Shown in pieces: positions 1 to 64,000 of a stretch of 64,000 bases of DNA (position 1 is the stretch's first letter; each line of letters starts with the position of its first letter). Location: positions 310,001-374,000 of the forward strand of contig RSEE01000063.1 in assembly GCA_003971905.1 (NCBI GenBank). The letters run 5' to 3'. Made by a program: the position numbers and the translations under genes. Origin of the DNA: Moniliella sp. 'wahieum' (Eukaryota > Basidiomycota > Moniliellomycetes > Moniliellales > Moniliellaceae). The notes under the pieces are model-generated. The model saw nothing but the letters and a program-made list of their open reading frames with translations, did not search any database and was not told the origin of the DNA.

Positions 1-1048
1 TAGGTACAGAGCCTATGCGAAGGGTAGAGGGTCTTAAAGCACACTATCGCGACGTAGAGGAGCGACCGGGCGGATAAAAGACAGGTGATGCCTACCACGC
101 AGGACGGTTATTGTTGCGACGGTGACTGCCTTCATCGATCGCGGAGCACTCCCGGCCTCATTAGCCCGATGCTCCGCGGACTCGGAGGACTGCTGATGCG
201 CGCGTACCCGCGTAAGCCAACGACTAGTAGCCTTCTCCTGTAGCCTTGTCCTGCTTCCTACCATCAAGCCTATTATCTCTCGCCCGCAATCGATCGCCTA
301 CGCTACTGACCTATAAACGCTTCAGCATCCATTGCGGTCTCCATAGTCGAGTTGACGAGGACGTCGCTACACGGTGCGGAGCGTCTCGCCCCAACACAAA
401 GGCAATATGGCAGTCGTTTGAAGGCCTTAGACCTCAGACTAAGGCCTTAGGCCCCTTGGCCTTAAACCCGTTTTTATTACTGCTGCTGTTTTTCCGGGCA
501 GGTTACCAGTTACTAGTTACCAGTTACCCCGGTCACCGGTCAGTCACCCCATTCCTATGTCGGCGAGTTAGTAGACCGATAGCACTCTTGGCACAAAAGT
601 TTATTCAACGTCAGATTAATACACTAACCCAACTACCTTATGACGTCTTTCGATGATCTTGACGATCGATGATCGGGCATATAGGATTCCCTGCTCAGGC
701 ACTCAGGCGCTCAGGCCTCCGGCCTGAAATCGGGAGTGGCTTGGATTAGCGCTTAGCTGATTTCAACTACGGAGGTAAGGCCAGCAATCCCCAGGTTAAT
801 TCCTGATTATGCGCGTTGGCGTGTCTTTTACGCCCGTAGTTGGTGCATTGTTCCAACAGGCCCTCAGCAACATTCGAGATGCCGAGCCCGTCCGAGCGCA
901 TTGAGCCGCTGAACCACTCGGCCCACGAATGCCTTGCTGTAGTTGCTGGTGATACTGGTGATACGTCTGGGTATAAAGCAAACGCACCCAGACTCTCGGG
1001 TAGGCGCAGTGATTCTGCCCACCGTCTCCTTTCGTTTCTTCCATCATC
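1..1048. other. Non-coding DNA upstream of the oxidoreductase gene
   Basis: I see no convincing gene here. Frames in this stretch are short and low-complexity and have no recognisable domain. It contains palindrome-rich motifs such as AAGGCCTTAG near 430, TCACCGGTCA near 532, TCGATGATC near 665 and repeated TCAGGC units near 700, which resemble the 7-bp repeat class found elsewhere in the window. The last 60 bases before the ATG at 1049 are pyrimidine-rich, as expected for a fungal leader. Confidence 0.6.
63..107 (+). repeat. Dispersed repeat fragment, partner at 40,903-40,946
   Basis: The stretch around CCGGGCGGATAA...ATGCCTA.CACGCAGGACGG is shared, with a few substitutions and indels, with 40,903-40,946. 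Both copies are isolated pieces, so this is probably a fragment of a larger mobile element whose ends I cannot define. Confidence 0.6.
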
Positions 1049-2224
1049 ATGGCTCCTCCGACTATTCCTGCTACGCGCAAGTCGTGGTACTTTGTCAAGT
1101 ACGCCGATGGCCCGCTCAACCCATCCGAGTCCTTTCAGCTACGGGAAGAGCCCATCCCAGAGTTGAAAGAGGATGACGTTCTGATCCAGGTCAACTACTT
1201 GGCTACCGAACCATCGATGCGAGGCTCGATGCGCTCTACCGAGTCCTACCGTCCTCCTGCCCCGCTCAATGAGGTCTTCGGGCACTGGGTACCGGAACGG
1301 TGATTGCTTCTCGCTTTGATGGCTTGCGGTTGGCACCAGTGTCTATGGCTTCTTGGGTCTTACTACCCACGTGGTCTTCAATGGACCAGCAGCTCTGGCA
1401 TCGGGGAAAACTGGGTTTGGGCTGCACAAGGTGCCGACCCATCCCACCAAGAACGGCAGTATCCTTGACCCTAGGGAGTTTATGACCGCTTTTGGACCCC
1501 CCGGTTGGGCTGCTACGTTGGCCTGCTCCACCCGTTGGTCGGAGCTCTCGGCCAGTTCCGCGACACCAAACTGGAGGACGAAGTGGTGCTCGTGACTGGC
1601 GCGGGCGGCGCAACGGGCAACTACGTGATCCAAATCGCCAAGGCCAAGGGTGTCAAGAAGGTGGTGGGATTGCCTCGAGCCGGAAGCGCGAGGCAGTGCT
1701 TGCTTCCGGTGCTGATGCCTTTGTCGCCTACGACGAGCCAGACTTCCAAAGCAAGCTCTTCGAAGCCACCGAGCGCAAGGGTACAGTGTACGTATCCCTC
1801 CATTCGCTTGGGTTTGCTTGTGAGTTTGGGTTAAGTACTAACTTTCAATGGGGGATAGGCTGTTTGAAAATGTCGGGGTAAGGTGTTCCAAACCGCGCTG
1901 TTGGCACTCGAGGAAAACCGGGGCCGTGTGGCCCTTTGTGGGCTGGTGAGCTCCTATGACGGCATTGGAGCTGATGATGGTGTCGCTGCCAGTCTTGCAT
2001 GGGGCACTGTTCTGTCGCGCCGGCTGACGGTCAACGGATTCATTTGCATTGACCCCATGTACCAAGACATTAAGCCCATCGAAGGCCTGACGGACCTGTT
2101 GATGAACAACCAGATCCACTCCACCTACTATGAGCACCAGCCGTCGGGGATTGAACATGCTATCGATGCGATTTTGGCCATGCTTAATGGTAAGAATGTG
2201 GGCAAGACCACAATTGCCATCTGA
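1049..2224 (+). CDS. Zinc-independent MDR-family NADP-dependent oxidoreductase (prostaglandin reductase/quinone oxidoreductase-like)
   Basis: Member of the medium-chain dehydrogenase/reductase superfamily. The family reduces activated double bonds with NADPH, usually in the cytosol; the substrate is unknown. The N-terminal GroES-like part reads ...LATEPSMRGSM..., typical of the leukotriene B4 dehydrogenase/PTGR branch. The Rossmann glycine motif VLVTGAGGATGNYVIQIAKA lies near 1,587-1,645, and the C-terminal part (LCGLVSSYDG near 1,935) ends at TGA 2,222-2,224. The ATG at 1,049 follows a CT-rich leader. An intron lies at about 1,790-1,860 with branch point TACTAAC. The frame breaks at about 1,285, 1,330, 1,500 and 1,680, and each time conserved sequence continues immediately in another frame, so I read these as single-base sequence errors in one gene of about 350 residues. 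The exact enzyme class is inferred. Confidence 0.85.
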
Positions 2225-2865
2225 CCGCCTCTTTGACGAGTTGGAATGTATCGCGCATGCATCTGAATTGGCCCAAAATGTTCCGCTGCCTCGGCATGCC
2301 CCTTTCGCTTTCCTGTAGTTTCGTACATGACGGTATAGTAAGTACGGCACCGATGTCAGTGTGGGGACGTTGACCCATTTGGCAACGACAACAGTCACTT
2401 AGTTGTGTCTGGTCGGGGATCTGTCTCGGAACAGATGTGCTCCTGCTGACAATGTCTTCACTGGGGAAACAGCAGTAGTCTAACATCATCAAGAGTAACT
2501 GGACTGGGTAATATATTTTGGCCCAAAGGCCACACCCGCTATATATAGCTCTCAGACCACCAGTTGCAAGTTGGTTACAACTCTTGTCGACTCGTTGCTG
2601 GCCGAGACGCCGAGCACAGCCTCACTGTTCACGTGCACCCAGGTCATCGGGGGGTCTGATCCACCCCAGCAGCCGCTAGTTTGGAACATGTAGGCTCGAG
2701 CGTGCGAGTTATAATAGTAGTATGTAGCCATTACCATTGGCTGACCTAATAGTATGCATGCGTGTGTGGTGTAGCCCAGCACGGCCACGCCAGTAGGGAA
2801 CCCGGGGTGTAGAAGAGGGAAACCGGAATGGTACAAATAGAGAAACGAGGGACCAACAGGTAACA
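2225..2865. other. Convergent intergenic region
   Basis: This separates the 3' ends of the oxidoreductase (+) and the PX-domain gene (-). No conserved frame or RNA gene is recognisable. It probably holds two 3' UTRs. Confidence 0.6.
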
Positions 2866-5835
2866 TTACCGTTTCGCCAAATCATCGTCCTTATCCTTAC
2901 TGGGGTGATGGGTAGGTTCCGTGCCCCAACCACTTAACCTGGCCAGGCCGCTACCTACGCCGACCAAACCGGAAGAAGAAAGCGTCGACCCGACGCCCGA
3001 CAGTAACGACCAGCTCTCTTCTTCAGGGGGAGGAGGAGGAACAGGAGTCGAAGCGTTCTGAAGAATCGGCTCAAGCTGAACATGAGGGGTTAGCATCTTC
3101 CCGCTGTTCCAGATTCCAACCAGTCAAGAGAAAACGTACCAGGGCCAAAACGTAGGCAGGAGTTGTGGGATGATAGTCAACTCGGGAAGAGGAGGTCCGT
3201 CTGCGTCCGAACGGGGAAAGGGAACTTGATTGCCCCATGCGTCCATGCCAGTCGAGCACTCAGCCTGCTCTTCGTCCGAATCCGGCTCGGATTCAGCATC
3301 CGAGTCGATGGCACCGTCGAGCGTGGCTTCCATCACCTCGTCGCGCGCCGCGCCACCAAACCCAAGGTGCCGCATCACTTCCCCAGAAAAGGCCGCATCG
3401 TCCGCCGTGCTCCACTCGTCGTCGGGGGTAAGCAAATGGTCGGCCGCATGTGCCACACGTTGGCGGATGAGTTTGCGTCGCACCTTGGCTTGGCGTACCA
3501 ACTTGGTCCGATAGGCATGGGCCACCAGTTTGTCCGTTTCGGCCAATACTGCCATCCGCTCGGCCTGGCCGGCTGGGAGGAGGATCTCGAGGTCCATGCG
3601 GCCCAGCCCGCCGCCATGCGTGGCGCGAGCATGTTCGGAAGATGGTGCCAGTTCTTCTTCCCCCTGGCCACGAACAAGGTTGATGATGCGTTGAATCCAG
3701 TCCATCAGATAATCAAACAAGCCGCCCCCGCGTGAATGAACTTGGTGCACAAAGGAGTAGAATGCTTGCTCATGGCGCGCCACCAGATCAATAAACACTT
3801 GAACGGTGTGTTGGATCGGTGCGGCCGATCCATTCGGAGACGAACCAAGCTGATCCAACGCCTCGACAGTGCTGATCAAGTCGGAAACAAAGGCTTGCAG
3901 GTCCCCGAGAGAATCGCCAATGTCGGCTGCCTTGTACACTTGCGCAAGCGGAGCATAGAAAATGGTGACGACATCCTTAATCAAATTTGCCGTCACACCT
4001 TCCGACAAGAGGGAGACCATCTGTTCCTTGTCCCGACTTCGCAAGAGGGTACCGAGCAAAGCATGTAAATTCTCATACAGCTCCGCCGCTACTGGAGGGG
4101 TCGAATCCTGGCTTGTCCTCCTGGAAGAGGAATGGACGTGATGGGCATATGCCGCTGCTGATGCAGTCAAGCGGGTCTGCTCCAGGCTCAAGGGTGGACC
4201 ACAATGGGGTGAAATCAAGATGGCAGATAAGAGATCCCACCCGGTTGGTGGCCTAGCAGACGCACCTCATCCTGCTCCTCAGAACCAAGGCTGACATACG
4301 ACACCAAACGGGAAACAAGATCAGGTTCAGCGATCTTGGCCTCCAGGGTCTGCTGTGAGACTGCCAACTCTTTAATCTCTTCACCGATGCCGGCAAGAAA
4401 CATGCGCTGGATAAGCGACTTTGCCCAAAAGGCTGGGCAAGGAAGAGATCCAGCCAGGCACGGATCATAGCGACTGGGTTGGAAATCTTGAGAATCCCCT
4501 TGAGAAGGCGATAGGGCATGAGGGAGTGAACGTGTTTGACCTTGTTCAACAATTCGACGAAGTATCTCCCCGGCGGAAGAGATGAAAGAGTGTGCTGGCA
4601 GCCGAGATCCGAGCCCAAGAAACAACGGCGCGGTACGAAGGTGGTAGCTCTTCAATCTTGGGGACGCGCTTGATCGTACCAAACAGTCTAGGCAGCCCAT
4701 CGGGTCGGTCAAGTCCCTCTTAAAATCGGCCAGGTGGGTTTGCAAAGCCTCCACTCGCTTTGTGGTCTCGGCAGCAAATCGTGCCGCCTCATCCAACCGA
4801 GCTGATCGAGTGCCTCTCGAGCGGCCGCGTCCCGCTCTTCAGACGGTGTCAGCTGCGTTGGATCGGCCGACAGAAACGTGTTCATTGCGTCCGCTTCAGC
4901 CAGCTCGGGATGAGCAAGCAAGCTCCGCAGGTACGCGCGCAACGTCAGCGGTTCTTTTCCCTTGATAAAGGAACCGTCTGGATCGTCTAGCGAGTGCGGG
5001 TGCTGCCGGGAATCAGGGACGGAAGCCTCCTGTCCGTCATCCTCTGCGTAGCGGGCTTGAGATCGGTCCTTGGCAGGTGGGCGGGGGACACGAAGGGCAG
5101 GAAACTGCGCGCGCAGCGTTTCAGCTAGGCGAGCAAAGTCGCCGTAGCGGCGAGCAACCAGGGTCTGGGTTGCACCCGCCCCGCACCACGCCTCGTCCGC
5201 ACAAGGAAAAACTCGTGGGTCTTACGGGAGACAAGGCTGCGGTGGGAAGAGATGCGGACAGCAATCACGTTCACGTCCAGATACGAGTGAGCAAGTTGCC
5301 CCGGATCGCTGCGGCCGCGCGGGCCTCTGATGCGGCCAGGCGTTCAGAATCGGCTGCGCTGAGGCAGACAACCTGTTCGGGCGGAGAGGTGGCCAGCGCG
5401 AGGACAACAGGAGGACAAAGTAGCGCTGGAGGCGCAGGGACAAGCGCCTGCGCTTCGTCTCTTCTTCACGGTCATCGGTGCTGGACAAATTCTTGGACAG
5501 GAGGTGGTCGGCGAAGACTTGGACCTTGTCTGAGTAGAAGCTGGCGGGAGCCGAGCGCAAAAGAGGGAAGGTGAGGACGAGCTGGTGGAAGATAAAGGAG
5601 AGAATGGGGAGAGATGTGTCTGGATCGGGGGAGCCGGGCAAGGGCTTGAAGGGGGGGCCGAGCAGGGCGAGGGCGTCGGGAGTAGCGAGTGCAGTCAGTT
5701 CGAGCCCACGGCGCGGCGGAGGAGCTCCTTCTTGAGATAGTGGGCGCGCAGGGGCGTCAGTGCGAGCGGGTCGGGAGGGGGGGCATCGGACGACACGGAA
5801 GGCACCGCCGGAATGGCGCCCGACGGGGAGGCCAT
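2866..5835 (-). CDS. PX-domain protein with PXB (PX-associated) and DUF3818 domains
   Basis: Fungal phosphoinositide-binding protein of the yeast Ypr097w type, expected to act at endosomal or vacuolar membranes. Read on the minus strand from ATG 5,835-5,833 (MASPSGAIPAV). The PXB domain (LTPLRAHYLKKELLRR; DDREEETKRRRLSLRLQRY) covers about 5,760-5,390. A PX domain follows at about 5,290-4,870 (ISSHRSLVSRKTHEFFLVRT; AYLRSLLAHPELAEADAM). The long DUF3818 region comes next: SLMPYRLLKGILKISNPVAM at about 4,530-4,470, and VVTIFYAPLAQVYKAADIGD with FIDLVARHEQAFYSFVHQVH at about 3,980-3,740. An acidic tail precedes the last intron (3,076-3,139, donor GTACGT, branch point GCTAAC). The final exon ends at TAA 2,868-2,866 with DDLAKR. 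Several single-base shifts (near 5,290, 4,690, 4,470 and 4,250) interrupt the frame without loss of domain order. The domain set is diagnostic; membrane location is inferred from the family. Confidence 0.9.
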
Positions 5836-6602
5836 GGCGGACGGGAGGGGGGGAGGTGGAGGGGAGGTGGAGGTGGAGGTGGGGGCAGGGGCGTGCAAGA
5901 GAAGGGCGAATGCGCAGCCCGCCCAGGCGCGCTGAGAGCCAAGCCAAGCCAAGCCAAGCCGACGCAAGGCAGGCAAGTCTCGCCGGCTGCGCTGCCAGGT
6001 GTGCGCAGCACAGGTAACGTGGCATGACGTCACGGGGGAGTGCACTTGCAAGTTTCAAACGGATCGGGCTGGGCAAGGGGCAGCTGGCGCCTGGCGATGT
6101 TTGCGTACTGGAGCAGTTGGCTGCGCACAGGCGTCGCAGTTGGGCGAGCCTGGGTGCGCGCGTGGGCTGCGCTCACCGTTGGGGATCATCGATCATCCGC
6201 ATCGCTCAGATGCAGACGCGCTGCTCCGCCGTCTCGGTGCTGCGCGGGGGGCAGGGGGGGAAGGGCACGGTGGCTGTGTGGGGCAGCCATCCAACACGTG
6301 TGGCCGCCAGCAGGCCACTTTCGGGCAAGGGCCTCGCATGCCCTGGCCACCCTGGCGCTCAGCATCCCTGGCACGCCCTTGCTATCGGCCCCGGCCGGCG
6401 CAGCGCCACTGCTTGCAACTGGCGGCCCACACCCCCCCGCGCTTTATCATCCGCCTCTCCCACGCCCTCGCTTTCCCATGGCCCACATGCATGATCATCC
6501 TCCCAGCCCTGCCTTCTTAGACGCGCACCCCTCTCCTCCTGCTCTTCTTTCCCCTCTTCTTCTTCTCCTCCCTCTTCCTCCACACCTCACACGCCCCCCG
6601 CC
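5836..6602. promoter_or_regulatory. Divergent promoter region between the PX-domain gene and the small membrane-protein gene
   Basis: About 770 bp separates two divergent start codons (5,835 on minus, 6,603 on plus). A CT-rich tract at about 6,528-6,600 runs up to the plus-strand ATG. A purine-rich tract at 5,836-5,890 is the equivalent pyrimidine tract for the minus-strand gene. Five AAGCC-type pentamers lie at about 5,938-5,961. No TATA box is evident. Shared regulation is possible but not shown. Confidence 0.5.
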
Positions 6603-7231
6603 ATGTCCGCCACCAAGTCTTCCGCTGCGACGGTCTGCTGGGCGTTGCCGCAGCCATCGCGGCGGCCGCTGGCGTCGTAGCACTGTGGTCCACACCCTCC
6701 ACGCCGAGCGTTGACCCCAACTCTGCCCCCGCGGGGGAGGAGAAGCCAGGACAGAAGCTGGATGACAAGAAGGCAAAGAAGCCGGTGCGCAAGAGTTCCA
6801 TCCTCCGTCTCGCCCCTGACACGACCGACGACCCGCCCCAAAAGGGATTGTCAAGCGGGCGTCCGTCAGTGGTCCCGACCACCGTTTCCACGGCCCAGCC
6901 CCGGCGCCAGGAGACACGCCTTGGCTGGCGTACAAGCACGAGAACGACTCGCACCCCCGCGGAGGCGGGGTGGATCTCCTATGCCCACGAGGGAGATGAG
7001 TACGAAGGAGAAAAGCATGACACGAATCGTGACCCGACGCTGGGGGATTCGTGGGTCCTCCCTTCGCCCCAAGGGTCGCAGGTACTTCGCTCCAGCAAAT
7101 CCAATTCACGCCTCAACAAGGCCCGCTCGGGCGCCAACCTGCGCCCGCCACCCGGGATCAAGACGGAGCCTGTGCCGCTTCTGCCTACCCCCCCCTCCCC
7201 CGCCACGGTTGCGGGCGGGGGCGAGCAGTAG
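6603..7231 (+). CDS. Small single-pass membrane protein, unknown function
   Basis: I do not recognise this protein. ATG 6,603 follows a strong pyrimidine leader. A short polar N-terminus (MSATKSSAAT) runs into one hydrophobic segment (GLLGVAAAIAAAAGVVALW, about 6,638-6,694) after a one-base shift near 6,637. A lysine-rich stretch follows (KLDDKKAKKPVRKSS), then a Pro/Ser/Gly-rich polar tail ending at TAG 7,229-7,231. Between about 6,836 and 6,965 another frame reads more like protein (DTPWLAYKHENDSHPRGGG), so a compensating pair of shifts is likely. The expected length is about 210 residues. A single-pass or signal-anchored topology is inferred from the one hydrophobic stretch. Confidence 0.5.
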
Positions 7232-8335
7232 GAACTGCAACAGGTCTCCACTATATGCGCGCTTGATATGCCATTGTCTCTCACCTTACCTGTAATGTGG
7301 CGGCCATGGCCACCGATTGGAACAACGATGCGCGACAGGAGAGCCGATTTGGATGGATTGTCTTGCCTCAGATGGGTGCTGCACCAGACGACAACAAGTG
7401 CCGGAGAAGGAGCACAACAATGTCTGTGTGCCCCCTCTCCTTGATGCCACATTCGCATTGCACGGTGTGTGCACCACAATCTCATCCAATAGGCGTTTTA
7501 CATCACTACTTTACCTACTCCGCCTTTCTACCTATATACGCTCCATCCTACTCCAAACCCATTGTCATCCATATACAATCATGAACCTTCGAGATGAGAA
7601 CAGTGTCAGGGCCGGCATGCCCTTTCTGGTTCATTGGGTCCAACCTGCAGGAGTACCTTGGGTAGCCGAAGGACAGACGAAGCATCCATCATGGGAAGAG
7701 AGCATACAAGGAATAGGTTATTTCGCATGTAGTGCTCCTTCGGCAGTTTGACCATTGGACAAATCCCTCCCTCCACACACTGCGAACAGCAAAAACTCGA
7801 TCAGTCTTGAACATGTTATACAGTGACAGCGATCACATCATGTTGGCAGGGGACTCTTGCCTTTTGCGTCAGGGCACCTCTTGGCTCCTTCGGCTTGGGA
7901 CTGCGGGTAGCATGTAACATGTAATCTAATCCCCCAACCACTGTTATCTTTTGCCCGCTTTCCATCACGCCTCTGCTTCTGCTTCGATCCCTGCTTTTCT
8001 AATAGGTTGAGCGCAATCACGTACAGCACAGCCATGACAGCATGCAACCGCCCCGACTACATTGTCATGGATCTGTGTTATGTGCATTCCGGGATGGATG
8101 GGGAGTGCGTAAGCGTTAAGGCATCTACCGAGCTCAGCGCAGCTGCAGGGGAATCGAAGAGCCAGAGTGCAGAAATAGAAACGAATACCAATGACAAAGT
8201 GATGACCAAGGATCGGAAGTGGCTCATGTTGTCCAAGCAGGACGGGGCATCCAGCGTAGCATACGAACCGAGCGAGGGATGCAATTCGAAAACAAAGAGG
8301 AGAGGAAAAAGAGCAGACGTAAAGAAAAAAGAAAG
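7232..8335. other. Convergent intergenic region
   Basis: This lies between the 3' end of the small membrane-protein gene and the 3' end of the lipase gene. The frames present, including a plus-strand one from 8,007 that runs into the lipase, have no protein-like conservation and overlap the lipase antisense. I see no RNA gene. Confidence 0.55.
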
Positions 8336-9859
8336 TTACAAGCCAATGTTGCCCAACACGTTTTGGCCTTGGTTCCAGAGGGTTTGGAACGCAGCCATCA
8401 CATTGCCTCCCAGCAAGTCATCCACTCCCAACGTCAGCAGGTTGAGCAAGGTGGGCGAAGGCGATCCACAGGGAACCGGGATAAAGAATTGGCCGTCCAG
8501 GCCAAGCACTTGGAGCGTGAACAGCATCGCGTTCAAATCGCCGCCAATGACCAACTGCGGTGCCGTGTGGGCATTGGCTTCGTACACGTTGAACTGGATG
8601 TTAGCGCCGTGTTGGCACTGTTGGTTGACATAGGCCGTACCGCGTCGTAGCTGATCACATCGTCGTGCCGACCTTGGTAGATCATACGAGGGAACTTGGG
8701 ATAGCCAACACCCACGGACGACTTGTTGTTCCACATTGTCTCCCGATTCAACACGCTGCGCACGACAGGGTCGCTGTAGGGATCGCCGCTGGGCAAGTGA
8801 GCATCTCCATATACGGAATGTTGGCATAGGCAGGGCCACGTAGGATAGCATGGCAGACAGGCGGCGCATAGATCGTAGCGAGATCGTTGAGGACGCGTTG
8901 TTGCATGCCGGGTGATGGTCCGGTTGAATTTAGGATACGCTGCCATCATGCCGTGCATGCCACCCAGGGCAAAGCCAGAAAAGGACGTGTTGTCAAAGTG
9001 GCGCAGCGTCAGCTCCATGTCGATCGTCGTGCCGCCGTGGGAGGTACCGACAATGTTCAGGTCCGGCGCATACGATGGGGCCAGGTTGGCCGCCCAACAT
9101 GTCACGTGCGCGCCCTCGGAGTAGCCAGTCATGGTGACTTTGGCATCAGCAGGCCAGTTAAGGTAGTTGCGCACCGCCCGGGCCGAGTCGAGAATAGCAT
9201 ATCCAGCCTGGAACCCGGCAAAGAGAGCAGACTTGGGACCTTCGTAGTCGGGCACAACGACCGTAATGCCTTTGGAAAGGAGGAAATCGAACCATACGGG
9301 TACATCGTCGCCTACAAAGAAAAAAAAACAACAACTGATGAGTATCAAAGCAGGAGGAGAGTCAAGATAGATACACACCGAGCACCATGATGTTGGGTGC
9401 GTCGTTGCCGAGAAGGATGGTGTACGAAGGCGCACAGTTGCGGTTGGTCGAGTCTCCCAGATGTGGTAGGACATCATGCGGGGGGCGAGCCGCTGGCGGG
9501 CTCAATGGCGGTGGTGACAGTGGCGGAGGGGTGGCCCTGTGTGTTGGTGGTGCGGTAGAGGATCTGGGTGGTGCGGCCGGCGCCGGAGACCTTGTACTCT
9601 GGCTGGATACACGACTGCGGATGACATCGCCAGGCTTGTAGAGACTAATGTTGGCTGGGCGGAGGTAGAAGGGGTCGGAGTGGGGTGGGAGGTAGGTTTC
9701 GTTGTTGGGCTTCCGGGGGGCTAGTGAGGCGCGGCGGATGGCCTGCACGCCCCTCGGCTCACGGTCCGGCTGGAAAAAGGCATCGGGCGATGGCATGGCC
9801 GAGGCCACAGCGGCCAGCAGAACCGCGAGCACAAAGGCAAGCGACAGCAGGGATCGCAT
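8336..9859 (-). CDS. Secretory lipase (LIP family, Candida LIP / CAL-A type)
   Basis: Secreted alpha/beta-hydrolase that cleaves acylglycerols outside the cell. Start ATG 9,859-9,857 gives a signal peptide (MRSLLSLAFVLAVLLAAVAS). Next come the family's N-terminal segment (DPFYLRPANISLYKPGDVIR) and the oxyanion-region strand (YTILLGNDAPNIMVLG). An intron lies at 9,312-9,378, with GTGTGT donor and a long T tract before TAG. The nucleophile elbow GYSEGA (Gly-x-Ser-x-Gly type) is near 9,120. YQGRHDDVISYDAV near 8,670 supplies the likely catalytic Asp, and ANAHTA near 8,570 the likely His. The protein ends at 8,336 after a C-terminal cap-like tail. Shifts near 9,560, 9,470, 8,900, 8,760 and 8,645 break the frame while family sequence continues. 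Length is normal for the family, about 450-500 residues. The substrate is not determinable. Confidence 0.9.
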
Positions 9860-10260
9860 TGCGCCGATCAAAAGAAGGTGAGGGGCGGGGAGGGGGAGGC
9901 AAGGGGGCGGGAGACGTGGTGGAGGCGGTGATGTGGGCGTGTTGCTGTCTTCTCAGGTGCCAACTCGTACTCAACGGCGGGCCTGGGTGGCGAGGGGGCA
10001 GGTTTGCGCAGCCTGGTCGCTGCAATTTGAGACGCAACGTATATCAACGCTGAGCGCGCTGAAGCTTGAAGCTTGAACATTCACCGGCACCAGCGAGTCA
10101 CTTCTTCTAAGATCTAAGCGCTCTCTGAGCGGGCAGGGCGGGGGGGCGGAGGCCTGGGGGGTGGCACAGGGCAGCACTCGGGCGCTGCGCTGTGCATACG
10201 CAGCTGGTGCCGCATCGGCGCCCAGTACCCAGTGCCAGTGTACCAGTTGATAATGGCGTG

Positions 10261-10287
10261 TGATGCATGATGCATGATGCATGATGG
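10261..10287 (+). repeat. 7-bp array, unit TGATGCA
   Basis: Nearly four tandem copies of TGATGCA (TGA plus palindromic TGCA). The reverse-complement array, TCATGCA, is at 10,697-10,722. Both belong to the heptamer class described in the findings. Confidence 0.95.
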
Positions 10288-10696
10288 GAAAACGTCCTTC
10301 ACACTGGCGCCATCCCAAGCTTGATGATCGATGATCGATGATGGGGACCTGTGACAGTGTGACATGTGAGCGGCGGAGCGCTGAGCAACTGAGCGCCTCA
10401 GCCGGACGATCTGCAATCACCCGCCGATCGGCAGGGCCATAGTGGATAGTGCATGGTGCATGCATGATGTGCATCATGCGAGCTGCGTTGGAACACTCTG
10501 TACCTTCCCAACAAATACGATGGCCCGGCTGGAGCCTACACGACCTGACTATAGTGACTGGTGCTGTCGCAGGCTATCGCTCGCCTGTCGCTCGTGTCCC
10601 CGTGCAGCTTGAAGCTGGGCCTCGGCGGCTCACTTGGCAGTGGCCGGCCAGGAGCGGCACCGGCGGCCACCCCCGTCACGCGATTGGGACCATGCG

Positions 10697-10722
10697 TCAT
10701 GCATCATGCATCATGCATCATG
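10697..10722 (+). repeat. 7-bp array, unit TCATGCA
   Basis: Almost four perfect tandem copies of TCATGCA, the reverse complement of the array at 10,261, so the two can pair as an inverted repeat about 410 bp apart. Confidence 0.95.
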
Positions 10723-11142
10723 TGTCATGCATTGGCGATGCCGCGGGAGCGCCGTAGCGCGTAGCGTGTAGCTGCAAGCAACGGCGACTGGCCACAGTGT
10801 CGCAGTGCTGGCTTCAAGCTCTAAGAGCTTTAAGCTTCAAGTTTCAGCGAGTTGGACCCTGTTGACCGGTTGACCGCATCGTCTGCCTGCCAAGTACCAA
10901 GCACCTGGATCAGCGGTTCGACCCCGCCGGTCAGTTGGTCTCGGTCACTCGGTCACTCGGTCACCTCGGCCACCGTCCGCGTCACTGCATCATCTTACCC
11001 CGTCGGCGTGTTGGCCAGCTGGTCGAGTAGGAGCGGCAACAGACCCACGGAGTAGGCCAACAGCAAACAGGCAACAAGAACTTCAAGCGCCGATGCATGG
11101 CTTGCATTTTCGTACGCTGCTCGATTTGCTTCAGAGCTCGCT

Positions 11143-11185
11143 TCCTCAGGCCTCAGGGCCTCAGGGGCCTCAGGGCCTCAGGGCA
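11143..11185 (+). repeat. TCA-GGCC type array with variable G/C run length
   Basis: Five TCA trinucleotides separated by GGCC, GGGCC, GGGGCC and GGGCC. This is the GGCC member of the heptamer class with drift in the length of the G run. Confidence 0.9.
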
Positions 11186-13205
11186 GCCATGTCACATTGT
11201 CACACCGGATTCACAATTCCGCCGGCAAAACCCGTCCCCCAACCCCAACAACAGTAGGCCCACTGAATATTCGTCAGAGAAGCTTGAAGCCCAAAATGGC
11301 ACAACCACCTCCCGCCCACTCCACCAGCCGATACCTACTACCTGTACACAGCCAGAGGGGCGTGCCAGTTGATTGCTTAATCCTAAAGCCGGAGAAGTGC
11401 TTTAATCCTATACTATAAGAGGGTGTCGAAGGCGCGGGTGCAGAATGTGGCGCGGCCATTGAACTGATGACAGCTCCGGGCCGTCATCTCCAAGAGGACG
11501 TGTGGCATCATGAAGTTTCACCGCGCGTATACAGCTAGCTTTGTTCCACTGTGTGAGACAGCCTCCGGCTGCATGGGGGTAGAAGCGGTTGGACGCGTCC
11601 GCACAGACGATGGATTTACTTGCGCGTAGACGGCACATACACCGCTCTCCCTATTAATGGCCGGTTATACCAATAGACGTGCTGATTGACAACTCTTACT
11701 TGCACCGGAACGGGAGTTTTATGTGTAGAGCCGGCCAGGACGGGAGGCCCCCAAAGGGAGACAGAGTATATATGGGACCTAGGTCTTTCCAAGCAAATCA
11801 GGCCAACGTGTGGGCCACAACTCCTCTGCCTTCGCGCTGCGTCTCGTGCTCGCTTCACAGGAGACACTCTCCCTTGGAAGAAGAGAAGTAGTGGAGTGAA
11901 GAATGATTGGTATCAATAGCATGCAACGGTCAAAAACTCCTGTCGAAAGAGAATAAAAAGGTCACGATGACGATAGATCAAGGTTAACCAAATGCAGGAA
12001 AAATGGGACATGACAGTCACTTGTGGTTCAAAAATATAGAACCAAACAGAGATCCATATTGTAAAGAGAACAAGATCACAACTCCCAACAAACCTGAGAT
12101 AGTCACGACATATAGAACCCCCGAACAACGAGAGAATTATCGATGCCCGTAGAAAAAGGGCCTCTGTGAGCTCATTGTGACCATGCTGTGTTTTTGGCTG
12201 CTGCGGAGCATAAAACCGTGCCCCAGACAATCTGGGTAGTCTCTCTATCGTCCCAGTCCTGAGCAGTTGTGGTGTTGACCTCCTTCAAAGGTGCGCACGG
12301 AGGCACACGGCCAATTTTGACCAATTTGTGTATGTTATTGCCACAGTCTTCTTCGGACCTGAGAGCGGTGCCGGGTCACCGCTGTGTTGAGCTCTTAGCG
12401 CCAGCATACGATTCTTAGAAATGGCTAGGGGAGGGCTTGTAGGGGGAAGTGTGGGGTATAGGGAAAAGGGGGGGATTTGGGTGCGGCCATATATATAAAG
12501 AGGCTGCGAAGGGACTGACGCTCGATCCGACGAATGTCCGCTTACTTAGAAGGGGGTACATAGTAAAACGGTAATGATCGCGTACTTGCATCAGAGTGTG
12601 CGTTTCAACGAGCGGTAAGGAAGTGGAAAATTTGTAGGAGAGTAGGGAGGCCAGAAGAGTATCAGAGCCATCAGGTGGTATATGTAGCGTCCGAGGTCAC
12701 CTATCCCTTTCTCAAAATGCTCCGTGGTCCACACCCATTATCCGGCTCTTCCCCCTATGCTCTGCCCCTTACGGGATGCTCTCCTGAAAGTAGTAGCATC
12801 ATCAATCGTTTACAAAGAGGGTTTGGAACTGTGTGGAAGGGTGTCTGGGGAATAGATATACCCGCTGAACGCGTTGAACTCACCATGTCGTAGACGTTGA
12901 GGCCTCCTGAGGCCTGAGGCCTATAAGGCTGGGAGGTGGGTACGAACTCGAATGGATGAACGCGGATGCATGATATGCATGACCACACGTCACGTGGTTG
13001 GCTGCATGACCGGCCCATGACCTTGTGTCATGTGATGCATGTGATCGATGATCAAATTTCAAAGAAGGCAGGACAGGGCGACAATCCCCTTGCCCCCGCC
13101 CCCTGTTTCCAATTGGGATGGGCGGAGCGTTGACCAATTCCGCCGGAAGCGCGTGCGGCAGGCTGCTGCCCAGGTTGGCCGGTGGAAAACGTTGTACCCT
13201 AGAGG

Positions 13206-13238
13206 TGACGCGTGACGCATGATGTATGACGCGTGACC
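13206..13238 (+). repeat. Mixed heptamer array upstream of the Rieske gene
   Basis: TGA is repeated five times at exact 7-bp spacing with inserts CGCG, CGCA, TGTA and CGCG. The phase is kept while the tetramer changes. The array ends about 230 bp before the Rieske start codon. Confidence 0.95.
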
Positions 13239-13469
13239 ACAAACGTTCAAACCCGGGCAGCCTCGGTGGATTAGAAAGAGAAAGCGACGCCGTACGAGGC
13301 TGCGCTCTCGACGGGAATTTGTAAGCTGGCTCCATACAGGCGCCGTGCGGCTGGGCGGGCCCGCCCGGGATGCCAATGCTGGTACCCGGGGGCTGGCCCG
13401 TTGGACGCCGTCGCCAAGGGGGTGGGTGGGCTGGGCAACTCCAACTTCTTTCCCGCTACCCTCTACAAG

Positions 13470-14475
13470 ATGGCCAGCCTCACACGCTTCGTGCTCAAGA
13501 AGCCCCTCAACTTGGCGTACGTGCTGCTCCTCTATTCTAACACTTGTTTTGCCCCCATGGCGTGTTGCAGTGAGGCCGGGACCTTTTTGGTCGGGTGCCA
13601 ACCTGTCTCCGGCGTCGTATCCGACGATGTGTCCCAGCCCAGCGCCCTTCCCCCGGGCTTGCGTTCATCAGCGCTGGACAGCCATGCTGACCCTACTTCC
13701 TAACAGACCAACTGTGGCCGCTACCGCTACTGGTATTCCCAAGACCACGACCCTGCAGCTGCCTTCTGTGGCGCATGGCGAGCACGGGCACCCCCGGCAC
13801 GAGGCGCCGCCCAAGTGGGCCAGCAGCTTGACCTCCAGCGGTGCCTTCAAGACCGCGCTCAACACCAACCCGAGCCGGAGTCTGGGGGGGCAGCGGTATA
13901 TGTCCACGTCGACCAAGAGCGTTGCGCCCAAGGTGCCGGACTACGACGATGTGCGGGTCAAGGACCCGCAGGCGAACCAAACCCTGTCCTACTTTGTCAT
14001 TGGCTCCCTTGGTGTTCTGACCGCGGCCGGGGGCAAGTCGGCTGTGCACGATTACCTTGCCACCCTGAGCCCGTCTGCTGATGTGTTGGCCATGGCCAAG
14101 GTCGAGGTGGAACTCAACTCGATCCCGCTGGGCAAGAACGCGGTGATCAAATGGCGTGGCAAGCCTGTCTTTGTCCGTCATCGTACCCCTGACGAGATCA
14201 AGGAGGCTGAGTCGGTCGATGTTGCCTCGCTGCGTGACCCCGAGTCGGACGAACAGCGCGTCCAGCGCCCCGAGTGGCTTGTCATGCTTGGTGTCTGCAC
14301 GCACTTGGGGTGCGTTCCCATTGGTGAGGCGGGTGACTATGGTGGATGGTTCTGCCCTTGCCATGGCTCGCACTACGACATTTCCGGTCGGATCCGTAAG
14401 GGTCCCGCCCCGCTCAACCTTGAGATTCCTACCTACAGCTTCAACGATGCGGACGGCAAGCTCGTTATTGGTTAA
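13470..14475 (+). CDS. RIP1: Cytochrome b-c1 complex Rieske iron-sulfur subunit, mitochondrial
   Basis: Catalytic 2Fe-2S subunit of respiratory complex III; it moves electrons from ubiquinol to cytochrome c1 at the inner mitochondrial membrane. ATG 13,470 starts a short basic presequence (MASLTRFVLKKPLNLA). Intron 1 is 13,517-13,570 (GTACGT donor, CTAAC branch point). A second intron lies at about 13,617-13,706, ending TAACAG; its exact donor does not give a clean phase, which may reflect a base error. The mature part has the transmembrane anchor (TLSYFVIGSLGVLTAAGG, about 13,980-14,035) and the two cluster loops CTHLGC (about 14,298) and CPCHGSH (about 14,353), which give two Cys/His pairs plus the disulfide Cys. 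The stop is TAA 14,473-14,475. The main exon is uninterrupted, unlike most genes here. Confidence 0.97.
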
Positions 14476-14996
14476 TGTATCTTGGTATGCAGTCCTCCTA
14501 AGATGCGAGGGGGGCGTGTTCAAAATGCATCGATCGCAGGAATCATTGCAGAACGCAGTCATGGACGGTGGTTGGAGAGTCGCGCCTGGCGTGACGTGGG
14601 CGATGGCAGGCTAGTTGATCATGCCCATATAGGACGCCAACACCTTGTTGCGACGTTGAGGATTGCGCCAAAGGTTCTATCTGCAGGATCAAGCCCTATT
14701 CCAGCGTGGCGGAACGTGCAGGCCAACCAACGTGGCGGACCTCTGGTCTGGCCGCATCCTCTTCACTTAGACTGAGCCAGATAGATTCTAGAAGGTGTTG
14801 TGTTGATACAACGACTGGGCTTCGGCAGGCTTCAGCGCTTCTGCGCAAGCAGCCAAGAAGCACACAAGAGGTTGGGTTGTACTGAACATGTGAACAAATG
14901 AAATGAGGACCGCTAATAAGCGAATCCTGGCCATCTACTGGGTTTACCCACTGGCTGGCCCCACCACCACCAGCCGAAGATCGAACACAGACAGCG
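14476..14996. other. Intergenic region between RIP1 and CTNNBL1
   Basis: It holds the RIP1 3' end and the promoter of the next gene on the same strand. No additional coding sequence or RNA gene is seen. Confidence 0.6.
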
Positions 14997-17328
14997 ATGG
15001 ACATCGACAAGCTCTTTAAGGCAAGTTCCATCCTTCCATCCTCCCGCACTCCCGCCCTTCACGTCGTACGCCTTTTCTGACTCTTTCCCGCACAGCGGCC
15101 CAACCTGCCTGCATCTGCGCTCAAGACCAAACACGGCAAGTTGGCCCCAATACCCACCTCCATCGTCTCACAACCGAGCGATGCGCCAGAGGGGTCTTCC
15201 ACTGCACCTCCACCCACAGAGGCTACGGTGGTCGACATTCCGTACCAGACAGACGTGGATGACTCGATGGAGGAAGGTGTCTTCATTAACCCCGAGGAGG
15301 AGGAGGAAGATGCACGCCTATTTGGCGGCGGTCTGTCCAGCCAACAGGAACAAATTGCGCAAATCCTGGACCAAGACCAATCAGACTTGGCCACGTCGCG
15401 CTCCCAAGTGGCTATGTTGCGCAAACAACTCGTCCGATTTGAGCGCACCATCACGAAGAACCAGCAGCTGCGGATGAAGTTTGCTGACGATCCACACAAG
15501 TGCGTATGGCTGTCTTGTGACCTGTGACCTTCGACATGCGAGCTGACCCCGTTGACCTTCATCTGTCAGATTCATCGAGTCGGAGGCCGACCTGGACGGC
15601 GAAATTTCAGCGTTGGTTGTGCTTACTGCTGCACCAGACGTCCTTTACAACGAAGCACTAGCCCATAAGTTGCCGGCAACCTTGTGTGGGCTCATGTCAC
15701 ATGAGAACGAGGACATTGTGACTAGCGTGGTCAAGGTGATTGAGGAGTTGACTGATGAGGATGTACTGGATGGAGTAGACGATGAGAGTGGGCCTGATGG
15801 GAGCAGTGCTCGTCAAGTTGCCGAGTCAAGTATTGCCGCCTTTGTGAAGGAATTGGTGTGTTCTGTTCCGCTATGCCTGCACGCCCAGACTAACCATCTC
15901 CCTGCCTCCAGCGCGCCAACCAGCTCGTCGAACTTCTGGTGTCGAACCTGGACCGCTTCCGCAAAAACATTGACAAGCAGTCAGAACCTGCATCTGAGGA
16001 AGAAGAGGCCCAACGGGCTGCCGCTCGTGAGGCGGACGAGCAGGGGGTCTATCATATCTTTGCTCTTCTGGAAAACCTGATCAGTCTCGACCCAGCGGAG
16101 GTCGGTCCTGCCCTGGTGCGCAATCCTACGTTCTGGCAGCACATTATTGGTTTGCTCAAAGAAGGTCGCGATCACTATGTGGCGAAGATCAAGAACAATG
16201 GGACAGAAGCGTATTCTCAGAATGAGGCGTATGCAGCGGAGCTCCTGGCCATTGTCCTACAAGCCGTCTCCTCCGTTGCTTCTTCCCCACCAACTGGATC
16301 TGAGGCGGACGGGGCCACTGAGTCGCTGTCGGCTTTGGCAGGGTGGGACGCAGTTGGGCGGGACAAATGCGGTGTTGGAGTCAATCTCAGTCTTCCTACG
16401 TGCTGCACCTCAAAACGACGAGGCAGAGGTGGCGCAGAACTTGTTTGATGCCCTCTGTGCCCTCATGTCAGACGACCGCAACCGTCTCGAATTGGTCCAG
16501 CAAGAAGGGGCAGACCTTGTGGCGATGCTTCTTTCTGACCCAAAGCACGGTACCAAGAAGAAAAAACACGGATTAACGCTTTTGAAGAAGGCTGCACTGC
16601 GGTTGTTATCGTACGCCCTAGGTGGGCAAGGCAAGGGGACTCAAGCTGTAGCAGAAGCCTTTGTCTCCGCCGGGGGGTTGAAGCCTCTGTTTGCCATTCT
16701 AGCAGTGGTCAAGGTACGTCTTGTGTCCCCGACTGCATCAGGAAAGCTAATGCAATGCGTACGTGTGTGTGTGCAGTCCAAGCATGCCACCAGCATGGGG
16801 GCTTCCGATGAGGAGCATCTCCTCTCGGTCCTCGTGGCCCTACTGAATTGGCTTCCTCAAGAAAGTGTCGCGCGTATTCGGTTGCTAGCCAAATTTACCG
16901 AGACTGAGTATGCCAACTTGGACCGATTGGTCGCCGTGCGCACGCACGCGGCTGTTCGCTTGGCCGGAGCAGACCGGGAATTCCACCGTCCCAGCTTATC
17001 GGAGAGCTCACTTGTACCCGCGGAACGCAGTGAAGAGCAGGAGATGGACCATCTCTTGCGTTTGGAGCAAGGGTTGTTTGCGCTCGAGACGGCGGACTAT
17101 GTGATTGCTTGGCTGTGCGTCGAGGACGATGGCATGCGGTCTCAGCTTGCTCAACTACTGCGTCGTCACTCGGTTTCGCTGGCAAAGGAGGTGGTGACCA
17201 GCCTACAGGCCTACTATTACGATTTGGGTGCCACCCCCGTCCCCGTTCCGGGTGCCGTGCCTGCCGATGCGGAGGTACCGAACCAAAAGTTGGTTGTGGT
17301 GGACTTGGTCAACTCCTTGTTAGAGTAG
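14997..17328 (+). CDS. CTNNBL1: Beta-catenin-like protein 1 (CTNNBL1/NAP), armadillo-repeat splicing factor
   Basis: Nuclear armadillo-repeat protein associated with the Prp19/CDC5L spliceosomal complex. Exon 1 encodes only MDIDKLFK (14,997-15,020). It is followed by a GC-AG intron, 15,021-15,095, with donor AAG|GCAAGT. Further introns are 15,500-15,569, 15,856-15,911 and 16,714-16,776; the last is 63 nt and leaves the frame open if unspliced. Conserved blocks include FERTITKNQQLRMKFADDP (about 15,437), FIESEADLDGEISALVVLTA (about 15,570), HENEDIVTSVVKVIEELTDE (about 15,702), LLNWLPQESVARIRLLAKFT (about 16,842) and VDLVNSLLE at the C-terminus. The protein is about 660 residues, longer than the roughly 560 of animals because of acidic N-terminal and Ala/Gly-rich inserts. 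One frame break at about 16,350 looks like a base error. Confidence 0.95.
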
Positions 17329-17790
17329 CAATCATCTCGAAACCATCCCATGCCTGTTGTTTTCATCAATCGTCTGGCTATAAGACTGGTTGTAATGCCA
17401 GAGACCAAGTAACTCTCTATGCCGGCCGCCATGGAAGTTAGTAGCTACAAAGGGGGTTTCCCTCGGATAGTAGAGCAGCTCTAGTAGAGCAGCTTTGGTT
17501 ATATGCATTCACAGTAACTGCTTTGTTGGTCGATATAGACTGTGCGAAGACGCAGTAGAGGCAGAAGCTGGACAGGCGAGAGCGCAAAGCGCTCTTGGAA
17601 ACAGGAATACATCAGGCCGGGGTCAGGGGTAGGGGTAGGGGGGGTAGGTAGGTAGAAGGTAGAAGAGTAGGAGGTAGGAGGTACTAGGAGGTAAAAGGGA
17701 GGGGGGTAGGCAGAGTTGTCCAAGGGATCCGAATGCATGGTTCTTTTTCAACGCCCGATAAGGGCCATACCAGGGAAGCGCATGGGGCCG
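17329..17790. other. Convergent intergenic region with G-rich tract
   Basis: Between the stop codons of CTNNBL1 (+) and the four-TM gene (-). Bases 17,610-17,710 form an imperfect GGTAGGGG/GGTAGG-type purine-rich tract that could form G-quadruplex structures in the plus strand. No gene is seen. Confidence 0.6.
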
Positions 17791-19285
17791 CTATCCCAGC
17801 GGGTGGACCAAGGTCAGATGGTCTTTGCCATCCTCTTCTCCTTCGTCCCCAACGCGACAGGTGACAACAATGGTGCGGTCCGAGTCGCTCGAGTGGGTGC
17901 TAGTGTGCGACTCGTGACTACGACGCGTACCGTCGCGAACGTCGCTTGGCTCATCAGGGCCTAAAACACGAATACCGCCGTCGATAGTGCCAGCACCGTA
18001 CGAGGCGGCGCGATAAGTGTTGTACTCACTGGGATGTCCAGCTTGACACCATGTTGCGCTGACGCCCGGGAATGCTGGTCATACGTCCCCCCGGGCACTT
18101 CCTCGTCTGCCGACATAGCTTCCGGGTCATTTTCGTCAAACTCCACCGCCTCCCCTTCTGGCCCGCCAAGGAATTGCGAATCTGAGTGATTGGGTTGATG
18201 CAAGCCCGGAATGCTGGGAGCAGCGACGGCGTTGGAATCGGAAAGATGAGGCCGGTGCCCGCTCGGATACAAGTATTCAGGCTTAGCATCGTTCCCCAGA
18301 TCCATTGACTGGGCGTGGCGAGTGAACACCGTGTGAGGTGTCGTCTTGGAGGGACGGGGACGGGGGCGATGGTGGTGGGCCATGTTGACGTAAAACACTT
18401 TGAAGCCCTCGTTGGGGGAGGTGTACTGAGCTTCCTCCCCAGCCGCCGCCTCGGCCATCAAGTCAATGTCCACCATCGAGCTGTCACCCGCGGCACCCCA
18501 CGGATTTTCTCCATCTTCCTCATCATCGGCCAGATCAAAGTCCTTCTCGTCTGCCACTTGCGACAAGTACGGTCCGGGGGTGTAGGCAGGAAGGTAGTCC
18601 TCTTCATGTGTCTTGTGGTTGATGTAAGGGGGCAGCGATCCCTGCTCGGGGTCATGGGGTGGGTTCCATGGAGCAGAGCTGGGAGAGATAGCGTGCGACG
18701 ATAAGCCAAAGTAGAAAGAAGCACCAAAGGTTCCACTACTCGGGTGGTAATCCAGAGCGCTAGAACAAGGGCTTCAATGGTAGAGTACGCATGGCCGCAG
18801 CGTTGAGCCGCCAAACGGAGCGCCCCAGCTTCAAAGGCTGGGAGAGTCTGGCCTCCCGCTTCATTAGGCAAGCCAGAAAGAGTAGCGATGCACGATTGCA
18901 CCGCCTTGGCGCGGTGGGGCTTGGAAACCAGCATCCCTATTGCCACGGCTCCCAAAATGGTAGAGAGCAAATACTCGAAGGCGAGGGCGGCGGCATAGAT
19001 CGAGACCAGGCGGCGACGGCGCAGAGCAATGGCAATCAAGCCCCCGGCTGAGGCGAGGAATAGACAGAAATAGGTCATCCCGTAAACAATCGTCGGTACC
19101 ATGGCCTGGGGCGCGGACGTGAACGCAAGGGATGTGCTTCCATTGCGGGAGCGGCCTGGGCGGTGAGTGGCCAAGGCAAGAACAGCACTCCCGCCAGCGC
19201 CGGCAAGGGCGCTCAACAGGAGCAGGAACCCAGCCGCGAAAAGGGCAACCGGGCGGTGAACGGGGGCGTTGAAGTAGGCAGGCAT
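17791..19285 (-). CDS. Four-transmembrane protein with acidic cytoplasmic tail, unknown function
   Basis: I do not recognise a named family. ATG 19,285-19,283 (MPAYFNAPVHRPVALFAAGF). Four hydrophobic segments follow at about 19,250-19,170, 19,100-19,030, 19,010-18,930 and 18,790-18,715 (EALVLALWITTRVVEPLVLL). The third is flanked by basic residues (RRRRL). After a one-base shift near 18,650 the tail reads QGSLPPYINHKTHEEDYLPA, then DEKDFDLADDEEDGENPWG, a strongly acidic Ser/Pro/His-rich region. An intron at 17,961-18,029 (GTGAGT donor) leads to the last exon, Ser/Thr-rich then DEGEEDGKDHLTLVHPLG, ending at TAG 17,793-17,791. The total is about 470 residues. Tetraspan topology is inferred from hydrophobicity only; the compartment is unknown. 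Confidence 0.75.
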
Positions 19286-22200
19286 TGCGGATGGGGGGAA
19301 CGCAATTGTGGGGGGGAGGGGATCGGGCAGAGCCGGCTGCAGCGAGTGGGAGGGAGGGCGAGGTGTGGCAGTCCTGCTGCGAAATGGAGAAAGTGCGTCC
19401 AGCGCGGGCAACCCTCCAGGGGTGCGTAGAGGAGAAGTAGAGGTAGAGGTGGGGGTGGGGCGAGGCCTGAGGGACAAAGCAACCAAACAAAGAGGCGCCT
19501 CGGAACACAGCCCCTTTTATAGATCCAGGCTGGGTGGGAACCAGCGGGGCAAGCCCTGCGCTGGGACTGTGTTGTAGATGTTGAGTCGGGGCGTCCTCTG
19601 CCGGATGCGGTGCGGAGCCATGGGGGCAGTCTACCGCCCTGGCATGTAGGGTTGGACGGGGATAATTTGGTGCCTGCCCCCGTGCCGCATCAATTGGCAA
19701 AACTTCTACTCTACAATACTAGAGACCATTAATGAACTTTGTTGAACGTTCAGTGTTCAGTTGAATGTTGAACGTGAGAACGTTGAACTTCGTCGTGGGA
19801 ACACACACCCTCAGTAGACCGCATACTCGCGCTACTCTTCGGCCACCCGTTGCCACCCGTTGCCACCCCTCCTTGGGGGCCCACCTACTTGTTACACGCG
19901 CTCGCCTTCATAGAGTTTTTAACGTGTTCACCGCGCGTTCATCCATATCCACACTCGCGCTATATATATCTGACTTTGGGGGACATGAAGTTGCGGGAGC
20001 CACTCTGAGAAAGAACCCTGACCGATTGACGACACATTTGGCCTTCTATTTTGCTGCGGCTGCGACAACGTCGCATGTGGCTGACTCTGACATTGTGTGT
20101 GAAATGTTTCGCTGCCCGGCCCTTAGTACTTAGTGCTTGAAAGAGGGACGTACTCATGCGGACACGAAGAAATAAAAGACGCGTAATGCCATAGGGCCAG
20201 CCCCGAGGTGGGACCCGCCCCTGTAGTTTAGAAGTACAAGTTCTTGGACGGCCAATCGGAGCCACGTATGGTATGTCCGGTATCAGATCCTGGTCGAACT
20301 GAGCGGTTGTTTTTCTAGCAGTGGTGGCGCTACCAAGTAACATAAGGTCGGTTTAGGTGTAGCGTTTCCTTGTCCCACAGACTTAAGCTCTGTCAATGAT
20401 ATGGAAGCAGTATATATAGAGGCGAGATAGAGAGACCCTCTATTATAGAGGTTAGGTGTTGTTACCGGGGATTATCTCCGGACGCTGAGCCCCGCATGTC
20501 GTAGACATCTCAGCCCAACACGTGTCAGTCCCATTAGTCTAGCGAGAGAGAGCCAGTCGACACCTTATCCATCTTCCGCTGCCCGCCCTGGTCGCATGGG
20601 CTCATCGGCACGATGCTTTGTGTCCATTGCGTCCTGTCTTGGCAGAACCATTCCTGCTGTGCCCGACTACGCAGCTTCAGCGCCTTGGAGAGCACGGGCT
20701 GTGCATTAGTCTTTACCTCTCTGCAAAGTGCCCCGCATTCCGTCTACTATACCTGTCAGGAGGCACTTGAGCCCTGGTTCCTTCTGCTGTATATAAGCAG
20801 CCAACATGTCTATAAGGCTTGCTAACTGTGGCCTTTGTCGACCATCCTGTCTTTGGTCTCCCCGACTACCCGTTCTCTTGCCCTTCCACCTTCTACCACA
20901 CCCCTACACTTACGAATTTACGACTTACGTCGAGTACGCTGCAAGCTGCGGTTACTCTCATCAGTAGCGCTTGATGAGACCTCTGGAGTCCTGATGGTCC
21001 TCGAGGGTGATGCAATCGCACTGGTGGTGGTGGTGGTCTAAGCCAACCAGCAACGCCTACAGAGGAACAACAAGCAGCGAGTTGCCACCAGGGGCTAAGC
21101 TGCGGAACAGGGAAAAACAAGAGAGAGAAAACAATGGAACTCCCAGGCCTCAGTGAGGAGGAACTGAAGGGACATTGGGCAAAGCACGAGCCACCCGATG
21201 GCTCAACAGCGGCGCTTGCTCTTCTTTAGGACTCTGTCTGTTCCCGCATACTACAGGGTACCAAGTGTGGTAACGCTGCGAGGGACAAAGTAACCTCGGA
21301 GCTCCTGGGCCTATTGAGCTGGTCTAACGACCTATACGTAATAGGCGGCTCCTGCACAACTAGAGGGTCTCTCCCTCGCCTCTACACCCGCTCGGTTCAA
21401 CAAGGATCTGGAACAGGACCTAACGTACGAGATACCGATTGGCCTGTCCAAAAGGGTTTATACCCTAAACTACAGGTGGGTCTCACCTCGGGACCCTTCC
21501 CCCCCCATGACAGGTGTGGCTGCCTGCGCACAGTGCAAGGGCCGCGGCTCACACCCTCTGAGGACGGAGCAACTTGTGCAGGTATCGTCAAGACCCGTTG
21601 AAGAGGTCTACGTGCTCTGGGGTAGCGCGTAACGCGTCTTAACCATACACTCTTCGTCGCCGTGGCAAATCAGACGGAGTCCTAATTGAAGAGCAAAAGC
21701 GCTATATAATACTTGGATCGAGTAACCGCGGCTTTTGTGTGCGGTGTATATATAACCGACATGAAGAGTCTGCGTCGGTTTTGTATTAAGCTTCATATTA
21801 TGGGAGAAGGCGAAAGGGTGACCCATATCGAGTAAGCTCAACTCCCAGAGCAGGTGCCATCATCCGCTTTTCTTACTGCGACGTACACGCACATCCATTA
21901 GTGTCAAATGTTGGTGATTGCTGGGAAACGGCTAGTACTAGTATATAAACTTCTTCGTCACAGTTATATAGTACCGCCCTGTTTTCCTTCTTCCCCCTTC
22001 TATAGTACGATTGGTACATCTGTACCCTAGCGTCCCTTTCATTTCATTCCATACCAAGGTGATGGAGGCAAGCTCGGCCGGTGAGAGCCACTCCCGCCAT
22101 GCTGACTGGGTATATGGCAAACGACGCGGCAAGCAAGGGCTGGGGCTCTTGGAACTGTATTCCGGGACTGTGGCTTGGCGCACTATCGATGGAAGAAACC

Positions 22201-22619
22201 TCATGTGTACCAATCAGTTTTACCCTGCTACTAAGCTCGCCACTGACTTCAATTTGGTTCCCTCTTGTTAGAGGGTACTACTAGGGTTCTCCTGCGCGGC
22301 CCTCAATGGATCGGTGACGCTCGCCTAGCCGAGCGGAAGCGTTCCGCTCGCAGGCCGCGCACGCCCTGCTCGCTCCATCTCCCTTCTATCTCTCCTTTCT
22401 CCTTCCCTTCAGACGTTGCTTGAAGACTCTTGTGGCTCACCACTTTGCCTTCACGTCTTGTCTGAAGGCTGCTTTGCAGCTGATCCATAGGATCGCGAGT
22501 GCTCCCAAGTCGCACTCTAGCACCTCTGACGTGCCTCGCCCCAAAATGATCCAGGAGTCGGGCCCGGACACAAAAGGGCAAAAAATTTGTCCAGGTAGTT
22601 ATGGGGTCCTGGCGAAGTA
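19286..22619. other. Gene-poor interval with element remnants
   Basis: The first part (19,286-19,560) is the promoter side of the four-TM gene. At 19,735-19,790 a mixed TGA/TCA heptamer cluster based on ACGT occurs. From about 20,150 to 21,600 the sequence looks like degraded retroelement DNA: a TATATATAGAGG box near 20,412, a copy of the 205-bp repeat family at 20,321-20,406, and broken frames such as MELPGLSEEELKGHWAKHEP near 21,134. None of these frames is long or recognisable enough to call a gene. From 21,600 to 22,619 I see nothing definable. Confidence 0.55.
20321..20406 (+). repeat. 205-bp repeat family, partial copy A (3' part)
   Basis: Shares GTGGTGGCGCTACCAAGTAA, then TAGCGTTTCCTTGTCCCA, then TTAAGCTCTGTCAATGATATGG with copies at 30,404, 30,555, 38,768, 42,727 and 54,651. 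Divergent copy. Confidence 0.8.
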
Positions 22620-22641
22620 CATAGCTAATCGAAATTTCTAG
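22620..22641 (+). repeat. Left terminal inverted repeat of transposon copy 1
   Basis: This 22-bp sequence is the exact reverse complement of 27,979-28,000 and is identical to 57,545-57,566. Confidence 0.95.
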
Positions 22642-22791
22642 TCACAACGTTGCCGCCGATCTCGCCTCAAGGTGAGAAATTGATACCGTGAGTCTATGAT
22701 TAGAAGTGCCACAACCCTGTACAAGAAAAGCTTGCGCAAGATGGTCGCCAAGGTCGAGACAATCTATACCCGACAGCTTGGCCCCAGGTTA

Positions 22792-22840
22792 CCCCCACCT
22801 ATCCCCCACCTATCCCCCACCTATCCCCCACCTATCCCCG
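22792..22840 (+). repeat. 11-bp tandem repeat CCCCCACCTAT inside transposon copy 1
   Basis: About four units; copy 2 has only two at 57,715-57,741. The length difference accounts for part of the size difference between the two transposon copies. Confidence 0.9.
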
Positions 22841-23573
22841 GACAGTCCGCAGCCTTGCTGGCAGGCTGGTGGCAAGGGTAGCCACAGATATTTTCACTAG
22901 GCTGGCGGCTAGGGCGGTGGCTAGGGTGGTGGCTAGGGTGGTGGCTAGGGCGGTGGCTAGGGTGCCACGATGCTATCAGATCAGGCAGTGGATTATCTTT
23001 AAAAGCATGCATTGCCATGGTTGTTTAGACACAGAGACGTAGAGGAGCGCCAAGGCAACGGCAGGTTGTTCGAGGAGCCTCAGGACGGCGGCAACCACAG
23101 AAGCTTTGCCTTCGTCGTTTAATCGCAGACCAAAAACATCATGGGGACACGGAGATGATAGGGATCGAAGGGCAAAGATACAAGAGCCTTACAACTTGCG
23201 GCGTGGGGACGAAGCGTCATCGCGTTCGAGAGGGAGAATGAGTCCCGCAACCATACGGCGAACGATGATCTGTGTGCAAGCCTGTATATGTTCCGTGGTC
23301 GTTTCCTCAGCACTTGAGCGCCTTCTCCGATCATCCTGCTTAAAGGTGTTGTCAGTATATGGGCGGATAAGGACAAAGCGCAGGTACTGACCTGGCCGGG
23401 GAAACCGTCGCCGTCGACCGTCCGCTGGAAGCGCCCCCGTCGTTGATCTTCAACTCGCCTTCGGGAGGTATGACCGGCATCTTGGCGCAAATGATATCAG
23501 GCAAGGCTGTGCCGCCAGGCGTGGCCGACTCAGTTCCGGTGGCTGCGCACAGGCCAGTCAGGACGGCAGGCAT
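22821..23573 (-). CDS. Divergent minus-strand accessory gene of transposon copy 1, unknown function
   Basis: Read from ATG 23,573-23,571 (MPAVLTGLCAATGTESATPG). An intron at about 23,343-23,394 has GTCAGTACC donor and TACTGAC branch point. The next exon encodes ETTTEHIQACTQIIVRRMVA, then ASVVAAVLRLLEQPAVALAL (with LYVSVSK), then a Pro-Ser-His repeat tail (HPSHHPSH...). The same reading exists at 57,779-58,470 in copy 2, with conservative changes (QACT to LACT, SAEE to SVEE), which supports coding. Single-base shifts occur near 23,190 and 23,010. The helical LLEQPAVALALLYVS stretch vaguely recalls a cyclin-like helix, but I would not assign a family. It lies head to head with the transposase-like frame. 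Confidence 0.55.
22898..22964 (-). repeat. 12-bp tandem repeat inside transposon, encodes His/Arg-Pro-Ser-His units on minus strand
   Basis: Units of the form GGTGGCTAGGGT on plus, about five copies. On the minus strand they read as tetrapeptides HPSH/RPSH within an open frame. Copy 2 has the same array at 57,800-57,866 in the same frame with different His/Arg choices. Confidence 0.85.
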
Positions 23574-23979
23574 CACAGCATGGGGGGCGTGGACGTACCG
23601 AGGTCGGGCGCGTGCACGGCAGGGGGGCGTCAGTGGGCGGCGATAGCAGCACACGTATTCATGGTGATTAGTACAAGCCGTGCACACGGCAACACAGCTC
23701 TGGTAGTAGTGTGTGGCCAACGAGAGAAGAGAGGCTGTGGTGGTGGCGGTGGGGTGGTAGTCGAGAGGCAAGCGCATCGGCGCAGCTGCGTGCGGTTATA
23801 GGCGCAACCACCGGTGGCCCACCGGTGGTCCACCCGCATGGCGCCAGTGTTGCCCCCCCACGCCACCGCCCACCTGCAGCCTGAGCGTTTAGTATATATA
23901 TAGATTTTTTTAAGCTACGCACTTGAGATAGTCGTGACAGCAGCTATATACAGCACGATACTCCAGTCCAACCGTCTCG

Positions 23980-26900
23980 TTGCGAGAGAAGACCGCATTC
24001 GCACAAGTCGCGTTCCAGAGTGAAGGGAAATTGCCTCTCTTTACTCGCTCAACAAAACTAAAAGGCAATCGAGACGGTGTGCCAGCCTCGTGTGTATCGA
24101 GCAGTTTGTATCAGGAGACGATATACATTGGGTCCTTCGCGGGCGAGACCGCATTTTCCACCTCATACATGTCCTCGAACTCGTCCATCCGCTCCAAGAT
24201 GTCACAGTATCCCAATCCCTGGTCTCTCAGGGCGATTGTCCAGGCCCTCAAGGACGGGTTCATTGAAGAACCACACAAGGGACGATGGGATCTGATCGGC
24301 ACAAGGACTCAGCCGATGGTCATGCTCAATAAGCATCCACGCGATCTGGCCATTCACATGTACCTTGGCGAATCTGTTCACCTGGTCAGCATTTCGCGCC
24401 TATCTTTCCCGTCTTGTGGCAACACGACGCTGATAGCGACTCGTGGCACGGGATCGGAATCGACCTGGTCCAAGACGAGACGTCCAACCTGCGTGAAGTA
24501 CACCGGCAACAGGACACGCGCCTTCATTCTTACTCAGTTGGACATAACCAAGTTGCGCCTCTAACGACTATACCATTAGTAAGTTTTCTTGCTCTTCACG
24601 CAGCGGCAATTCTTGTCGGGTTGACTGATGACTTCCACATCCTGGTACGACACAGGAACAAGGGACGGTGAGGAAATTGGGAAGAGCGTCAATCCCCTTC
24701 GAGCCAAGGCCTGTGGCCGAGCTCTGGTCCGTCTCCAGCTAGTGGGCTGGGCTGATGGTTTTGCAGACAATGTGTCCAATCGGCCAAGCTCTCTGAACAG
24801 CATGCTGCTGGGCAACATGCACGTTTCACGGTCGCAGTCTAGATGGGCAAGGAACCTTTTCCTCTTTGCATCGGAAACGGCCAAGTCTCCTCCCGTTGTG
24901 TGAGCAGTTGGTAAAACAGCTAGAACCCTAAGTGAGTATCGCAATCTAAGCCAAGTTGCCTTTGAAGTCGCCGTGATTCCTGGGCAAAAGCAGCATGCTA
25001 ACGTCTTTTTCGAACTTGCAGGCAGTATCACGAAGACCTCATCCCTGTCTGGGATTCGACCACCGAGGGATGGATCCTTGTACAGCCCGTGCTGCGGATG
25101 ATAAAGGGCGACAACGTGGCCGCGAACGAGATGGCTTCCATTATGGGCATGACTGCCCACGTGTGCTGCCGTTTTTGCGATGGCGGACGGCAACGGGGAA
25201 CGAATACGTTGGCGGAGAACGTGGCTGACTGTCTTGTGCGTATACGACACCACTGGTGTTACTGCTGTGCATCAAAATGGGACTGAATATAACCGGCGGA
25301 TACATCAAGACGGAAAAGGCGATCTACGTTCAAGTGTCGAAACTAGGCGCGAAGTCGATCACCAATAACTCGACATGGTCGTCAAGAACGACGGCCGTGT
25401 CGACGATCGGGCGAGCCAGACCGGGGTTAACGACAAAAGTATATGAAAGACGTATCCTTTATCCTGTTCAAGTCCCGCAAGACTCTGGAGGACTCAGCCG
25501 GGGCGACGAATGGCAAGAAGCGGAAGAGGCTGCTTTCCAATTTGGACTCCGGCGTTCGTGAGCTGCTGGATGAGTTCAAGAACAACGGCTAAGTGTTCAA
25601 CCCCTTTTGACTGTCCACGAATGGCAGGGGTGCTCGAGTTTCTCGGTCGGCAAGAGCCTGGCGATCGACGTCATGCACACAGTTCTCCTTGGGCGAGTCA
25701 AGGCCTCGGTCGAGCTGCTGACGGACTCGAACTTCGATAAGGGGCCCTCGCTAGCGCTGTGGCTGGATTCGTTCAACTCGTGGGGCATGGAATCGGTGGG
25801 TCGACGGCTCAATGGCACTAAAGTGGTTCACAGCATGCGCTCAGTCATCACGGGGGTTGACTGCAAGATATTATGCCAGACTCTCCCTCTGGTGCTGCCC
25901 AAGTTGGTGGCCACTCTGCGGTTGGACTCCGCCAAGCCCGGCGTCACGGAAATGGCGAGACAGAGACTTCTGAGCAAGATTGAGAGGCTGGAGAATGTCC
26001 GCAAGTGCATTGTGGCCGCCGCACGCATTAAGTGGCTTTGCTACATCGATAGCTTCGCATTTCAAGACCGAGCTACATATGGCGTACATCTGAAACTGCT
26101 AGCTCTCCTAGGCCCGTGATCATCTTCGCTAGTCCAAGTTCACAACTTACATTCTGCCCCGTACAGATGTGCCCACAGGAACTGCTTGACAAGGCGGTGA
26201 TTCACATTTTCATGGCCATCGCTGCCATCGACCCGGCCATGCTCGTTCGTCGCCCCAAGTTCCACCTTCTGAGTCACCTCTCCCAGCAGGCGCTGTTGTG
26301 GGGTCCTCTCAAGAACGCTGACACACAGCGTGAGGAGGAGTTTGTCCGCGTCATGCGCAATGCGGTAATATTTACGAACCGCAAAGATATATGCTGCGAC
26401 TTGAACTACAAGGTAGCAGCCCAGGAGAACCTGCAAAACCTGCTATGTGGAGGGCGGGCAATCGACATGCCGCGTGCAAAACTCGTGTCCCGCGATACAA
26501 CCCCTGACGATGAAGGGGAGGATGTGACACAGGGTCTGCCCGGTGGGAACACCAAGAAATTGTCCGCAGAGGTCTGGATCGGCAGGGGCCGAGCAGCTTT
26601 GCAATTGAATGGTACACCGCCTCAAGCTGGCACGACGATTCAGCTCTTGGGCCAAGGGCTCGGCAGTGTGTGGCAAGTCCCTCCCGCACCCGGTACCGGC
26701 CGCAACAGCCCTTCCAGCGCTGGATCGTGTCCGGCTTCGATCCAGACTGTGGCTAAGGCCAAAGTCATATCGGTGCACGACAAGGTTGGGCTTCCTGAAC
26801 CAATGACAGCAGAGCGGCGTTCTGCCACTGGGCCGGTCGAAGATATTGTCGACATGCCGTTGGTCCGCGTACAGCATGGCCAGCTTTGTGCTAGGGGGGA

Positions 26901-27527
26901 CTGGGTGCTTGTTGCCCAACAGGATATTGGTGAGTCCTCCCACCCCGCCATGCCCAGAATCCTGATACGCCGCCCTTCTCCATTGGCGGATAGAACATTG
27001 CCGCCCAACGGCCTAATATGGTTGCTGTGCACCGGCGGGCCAATCCGACTCGCGAGGGGGGGTCGGGAGCAGCGAGGACTGGTTCCAACCTTGTGCTCCC
27101 TGTGCTTTGGGTCAATGTCGCTTTGGCTCGCATCATGCCTATCGACTCGGCATATGACATGCGAGGCCTTGAGCTACCGCGCGCGTCCGCCCGACAGATA
27201 CATTCCGGCTTTGCAGATCCACACATCTTTGGTTCGCTTAACGTCCAGCACAATTGCGTGAAGGCAAGTGCCGGGTTGTCCCCAACAGCATTACGGATAC
27301 AACCACTGGCTTGACGTTCGATGGGGTCCAGCACAACAACTTGTCTGGGATGTCGGCGGAACAGCGCTATACGTGCTCAACCACTTTGTCAACTCTTTCT
27401 CTCCCCACACCGATATATTCTGCGACTTGCGGACTTGGCTTTTGCCCAGGACTGGGCGGTCGAGGGCGAGAATGTCCCTTCTGCCGACGATGTTTTGGAG
27501 GCAGTACAATCCGTAATGAATGTTTAG
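23980..27527 (+). pseudogene. Degraded large transposase-like gene, transposon copy 1
   Basis: Long plus-strand coding trace with many frame breaks. Left part: IRSKMSQYPNPWSLRAIVQA (about 24,190), LIGTRTQPMVMLNKHPRDLA, and WDSTTEGWILVQPVLRMIKG with DNVAANEMASIMGM (about 25,050-25,150), then HVCCRFCDGG, a Cys/His cluster. Middle: VHEWQGCSSFSVGKSLAIDV with MHTVLLGRVK (about 25,610-25,700) and RRPKFHLLSHLSQQALLWGP (about 26,250). Right: FNVQHNCVKAKC-like and the terminal ADDVLEAVQSVMNV, ending at 27,527. The GDN.MA, IDVMHTVLLG and PKFHLL blocks match the large DDE-type transposase-like proteins common in Agaricomycetes (Plavaka/Tnp2-like), though the subfamily is tentative. Copy 2 at 58,863-62,411 breaks at partly different places, so some breaks are private errors or mutations. 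Confidence 0.75.
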
Positions 27528-27978
27528 ATATTTCCCGAATGGCTACTAATGATGGTAGTCACCACTGTTGATGTATACTCTACACCATCAGTCTATCACA
27601 GTTGCTAGCGACTTGGCTGAAAACGAACACAGCACATGGGCTGCCCAAAGATTGCCAAATTGCTGCGGGAGGCTTAGGCTCCAATGGTGCAACGGCCAAT
27701 TCCTACTATTGGCTGGAGAAACCTCAGGTTCAATTCGTGGGTGGGCCATCTTTTTAAGATGTCTCGAGGCTGACCGCCGTTCACAATATTGTGATTAGAA
27801 TAGCGGGCAAGGTTGTGACGAGCTTTATAGGCAGCAATCTAGGGACAACTTCGCTGGGCGGCCTTGCCGCAGTGTGGTCCAAGAGGTTGGGGCTAGCTGT
27901 GTTGGCGAGGCGGCTGTGACAAGGTTGTGCCCCTCAAATCTAAAGACAAGCTTGTGGTGTGGCCGGCAAGGTTCTGGG

Positions 27979-28000
27979 CTAGAAATTTCGATTAGCTATG
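27979..28000 (-). repeat. Right terminal inverted repeat of transposon copy 1
   Basis: Exact inverted match of the left end; identical to 62,852-62,873 in copy 2. Confidence 0.95.
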
Positions 28001-28768
28001 TACCCAAGCCCCGATGTACTCCCTTGCCTAACCCTCCCAATGTACTGTCTCCACCCGGCTTTCATATCTGTACTTCGGGCAGGCTGATAGTGTCGTGTGG
28101 CATAGCCCCAACTCAGAATTTGTCTTGACACTCTTCCTCGTGATATCTCCATCTCATCCTATGCGGGAGGACACAACCCCCGCCCCCCCAAACTTTAATT
28201 TGCGTTCACATTTTCCCTTCAGCGTGAATGCCATTCAAGGTTTTCAGTTATACATATACAATATGGCCTCTACTGTCGGAACAAGCTGAATGCTACAAGA
28301 ACGCAATTGCAAATACCACGGACGTACCCAATAGCCCTTCTTCTATGAAAAGGGACTCTCGGGATGTGGTTCATTCCAAGAGAGGAGCCCGCCAAGGGCA
28401 GAACATAAAAGTAAGAATCGGATTACGCAGTGTGGAAGGGATGTGATATGTCAGATCTACTAACGCACTGGTCTGTTACCTCTTCCAGGTTACTATGGCG
28501 ACGCGAGGACACTATATGCCGCCAGCATGGCGAACAAGATGGTGTTTGAGCGCTGGAAAGAATCAACTGCCAACAACGAGTCCCATTGGATATGTGGGTG
28601 AAGTTCACCGCTCTCAAATGTCTCTGCCACGCTATCATTCTTATCCTCACTCTTTTATGCGCGAAGGCGCTCTCTCTGCTCCATATAGTACCGTCAACTG
28701 TGTATATAAGGCCCTATCCTTCTCATAGCCTCTTATACCTCTTCTCAGAACCATATATGTTGTCTGTG

Positions 28769-28970
28769 ATCATCCGGCTCCCAGTCGGTAGGCCAGGCTC
28801 GCCTCGGTTCCATCGGCTTCCACGCTGCGGGTATCGTCCCAATGCAGCACTTTCCCTCTTCCCTGCATTCTCCCCTGTGTGCCTCACTAGCCTTGTGCCT
28901 AGTCTGACCTCCTATATAGATGCATCTGCACACTAACTCAAATTTGGCTCCAATCCCCTCATCCTTCTGT
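28769..28970 (+). repeat. LTR-like repeat, uninterrupted copy
   Basis: Matches 38,596-39,050 (GATCATCCGGCTC, CCATCGGCTTCCAC, GGGTATCGTCCCA, TTGTGCCTAGTC, TTGGCTCCAATCC) but lacks the 205-bp insertion of that copy, so it shows the empty site near 28,906-28,914. A TATA-like run (TGTATATAAGGCCC) lies just upstream at about 28,701. Element ends are not resolved. Confidence 0.7.
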
Positions 28971-30403
28971 CCATACGATTCCCTAGGCCGACATCATATC
29001 CTATTCCCCCACCTCATTTGGCAACACGCGCTATATCCAGCTTGGAAGCAATGGCGAGCACCAGAGTGCGTGATCTGCGGCCAGTGGACTCCCCTGATTT
29101 CCTGATTGGTGCCAACAAAAACAGCACAGGTCGGATGAGCAGCAGGTAGACAGTTTGTGCAGCATTTCTTTGTCTTTACTGCGGCCTTTTAATAAGCTCC
29201 ATAAATATGGTGATACAACTACAGCATATAATGCATCCTGCGCGGTAGAAGATGTGTATACTTTTGGTTTTTTGTCTCTGATGGTTTTTGAGAGAATGTG
29301 GTCTCTATACTATGCTATAATAGCTTTTGCAGTTGGTCTCTATGTTACTGACAGTACTACTACTGTTACGCCGACTACCCTGTATCATGTGTCACAGGTG
29401 AAGACGGGCTGGTAAGGCCAGCGGAACCTATGTGTGCACTTCGCCTTCCGAATCCCGTCCCCAAGTTGGTTATGGGGTCAGAATCGATCTGATCCGACCT
29501 CAGCTGTGAGGCCTGTCCGCTCCCCAACAATAGAGCACGCTCCCAGATTATTCAACTCAACCCTATCTTGGCTGGCAAGCCCGCCAGCAAAATTACCATA
29601 GTCTACGTATCCTCTCGACAATAGTCGCCTCTTCGCGGTGGTCACCCAATTGTCAGTATTTTCCTTTGCGACGATAATCGTACCGTTCCGTTTACTATAT
29701 ACCTCTATAGGATTCCCATGCCGCAACCGCACTCCCTGTTTTCTCCTGTCCTCCTCTATTGCGTTGTTTTCTTTTTAGTCCTTGTCTGTTAACAAATGTT
29801 CGCCTGTTTCCACCCCACGGTCCATTGGCGTCTCCTTCTACTCTCCTCGCCGATTGATCAACCCAGTACAGACAATTCTTTCTCTTTTAGTTGCTTCTCC
29901 GCTTCCCATTCTCGTCCTCCAGCTCCCGTCTTCAGCACTCCCGTCCCTCAGGCAACGCACAGTTCGCGTGTGCCTTCAGGTGCCACTCGAAGCCCAGCTC
30001 AGTTCACCGCGAGCGATCCCGTTTCCAGTCACGCCTCCTCCAGTCCCAGTCCTGAGCCTTGATACAGCTCCAGCAGTGTTTGTCTCCACTTCCCATCCCC
30101 GTCCCTGAGCTCGAAGGCTTCAGACACGCTACTGCCGCCCAAGCCGGTGCTACGCAGCCTTGTTAACTTGCAGCCGCCTCAGCAATACGCCGAGAGGCTC
30201 TCCTTTTTGTCCCTCCCTCTCGGAACCACCAATCAGCCCAAACGCGTAACTACCGGAGTCAACCATAGGACCTCCAAGATATTGTACCCCTTAACCTCCG
30301 TGACACACAACACAGTGTGGAAACCCGATTCAAATAGTGCAGCGTCTCCGCGAAGACATCATCACCAATTGAGTTGACTCCACCACTATCTCTATTCTGT
30401 AAC

Positions 30404-30466
30404 CATATCATTGACCGAGCTTAAGGCTGGGACAAAGAAACGCTGAGCCTAAACCGACCAATTCAT
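30404..30466 (-). repeat. 205-bp repeat family, partial copy B
   Basis: Reverse-oriented fragment from CATATCATTGAC through GAGCTTAAGGCTGGGACA to AAACCGACC, matching the 3' part of the family. It lies next to copy C in the opposite orientation. Confidence 0.8.
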
Positions 30467-30554
30467 CGATCATCCGGCGTCTGTTGCTTGTTAGCGCCAA
30501 CCCCGCTTAAGGAGCCAGCAGGGTAATCGCCAGGAGATTATATCTTGCTCGGAT

Positions 30555-30760
30555 GTCTACCACGTTCATCCGTGTCCACACGCGCTTCCTAGGGTACGGG
30601 ACCGGATGGCGACCACCGGAGGGGTCCTGGTATCGTGGCGATCCCCCTGGTTCTTTAATCTTGGTGGCGCTTCCAAGTAACCCCCGCAAGATGAACGGTT
30701 CGGTTTATCAAACGTAGCGTTCCCCCTGTCTCAACGCCAAGCTCTGTCAATGAAATGGAT
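30555..30760 (+). repeat. 205-bp repeat family, near full-length copy C
   Basis: Runs from CACGTTCATCCGTGTCCACA through GGGTACGGGACCGGATGGCGA, CCCCCTGGTTC, CCCCCGCAAGATGAACGGTT and TAGCGTTCCCCCTGTC to GCTCTGTCAATGA. It is the mirror-orientation match of the whole 38,768-38,972 insertion. Confidence 0.85.
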
Positions 30761-31063
30761 GCAAAGAGACTTTACGTCATGCTTACCTATTTGTTTGCGC
30801 CAGGTGGAGTTCCCATCCCACCTCCGCGCGCTCAGCCATGCGTGTGGGTGATGAAATTCGGCCTCTCCAGCGTGGAACGGTGACCAAGGTGGCGACGGTG
30901 GAACGATGGAACGGATGGTTGCCGTGGCGACGGTGGCCCAGCACCCAAACCGGGCCGTAGGCCCGCTGGTCCCCTAGTACCAGATGATCGATGAGCGCTC
31001 AGGCTGAGCACCATACAAAGCAACAACTTTTTTTGGGAAGTGCGGAATGAATAATGAGGGAAG

Positions 31064-31150
31064 GCTAGTAACTAGTAACTAGTGACTAGTGACTAGTGAC
31101 TAGTGACTAGTGACTAGTGACTAGTGACTAGTGACTAGTGACTAGTGACT
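31064..31150 (+). repeat. Longest heptamer array, unit TGACTAG (about 10 copies)
   Basis: Perfect 7-bp tandem array of TGACTAG from 31,083 to 31,150. It is preceded by two units with TAA instead of TGA (TAACTAG). CTAG is one of the palindromic tetramers of the class. Confidence 0.97.
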
Positions 31151-31617
31151 GCCTCTACATGTTCGCCCACATCAACGTTCAACAGTCTTAGGAAATCCTA
31201 GCCTCGGCAACCCGCGTTCTTATTCGCTCACAGTCTGTATGTCATTCAGGGTGTGTGCGCCCAGCATGCCCTCCATATGATGAAGAGTATGAGGCCGTCG
31301 GGTTAGGCTGAGGCGCCGAGGGGCCTGACATAGGCTTCAGCTTCAGCTTCAACACCTGAAGCCTGAAATTTGAAAGGGGACACGCTCGATTAATGTGGGT
31401 CATGTGGGTCAATTTCCGACACGCTCAAAAGTTGGTGTCGCATGCCACACATGTGATCTACGGCGACCCCGTATGTGTGCCTGAGGAAGGGGTTGTCGGG
31501 AACTAATGCATGTGCGACCTCATGTAACCGTAACCGGTAACCAACCGACTGTAAATATGCACAAACATATCATTAAATCAAATTAATCATTGTTCTCCCA
31601 CCGGAGCATCCCCATTT

Positions 31618-31641
31618 TCAGATCTGAGATCTGAGATCTGA
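31618..31641 (+). repeat. 7-bp array, unit TGAGATC
   Basis: TCA then three GATC-TGA units at exact 7-bp spacing. A TCA version (TCAGATC) lies at 45,818-45,843. Confidence 0.95.
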
Positions 31642-32440
31642 CAGCTTTACAAGCATGAGATGCATGATTATAGTATGAAGAGCCACAAAAGGTCATCGAG
31701 TGCGAGCTCTCTCGGTATTATCAGGACTTCACACATCATGTGCATCATGCATCACCGGTAACCAGTGGTTACTATACCTTGCTTGTACGTGAATCCGTCA
31801 ATCGCGACTGCCCTCTCCGACGTTCCGCACGTCAAGTTTCAAGCTTCAAGCTCTTCAAGTCTGCAGCACCGTTAATAAGCGACTGTGCTGGTTTTTGGTT
31901 ACCGGCGGTTAATACCCGTTTGACAAGCTAGTACTACTCTACTTGACGGTAACGCGGTAACCGGTAACGCCCGGTAACCGGTAACGCGTAACGTGTACTA
32001 CTTGCATGCTATACCAACAGTAGATGGCATCTATATCCTCGATCATGTCGATCATGCATCATGCATCATGCATTATGCCAATGATGCATGATATGTTGTT
32101 GTTGACAATATCGCATTGTACCTGTCACACATGTCACTCACTCATTTTATCAACGTGTCGGAGATGTCGTGCCTCCTTCTGTCCCTCGAAATGTAAGAAG
32201 CGCCCGTTCAAACGTTCATGACGTTCATGCATCATGATGCATGACATGTGACATGATGACAGGAACCGGGGGATACTCTCAATACTTTGGTACTCGATAC
32301 TCTCGTAGTACTCAGTGGGTTCTGCGGAATACTTGATACTCAGTCCGAGTGCTGAACGTACCCAACGGAACGTTCAACGCGCTCAACGACGTCAACGTTC
32401 AACATGCTCAACAGCGTTTATCATTTAATGTTCAAAACGT

Positions 32441-32480
32441 TGAAGTTGAACGTTGAAGCTTGAAGCTTGAAGCTTGAAGT
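32441..32480 (+). repeat. Mixed heptamer array (ACGT then AGCT)
   Basis: TGA-AGT-TGA-ACGT-TGA followed by three AGCT-TGA units. The spacer and phase continue across a change of tetramer. The reverse-complement TCA-AGCT array is at about 32,648-32,685. Confidence 0.95.
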
Positions 32481-33802
32481 TCAACCGCAGAGTCCGGTCG
32501 AAAGCTATACTATTACTCGTGTCAATCTATCTGTAGTCAGTATACTTACGAGTCACTCTAGTCACTAGCTAGTCAGTGCTGAGACTGTCGTCACGCGTCA
32601 GTACTCAGTGCAAGCTCCAAGTTCTTCAACAAGCTTCAAGTTCTCCAAGCTTCAAGCTTCAAGCTTCAAGCTCTTCAAGCTTCAGTATTCGGTACCAATA
32701 TCAGTGCGGAGGCGCTGAGTACTACTAAGTACTCAGTGAGTACTAAGATATAGTATGAACTTTGAACGTGAACTTGCATCCTTTTAAGTACTCTGTTCTG
32801 TTGCATTAGGGTTATGGTGCTTGGACCATATAGTACAGGATCTATCTAGAACTTATATTAAACCCTCAAAGACGTGCACAGTGTGCAAGTCACATCTGGG
32901 AGCATATGAGCGTGAGCGCTGCATGTGACACACATGTGGGCAATGTGAGCCATGTGAGCAATGTGAGCGCTGAGCGCGCGCTGCGGCTGAGCCCGCTGCA
33001 CAGTCACTTGTCACTAGTCCGTAATCACCACAGTGATCACTAGTCACTACAGCCACAACCATTTTGGTTGTGATTGAGTGGGTATTATGATTGTGGGTAT
33101 TCTATTGATGGCCTTGCGCGTTCCAATGGACCGCTGCGTGCATCTGCATCAACGTCAGCTAGGCGCCGAAGCGCGAAGCTTTGAAGTGACTAGTGACTAG
33201 TGACTACATTGGAACACAAGTGCTTCAAGCTTGAAGCCGTGCTGGGCGCTTCTGCGGCCTTTGCTTCCTAGCTGAGGCCCTGAAGCCTGAGAAGCAGGCG
33301 CTCAAGCGCTCAGGCCTGAGCCTCAGGGGGAAACAAGGTTGCGCTTGGTCACGCTCCTCTTAGAGGGACTGTGACATGTGAACGTTGAACACCGAACATC
33401 GGCAGTGCACCTGAGGCCTTGAGGCTTGACGCTGATAGTGATTGACACTTCGGTGACTTTCACAATCAGTGTATGTGTAGCCACCCGGGTGGAGTCCTTT
33501 CGAGCCCCAGTGTGTGTGGCAACTAGATTCCGCCTCAAGCTTCAAGAGTGGAACGACGGGCAACTCGAATTCTTCTTGCCTGCCACCACCTCGCCAACGC
33601 TAGTGCCCTTGCTTTTCAAGTTCCCTCGGTTCTCGACGCCGCCAAGCTGCGTCGCCACTGAACGCATCGCACCCGTTCGTGCTTTACACACGCCAGCACA
33701 ATCGTCGCACACCCGCACGGCTCTTTTTCTTCGCATAATCCGACACTATCGATACCACACTTCTTCTGCGCCTCCTTTCACCCGGGATTACATTCCTTGC
33801 TC

Positions 33803-35632
33803 ATGCTCCCTTATCCTGAAAACGACCTGTTCTTGCATGGCGCCCATTCTGGAGAATTTGCCTCATCCTCGTCTGGACTTCATCAACCGTATCTGGGGGC
33901 CGGCACTTCTAATTCCTTCTCCCGGTTCTTAAGCCCAAATGATACAGCGATTGGTCAGAAAAATCCGCAGGCAATTCACCAAGCGTCTACCTCTCCATCT
34001 TCGGGGGTTGGTCCCACTTCCAGGAGCCCCACTTGGTCTTCTGCAGTTATCCGCTCCATGAACGAAAGCCAGGGGAACCACTTGCTCCACGGAGAGAATC
34101 AGAAGGGGAGAATGAGTTCCTGTACTATTTCGGACGCTTCTGTGGGGAATATTCCCAGCGGAGGACAGAACGGACAACCTTCAAACATTGAAGTTACTAA
34201 CGAATTGAGCATTTCGTGGGTGACCTTTCTTCTACGCTTCAGGAAGAGGATCTGGTGAATCATTTCCTGAACCCACCTGCGTGGCCGTCCGGCCATCCTT
34301 GTTTAGTGGCACACGGCCATAACCACTCCCACAAGGCACAGCACGAGCTGAACCAGGCTGAGATTGGCCCTGCTCCGTTCACTGGCATCAAAGGAGCCAA
34401 AGTAAGTTTCATATCCCTTGTATGAAGGATTATGACGAGCTGATTGGGTTTCCACAGATCATGACCGATCCCGTAACCAACGCTTCTCGTGGATTTGGTT
34501 TCGTACGGTTCTACAATACGCAGGAGGCCCAAAGGGCTTTGGTTGAGATGAACGGAGTCCTGATCACTCCAGCAGATGGGCGTTCGCCAGCACGGCCTCT
34601 GCGTGTTTGCCCTGCTACCGCTAAGAGCAAGGGTCAATCTCCTACTGGACATTACTCTGGGAGCGCCAAGTTGAACTCTGGAAAGGCAGCAGTACCAGGG
34701 GGGACGCAAAATTTGCGTTCTTCCCCACCTTCCATTTCTTCGTTCACGCGTGATTATTCCAATGGCGAACCTCAACCGTTCTCATCAATCCTTATGGACA
34801 AGACGAGTCAACAAGCTGCCAATCAGGCGGCTAACGCCGCGAGCGCTTCAGACCCTCGCATTACCACCGTCTTTGTTGGAGGGTTGTCGTCCTTGGTGTC
34901 AGAGGCTACACTGAGGACCTTTTTCGCACCATTTGGGGAAATCTCATACGTTAAGATTCCCCCTGGAAGGGATGTGGTTTCGTCGCATTCCTTCGCAAGT
35001 CGGAGGCGCAAAATGCCATCGACAAGCTCCAAGGGTTTCGTTTGGCAGGATCCAGCATCCGACTCAGTTGGGGGCGGAGCCAGGGAGACAAAGCGGCAGC
35101 TGCGGCTGCAGCGGCCGCAGCCTCTGACTTCCCCAATGCAGCACCAAATCACGTTAGCCATCACGTTACCCAGTTGGCCGCCCGCTATGGTCTCACGGGT
35201 CTTTCCACCACCCAACTTACTCAGCTGCAAGAGCTTATCCGCTTTGTCCATGGCGAAGCCTGCAACGGTAATAATGTCCTGGACCCTATGCACCCTGCAG
35301 GCTCTCCGTTGGGTGGTGCGGATATGATGGGCATTGCACAGGATGCGTCTGGGGCATATGCGCGGTCTTCTAGTGATGGATCGATACCTATGCATCCAAC
35401 TCTTTCTCAAACTGGGTTGCAAGAAGGAAACGCCTCATACAACGCCTTATCGACATCGTCCTTGTTGATTGGACAAAACCATCCCCATACCGCATCGTAT
35501 TCTTCACTCAGTCCTCCCAAAGCTCTCGCTCGCTGGGGAGATTACGACTTGGCTGGCCCTTGGAGCAACGGACCCGAGTCATCACTTTTTGGTGGTTTAC
35601 CTCGGGCGCAGTCTCCTCTGTTCTCTCTCTGA
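33803..35632 (+). CDS. Nam8/Csx1/RBP45-type RNA-binding protein with RRM domains
   Basis: Cytoplasmic or nuclear RNA-binding protein of the family of yeast Nam8/Ngr1, fission yeast Csx1 and plant RBP45/47, which act in U1 snRNP function or mRNA stability. The second RRM of the family starts at FVGDLSSTLQEEDLVNHFL (about 34,214), is split by an intron at 34,402-34,457 (GTAAGT...CACAG) and contains RNP1 RGFGFVRF (about 34,490). The third RRM has RNP2 VFVGGLSSLVSEATLRTFF (about 34,868) and RNP1 KGCGFVAF (about 34,972, reached after a one-base shift), ending IRLSWGRSQGDK. A run of about 11 alanines follows at 35,094-35,126, then a Ser/Gly/Met-rich tail to TGA 35,630-35,632. The first RRM should lie in 33,830-34,200, but frame breaks hide it; DFINRIWG in another frame near 33,880 is suggestive. 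The start at 33,803 is therefore provisional. Confidence 0.85.
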
Positions 35633-38595
35633 AGAGAACCGGCAGTGATACGCAAGGCGAACGCGGTTCAGCCATGTATATGTTCGTTCAAAGGACAGAC
35701 ATACCAAGTGCAGCAACCTATCCTCGTGCGTTCGTTTACATCGGTCATGTTTGATCGATCACAGCCATTTTCTTTTCTTGTACCATCATGGTTTTGGATG
35801 CGGTCTACTATATCAGAGAGTATTAACGCATCTCATCACTGCATCACACCATTTTTAAATCGCCGAGTTTTTGTCCCTCTGTTTTTCATGCACCCCTCCC
35901 CACACCAATGCGGACTCTCTTGGTTTCTCGCTTGTTGTGGAATAAGCTTGCTCTTTGCTTTTTGTGGTTTCTTTAGCCAATGTTATCTCGCGCAAATTCA
36001 TCGCTCTCGTATATGGTACCGCAACACACCATCTTCCCCTTACCTGCTGATTTTTGCTATATCCATTCTATATGTTATTGGCTCCATCCTCAATCTGGGC
36101 GTGTTACTTAGCTCAAAGGCATAGTGTCCAGCAACGGCACGCGCAACGGGTGCCTTTGTACAACACACAACCTTGCGACAAAATACAAAGATATATGCGT
36201 GCGTTGAACGTCACTTGTGTATCAAAAAACACAGGCGTTTCAGTTCCAAAACCTGACCCTCACAGTATACAGAAAGCATAAATCAGTTCTTTCATATATT
36301 AGGTTCTGACATCGATGCCAGATGACACCCCATTGAGGCCATGATCTGCGTGACCTATACATGACTTGTGTATAATCAGAACCGCGAGAGGAAGAAGGCC
36401 TCTGTTTGACGACGTCGTGATTCATCTCTCCACATATCCAATTGACGTTGTCTATCTCTGCCTCTTTTTCCTTCTCTTATCAGAAGAGAATATATATATT
36501 TAAGCGGTTGAGCTGCACATCCACCTTATACAACATGCAGCATGTCAGCTAGATGACTCCACACTGAGAGACATACATGGATTTTTTTTGCATATACGTT
36601 AATTATGCTGCTCCTGTGACGGGGTTGCTGGCTTCCCAGGGGGAGACCTTCCCTGCCCATCGGGGCAAGACTCACGGAGGACTGAACGCGTTTCATATCT
36701 AAAATCCAAGGAGCACTGGTGTGAACATTGGAGGGTCGCGAGTAGTGCTTTACTGTTCGTAGGGCAGAGTCAGGCAGTGTCCGCGGGAGGTTGCACGTTA
36801 GGGGCCGGACGAGAAAGCGGGCAGTCCCGATGGACGAGGGAGGGCAAGCGAGCTGATTGGAAAGGTGGCTCTTATAGAGTGGAGTTTGCCTAGAAGAAGG
36901 TGAAGGGGAAGGGAAAGGAAGGAATCAGAACGGTGGGCGGCTTGGGCTATCACAATTGCATCTAAGAACAGGCAGGTTTATAGAAGGGATCGAAAGGAGA
37001 AACAAAGGGAAGATCAACAGGTCTACAGCAGAAAAGGAAACGAGTCAAAGGGGAGAAGTGAAGACCAAGCGCGAGAGAAGCACGAAGTGGGAGACGAGGC
37101 GAGAGTCAAGGGCAAAGCGCACCGACGACGAGAAACGAGGCGAGAGAGCGAGTCCAATTCATGTGTAGTGTTTTGGATTTTAGACGAGCGCGAGCGGAGA
37201 AGAGACGATTTGTTATGGATTGTAGTAGATGTGCTGATAATCCTAGTCACGGGAGGGAAAAGGATAGCAAAAACTTGAGTAGTGATAGGAAGAGAAGGCG
37301 AGAAGGGGGAGCGACGATGAGGAAGTGGAGGTGGCGCGACCTAATCGTCGCCTTGTGACAGCCTTATTATGTACCGTTGAGGTTTTTATCGACCATAGTA
37401 TATATAGGGTATGAAAATGGATTATAATACGCCAGGTGAAGCTCATGGTTGTGTTAGGGTGTATGGGTCGTTGAGAGCCTCGTCGTCTCCTCTCTATCTG
37501 TCGTGAGTGCCAGGTGAAGGAATGGATATGTCATTTTTCCTCACTCTTCAGCGACTTCATCTCGTGTAGTAGATACGACCGTTTTGTTTTGGTATACACT
37601 GTACAGGGCATAATATATCTTGAGCGTTAATGGCTGATGTCGCAGTCCCAACACTTTTGTTCCTTCGCCCCGGTCGGCGAATAAGTGATCTCATCAACAG
37701 AGACCTTGACACTTTCTGGAAGCATGGCATCAGCAAAACACCTGTGGTCGAAAGAAATCTGGACGTGATGCACTGTTGACCCAGGGCCAAAAGGAACACA
37801 GCCAAAAGGCTAGCCACCTCCGTGGTCACACAAGGTCCCACTAATCTTCTTCATCCCATTCGGGCATCCAGTACCACTTCTTCTCTCCTTCTTCCTCTCC
37901 TTCTGGGTTCGACCCAGCTCCGCTCTTCTCCTCTACTATGATATAATACTACATAACTGCACTTAAGGGCACCACTCCATTGGGAACGTGGATCACTATA
38001 TGTGCCTATGTCATAGGCGTGTTTAAGGGCATATATTGTTGACGGAGGTGCCCCCACAAAGATACATACAAATCCTGATGATCGATGTTGGTAGACCACA
38101 GACGGGGGGCTCCCCTAGGCTCCCGGAACAAAGATGGCCACAGTACACAGTTATAGTAGCGCATATATCACACAGCATAATATACGCATCATGAAAAACC
38201 CCTCTGCATCACGCTCTCATAGTTCCTCAACGTTACATCAAAAACGTTTTCAACACTCTCTTCTACTGATTTGAGCCGAACGAAAAACGTGATTCTAAGG
38301 AAGAGAGAAACACGTTATGCTGGAGAAAATTACGGACACAGGCTTATATATAGCCCAGGGTATAATATAGCAGAGGGAACGTCCGGGAAGATATATAAGA
38401 AGGACGACGGCTTTGCTGGTGATCTGGACAGCGACGCAACGTCTATATTTACACTTTTTTTGGCGACCAATGCAGCAATAACAAGAGAAGTATGCAAGTA
38501 TGCCCCCAGTGTGCCTCCTGGATGCAACTCCTATGGTAGGGTGAGAGATAAAGGAAATGTAGGGTATGCATGCAGAACCTTGAGGACGATGCTGT

Positions 38596-39050
38596 TGACG
38601 ATGATCCTCCGGCTCTTAGTCGGTAATAGACCAGGCTCGCTCGGTTCCATTGGCTTCCACACGCGCGGGTATCGTCCCAGCGAGTGTTGAGTCTGCCCCC
38701 CTGATGTGCCCTGCATAATCGCTTCCCGTATATCTCACTTGCCCTGTGCCTAGTCCGGCCTCCTTTTGAATTCATATCATGACAGAGCTTAAGGCTGGGA
38801 CAGGGGGAACGCTACGTCTAAACCGAACCGTTCATCTTGCGGGGGTTTTTGAAAGCGCCACTAAGGTCAAGGAACCAGGGGGATCTCGCTAGGATATCAG
38901 GACCCTCCGGCTCTCGCCATCCGGTCCCGTACCCTAGGAAGCGCGTGTGGGCACGGACGAACGTGGTTGACAGGCCTCCTTTTATAATTAGATGCCTCTG
39001 CGCCCATACCCAACTCTGGCTCCAATCCATCACCTTCTCCTCATCATTCT
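38596..39050 (+). repeat. LTR-like repeat interrupted by a 205-bp insertion
   Basis: Left part 38,596-38,767 and right part 38,973-39,050 together match the uninterrupted copy at 28,769-28,970. Full element ends and any coding body are not recognisable, so LTR is a description of appearance (a TATATATA box upstream, promoter-like) rather than proof. Confidence 0.7.
38768..38972 (-). mobile_element. 205-bp SINE-like insertion with 11-bp target-site duplication
   Basis: Flanked by GGCCTCCTTTT at 38,757-38,767 and again at 38,973-38,983. The element has no terminal inverted repeats. Its sense strand is minus: it begins TGTCAACCACGTTCG and ends CTCTGTCATGATATGAATTC next to the TTTT side of the target. 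A T-run target with a variable-length duplication is the signature of target-primed reverse transcription. Possible weak pol III boxes (TGGCGAGAGCCGG and GGTTCCTTGACC) are about 40 bases apart, but I would not rely on them. Related copies are at 20,321, 30,404, 30,555, 42,727 and 54,651. Confidence 0.8.
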
Positions 39051-39540
39051 GCGCGCTGAGACTCAGCGCGCTCAACCGGCTTCCTAGGCCAACAGGTGTC
39101 ACATGTCACCGGTCACCAGCGGCGACACAACCGAACGAGAAAACCCAATATTTTTTGCCTTTTTGTGCGACAGCGGGGTGCACGCGCGAGTAGTACTTAG
39201 TAGCCGTGCATATATAGATGCGGCCGCGGTTGCCCGTCTAGGTACGTAGGGGCGCTGAATAAACCATATCCCCTAAGAAGGCCCAAGTGGGGGGTGAACG
39301 TGTGAACGCAGCGTTACATCCGTACGAAGACAACTAATACTAATATTGATTGCAGCGCGCACAAGACGCACTCCACATCAGTTGTTTTACTGCGCTTACT
39401 GCACCGAGGGAACAGCATCGTAAGCGTAACCCTTGAAGCTTGAAGCTTGCGGTGTGGAGCAAAGCTTCTTACAACATACGCCGCTATAGCGGCCGTCTAA
39501 GGATGCAACAGTCCGGATATACGGTCCAATACAAAGAGAA

Positions 39541-39558
39541 GTGACTAGTGACGCGTGA
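39541..39558 (+). repeat. Mixed heptamer array (CTAG then CGCG)
   Basis: TGA-CTAG-TGA-CGCG-TGA at exact 7-bp spacing, changing tetramer between adjacent units. Confidence 0.95.
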
Positions 39559-39642
39559 CGACTAGAGGCCAGTGTGACACAAGTGACTGCAGTGACTAGT
39601 ACTAGTAGTACTTCACTAGTACCTAGTATAGCTAGTGGCTAG

Positions 39643-39707
39643 TGATGCATGATGCATGATGTATGATGTATGATGTATGATGATGATGCATGATGTACGA
39701 TGCATGT
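39643..39707 (+). repeat. Heptamer array TGATGCA/TGATGTA
   Basis: Two TGATGCA units, three TGATGTA units, then TGATGA and further TGCA-containing units. It shows single-base drift from the palindromic tetramer TGCA to TGTA. Confidence 0.95.
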
Positions 39708-40902
39708 TGCTAGATGGAATAGCTTCAAGCTTCAAGGATATCGATCGATTGATCGATCGATCATCGATCATCCGGCACAATCGCTAATGTTAGCTTTGAC
39801 GAGTGTGTGTATTATAAAAGTACTTTGCCGAGGTCTTCTGGCCCCTCAGGCCTCAAATTCCTCAAACCGGATCCCTCCCACATATTTTCTCCCTTGTTTC
39901 TCTGTTATATATTGTTTCTGTTATATATAGATCTGGACATAAATCATATGGGGTGCGTTTCGGGAGAAGAGAGATATGATGCAATGCATGATGGGTTTTT
40001 CATCCGTCAACATAACTATGTTGTATGGTGTCGTTAAAATACTGCGAGAAGAGTACTGACTGCCACAGAGTAAGCCCTCTCTTCAGAGGCGGTGCGTGAG
40101 GCGTGAGGCGCGAGGCGTGCGGTGCGGTCAGCACAGGTGCCTGCTCTGCATTCTTTTTCTCCAACAACACCAACACATTAGTTAAAGAACAGATTCAGCC
40201 ATATCTATGGTACATCATTGCATCACCATCTTTGTACGCCTACCAAAATGGCATTGTCAGTGTTACGAAAGGGTGGAGATTATCGATCGATTTAAAGAGA
40301 GAAAAGTCCGTTAGGGACAGAGCATATATATGGGTGAGTCGCATACATATAACAGCGCCAGAGATGATGTGTGAACAGCTACATGCATATGGTGGCGTTG
40401 ACAACCTCGCCGAGACCCGACGCTAGAATCCGACGAGAGTTTGGAAGAGTGTCGGGTGTCGGGATCAGACTCGATCATAGTTGTCTGGCCCCCTTGATTT
40501 GTTCTCCACCCTGTTTCCCCCCCTTTGGATTGTGCCCTCTTTTCCTCGTGTGACTTAGCTCGCATTTCTCTTCTCCGAGACATATATATACCCCGCTCTC
40601 TTTCCACAACACTCGATGAATATGATCCCCATCCTTTCCCCCATCCCCTCCTGTTAGGTTTGATCCCACTCACAGCCTTCCGGCTTTCAGCCCAATCGCC
40701 ACCCCCATGTCCGCTGGACACATCTCTCTACCCTTCCCCTCCCCTATACACCACATGTCCGCCGCCGCACACGTGCTATTGCGTCCCACGCGGCCAGCTG
40801 AAGGAGGAGGATAAATGAGGATGTGGTTCTGAAGAGAGGTACAGGAGACTGTGAGAAGGGGAGGGGCCGTATATATAGGCGAGGTTACCAGGAGCAGAGG
40901 GA

Positions 40903-40946
40903 GCGTCCGGGCGGATAAGAGGTTTCATGCCTATCACGCAGGACGG
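40903..40946 (+). repeat. Dispersed repeat fragment, partner of 63-107
   Basis: Shares GTCCGGGCGGATAAG, then ATGCCTATCACGCAGGACGG with the window's left end. A TATATATAGG box lies about 30 bp upstream. Confidence 0.6.
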
Positions 40947-42634
40947 CGTGTGATGATTGGGCATCCCCAACAAGAGACAGCTGGCAGAGGAGAGGGATCT
41001 GAGCCAAAGAGATGTGCTTGATGCGAGGAGCCTCTGATCCTCAGTCAAGCTATAGCTTTTTGAACAGAAGCGAGGCTGTCAACCTCTCGTCTACCCGCGC
41101 CTTTTTAGTTACCCCCGAACCAATCATCCCCAGCGCTGCATGGTGGAACTGTCAGTCCGGAAGCGCCTCCAACCAGAGCCGACAGAATTGGGCCCCCGTC
41201 AACAACTCCACAACATGTTAGCTATTGCCGCCGCCGCTGTCACCGAGCCGGCCACACCCCTACCATCGCCGCCAACGCGCCGTAGATTCTTTTCATTTTC
41301 TTTTACAGTGCGGCCGACTTTGGAGAAAGTTGCAGGGAGAACTGGGGCAAGGGAGAACGTTTAATTGTGACGACGCCACGGTACCTATATGACAGGATTT
41401 TCGGACAAAGATTAGGCATCACGGTGGCCATGCAGCGTATGAGATTTTGGATGAAGACAGTTTGAGGGCTTTTTGTCCTCTTCATTCTGTACACGCGTGT
41501 TGAACACGAGAGGGACCCACAATTCGAGAGGAGTGGCGCGTGGTCCTTAGTTCTCGCTTGGGAGATGATCTTTGTTCACGGTTGTGGCTTCGGGAAAAGG
41601 CCGCGGTCTGTGAGGCATGACATATATGCCTAAAAGATTAATGGTATTACGTATCTATTAATGGTGGTACTGTATACTCTTCAGACCAAAACATACTTAT
41701 TAACCATCGCCTGATTCGCTTCATTTAGTTGGAGAACGAACGGAATGATGAGAGTTGTGATGATCGAGATGGACGCTTTCTTCTGTACGGAGTTTCGACG
41801 GATTCTAGGGGAGACGACAATTCCCGGGGTAAGAAGGACGATAACTTTGAAGACAAGGTCATGAGAGCCAGTGTGGAGCCCGTGCCTATTCGGATGATAG
41901 TGTAGCGACGCAAGTATGCCAGAACGCAAGCGAGACACAACAGTCTCTACGATGCAGACAGCGAATACAGCGGAGAGAGGGGGGGAGTATTGAGTATAAG
42001 CGGGAGCGGGATACAGGTGGAGGTAAGGCAAATACAGGCGTTGCTACGAGAAGAAAACAAAAGCTTCTGAGTAGGTAAGCTAACTGAAGAAGGCCTAGCC
42101 AGCCACGTGGCAACAATAGGATGCGGCTGCCTCCTTTGTACCAGTATATTGCGCCCCACACGCGTGTGTTGAACGTTGAGAGGCCATAATCAACAAAGCC
42201 AATGCCTGTCTTATCATCACTTTCGTATAGCCCCCCCCACTACGGATGCGAGCACGATGCCACCCGCCAAAATCTTGGAGCTCAGCCTGTGAGCGACAAG
42301 CAGGTTCAGGTTGTGGTCACCAGCTTCGTACTCCAATGTGGTCTGATGCTACCGCTTGGGCACAACTCAGTGGCTATTAGGACCCGCACTCACAATCCCA
42401 TCCAAAAGTTTGATTTTTGCCACGTTTTACACGAAACTGTTCGGGAACCGATCTTCAGGCCCCATGTTCCGACGTACTGCGCTCCATCCCGGACACCGAC
42501 ATTCTCAACGAGTGGGTTCGGGAGGATGAGGACAAATGCGTTTGGGGAGGAAGGACATCATATACGTACGGATTTTACCGAGTAGTGATGCTAGTGATGC
42601 ATGATGGGACCAGGAGTGCCCGGGAGATCAGGAA

Positions 42635-42660
42635 TGAAGCTTGAAGCTTGAAGCTTGAAG
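42635..42660 (+). repeat. 7-bp array, unit TGAAGCT
   Basis: Three and a half perfect units of TGAAGCT. It is close to a TGATGCATGATGG piece at 42,597 and to copy E of the 205-bp family. Confidence 0.95.
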
Positions 42661-42726
42661 GCGGATCACACACCTTGAGGGAGAGTCCTGAATTCGGAGG
42701 TGCAATATAATGATACCAGCCATTAT

Positions 42727-42840
42727 CCCCCTGGTTCCTTGACCCTGGTGGTGCCCCCAAGTAACCCCCGCAAGATGAACGGTTAGGATTAGACGTAGCG
42801 TTCCCCCTGTGCCAGCCTTAAGCTCTGCCAATGACATGGA
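42727..42840 (+). repeat. 205-bp repeat family, partial copy E (3' half)
   Basis: CCCCCTGGTTCCTTGACC, then CCCCCGCAAGATGAACGGTT, TAGCGTTCCCCCTG and CTTAAGCTCTGCCAATGACA match the sense strand of the 38,768-38,972 insertion. The 5' half is missing. Confidence 0.85.
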
Positions 42841-44423
42841 ATCAGTGACGCGGAGGGGTCATACAAAATGTCACACGGGAGCCACACATGCTACTAGCTT
42901 CCAAGTATTTTCGCGAGACGGTAACGTTTTTTGGTAGCTAAAGGTTTTAGGCCGTTAGGCGTTATGACCCTGAGACCCGAGGGCCTGAGAGTAGCTGGTA
43001 ACCGGTACAACTGGTAACCGAAAACGGCAACTGCCTAATAAGGCTAGCAACTGGTATATATATAACCTGTGACATGTGATAACTCGATAACCCTAGTGGC
43101 TTGTGGGCATATGCGACTTGTAACGTTGACATAGTGGTGTGTGATTCTGTAGTACGGGGTGGCGACAGCGAATGTGGTGGGCGCAGCGATCTTCCAGCAG
43201 CGCAGCAGCTTGGGACGAGGCGGGGGGGCGGGGCTTGTGGGGCTAACATGCAACAACAGGCCGATGATTAAGGAGGCGCTGAGGGGTGACCTCACCGGTC
43301 AGCTGAGGCCTGAGAATCTGAGAGCGCTGAGGCGCGGAGGCTCAAATCCAGCATGCACATGGCGTGCTGTGAGCCTCAGAGCCTCAATATGCTGGACGAG
43401 CCGCAGACCTCTCGCTTCGTGTGGAACACGCTATGGCGATGATCGCTGAGCGATGAGCGATCGATGAGCGTTGTCTGTGAGCCATGCGACATGCGACATG
43501 CGAGCGGAATCATCGTCTTATCACCACTCTCGTCTGGGATTGTAGATTCCGGGGGGATCGCGGCGCGTCGGAGAGAAAGGACGATGAAGCTTGAAGCTTG
43601 GAGAGGGTGTGCTGTCGCCAATGCATCCTACGCCCACCGCCCCCAGCCTGGGAGAGGCACATAGGCCAGCACCTAGCACCTAGGCCGTAGACTTCTCCTA
43701 CTTGCGCAAACACACCTAGCGCTTTGCAGAGCGAGCTCCCTACAAACTGCTCCGCCGAGGCCAATAAGGCCGGTGGTTGGGGGCTTGAGATTTAGTTGAT
43801 GTTGAATATTGAATCCTCACCGGCCGGTCACCTGAGGCCCAGAGGCCTCAGCCTGATGATCGATGAGGTCGATTGAGATCACCGAGATCATCCTGGTAGG
43901 GACTGGTTCGTTGCTATTTGCGATAGTTACTAGTTACTAGTTACGACTGAGCTCTATAGCTACGAGCACACTCGCGAACTCAGTTGAACGTGTGTACTCC
44001 GTTACAACGCAACACGGCTGAGCAGTGCGTGGTCGACCTGCTAGAGCTCTGTTGGTCGGCGTGTTCAACGTTCAGTGGCATGTTCCTCGGCAACAGATCA
44101 CGCTGCCTCCGTGATGAGGTATGGTCCAGCAGTCAGTTCCGACTTCCGCATCCTCGCCATCTCTTGCCTTACCCGCGTCAAGCTTGGCTGTGGACTGCCA
44201 CCACCACCACCACTCCCTTCGCCCACCCTCGCCAGCATGTCCCGCCTTCATTTGCCTCATCATCTGCCTCATCCTTCGCTGTCAGTCGGTTACCCGCCCC
44301 TGCACCGACACAGAATGAACACACCGCCGAGCACATCACCGAACAGAGGGCGGTGCCATCGTCAGTGACCATGGCACGCTCCCTCCGGTGCCATCGGGTG
44401 CTATGCTTGATCCTTGCCCACAG

Positions 44424-45718
44424 CTAAGTCATTCTCGCTCACTCTCTTCATCGCACCTTCCTCGACCCCCGTACCCGAATGGATGTTTGAAGACGAATAC
44501 CAGGTGGATGTGATCAACCACATGCTCGAGGTGGAGGTACGTGTCTATTCCGGTCTTATGCCCAGTGGATCTGCCGCTAACGACCCCTGTTTTGTGCCTA
44601 CAGGCTGCCGCCATGCCTCAGGTTGCAATGATTGACACTCAGCCTCAAGTTGGGTGGACCATGCGTCGATTCCTGATCGACTTCCTGGTTGAGGTGCACC
44701 TGAATTACAACATGGGCTGCGAGTCAGTTCTGTACCAGGCGGTCAACTTGGTAGATCGCTACATGTCCAAGCGGGTCGTGCTGCGCAAGCACTACCAACT
44801 CATGGCGTGCTGCGCACTTCTCATTGCCAGCAAGTACGACAACGCGAAGCTCACCGACCTTCATTGCAGCACTGCCGCAAATGTGCCAAGACGCGTTCGA
44901 CGACAAATCTTTCATCCAGATGAGCCAGCCATCCTTTTCACCTTGTCCTGGAGACTGGGCCAACCGACAGTGAGCGACTGGATTTCGTTGAAGTGCCAAA
45001 AGCTTCACGATCCTGTGGAGGTTGAATATGTGGCTCATTACTTAGCCCAACTCAGTCTCTACCATCGCGCGCGTTCGTCGGACTCTCTCGGCATCTTTAA
45101 TAGGGGCAGTCCACCCTATTGCTCGGGCGATCTGTGGAATTGAAGGTGCTTCAACCCCAAGCCCTTCTAATACCCCTGCGACGGATAAGTTGGCAGTCGA
45201 CATGTTGAGTCGTCTGGTGATGGATCCTTTGGGCGAGACCTCCTCTTTGCTCATCCAGAAATTTTCTAGTCCCCAGCGGGCCAAGGCAGCGTACCTGGTA
45301 CGGAAGTACGCTGAACGATTGGCGCGTCCGGCCTTGCAACAGCATCTTGTATTGGAACCCTCGCATACTGTTGGGGGTCTCGTCTCGCCTGTACCCTCTG
45401 CCATGGTTCCCACCTCATCCCGTCAATCTTCCATCTCTGCTCTGTCCATGACCTCGAGTGGGAGCTCCATTCCAGCTACCCTGCCAGGAATGTGGACATG
45501 TCCTCGGGCGGCGTCCCTGTTATTGCATCCGGGCATCACCACACGGCTCCATGGATGCTGCCTGCCCCCGCTGCAATGCCTATGCCATCGACGGAGCGCT
45601 TTCCTTCAAAACGCATCCTCCAACCGCTGAAATTCAACCACACCATCTTCACCATCACCGCCACAGCGCGTCGGGTCAAGCCGCTGCACCTGTTGCATTT
45701 CCCCATCAGACGGCCTGA
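44424..45718 (+). CDS. Cyclin (G1/B-type cyclin fold, N- and C-terminal boxes)
   Basis: Regulatory subunit of a cell-cycle cyclin-dependent kinase. WMFEDEYQVDVINHMLEVE (about 44,480) leads into an intron at 44,537-44,603 (GTACGT...CTACAG). Then TMRRFLIDFLVEVHLNYNMG (about 44,660) and AVNLVDRYMSKRVVLRKHYQ with LMACCALLIASKYDNAK (about 44,738-44,850) form the first cyclin box, including the conserved Arg and Lys/Asp surfaces. FDDKSFIQM, AILFTLSWRLGQPTVSDWIS and YVAHYLAQLSLYHRA belong to the linker and second box. A Ser/Thr/Pro-rich tail and a His-rich end (AEIQPHHLHHHRHSASG) close at about 45,718. Single-base shifts are near 44,890, 44,935, 45,070, 45,110 and 45,485. The 5' end is open: an upstream exon in 44,120-44,410 may exist. 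The Cln or Clb subclass is not decided. Confidence 0.88.
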
Positions 45719-47155
45719 TCTACGTATTCTTCCATTGGCAAGCGCTTCAAGCTCCTACAGGCTCTTACACTCTTTTTTTGTCGTGTCTTCCCTCTTCCGT
45801 CGTCACATATCACCCTCTCAGATCTCAGATCTCAGATCTCACCATCTCTAGCTGCTGCACACCCTAATCACAGCGCAATCAAGACCTGTCTAGTGCAAAC
45901 AATCACTACTGCACGTTGCACTCACACCCGTCCTTTAGTGCATATAATCCCTACCCTCTCGTGCCTTTCCATCGACCGTCCTTGGAACTCTCACATGTCG
46001 TCCCTCACTATACTCCGTCGCTCCTTCCTAATCACTCCGATTCGCGTCCTAGGGCCTCAACGTACAAAACAATCACAACGTATTAACCCCCCGTTTCCCG
46101 TTTCCCGTTTCCCGTTTCCCGTTTCCCCTTTCATGCCTGTGCCACATGCGTTTCCTCCACTCCACACACCGTCCTGCAAGTTCTTTTTTTTCCCGTCGGT
46201 CCCCATGGCCGCCCTTGTGTTCGGCCACACACTGCCTCTCATGCCTTTTGATCATCTGTATTCCATCTTTGGCTGGGAACTCTCCAGCATGTTCTTGTCT
46301 GAGATCTGTTCCTTTTGTTCTGTGCTTCCTGTCGTCACTAAGAATCTTCCCATCTTGTCGATCGGTCGTGAATATTGAATTGTAGGTTGAACGTCGAGCA
46401 AACACCGCCATTTACCTCGCCCCCCCCCCACACACATCAGACCTGTCTCAGGGTTTTGGCACCTTCTTTTGATGCTTGAATTTACAACTCTCCAGTATAG
46501 GTAACCATCTGGCGACGCGATTCTAGTCGACTTGGACTGCCAAACTGGCGATGCTCACACAGGGGAACATGTAGAGATCCGGAGCTGGAACCCGCGAAGA
46601 TGGGGCATACCAGGCGTGCATGATGCCTCCATGAGGCCTGAGGGCCTGAGGTCAATTTGTAGATACAAAGGGCAGGCAAATTCCGTCCCATATTGCGTCG
46701 CCATGCATCGTGGAGTCTGTCGGTCGTAGCGGGGGGCCAAGCACCAAAGGAATGGAAACCCGGCCACTAGGGTTGGAGCCAAAAGCAGAAATAATTGCGC
46801 CGACAGTGGCGGTGTGCCGGGTGCATATCCTCATGGGCACCAGGGCAGTCTCGAGGTCCCGCCGGGGCCCCCAGTTGGGCGATGGCCTCTCCTTGCGGCA
46901 ACGCCTCTTCATCTGAGCATCAAGCTTCAGCTTCGAGTACGACAGCCGGGCGGCCTCAAGGTAAGCGGATGCTCCGGACACGGATGTGGGCATACGATGG
47001 GTGGATTGCCAACCCAAGACGCCGGCACCGAGTCCCTTCCATCCTGCCTGGACTCTCCTGGCTCCACCCGCCAAGGCCGGAGCAGCGGGACAAAGTGGAT
47101 TCTGAACGCGGCGAAGCTGACTCTTCCCTGTGTGTTGGCAGGAACCGATTCGCAA
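45719..47155. other. Intergenic region upstream of RPL9
   Basis: It contains a TCAGATC heptamer array (45,818-45,843) and a CCCGTTT array (46,089-46,127). No gene is supported. Bases 46,900-47,155 show a likely 5' leader intron ending TTGGCAG at 47,141. Confidence 0.55.
46089..46127 (+). repeat. 7-bp tandem repeat CCCGTTT (about 5 copies)
   Basis: Perfect 7-bp array, but without TGA/TCA or a palindromic core, so it is a different class from the heptamers described in the findings. It is not a telomere repeat. Confidence 0.95.
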
Positions 47156-47734
47156 ATGCTGCAGATTTACAAGGACATTGAGATCCCCGTCCCTGCCGAT
47201 GTGGAGGTTAAGGTCGCCTCGCGCGACGTGTGGGTCAAGGGCCCCGGGGCGAGCTGAGCAAGTCGCTCAAGCACCTCAACATGGAGGTGCGCCTGGTCAA
47301 GGACTCCAAGAGCACCAAGGTGCGCTTTGTGGTTTGGCACGGGGGCGGAAACACGTTGCATGCCTGCGTACCGCTGCCTCGGTTGTGCCAACATGATCAA
47401 GGGCGTGACAAAGGGGTTCCAATACAAGGTCCGTGCGGTCTATGCCCATTTCCCCGTCAACCTGATCATTGCAGGTGACAAGCGTGCTGTGGAGATCCGT
47501 AACTTCCTGGGAGAGAAGCGGGTACGCCACGTGCCCATGCGCGAAGGCGTGACGATCACGGAGGACAAGGCACAGAAGGACCAAGTGCTGATCGAGGGAA
47601 ACGACATCAACGCCGTCTCCCAGTCGGCTGCTGACATGCACGGTGCCTGCCTCGTGCGCAACAAGGATATCCGGAAGTTTTTGGATGGCCTTTACGTTTC
47701 GGCCAAGGGCACCATCGTCCAGGACGATGAGTAA
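47156..47734 (+). CDS. RPL9: 60S ribosomal protein L9 (uL6)
   Basis: Component of the large cytosolic ribosomal subunit. ATG 47,156 gives MLQIYKDIEIPVPADVEVKV. GELSKSLKHLNMEVRLVKDS (about 47,250), NMIKGVTKGFQYKVRAVYAH (about 47,392), FPVNLIIAGDKRAVEIRNFL, the C-terminal uL6 signature VPMREGVTITEDKAQKDQVL and DIRKFLDGLYVSAKGTIVQD follow, ending TAA 47,732-47,734. The 193-residue length fits the family (yeast 191). Three single-base losses are needed, near 47,249 (CCCC/GGGG run), 47,342 (GGGGG run) and 47,391; each restores the conserved frame. Loss of an essential gene is unlikely, so these are probably assembly errors. A leader intron ending at 47,141 would suit a ribosomal-protein gene. Confidence 0.97.
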
Positions 47735-48539
47735 GGAGGAACTTAGCATCCCTCCGTTGCTTATCCTCCGGGAGTGAGGGGTATGTGTCCCCTCTCCACC
47801 CCCCCTTGCTGGACTTCACATTGAGTCTGCCTTTATGTTCTGCCTGGCCACTTTGGCCTGGTCGGTATCCTGATGCCGACTACTGTCATCAGACAGGTGT
47901 CTATGATGGTATCTAAAACGACTGCATGCGGCTAGTCCCCCCAGATTATGTTGAGACTGCCTGTAGCTCTTGCGCGACAGACCGATAGCTAAGTGGCTCT
48001 GAACCAGTTCAAGATAGGGTGCTGATGAGGACAAATTAAGCGCTAGACAGTAAAGGCGAGCGAATGATGCAGGAACAGCATGCAGGGAGCAGGGGTGTAA
48101 GCTGGAGCCAACAAGGGCATTGGGGGCGGAGTGCTTTACTTTTCAGATAGAAGCAAAAGCGGTATGACGTGTGGGACAATGACGGAACGCGCTGGACAGA
48201 AGCAGGGGACATGTAGCGGGAAAATTTAGCACGGGCAATGGCGAGTCGGAACAAACGGCAACGAGGGAGAGGAGTAGAGAGAGCAGGTTGAACGTTGAAG
48301 ATCAACCACTGTCTTCCCTGCCCCTTCCCAGGAGGTGAATGTCCCCTCTTCATAGAAGGGATCGAGACGCTGAGAGGAGTGTAGGCGGGCCACAAACAAC
48401 GAACACCCTGGTATCCAAGGCACACGAGGTACGAGATGGGTTGGATGTGAAGCGATTCCATCGGGGAGATAAGAGCGGAAAGCAGGTGAGAGACTGATAA
48501 CTTGCGACGGCGCAACTGCTCGTCGGTAGTGAGCAGAGC
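47735..48539. other. Convergent intergenic region
   Basis: Between RPL9 (+) and the RRM gene (-). Its minus-strand frames (48,036-48,515) have no RRM or other motif and are not supported as coding. No snoRNA with a clear C/D box pair was found by eye. Confidence 0.55.
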
Positions 48540-50040
48540 TCATGACAAAAAATATTGAGAACCTATGCCGTTTGATGTGCCAACAAGGGGCGTGTCCGAT
48601 GGCCGAGATCTCGGCGCCCCTTGTGTCGGAGGCGGGCTGATAACATGGCGTCGCATGGTGCCCGTTACGCTGCCAGACCAGGGCAGGCCATTCTGCCCAA
48701 CGTGACTTTGTGGCCGGGAAGCAGCATTCTGGGCCAGAGTGGCACCCGATTGATCAACGCCACCTGACAAAGATGGCATCAAAGGCATCGAGCCCAATCC
48801 AATGGGACTGACTGGCCCTGGGCTAAGCAGACGTGGGCTCAGGGGGGCGGGACTAAGCCGATGTGGGCTGAGGGCGCCGGTAGGAATTCGGTTCCCCCCC
48901 GCCAGGCTACCTGCTTCGCCAAGACTGCTGACGCCGTTCAAAGAGCCAGGCAGGGCGGCGAGTCCAAGAGGGGTGTGGGGGGGATTGCGCATCTCAGACG
49001 GGAGAAAGTAGCGCTCGGAAGGCCGTGAAGCTACATGAGGGAAATGCGTGGAGGGTAGACTGAGGGAGGCATGGTGTCCCGGTTGCGTTGTGGCACCCAT
49101 GGCGTTCCCGGCTGGGGAGACAAAGCGTTGGTCGCCGCCATCCGGACCGACTTGGTGTGCAAATTCTTCTTGGCCATCTCAGTTTTCAGCACACATCCTC
49201 GTTCCGCATCGACAAGGCGACCATTTAAGTAGTCGCGCGCAGACATGGCCTCGGCGCGAGTGCGAAACTTGGCAAACCCGATAATTTGCTCGTTGCGCAT
49301 CCGCGGACCCGATTGCGTCCCAGCTGCACCAAGAGACGGGAAAGATTCCTCGGCTGCCGGCGGCGAAGGGAATTTCAAGGAAGCAGCTTCGAAGCGGGCA
49401 AAGACAAAGTAGTTCTGCTCACTCACGCTCAGTAACGTCCTCAGGAAAGCCAGCAAGAAAGACGGTGGTGATCTCCTCGTTGGGGTCTTGCTTGCTGGCC
49501 CGATTGGGCATGGGCCCAGGGGGGTAGGCGTGCGGGTAGGCGCGGTGACCTGGGCCGGTAGGGCCAGGCATAGAGCCCTGGCCCATGTACGCGTAAGGAT
49601 CGGCCTGAGGCAGGGGCGAGTGGGGGCTTGGCCGGCGCGCTGGCGGAGGCACGGAGGGAGGGAGGGCCAGGTGGGACAGGAGGTGGGACAGGTCGGGCTC
49701 CTGTTCGCCCCTGCTGGGCGCATTGGCCGCGGTACGAGAGGGGTCGAAGGAGGGGGCGCGGGAGTCAAGCGGGTGAGAGGGGGCAGGGCAGGAGTGGAGC
49801 GCGGGGGCGGGTCGAATGGTCCGACGGGATCGAGGCCTGGTTCGAAGGCGCGGACGGGAAGGGGGGCGGCACTGAAGGAGAAAAGGTCGTTGGGCCCCAG
49901 AAGCGGTCGCCCGGGGAGGAGACAAAGCCTAGAGGCTGGGGCGCGTCGGCGGGGGGAAGCGTGGGTGCATCGGCGGGGGCATCAGCTGGGGCATCGGGGG
50001 GCGTGTCGGCGGGTGGGGCGTGGGGGCCGTGGGGGGGCAT
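48540..50040 (-). CDS. RRM protein related to Scw1/Whi3
   Basis: RNA-binding protein of the fungal Scw1/Whi3 type (cell-wall integrity, cell-size and mRNA localisation roles in known members). The provisional start ATG 50,040-50,038 (MPPHGPHAPPADTPPDAPAD) opens a Pro/Ala-rich low-complexity region. PNEEITTVFLAGFPEDVTER (about 49,480) is the RNP2 half of the RRM, and RNEQIIGFAKFRTRAEAMSA (about 49,300) the RNP1 half, with the typical insertion between them. LKTEMAKKNLHTK (about 49,180) is the family's signature end. A Ser/Pro/Leu-rich tail (SPHRLSPAPLSPRLLSPGPV) ends at TGA 48,542-48,540. Frame breaks occur near 49,830, 49,430 and 49,150. Unlike Scw1, no second C-terminal RRM is visible, so this may be a shorter paralogue or the second RRM may be lost to an undetected exon. 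Confidence 0.8.
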
Positions 50041-50811
50041 GGGGCGAGGGCGGCATGGCCTGGGCGAGGCTTGGGGTGCGAGGGAGCGAACGCGAGGCGC
50101 GCGGCGTTCAATAGCAATCACAAGCCCAGGTGATGGTGGGGAGACGAAAAACCGGGTGCCACCTCCCTCGAGCCCCAAAGCTTAAACTGACGTCCGCCAC
50201 GTTCCGATTGCAGCGGCGGCGCAGCGCCAGTGTCGGCCGAGTGGCATGTGACATGTGACACCGGCATCACTTACACTGGGCGCGTGCCCTGGTACCTGGC
50301 TCTCATCCCTCCCCTGCAACACAGCTTCTTGCCTGGCTAGTTCCGCCTTTTCCGCTCTGATCTGATCTCACAGCCTTGAAATGTGAAAACAGACCATCCG
50401 ATCCACAACACCGTCGCCCGCCCAGAGTGCTTGTGATCCAGCGTTCAAGCTAACCTTCACCACACGTTCCATCACCGCGTGCTCGGTGAAGACAGCAATC
50501 AGCGCCTTTCAAGCAGGGTCAAGCACACTATAACAGTCAAGCGCCAAGCTTCAAGTCAGCCGCTCATGCTGGTCAAGAACAGCCATGGTTACATGAACGT
50601 GATGCTCCCACATCCCAGATGGTGTTGGCACATTCTACGCAAGGTTGAACACACGTTGATCCGACAAGCAAACCAGAAACACAGGACAGGGGTAGAGTGC
50701 GGATAGCAAATTGAAAGTTGGTTGAGCATGCACTAAGGCCCTGCTAGGGAGGCATCCTGGGCAGAGGCCCACCAAAGGAATGAAAAGGATTCATGTCAAA
50801 TGGGGAGAAAC
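50041..50811. other. Intergenic region between the RRM gene and 14-3-3
   Basis: GC-rich promoter side of the RRM gene. It contains TGACATGTGACA (50,249-50,260), a CATG heptamer. No gene recognised. Confidence 0.6.
50249..50258 (+). repeat. TGA-CATG-TGA heptamer
   Basis: Single CATG unit of the 7-bp class between two TGA; CATG units also occur at 32,242 and 39,099. Confidence 0.9.
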
Positions 50812-51693
50812 TTAGGCAGCTTCCTCGGTTGCAGGCTCGGCTGGCGCTGGGGCCGCCGCCTCGGGCGCAGCCGCCTCAGGTGCGGCCGCCTCAGCCTTCG
50901 GCTCGGCCTCCTGCATGTCCGAGGTCCAGAGTGTCAGGTTGTCTCGGAGCAGCTGCATGATCAGCGTCGAGTCCTTGTAGCTCTCCTCGCTGAGCGTGTC
51001 GAGCTCGGCAATTGCATCATCAAACGCCTGCTTGGCCAGGTGGCACGCACGGTCGGGCGAGTTGAGAATCTCGTAGTAGAACACGGAGAAGTTGAGCGCC
51101 AGACCCAGACGAATGGGATGCGTGGGGCCAGTTCGGAAGCGGCCAGTCTGGAAGCAGCCTTGTAAGCCTCGAGCGACTTGTCGGCACTGTCCTTGCGCGT
51201 TTCGCGGTGGAGAACTCGGCGAGATAGCGGTGGTAGTCGCCCTTCATCTTGTAGTAGAACACCTTGCTCTCGCCCGAGGCAGCCGAAAGGAAAAGGTGCT
51301 TGTCCAGCACGCTGAGAATGTCCTCGCACACCTTGGCCAGCTCCGTTCTCAATCTTCTCGCGGTACGACTGACCATAGCCACCTGGGCCGTGTTGCCCTT
51401 GCTCTCTCCTTCTGCTCAATGGAGGAGACAATGCGCCACGAAGCACGCGGGCACCAATGACGTTCTGTAGGCGACCGGAGGCAGGTTGCGCTCCTAAACG
51501 TCAGTTCTTGGTCGGCCGATGCGACGGCCTTCATACTCTCGACAATCTCTGTGCATCCAGGCAGGGTGAGCAATGGGGGGCGAAAGCAAGAGGCGGGGCG
51601 CAGGCGCAGACGAGCAGGGCAGCACGTACCATCGTATCGCTCGGCCTGCTCGGCGAGCTTGGCCAGGTAGACATTGTCCGCGTGGGTGCTCAT
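50812..51693 (-). CDS. 14-3-3 protein
   Basis: Dimeric phosphoserine/phosphothreonine-binding adaptor in the cytosol and nucleus. ATG 51,693-51,691 ([20 protein letters not shown]). An 81-nt intron, 51,549-51,629, splits GAT-G|AG (GTACGT donor, GCACAG acceptor). [17 protein letters not shown] follows. [20 protein letters not shown] and [20 protein letters not shown] (about 51,350-51,230) contain helix and phosphopeptide-groove residues (K, R, Y). [40 protein letters not shown] and [15 protein letters not shown] form the conserved C-terminal helices, followed by an Ala/Pro/Glu repeat tail to TAA 50,814-50,812. Shifts near 51,460, 51,350 and 51,210-51,110 interrupt the frame of this essential gene. 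Confidence 0.97.
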
Positions 51694-52326
51694 TGCGGGG
51701 GAAGAAGGGGGGCGGTGTAGTGTGGGGGTGGGGTGGGGGTGGTGGTGGCGGGGTAGAGAGGGGGGTGATGGGGGTTGTGTTGCTCTGGGAGGCGGGTTGT
51801 ACAGTCAAGGGGGAAGCGTCAACGGCGAGTGGCTGGCGTGGATGGCGCAGGCGCGGTATTGGGGCTGGGAGCTGGGCCAAGACTGGCGGGGTGCCTGTGC
51901 GAGAGCCCGAGCGAGGGCGGTGTGCTGCCAGGGCGGCGCGCTGGCTGGTCTGGGCTGCTGTGCGCGCCACTTGGGTTTGCAGGCGAGAGCGCTGAGCAGC
52001 TGCGCGTCGCCTGACTCAGGCGCCGAGCTTCTTGCGCTGCGTCGGGCTGCGTCTGGCCTGCCCTGGCCTGCCCTGGCGGCCCCGGCGGCCGGCAACCCTA
52101 CCGCCTGTCTTTCCGCCCCGCCGTTCTTTCCGCCCGTCCAAGCCAAGCGCTGATCACGTGATGCGCGACCCTGCCCAGCGCTGCCCCGCACAGTCGGGTC
52201 GCAGTCTGTGCGCTACGCAGATTCCATGTCGTCGTGCAACTGAACGTTCAGGAACCCGCACCACCCCATCAATAGTACCGTGCATTTATTTGCTCTTGCT
52301 CTGCCGCCCCCGCCACCGCCACCGCC
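51694..52326. promoter_or_regulatory. Divergent promoter region between 14-3-3 and PPT1
   Basis: About 630 bp between divergent start codons. G-rich on the plus strand at 51,695-51,780 (a CA/CCACC-rich pyrimidine leader for the 14-3-3 transcript). Short CCTGGCC repeats lie at about 52,057-52,080, and a CCGCCACCGCC tract precedes the PPT1 ATG. No other gene. Confidence 0.5.
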
Positions 52327-53420
52327 ATGAGGCTGCGAACACTCACCATCCGACTTCTCCGCCTGGCCCTCCTCCCGTTGGGCGCGCGCTGCAGCGGCCA
52401 ATGCTCTTTCCATCGGCTACGCCCACGCATCCCCTCCGCCTCTCTCCCACCCCGATGCCAACACCACCACCACCATCACCACTGTCACACCCCCACCTCG
52501 CGCCGCCACCCGTTGGGCCTCTTCCCGCCCCACCCCGTCGTCGTTTGGCATGGCCTTGGCGACAGTGCTCAGTCGGAGGGCATGGCAGATTTCGCAGATG
52601 CCCTGCGTGACGCCTACCCAGGCATCTACGTCCACCTCGTCCCCTCGCCGACAGTGCGGCGGCAGACCAACGCGCCACACTTTTGGCCAGGTCAACGACC
52701 AGGTTGCGCAAGCGTGCGACCAATTGGCCTCCGTCCCAGAGCTGCAGGATGGGTTTGATGCGATTGGATTTTCGCAGGGCGGCCAGTTCCTGCGGGCGTA
52801 TGTGGAGCGTTGCAATTCCCCGCCCGTCCGCAACTTGATCACCTTTGGCAGCCAGCACATGGGCATTGCCGATCTTCCCGCCTGTGCGCCGGGAGACCTG
52901 CTGTGCCGTGCCGCGTCGGGCATGCTCCGCAATGGGATCAATACAGAGTATGCCCAAACCCAGTCGTCACGGCACAGTACTACCGCAACCCGCGTCAAGC
53001 CAACGAGTTTGACGGTTACCTTGCTCACAACCGCTTTTGCTCGACATCAACAACGAGGCCCAATTCAATCCGGCGTACAAGCACCGTCTCTCCAGTCTGT
53101 ACAACTTTGTCATGGTCGTCTTTTCCGACGACGAAACGGTGGTGCCCAAGGAGAGCGGTTGGTTCAGTTCGTATCCCGTGGGGGACGGGGGCGAGGCGGT
53201 GGATCGACCGCCGGTGCCATTGCGGGAGAGTGCGATCTACAAGGATGATCTGTTAGGCCTCCATTCGCTTGATCGTCGTGGGGCACTTGTCATGGAGACA
53301 TGCCAAGGCTCCCACATGACCATTGACGCTGCATGCCAAGTCAAGATTTTAGGACGTTGGGTGGGCACCCCCAAGTCGGACCTTGTTGAATTTTATGGCG
53401 CCCTGCGGGTCGTATGCTGA
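52327..53420 (+). CDS. PPT1: Palmitoyl-protein thioesterase 1
   Basis: Lysosomal/vacuolar alpha/beta-hydrolase that removes palmitate from cysteines of S-acylated proteins. ATG 52,327 starts a signal peptide (MRLRTLTIRLLRLALLPLGA). PVVVWHGLGDSAQSEGMADF (about 52,532) is the oxyanion/GMGD-type motif. DAIGFSQGGQFLRAYVERCN (about 52,758) contains the nucleophile Ser in GFSQGG. NLITFGSQHMGIADLPACAP, QYYRNPRQANEFDGYLAHNR, YNFVMVVFSDDETVVPKESG (catalytic Asp region), KDDLLGLHSLDRRGALVMET and GSHMT (catalytic His) follow in family order. The end is TGA 53,418-53,420. Frame breaks are near 52,390, 52,640, 52,685, 52,960 and 53,035. A run of seven His in one frame near 52,460 is probably a (CAC)n artefact of the first break. 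Confidence 0.95.
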
Positions 53421-54084
53421 GCTATTTTGGCATTCATGGAGGCTCTTGGATCGGCCCATTGTTCTGGCCTCAGTACACCTGGATGGTTAACCCAGACGGT
53501 TCGCGTCGCTTGCGCATCGAGCCAGCACGGTTTGGCAAGGTGGGCAATGCAGAAGAACCAATTTCGTTTCCCCAGATCAAACATTGACTATGACCCGGTC
53601 GAATTGTTCATTCTGGTTGTATTCCTTGTCGTCCTGGCGGTCTTGCTATGGAAGATCGTGCTGCGGTTGTCTCACCGTTCTCTTGCCTCCTGCTCCCCGG
53701 CTTTCTGGTGGGCGCAGCTTGGTGTTACCAATTGTCTTGGTGGCTTCCCTAATCGGCTACGTGGTATATCTTCCGTTTGCTCTGATCGCCTCGTGTTTCC
53801 GCCGACGGACACAGCCGCAACGCATTCTACTCCCCTACCACCTGACTTGGGACCCAAGACGTGCGGATACCTATGGTTCGCTCGCTGTCGGACCTCCTGT
53901 GTTTGTCCACAGTCGTCAGGCCCCTCCGCCTGTAACGCACCCTCCCCCTCATCTCCAACCCGCTTCCTCGCAGCCATCGTCATCAACCTTGCCACCGGAT
54001 GTGGAGGCGGCGCCGCCCAACTACTCCGACGTGGTCTTTTCTACCCTCCCCCCAACAGCAAATCCACTATATGAAGTGGGGTAG
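53414..54084 (+). CDS. Membrane protein with C-terminal PPxY motif, unknown function
   Basis: I do not recognise the family. ATG 53,414-53,416 overlaps the PPT1 stop and reads MLSYFGIHGGSWIGPLFWPQ, then RRLRIEPARFGKVGNAEEPI. After a one-base shift near 53,585 it continues DYDPVELFILVVFLVVLAVL (first hydrophobic segment). After another near 53,690 it continues SLVLPIVLVASLIGYVVYLP (second). A basic stop-transfer CFRRR, a Pro-rich tail and EAAPPNYSDVVFST (PPNY, a possible WW-domain/Rsp5-type ligase site) close with NPLYEVG at TAG 54,082-54,084. The touching boundary with PPT1 is unusual for a fungal gene, so the start could be wrong or the two could be one transcript. Confidence 0.6.
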
Positions 54085-55045
54085 GACCCCCCCCTTCTCT
54101 TTCGTCGTCTCTGTATCTATACGTTGGACATGTTGTTGAAGGTTGAGTAAACGTATATCACGTTTATCTGATCTCTGAGCTTTCTTCTTTCGTCTCGGTT
54201 GAACTTATTGTCGCACAGTTCCATCCTTGGTTCAGAACGTTCAGACATGGTGGATGTAGATCTGTTACCATGTTACCATCCAAAATTGCAGAGGGTAGCA
54301 GAGTTGTGTACTTACAACAAGCCTCAGCGAAGGAATGCCATATCTATCATCAATAGCTGCACTGAAACAGGATAGGAGATGGCGGGGACGTATCAATGTG
54401 CTTTATCCTCCCCATACGGATTGAAGACTTCCTGGGGAGAGATAATACATGTGTGCACCGTTTCCAAACATGATGCATGGATCATGATCACCACAACCGA
54501 TCAATTTCTCCAGCAAGCGCCGACAGTGTCCCCAGTAACTAATAATTAATAACGGTTCGTCCCCTGTCATGCATGTCACCTGGCACTCCAACCAGACAAC
54601 CGCATCATTGCAATGTCCTTCAAGCTTCACCCTTAGCTCTACTTTCCATATGTAACCCGCAAGATGAACAGTTCGGTTTAGACGTAGCGTTCCCCCTGTC
54701 CCTGCCTTAAGCTCTGTCACATGTCAATGATATGCATTCGAAAGTAGAGATTACCCGCAACGTTTGAATTAGGAGCAACGTTAGACGTTAGAATTACGCG
54801 CAACGTTGCAATTGCGCGCAAACGTTTGTAACCGTGGAATCATGATGCGTGACGCGCATGACGTCTGCAAAACGCCCTTGTGACATGTAACGTGCAGGCT
54901 GGTTGCGGTTGCCGCGTGGTGTGCTGGTGGAGCGTACGTTGAGCCCTTCGGGCAACATGCCTGCGTCCTTTAGCCACCAACCACCAGATCCCTACCACCT
55001 CCCCACTCCGTCTTCCATCCATACCCTTCGGGATAGCAGAAGCGC
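54085..55045. other. Intergenic region
   Basis: It contains copy F of the 205-bp repeat family and short AACGTT/GCGCAA-rich sequence around 54,755-54,835, where ACGTTAGA, TTACGCGCAACGTTG and related words repeat. No gene is seen. Confidence 0.6.
54651..54734 (+). repeat. 205-bp repeat family, partial copy F
   Basis: ACCCGCAAGATGAACAGTT, TAGACGTAGCGTTCCCCCTG and CCTTAAGCTCTGTCA match the family's 3' third; a CATGTCA insertion precedes ATGATATG. The copy is bracketed by a 10-bp inverted sequence, CTCTACTTTC (54,636) and GAAAGTAGAG (54,741), which is not seen at other copies. Confidence 0.8.
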
Positions 55046-56644
55046 ATGTCCAGCTTCAACAGCAGCACCCCCTCGGCCGCTTTGCTGCTGACAGCGATTT
55101 CTCTGACGCAGAATCGCGATTTTGACGCTGGCGTTATTTCGGCGATCTTTAGGTGTTGGTCAAACTGATTGCACTTGGTCTGTTTGCAAACCCGCCTCCG
55201 CATATCTTTGGTACGGGCACCGTGCCAACTGGGCCCCACGCAGCCTTACCCCTGCTGCCCCCCAGCAGGACTTGCCGGCTGTACCCACTTCAGTCCTTCG
55301 TGTGCTCATCCGCACGTGGAACGCCGAGGGGGTACGCGGGCTCCTACGTGGGGTGCGGTTGTGGACACTACGCGCCTTACTCCTTATCCTCTTCTGGAAA
55401 TTAGTCGCTCACCCTTCGCTCATGCGACACCGTGCCGATCTCGACGCCTCTTTCAGCTCCCTAACTATGCCGAGTAACTTCACCAATCTCACCACACACA
55501 TCACCCCACCCGAGCTTGACGCCATCCTCGTCACGCTCCCTCCCACATACGACCATGGTTTGATTCAAATGGCACCGCCATAGTCAGTTCCATGTTGACG
55601 GCATCCAGAATCAACGAGACTCTCTGGCCCTATGCCGTGTCTGGAGAAGAGATTCCCAATGGTTCACGAAATCGGGTCCTATTCATGTGGTGGACATCCA
55701 TGAGAATGGGTTAATGAAGACCCACGCGGAACGTGAACGATGGCACGTGCCCATGGGCGATGCATCTCTTCCGTTTCTCGCTACAGTGAGTTTGGTCGTT
55801 TTCAACTTGGCCTTGCTCCCAATCAGTATTATCACAACGCGGTTCGTCTCCCTCTTCCCTAATAGCCGCTGAGACTAACAAGTGTTCACCAGCGCCTATC
55901 TCTCCACTCATGCCTTACATATTCATACTCCATGGAAGAGCCTCAAGCTGCTAATGACAGAGCAAGAGCGTAAACGGCCCTATCTCCTCTGGACATTGTC
56001 CGGGGCAGCGTCCGCGTGGGCGATACATGCGATCGTCTTCGCTTTTTTCGTGCCCACGTTGAGCCACTGGACGTCGAGCAACGCCAGGATTTTTTTACGG
56101 AGCCATGTAGCCAAGTACGGGGCGTGGAAACCGCATATTCGCAGGAGCTTTCTCGGTTCTTGAATGGTGACTCTGCCTGGTTCGAGCGTGCGCGGCTGTT
56201 CAGCGGCACTCGTCTATTGCTGCTGTTGGTGCTAAAAATGGCTCCCTATTGGCTACGTACGTTCTGTCTTTGGCTATCGTCCCGCCCTTGGAGACCGCGA
56301 TGGTACGATTGGCGAGTCAGGGGGCCCCGGACCCAGAAGAAGAGTCCCTTCAGATGCATCGCATCGATGGGGACGAAAGTGGTAGCGAAACCGAGTTTGA
56401 CCTTACCACGGGCGTGGAGGGAGGCACACCCGCTCCGCCCGGGCGTTGGGTGCAAGGGGTGGCTACTCCGCCTGCCCCCAGGCGGTCGTGCTTCGCACAG
56501 CACGGCCCTATACTGGGCTGTGGAACTGCCTCGTTACTATGAGGCGGGAGAGAGGGATGGCGCAGTTTCTACCGTGGCTGGGGGCTAGTGTTTTTATGGT
56601 TTTTCTCGGGAACAATCCCTCATTCAACCGCATCATATTGCTAA
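55046..56644 (+). CDS. Mitochondrial-carrier-like (SLC25-fold) membrane protein
   Basis: Probable member or relative of the mitochondrial carrier family; the transported substrate is not predictable. ATG 55,046 (MSSFNSSTPSAALLLTAISL). The first carrier-like repeat has RTWNAEGVRGLLRGVRLWTL (about 55,310), matching the EG..GL.RG.....R pattern. VSLVVFNLALLPISIITTR (about 55,788) is a later hydrophobic segment ending just before a putative intron near 55,845-55,890. VPPLETAMVRL (about 56,280) is a degenerate Px[DE]xx[KR] carrier signature, followed by an acidic loop (RIDGDESGSETEFDLTTGV). PYTGLWNCLVTMRRE and, after a shift near 56,553, EGWRSFYRGWGLVFLWFF form the last repeat, to TAA 56,642-56,644. 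Degenerate signatures recall divergent carriers such as Ugo1; that comparison is inference. Confidence 0.65.
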
Positions 56645-57544
56645 CTGAACAGCCACGGGCCTACGTCCCGCCGGCTTTTTAGCATAACTGTCGGTGGGGG
56701 CGGCTCCTGTGCGCGACATCAGCAATAAACTCTCTGTCATCTCTGCACGTCCTCGATGCCCTGCTGTCTGATGCAGCCCCGTTCACCCACCGCCGCTTCC
56801 ACGCGGTTGCTGAGTCCCGTGGCATTCCAACATGAAGGCGAGCTGCGAGCCTAGTAATGATGGCTTCAATCATCGCATCATGACGTGCCGTGTCCGTCTT
56901 TTGGTGGAAGAGAAGTTTTATTTCTGCCCCGGCTTTCAAAAGTATACGCTCCAACTTGCAGTAGTTTAACCCAGTGTGTGTAACCCATGTAAAACCGGTG
57001 TAACTGGCGACTGAGCCGGCCGACGCCAAAAGAGACACACTGCATAGTCAGGTCCTCATGTGTTTTGCGCCAGGATTCGTCAAACGTCAGTGGAACCTAT
57101 AAAAGGGACATGCATGGATCGTGGACTCCAGAAGGACTCTTGCTACCACGCCAGTTTTAATGAGAATGTGGTGGCAGAGTACTGACCGAGGTGCTGTCAG
57201 TGCTCACAGTTTATGTCACCATGTGTTGGGGGTATTCAATTACACGACACCCGTCATCGGGGCTTTGGTTACCGGAAATGGGATCCTTTGCATGAGAGGA
57301 TACCGTAAGGAAGGGGTTGGGTTGATGTAAGATGGAGAATGAAGATTGAAGGGCGATTCATTGATAGAATGGGGTTCAGGGTTGCCAACCCCGAGAACGA
57401 TGGAGAGCCACAATATTTTTCCCGTGGGCTCTGTAGTCGCCTGGGTTCTCGACAGAGCGCATCTTTGTGTTAGGGTACGCCGCGCACTCCGCACGCGCGT
57501 CCTACGGCTATAGTCACGGCCAACCCATCCCACGTTCGTCTCTA
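56645..57544. other. Intergenic region upstream of transposon copy 2
   Basis: No frame with a recognisable domain. The insertion point of the transposon is at TA 57,543-57,544. Confidence 0.6.
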
Positions 57545-57566
57545 CATAGCTAATCGAAATTTCTAG
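57545..57566 (+). repeat. Left terminal inverted repeat of transposon copy 2
   Basis: Exact inverted match of 62,852-62,873. Confidence 0.95.
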
Positions 57567-57778
57567 TCACAATGTTGCCGCCGATCTCGCCTCAAGGTGA
57601 GAAATTGATACCGTGAGTCTATGATTAGAAGTGCCACAACCCTGTACAAGAAAAGCTTGCGCAAGATGGTCGCAAGGTCGAGACAATCTATACCCGACAG
57701 CTTGGCCCCAGGTTACCCCCACCTATCCCCCACCTATCCCCGACAGTCCGCAGCCTTGCTGGCAGGCTGGTGGCAAGG

Positions 57779-58470
57779 CTAGCCACAGATATTTTCACTA
57801 GGCTGGCGGCTAGGGTGGTGGCTAGGGTGGTGGCTAGGGTGGTGGCTAGGGTGATGGCTAGGGTGCCACGATGCTATCAGATCAGGCAGTGGATTATCTT
57901 TAAAAGCATGCATTGCCATGGTGTTTAGACACAGAGACGTAGAGGAGCGCCAAGGCAACGGCAGGTTGTTCGAGGAGCCTCGGGACGGCGGCAACCACAG
58001 AAGCTTTGCCTTCGTCGTTTAATCCCGGACCAAAAACATCGTGGGGACGCCGAGATGATAGGGATAGAAGGGCAAAGAACAAGAGCCATACAACTTGCGG
58101 CGTGGGGGCGAAGCGTCATCGCGTTCGAGAGGGAGAATGAGTCCCGCAACCATACGGCGAACGATGATCTGTGTGCAAGCCAGCACATGTTCCGTGGTCG
58201 TTTCCTCAACACTTGAGCGCCTTCTCCAATCATCCTGCTTAAAGGCGTTGATTGTCAGTATAGGGCGGATAAGGACAAAGCGCAGGTACTGACCTGTTGG
58301 CCGGGGAAACCGTCGCCGTCGACCGTCCGCTCGAAGCGCCCCCGTCGTTGATCTTCAACTCGCCTGCGGGAGGTATGACCGGCATCTTGGCGCAAAGGAT
58401 ATCAGGGATCGCCAGGCGTTGCCGACTCGGTTCCGGTGGCTGCGCATAGGTCAGTCAGTACGACAGGCAT
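57779..58470 (-). CDS. Divergent minus-strand accessory gene of transposon copy 2, unknown function
   Basis: Counterpart of 22,821-23,573. ATG 58,470-58,468 gives MPVVLTDLCAATGTESATPG. The middle exon reads EETTTEHVLACTQIIVRRMV and LILPLERDDASPPRRKLYGS, then ASVVAAVPRLLEQPAVALAL and LYVSVSK. The tail has PSHHPSHHPSH tetrapeptide repeats and ends at 57,779 in one frame. Differences from copy 1 are mostly conservative or whole-codon, apart from single-base shifts. Confidence 0.55.
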
Positions 58471-58862
58471 CCGCCCGAGGGGCGTGGACATACCGAGGCC
58501 AGGCGCTAGCACAGCAAGCGCGTCGGCGGGGGGGCATATAATGGCAGCGCAACGAGCCGGACACATGTCACCAGCTCCGGTAGCACAGTGTGTGGCCAGC
58601 GAGAGAGGGGCGGTGGCGGTGGTGGTGGTAGTCGAGAGGCAAGAGCATCGGCGCAGCTGCGTGCGGTTATAGGCGCAACCCCGGTGGTCCACCGGCGGTC
58701 CACCCGCATGGCGCCAGTGTTGCCCCCGCACGCCACCGCCAGCTCAAGGCGCCCACCTGCAGCCTGGGCGTTTAGTATATATATAGAGTTTTTTAAGCTA
58801 CGCACTTGAGATAGTCGTGACAACAGCTATATACAGCACTATACTCCAGTCCAACCGTCTCG

Positions 58863-61800
58863 TTGCGAGAGAAGACCACATTCGCACAAGTCGCGGGCAA
58901 GAGCGAAGGGAAATTGCCTCTTTACTCGCTCAACAAAACTAAAAGGCAATCGAGAAGGTGTGCCCGCTCGTGTGCATCGAGCAGATTGTATCAGGAGACG
59001 ATGTACATTGGGTCCTTCGGGCGAGACCGCATTTTCCACCTCGTACATGTCCTCGAACTCGTCCATGCGCTCCAAGATGTCACAGTATCCCAATCCCTGG
59101 TCGCTCAGGGCGATGGTCCAAGCCCTCAAGGACGGGTTCATTGAACAACCACACAAGGGACGATGGGATCTGATCGGCACAAGGACTCAGCCGATGGTCA
59201 TGGTCAATAAGCATCCACGCGATCTGGCTATTCACATGTACCTTGGCGAATGTGTTCCCCTGGTCGGCATTTTCGCGCCTATCTTCCCGTCTTGTGGCAA
59301 CGCGACGCTGATAGCGACTCCTGGTACGGGATCGGAATCGACCTGGTCCAAGACGAGACGTCCAACCTGCCGAAGTTCACCGGCAAGAGAGGACACGCGC
59401 CTTCATTCTTACTCAGGTGGACATAACCAAGTTGCGCCTCTATGACGACTATACCATTAGTAAGTTTTTTCGCTCTTCACGCAGCGGCAATTCTTGTCGG
59501 GTTGACTGATGACTTCCACATCCTGGTACGGACACAGGAACAAGGGACGGTGAGGAAATTGGGAAGGGCGTCAATCCCCTTCGAGCCAAGGCCTGTGGTC
59601 GAGCTCTGGTCGTCTCCAGCTGGTGGGCTGGGCTGATGGTTTTGCAGGCAATGTGTCCAATCGGCCAAGCTCTCTGAACGGATATGCTGCTGAACAACAT
59701 GCACGTTTTACGGTTGTCGCAGTCTAGATGGGCAAAGAACCTTTTCCTCTTTGCATCGGAAACGGCCAAGTCTCTCTTCCGTTGTGCGAGCAGTTGGAAA
59801 ACAGCTAGAGTGAGTATCGCAGTCTAGGCCAAGTTGCCTTTGAAGTCACCGTGATTCCTGGGCAAAAGCAGCATGCTAACGTCTTTTTCGAACTTGCAGG
59901 CAGTATCACGAAGAGCTCATCCCTGTCTGGGATTCGACCACCGAGGGATGGATCCTTTTGTACAGCCCGTGCTGCAGATGATAAAGGGCGACAACGTGGC
60001 CGCGAACGAGATGGCTTCCATTATGGGCATGACTGCCCACGTGTGCTGCCGTTTTTGCGATTGCGGATGGCAACGGGGAACGAATATGTTGCCGGAGAAC
60101 GTGGCTGACTGTCTGATGCGTATACGACACCACTGGTGTTACTGCTGTGCATGAAATGGGACTGACTATTACCGGCGGACACATCAAGTCGGAAGGCGAT
60201 CTACATTCAAGTGTCGAAACTAGCGCGAAGTCGATCACCAACTCGACATGGTCGTCAAGAACGACGGCCTTGTCGACGACGGGCGAGCCAGACCGGGGTT
60301 AAGTATATGAAAGACGTATCCTTTATCCTGTTCAAGTCCCGCAAGACTCTGGAGGACTCAGCAGGGGCGACGAATGGCAAGAAGCGCAAGAGGCTGCTTT
60401 CCAATTTGTACTCCGGCGTTCGTGAGCTGCTGGATGGGTTCAAGAATAACGGCTACGTGTTCAACCCCCTTTTGACTGTCCACGAATGGCAGGGGTGCTC
60501 GAGTTTCTCGGTCGGCAACAAGAGCCTGGCGATCGACGTCATGCACACAGTTCTCCTTGGGCCAGTCAAGGCCTCGATCGAGCTGCTGACGGACTCGAAC
60601 TTCGACAAGGGGCCCTCGCTAGCGCTGTGGCTGGATTCGCTCTCAACTCGTGGGGTATGAATCGGTGGGTCGACGGCTCAATGGCACTAAAGTGGTTCAC
60701 AGCATGCGCTCAGTCACGGGGGTCGACTGCAAGATATTGTGCCAGACTCTCCCTCTGGTGCTGCCCAACTTGGCGGCCACGCTACGGTTGGACTCCGCCA
60801 AGCCTGGCGTCACGGAAACGGCGCGACAGAGACTTCTGAGCAAATTGAGAGGCTGGAGAATGTCCGCAAGAGCATTGTGGCCGCCGCACGCATTAAGTGG
60901 TTTGCTACATCGATGGCTTCGCACTTCAAGACCGGGCTACATATGGCGTACGTCTGAAACTGTTAGCTCTCATAGGCCCGTGATCATCTTCTCTAGTCCA
61001 AGTTCACAGCTTACATTTTGCCCCGTACATATGTGCCCACAGGAACTGCTTGACAAGGCGGTGATTCACATTTTCATGGCCATCGCTGCCATCGACCCGG
61101 CCATGCTCGCGTTCGTCGCCCCAAGTTCCACCTTCAGAGTCACCTCTCCCAGCAGGCGCTGTTGTGGGGTCCTCTCAAGAACGCTGACACACAGCGTGAG
61201 GAGGAGTTTGTCCGCGTCATGCGCAAGGCGGTCATATTTACGAACCGCAAAAAGATATTTGCCATGACTTGAACTACAAGATAGCAGCCCAGGAGAACCT
61301 GCAAAACCTGCTATGTGGAGGGCGGGGAATCGACATGCCGCTTGCAAAACTCGTGCCCCGCGATACAACCCCTGACGATGAAAAGGGGAGGAGGTGACAC
61401 AGGGTTTGCCCGGTGGGAACACCAAGAAATTGTCCGCAGACGTCTGGATCGAGGGGCCCAGCAGCTTTTTGCAATTGAATGTTACACCCGCCTCAAGCTG
61501 GCACGACGATTCAGCTCTTGGGCCAAGGGCTTGGCAGTGTGTGGCAAGTCCCTCCCGCACCCGGTACGGGCCGCAACAGCCCTTCCAGCGCTGCATCGTG
61601 TCCGGCTTCGATCCAGACTGTGGCTAAGGCCAAAGTCATATCGGTGCACGACAAGATGGGGCTTCCTGAACCAATGACAGCAGAGGGGCGTTCTGCCACT
61701 GGGCCGGTCGAAGATATTGTCGACATGCCGTTGGTCCGCGTACAGCATGGCCAGCTTTGTGCTAGGGGGGACTGGGTGCTTGTTGCCCAACAGGATATTG

Positions 61801-62411
61801 GTGAAGTCCTCCCACCCCGCCATGCCCAGAATCCTGATACGCCGCCCTTCTCCATTGGCCGGATAGAACACATTGCCGCCCAACGGCCTAATATGTGGTT
61901 GCTGTGCACCGGCGGGCCAATCCGACTCTCGCGAGGGGGGGTCGGGAGCAGCGAGGACTGGTTCCAACCTTGTGCTCCCTGTGCTTTGGGTCAAGGTCGC
62001 TTTGGCTCGCATCATGCCTATCGACTCGGCATATGACATGCGAGGCCTGGAGCTACCGCGCGCGTCCGCCCGACGCATGACTTACATTCCGGCTTCGCAG
62101 ATCCACACCATCTTTGGCCCGCTTAACGTCCAGCACAATTGCGTGAAGGCCAAAAAGTGCCGGGTTGTCCCCAACAGCATTACGGATACAACCACTGGCT
62201 TGACGTCCGATGGGCTCCAGCACAACTTGTCTGCGACGTCGGCGGTACAGCGCTACTTGCTCAACCACTTTGTCAACTCTGTCTCTCTCCCCACACCGAT
62301 ATTCTGCGACTTGGGGACTTGGCTTTTGCCCAGGACTGGGCGGTCGAGGGTGAGAATGTCCCTTCTGCCGACGATGTATTGGAGGCAGTACAATCCGTAA
62401 TGAACCTTTAG
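58863..62411 (+). pseudogene. Degraded large transposase-like gene, transposon copy 2
   Basis: Counterpart of 23,980-27,527. It shows MRSKMSQYPNPWSLRAMVQA (about 59,070), a WDSTTEGWILLYSPC-like stretch with a shift, HVCCRFCDCG (about 60,040), DVSFILFKSRKTLEDSAGAT (about 60,310), VHEWQGCSSFSVGNKSLAID with VMHTVLLG (about 60,480) and the terminal ADDVLEAVQSVMNL, ending at 62,411. The middle region (60,310-60,650) is open for about 115 residues where copy 1 is broken, and other breaks occur only here, so the two copies complement each other as evidence for the ancestral frame. No intact protein can be read from either copy as given. Confidence 0.75.
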
Positions 62412-62851
62412 ATCCTTCCCGAATGGCCATAATGATGGTAGTCACCACTGTTGATGTATACTCTACACCATCAGTCTATCAGTTTTTAGCGACTTGGCTG
62501 AAAGCGGACACAGCACGTGTGGCTGCCAAAGATTGCCAAATTGTGCGAGAGTCTTAGGCTCCAATGGTGCAACGGCCAATTCCTACTATTGGCTGGAGAA
62601 ACCTCAGGTTCAATTCGTGGGTGGGCCATCTTTTTTAAGATGGCTCGAGGCTGGCCGCCGTTCACAATATTGTGATTAGAATAGCGGGCAAGGTTGTGAC
62701 GAACTTTATAGGCAGCAATCTAGGGACAACCTCGCTGGGCGGCCTTGCCGCAGTGTGGTCCAAGAGGTTGGGGCTAGCTGTGTTGGCGAGGCTGTGACAA
62801 GGTTGTGCCCCTCTAAAGACAAGCTTGTGGTGTGGCCGGCAAGGTTCTGGG

Positions 62852-62873
62852 CTAGAAATTTCGATTAGCTATG
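62852..62873 (-). repeat. Right terminal inverted repeat of transposon copy 2
   Basis: Exact inverted match of 57,545-57,566. Confidence 0.95.
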
Positions 62874-62945
62874 TATGCATCCAAGCTGGCGTGTGCATCC
62901 ATGCTCACCGGTGCACAAAAAATCTCATGTAGATAGCACGTAAGG

Positions 62946-63556
62946 CTAGAGCCACTTGGTTTCGGGGTCAGCTAAGAACTGATCATAGAGCTCACGGTTA
63001 AAGAGGCTGACCTCCGATTCGTTCTCTGCGGTCACCATGTCAGCAAGCTGCATCGAAATAGCGAGACGAGACGTACCAAGGCCATATTCGGCAAGAGACT
63101 TGTCTGGATCAACCAGGATATACTCGGGATGATCGAGGTTGATGATAAGATTGGTTGTCTTAGCGCCATGAGCTTTAGAGTAGAGCTTGAGCGTGTCTGG
63201 GGGGGGGGGGGCCAGAGGGGGGAAGACAGGTCAGCCCAACTGGCCGGAAAGTAGATTGCAACACAATGGCACGACATACCTAGCGAGTCAATCGCAGAGC
63301 GGAAAGGCTTGAATCCAGACACAGTGCGCACCTGCTCTTTGCACAGATCGATGAGGGCGGCAGCCGTTTGTGTTGGGTCCACGTCGCGCAAAACCAGAGG
63401 TTTCATGGTGCGATACTCAAAGTTCTTGATGACGCGCACAGTGATGGTCGCATCAGTGGTAGGACGAGCCAGATTGGTGACACCAGTCTCGTCTTCCAGA
63501 ACGGGCCTGAATGGGTGGAAGCCGCCGGGCAGCAGCTCGTCGGACGGTGCGGCCAT
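62946..63556 (-). CDS. UPF0538 family protein (C2orf76-like)
   Basis: Small conserved eukaryotic protein of unknown function. ATG 63,556-63,554 (MAAPSDELLPGGFHPFRPVL). The family core is ATITVRVIKNFEYRTMKPLV (about 63,460) with LRDVDPTQTAAALIDLCKEQ. Intron 1 (63,197-63,279, GTATGT donor) ends with a run of 13 C on the coding strand before CAG. Exon 2 reads DTLKLYSKAHGAKTTNLIIN and LDHPEYILVDPDKSLAEYGL. A 51-nt intron (63,026-63,076, GTACGT, GCTGAC branch point) leads to the last exon, SEVSLFNRELYDQFLADPET with KWL, ending TAG 62,948-62,946. No frame breaks are needed. The gene ends only 73 bp from transposon copy 2. Confidence 0.85.
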
Positions 63557-63785
63557 GGGTGCGCAGAGGTAGTTCGGGGACGGTAGGCAATGGATGGTGC
63601 TGGCGCGCTCAGCAAGACGGGAGGGGCGGAACGGAAAAATAGTGTGGGGGCGGAATCCTAATTTCGCTGTGGGGCTCAACTAGTCACTAGCGCTCACTAG
63701 GGGCTCACTTCGACAGGAGGTACCGCCTGTTGAACTTGACGTCCATGCCCACGACTCCCGCCATCTATCCTGCATCACTACCGTG

Positions 63786-64000
63786 CTATGCCACTTGCTG
63801 TACGAGACATCGGTCACCCCCCCTACCAGTCTCGGTCTTGTTAATCTGCCTGGCCGTCACATCTGCTGCATCAGTGACAATTGCATTTGTGCGGCGACCC
63901 ATGACGTCGCGCCCGTTGACCTGTTGCATTGCCGTCTCTGCAGCCAGCTTACGGCGCCTTCGAAGACGAAATTGAGGTTGATAGTCCGTTTCAGATCTGG
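63786..64000 (-). CDS. Partial open frame at window edge, unknown
   Basis: Open on the minus strand from the window edge to TAG 63,788-63,786: RSETDYQPQFRLRRRRKLAA, ETAMQQVNGRDVMGRRTNAI and so on. The AETAMQQVNGRDVMGR piece resembles the end of an RRM, but the evidence is thin and the gene would start outside the window. It could be chance. Confidence 0.3.
   Translation of the reverse strand, partial: RSETDYQPQFRLRRRRKLAAETAMQQVNGRDVMGRRTNAIVTDAADVTARQINKTETGRGGDRCLVQQVA

Follow-up and report, generated by a model that had tools for sequence, protein, structure and literature searches.

A 7-bp repeat rule of TNA and free palindromic tetramers, and its probable origin in the repair of hairpin-sealed breaks

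Introduction

The 64-kb window studied here (the whole stretch of DNA that was analysed, part of a genome of 69.5 Mb in 223 contigs) raises the question of how a repeat can keep its phase and spacer length while the spacer itself is free to be any self-complementary tetramer. A sequence-only reading had described the pattern as TGA or TCA alternating with palindromic tetramers; all 14 examples that it quoted can be found there (12 exactly at the stated position, those of GGCC and GATC at most four bases off), and palindromes occupy 92 of the 141 TGA-N4-TGA and TCA-N4-TCA spacers of the window, against 2.0 on average and at most 6 in 100 dinucleotide shuffles. The observation is confirmed, and the interpretation attached to it is partly supported. 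The accessible portions of the sources that our literature search returned describe no repeat class with such a rule. We propose that the units are probably excision footprints of a cut-and-paste DNA transposon with a 7-bp target duplication, NN-TNA-NN, and hairpin-sealed flanks, the agent being one that we infer.

Results

TNA pairs enclose palindromic tetramers across the genome

Our unselected sample consists of 15 ten-kb stretches (150 kb) placed by coordinate only; the other five of the 20 sampled stretches (L021, L022, L023, L025 and L026) were placed near known word matches. The pooled 264-kb counts, which comprise middle bases, spacers, periods, the dinucleotide table, flanks, mixed arrays, n rates and occupied-site scans, include those five biased stretches, and for TNA-pair enrichment the 15 unbiased stretches were also counted apart. 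Every neighbour pair inside an array is counted as one unit.

The enrichment persists outside the window: in the 15 unselected stretches, 131 of 257 same-trimer TNA pairs enclose a palindrome, 8.2 times the 1/16 expected, while the other 15 outer-base classes in the same 150 kb lie between 0.53 and 1.58 times expectation, leaving TNA as the sole class with an effect. In the five stretches placed near known matches, the corresponding count is 142 of 217. Nor are non-palindromic tetramers equally frequent, since a table of the first against the second dinucleotide of the spacer is a bare diagonal with all 16 palindromes present (264 kb); the tetramer is thus free yet self-complementary, as had been claimed, and TATA and TTAA, reported as missing, each occur once between TGA or TCA in 264 kb. 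TGA and TCA do dominate as trimers, but the true constant is T-N-A, TAA and TTA pairs being palindromic as well: by middle base, palindromic same-N pairs number 172 for G, 161 for C, 29 for A and 17 for T, with G or C in 333 of 379 (264 kb). TNA pairs with unlike middle bases are more weakly enriched (69 of 349 palindromic, 264 kb).

The spacing is equally specific. Among spacer lengths of 2, 4, 6 and 8, only 4 gives a strong effect (264 kb), and 135 of 215 period-7 arrays have near-palindromic units, against 47 expected from shuffled units (264 kb), 130 of these 135 being TNA-centred. Periods 4, 5, 6, 8, 9 and 10 show no excess of palindromic units, and period 11 yields 2 against 0.1. Double-palindrome N8 spacers (7 of 173 for TNA, six of the seven being one tetramer twice) lend weak support, because the control class ANC gives 6 of 305 as well. 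Genome-wide, TGAAGCTTGAAGCTTGA occurs 2270 times against 0 for the word in reversed order, TSACCGGTSACC 3006 against 140 and CTTCAAGCTCTTCAAG 123 against 0. Extrapolation from 131 per 150 kb of unselected sequence to 69.5 Mb gives about 60,000 units.

Units lie in islands and copy the bases beside TNA

Units had been said to run through much of the gene-poor DNA; in the window they are instead confined to islands of one to a few kb, at 10-11, 13, 31-34, 39 and 42-47 kb, and none occur at 14-20 or 21-30 kb. Three of the islands are upstream of ORFs that match Pfam families (lipase and Rieske; RRM; cyclin). The main island (30985..33440) is dense in TNA-palindrome units, 43 of them in 31-34 kb and many present in only one of two homologous copies. 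A second (10261..10732), consisting of TGCA-unit arrays, lies between the lipase and Rieske ORFs, and a third (39099..39710) holds arrays and mixed units.

Isolated units suggest how a palindrome comes about. Of 170 (264 kb), 51 (33+18) have a 7-bp match that continues for exactly two further bases on a single side; neither side is extended in 12, both sides are extended by two bases in five, and the run lengths differ from these in 102. Most typically a unit reads TNA-XY-yx-TNA-XY or the mirror image of this, the target bases being duplicated and a dinucleotide inverted between the two copies, and at least one predicted flank is present in 339 of 379 same-N palindromic units (264 kb). The duplicated target bases around the joint amount to 5 bp in this main form and 7 bp in a rarer form with a net gain of 9 bp.

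Where different palindromes adjoin, as in the plus-strand array TGA-ACGT-TGA-AGCT-TGA-AGCT at 32436..32479, the pattern TNA-pal1-TNA-pal2-TNA would reflect two events, one to the left and one to the right of a TNA, which predicts the second half of pal1 before the array and the first half of pal2 after it. Both predicted flanks are found in 18 of 26 mixed arrays, one in six and neither in two. A further count, that the TNA-centred dyad is kept in 0 of 26 mixed triplets, was discarded as evidence, being true by definition.

A homologous copy preserves states before and after insertion

The homologue of the window on contig C52 is 96% identical at the Rieske gene and 86% identical over part of the island. 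Among contigs C63, C52, C60 and C58, more distant Rieske copies lie on C60 and C58 (80-81%), with others elsewhere, and the genome is heterozygous, hybrid or duplicated. The comparison with C52 spans about 20 kb and is independent of the pooled data in which the footprint form was found; repeats inside the sampled stretches furnished no useful before/after pairs. Aligned columns are 96% identical, and the differences within the main island are mostly insertions.

Individual insertions on the plus strand can be read directly. At 31172..31183, TCA-AC has become TCA-AC-GT-TCA-AC, a gain of 7 bp for which C52 retains the state before, and at 43068..43079 a single mirror event of +7 has turned TG-TGA into TG-TGA-CA-TG-TGA. 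Plain slippage, which the earlier reading had already judged insufficient, does not predict such single new units at formerly unrepeated sites. A +9 event at 31844..31859 converted CTTCAAG into CTTCAAG-CT-CTTCAAG, a full 7-bp duplication with two inverted bases; GATCATG-TC-GATCATG at 32041..32056 has the same form, although there C52 is 9 bp shorter with substitutions and the case fits only at the looser tolerance. Two successive events at 42584..42606 added 16 bp (AGTGATG in C52, AGTGATG-CT-AGTGATG-CA-TGATG in the window), and 29 bp extra in the window copy at 31956..31984 are undone exactly by four TNA steps. In the array of about 12 TGA-CTAG units at 31065..31150, the C52 copy is about five units shorter.

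Taken over all 45 length differences of 6-60 bp, undoing TNA steps explains 12 within two edits, four of them with zero edits, and 20 within four edits, as against 2 and 4 of 45 for the 15 other pivot classes together; 25 of the 45 have no TNA fit even at four edits. By eye, longer runs of inverted bases are visible in the unfitted differences at 30985, 32306, 32568 and 32716; these runs could stem from hairpins opened further from the tip or from more than one event. The differences of exactly 7 bp number seven: a TNA pivot accounts for three and a CGA pivot for one, and the remaining three fit neither. The fitted cases at 31079, 31619 and 32646 are array growth, which slippage would explain equally well.

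Two inverted bases are the dominant outcome

To describe the products generally, we scored each 7-bp site S as S followed by its inverted last n bases and by S minus its first n bases, a form whose net gain is always 7 bp. At TNA-centred sites the rate for n=2 is 83.9 per 10,000, against 1.0-2.2 at four other centre groups (264 kb). The rate for n=1 is 29.7 against 1.1-3.1 at other centres, an estimated 40 or so of the 57 n=1 cases being ambiguous with n=2; for n=4 it is 5.2 against 0.3-1.6, for n=6 0.5 against 0.5-0.8, and for n=7 3.1 against 0-0.9. Because T and A mirror each other, n=3 cannot be told from n=2 by its letters, nor n=5 from n=4. Plain duplication (n=0) is not raised at TNA (17.7 per 10,000 against 14-40 at other centres), and at TNA-centred sites 5 or 9 bp long the n=2 peak is absent. 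With any centre, n=2 products occur at 0.61 per 10,000 8-bp sites against 5.2 per 10,000 7-bp sites, which does not match the 8-bp duplication typical of hAT elements. Inverted-form units number about 230 in 264 kb.

At asymmetric TNA sites, two inverted bases gained at one end and two lost at the other account for 118 and 98 of 481 pairs, against 9 and 7 of 1097 at GNC, CNG and ANT pivots. Products in which the second end is untrimmed, with the full 7-bp duplication and two inverted bases, number 9 and 10 of 228 (controls 3 and 4 of 1282), and those trimmed by one base 17 and 11 of 198 (controls 6 and 3 of 963). We rejected snap-back copying, which predicts a complementary middle base (TGA then TCA): 34 units are complementary as against 379 same-N palindromic units, and 35 differ otherwise. 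Deeper hairpin openings (n=4 or 5) would also give the complementary form. The earlier suggestion of hairpin-templated synthesis holds in part, in that a hairpin is very likely involved, but opening of a hairpin after a break fits better than synthesis along one.

The search for an element and its transposase

Scans for occupied sites in 264 kb found no excess of repeated TNA-centred 7-mers at distances of 30-4000 bp, and scans for elements with inverted ends and a 7-bp duplication returned only the arrays themselves and chance-like matches (264 kb). Among the large differences between the window and C52 over the roughly 20 kb compared, no element with a 7-bp duplication was found; judged by eye, their duplications are others or unclear. 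In profile searches of the genome run without a working control, the hAT profile PF05699 gave a best E value of 0.04, under the cut-off, and PF14372 and PF04937 gave no match; the KDZ profile PF18758, likewise searched without a working control, had no match at E ≤1. The weak hAT-domain match in L047 was set aside as a hAT gene, since by eye it does not look like one. The same picture would result from a low-copy element that jumped often, from one that has died out or lacks inverted ends (as Kyakuja does), or from a domesticated enzyme.

Discussion

Our results establish 7-bp insertions at TNA, products with a net gain of 7 bp among which n=2 dominates, and rarer products with a gain of 9 bp. 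Because the inserted sequence is free yet self-complementary, it points to a base-paired intermediate, and the palindrome itself looks like a by-product of repair. In the account that we favour, an element would insert and create a 7-bp duplication, then excise by a hAT- or RAG-like reaction that leaves hairpins on the flanks; an Artemis- or Pso2-like nuclease would open these 2 nt from the tip, producing a four-base self-complementary 3' overhang, XYyx, beside TNA; and end joining would seal one strand, fill in and trim the other overhang. Either end might win, which would give the two mirror products. Each product would carry yxTNAXY, a symmetric site; in a second round there the overhangs would match and the tandem would lengthen by exactly 7 bp. 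Since palindromic products offer fresh symmetric targets, arrays would grow. Rounds on both sides of one TNA would place different palindromes next to each other. The strong clustering in islands is beyond what the footprint model requires.

Several parts of this scheme have precedent in the accessible text of published work: Ds excision in Candida leaves P-nucleotide insertions (PMC5873905), hairpins in V(D)J joining are opened at 1-3 nt from their tip, most often at 2 (PMC3528771), rust fungi contain hAT families (hAT7) with 7-bp duplications (PMC12730594), and hAT elements use symmetric T..A targets, nTnnnnAn or nnnTAnnn (PMC10512250). Footprints of hAT elements (Ac/Ds) resemble the units described here in their target duplication, in a short deletion at one end with inverted P nucleotides at the other, and in a symmetric T..A target, although among hAT families a 7-bp duplication fits only the hAT7 of rust fungi, so far as the accessible part of PMC12730594 goes. 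They differ in that here nearly one form prevails (two bases inverted, two removed), units number tens of thousands by extrapolation and form arrays, and no resident element was found in 264 kb or in the roughly 20 kb aligned with C52. V(D)J coding joints, made by RAG and Artemis, share inverted bases that derive from hairpins usually opened 2 nt from their tip, as the accessible text of PMC3528771 has it, but the present scars are germ-line, lie at TNA sites, include a 7-bp duplication and belong to a genome that, judged by its gene content and composition, looks fungus-like and basidiomycete. Kyakuja elements of mushrooms are described in the accessible text of PMC12730594 as having 7-bp target duplications and no terminal inverted repeats; inverted-end scans would miss them for the latter reason. 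The KDZ domain gave no match here in a search that had no working control. We know of no described excision footprints of Kyakuja.

Two alternatives keep the break and the hairpin while dispensing with a mobile element. The same chemistry could operate if a domesticated transposase or other host enzyme cut TNA sites in a staggered way and gave hairpin ends, with end joining leaving the units, a reading that we regard as possible, if rather unlikely. The coexistence of some 230 inverted-form units with zero occupied sites in 264 kb argues for it, as does the clustering of units in islands, some of them upstream of ORFs, but the analysis brought no such enzyme to light and a 7-bp duplication normally arises by strand transfer of element ends, the route by which DDE transposases, joining those ends to staggered positions, duplicate their targets. 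In a bolder version, to which we give little credence, a RAG-like enzyme or one like Kat1, itself a domesticated transposase, would break and rejoin TNA sites in the upstream islands again and again, leaving V(D)J-like P nucleotides; the regulatory regions of some genes would thereby undergo constant rewriting with no mobile element present. Slippage during replication of odd-palindromic heptamers, promoted by single strands that fold into hairpins, would account naturally for arrays of up to 12 identical units and for the whole-unit differences between copies at 31079, 31619 and 32646, and may add to array growth. As an origin it is disfavoured and seems improbable to us: it predicts neither TNA over GNC, CNG or ANT nor period 7 alone, it leaves neighbouring different palindromes with their predicted flanks unaccounted for, and the new units at 31172 and 43068 do not conform to growth by copying an existing unit alone.

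The PIF/Harbinger/IS5-like clan typically makes TNA-like 3-bp duplications, and two bases left from each inverted end of such an element would be palindromic by themselves, so that the units could be a 3-bp TNA duplication plus those four bases. The accessible text of PMC12730594 likewise gives canonical Harbinger a 3-bp duplication. Yet all 16 tetramers occur, and the bases are therefore not the fixed ends of an element; in 339 of 379 units the bases left over match the target flank, and products with the full 7-bp duplication exist, making this reading disfavoured and very unlikely. Selection for evenly spaced dyads, for instance by a protein that binds palindrome arrays, had also been put forward, and the regular 7-bp phase and the position of three islands upstream of ORFs are what it would lead one to expect. 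We found no evidence pointing there and consider it highly implausible: the palindrome is made per event from the dinucleotide beside TNA, isolated single units obey the same rule with a repair flank, the islands differ greatly between the window and C52, and we know of no sequence-specific protein that would read "any palindrome".

If the units are excision footprints, as we favour, they suggest an origin for short tandem repeats, namely one break-and-hairpin repair event per unit, of which we found no description in the accessible portions of the literature. Micro- and minisatellites that arise by slippage also consist of short head-to-tail units whose number differs between homologous copies, but the units reported here arise at single sites by a site copy with an inverted dinucleotide, and neighbours may carry different palindromes. 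Since each unit would stem from one repair event, its letters would show which of the ends was retained and at what point the hairpin was cut, and the repeat could be any palindrome because complementarity would come from repair and not from selection. The genome would then be an archive of eukaryotic hairpin opening and end joining that is readable from sequence alone, and a direct search can now be made for the missing element or for a domesticated enzyme that stands in for it.

Other elements and repeats in the window

Two copies of one element, at 22617-28003 and 57543-62875, are 92.6% identical over the main match and have inverted ends that start CATAGCTAATCGAAATTTCT. Their ORFs have what we take to be a Plavaka/CACTA-like look, and Pfam gave no match for three ORFs of the element. 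We considered this pair as the source of the units and rejected it: the two flanking bases agree in 9 of the 12 complete pairs of ends in the genome (by eye), and its duplication is therefore 2 bp, not 7. The copy at 22617-28003 is absent from C52, as judged by a 5-kb offset, and both copies contain 11- and 12-bp tandem repeats (CCCCCACCTAT and CTAGGGTGGTGG) at 22792-22964 and 57716-57865.

A short interspersed family with a shared motif occurs at 38768-38972, in L046 near 40264, and at 30554-30765, 42725-42842 and 54644-54723; of these, the copy at 38768 has repeats of about 11 bp on either side and is not present in C52. A C52 insertion of 589 bp at window position 40264 has a similarly long duplication. 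A 219-bp insertion at 41897-42115, absent in C52, is flanked by ATAG and has TG..CA-type ends, and is possibly a solo LTR. Outside the window, L039 (C200:1-10000) has satellite-like repeats in tandem that are rich in GGGGAGAGAG and show numerous small differences in length.
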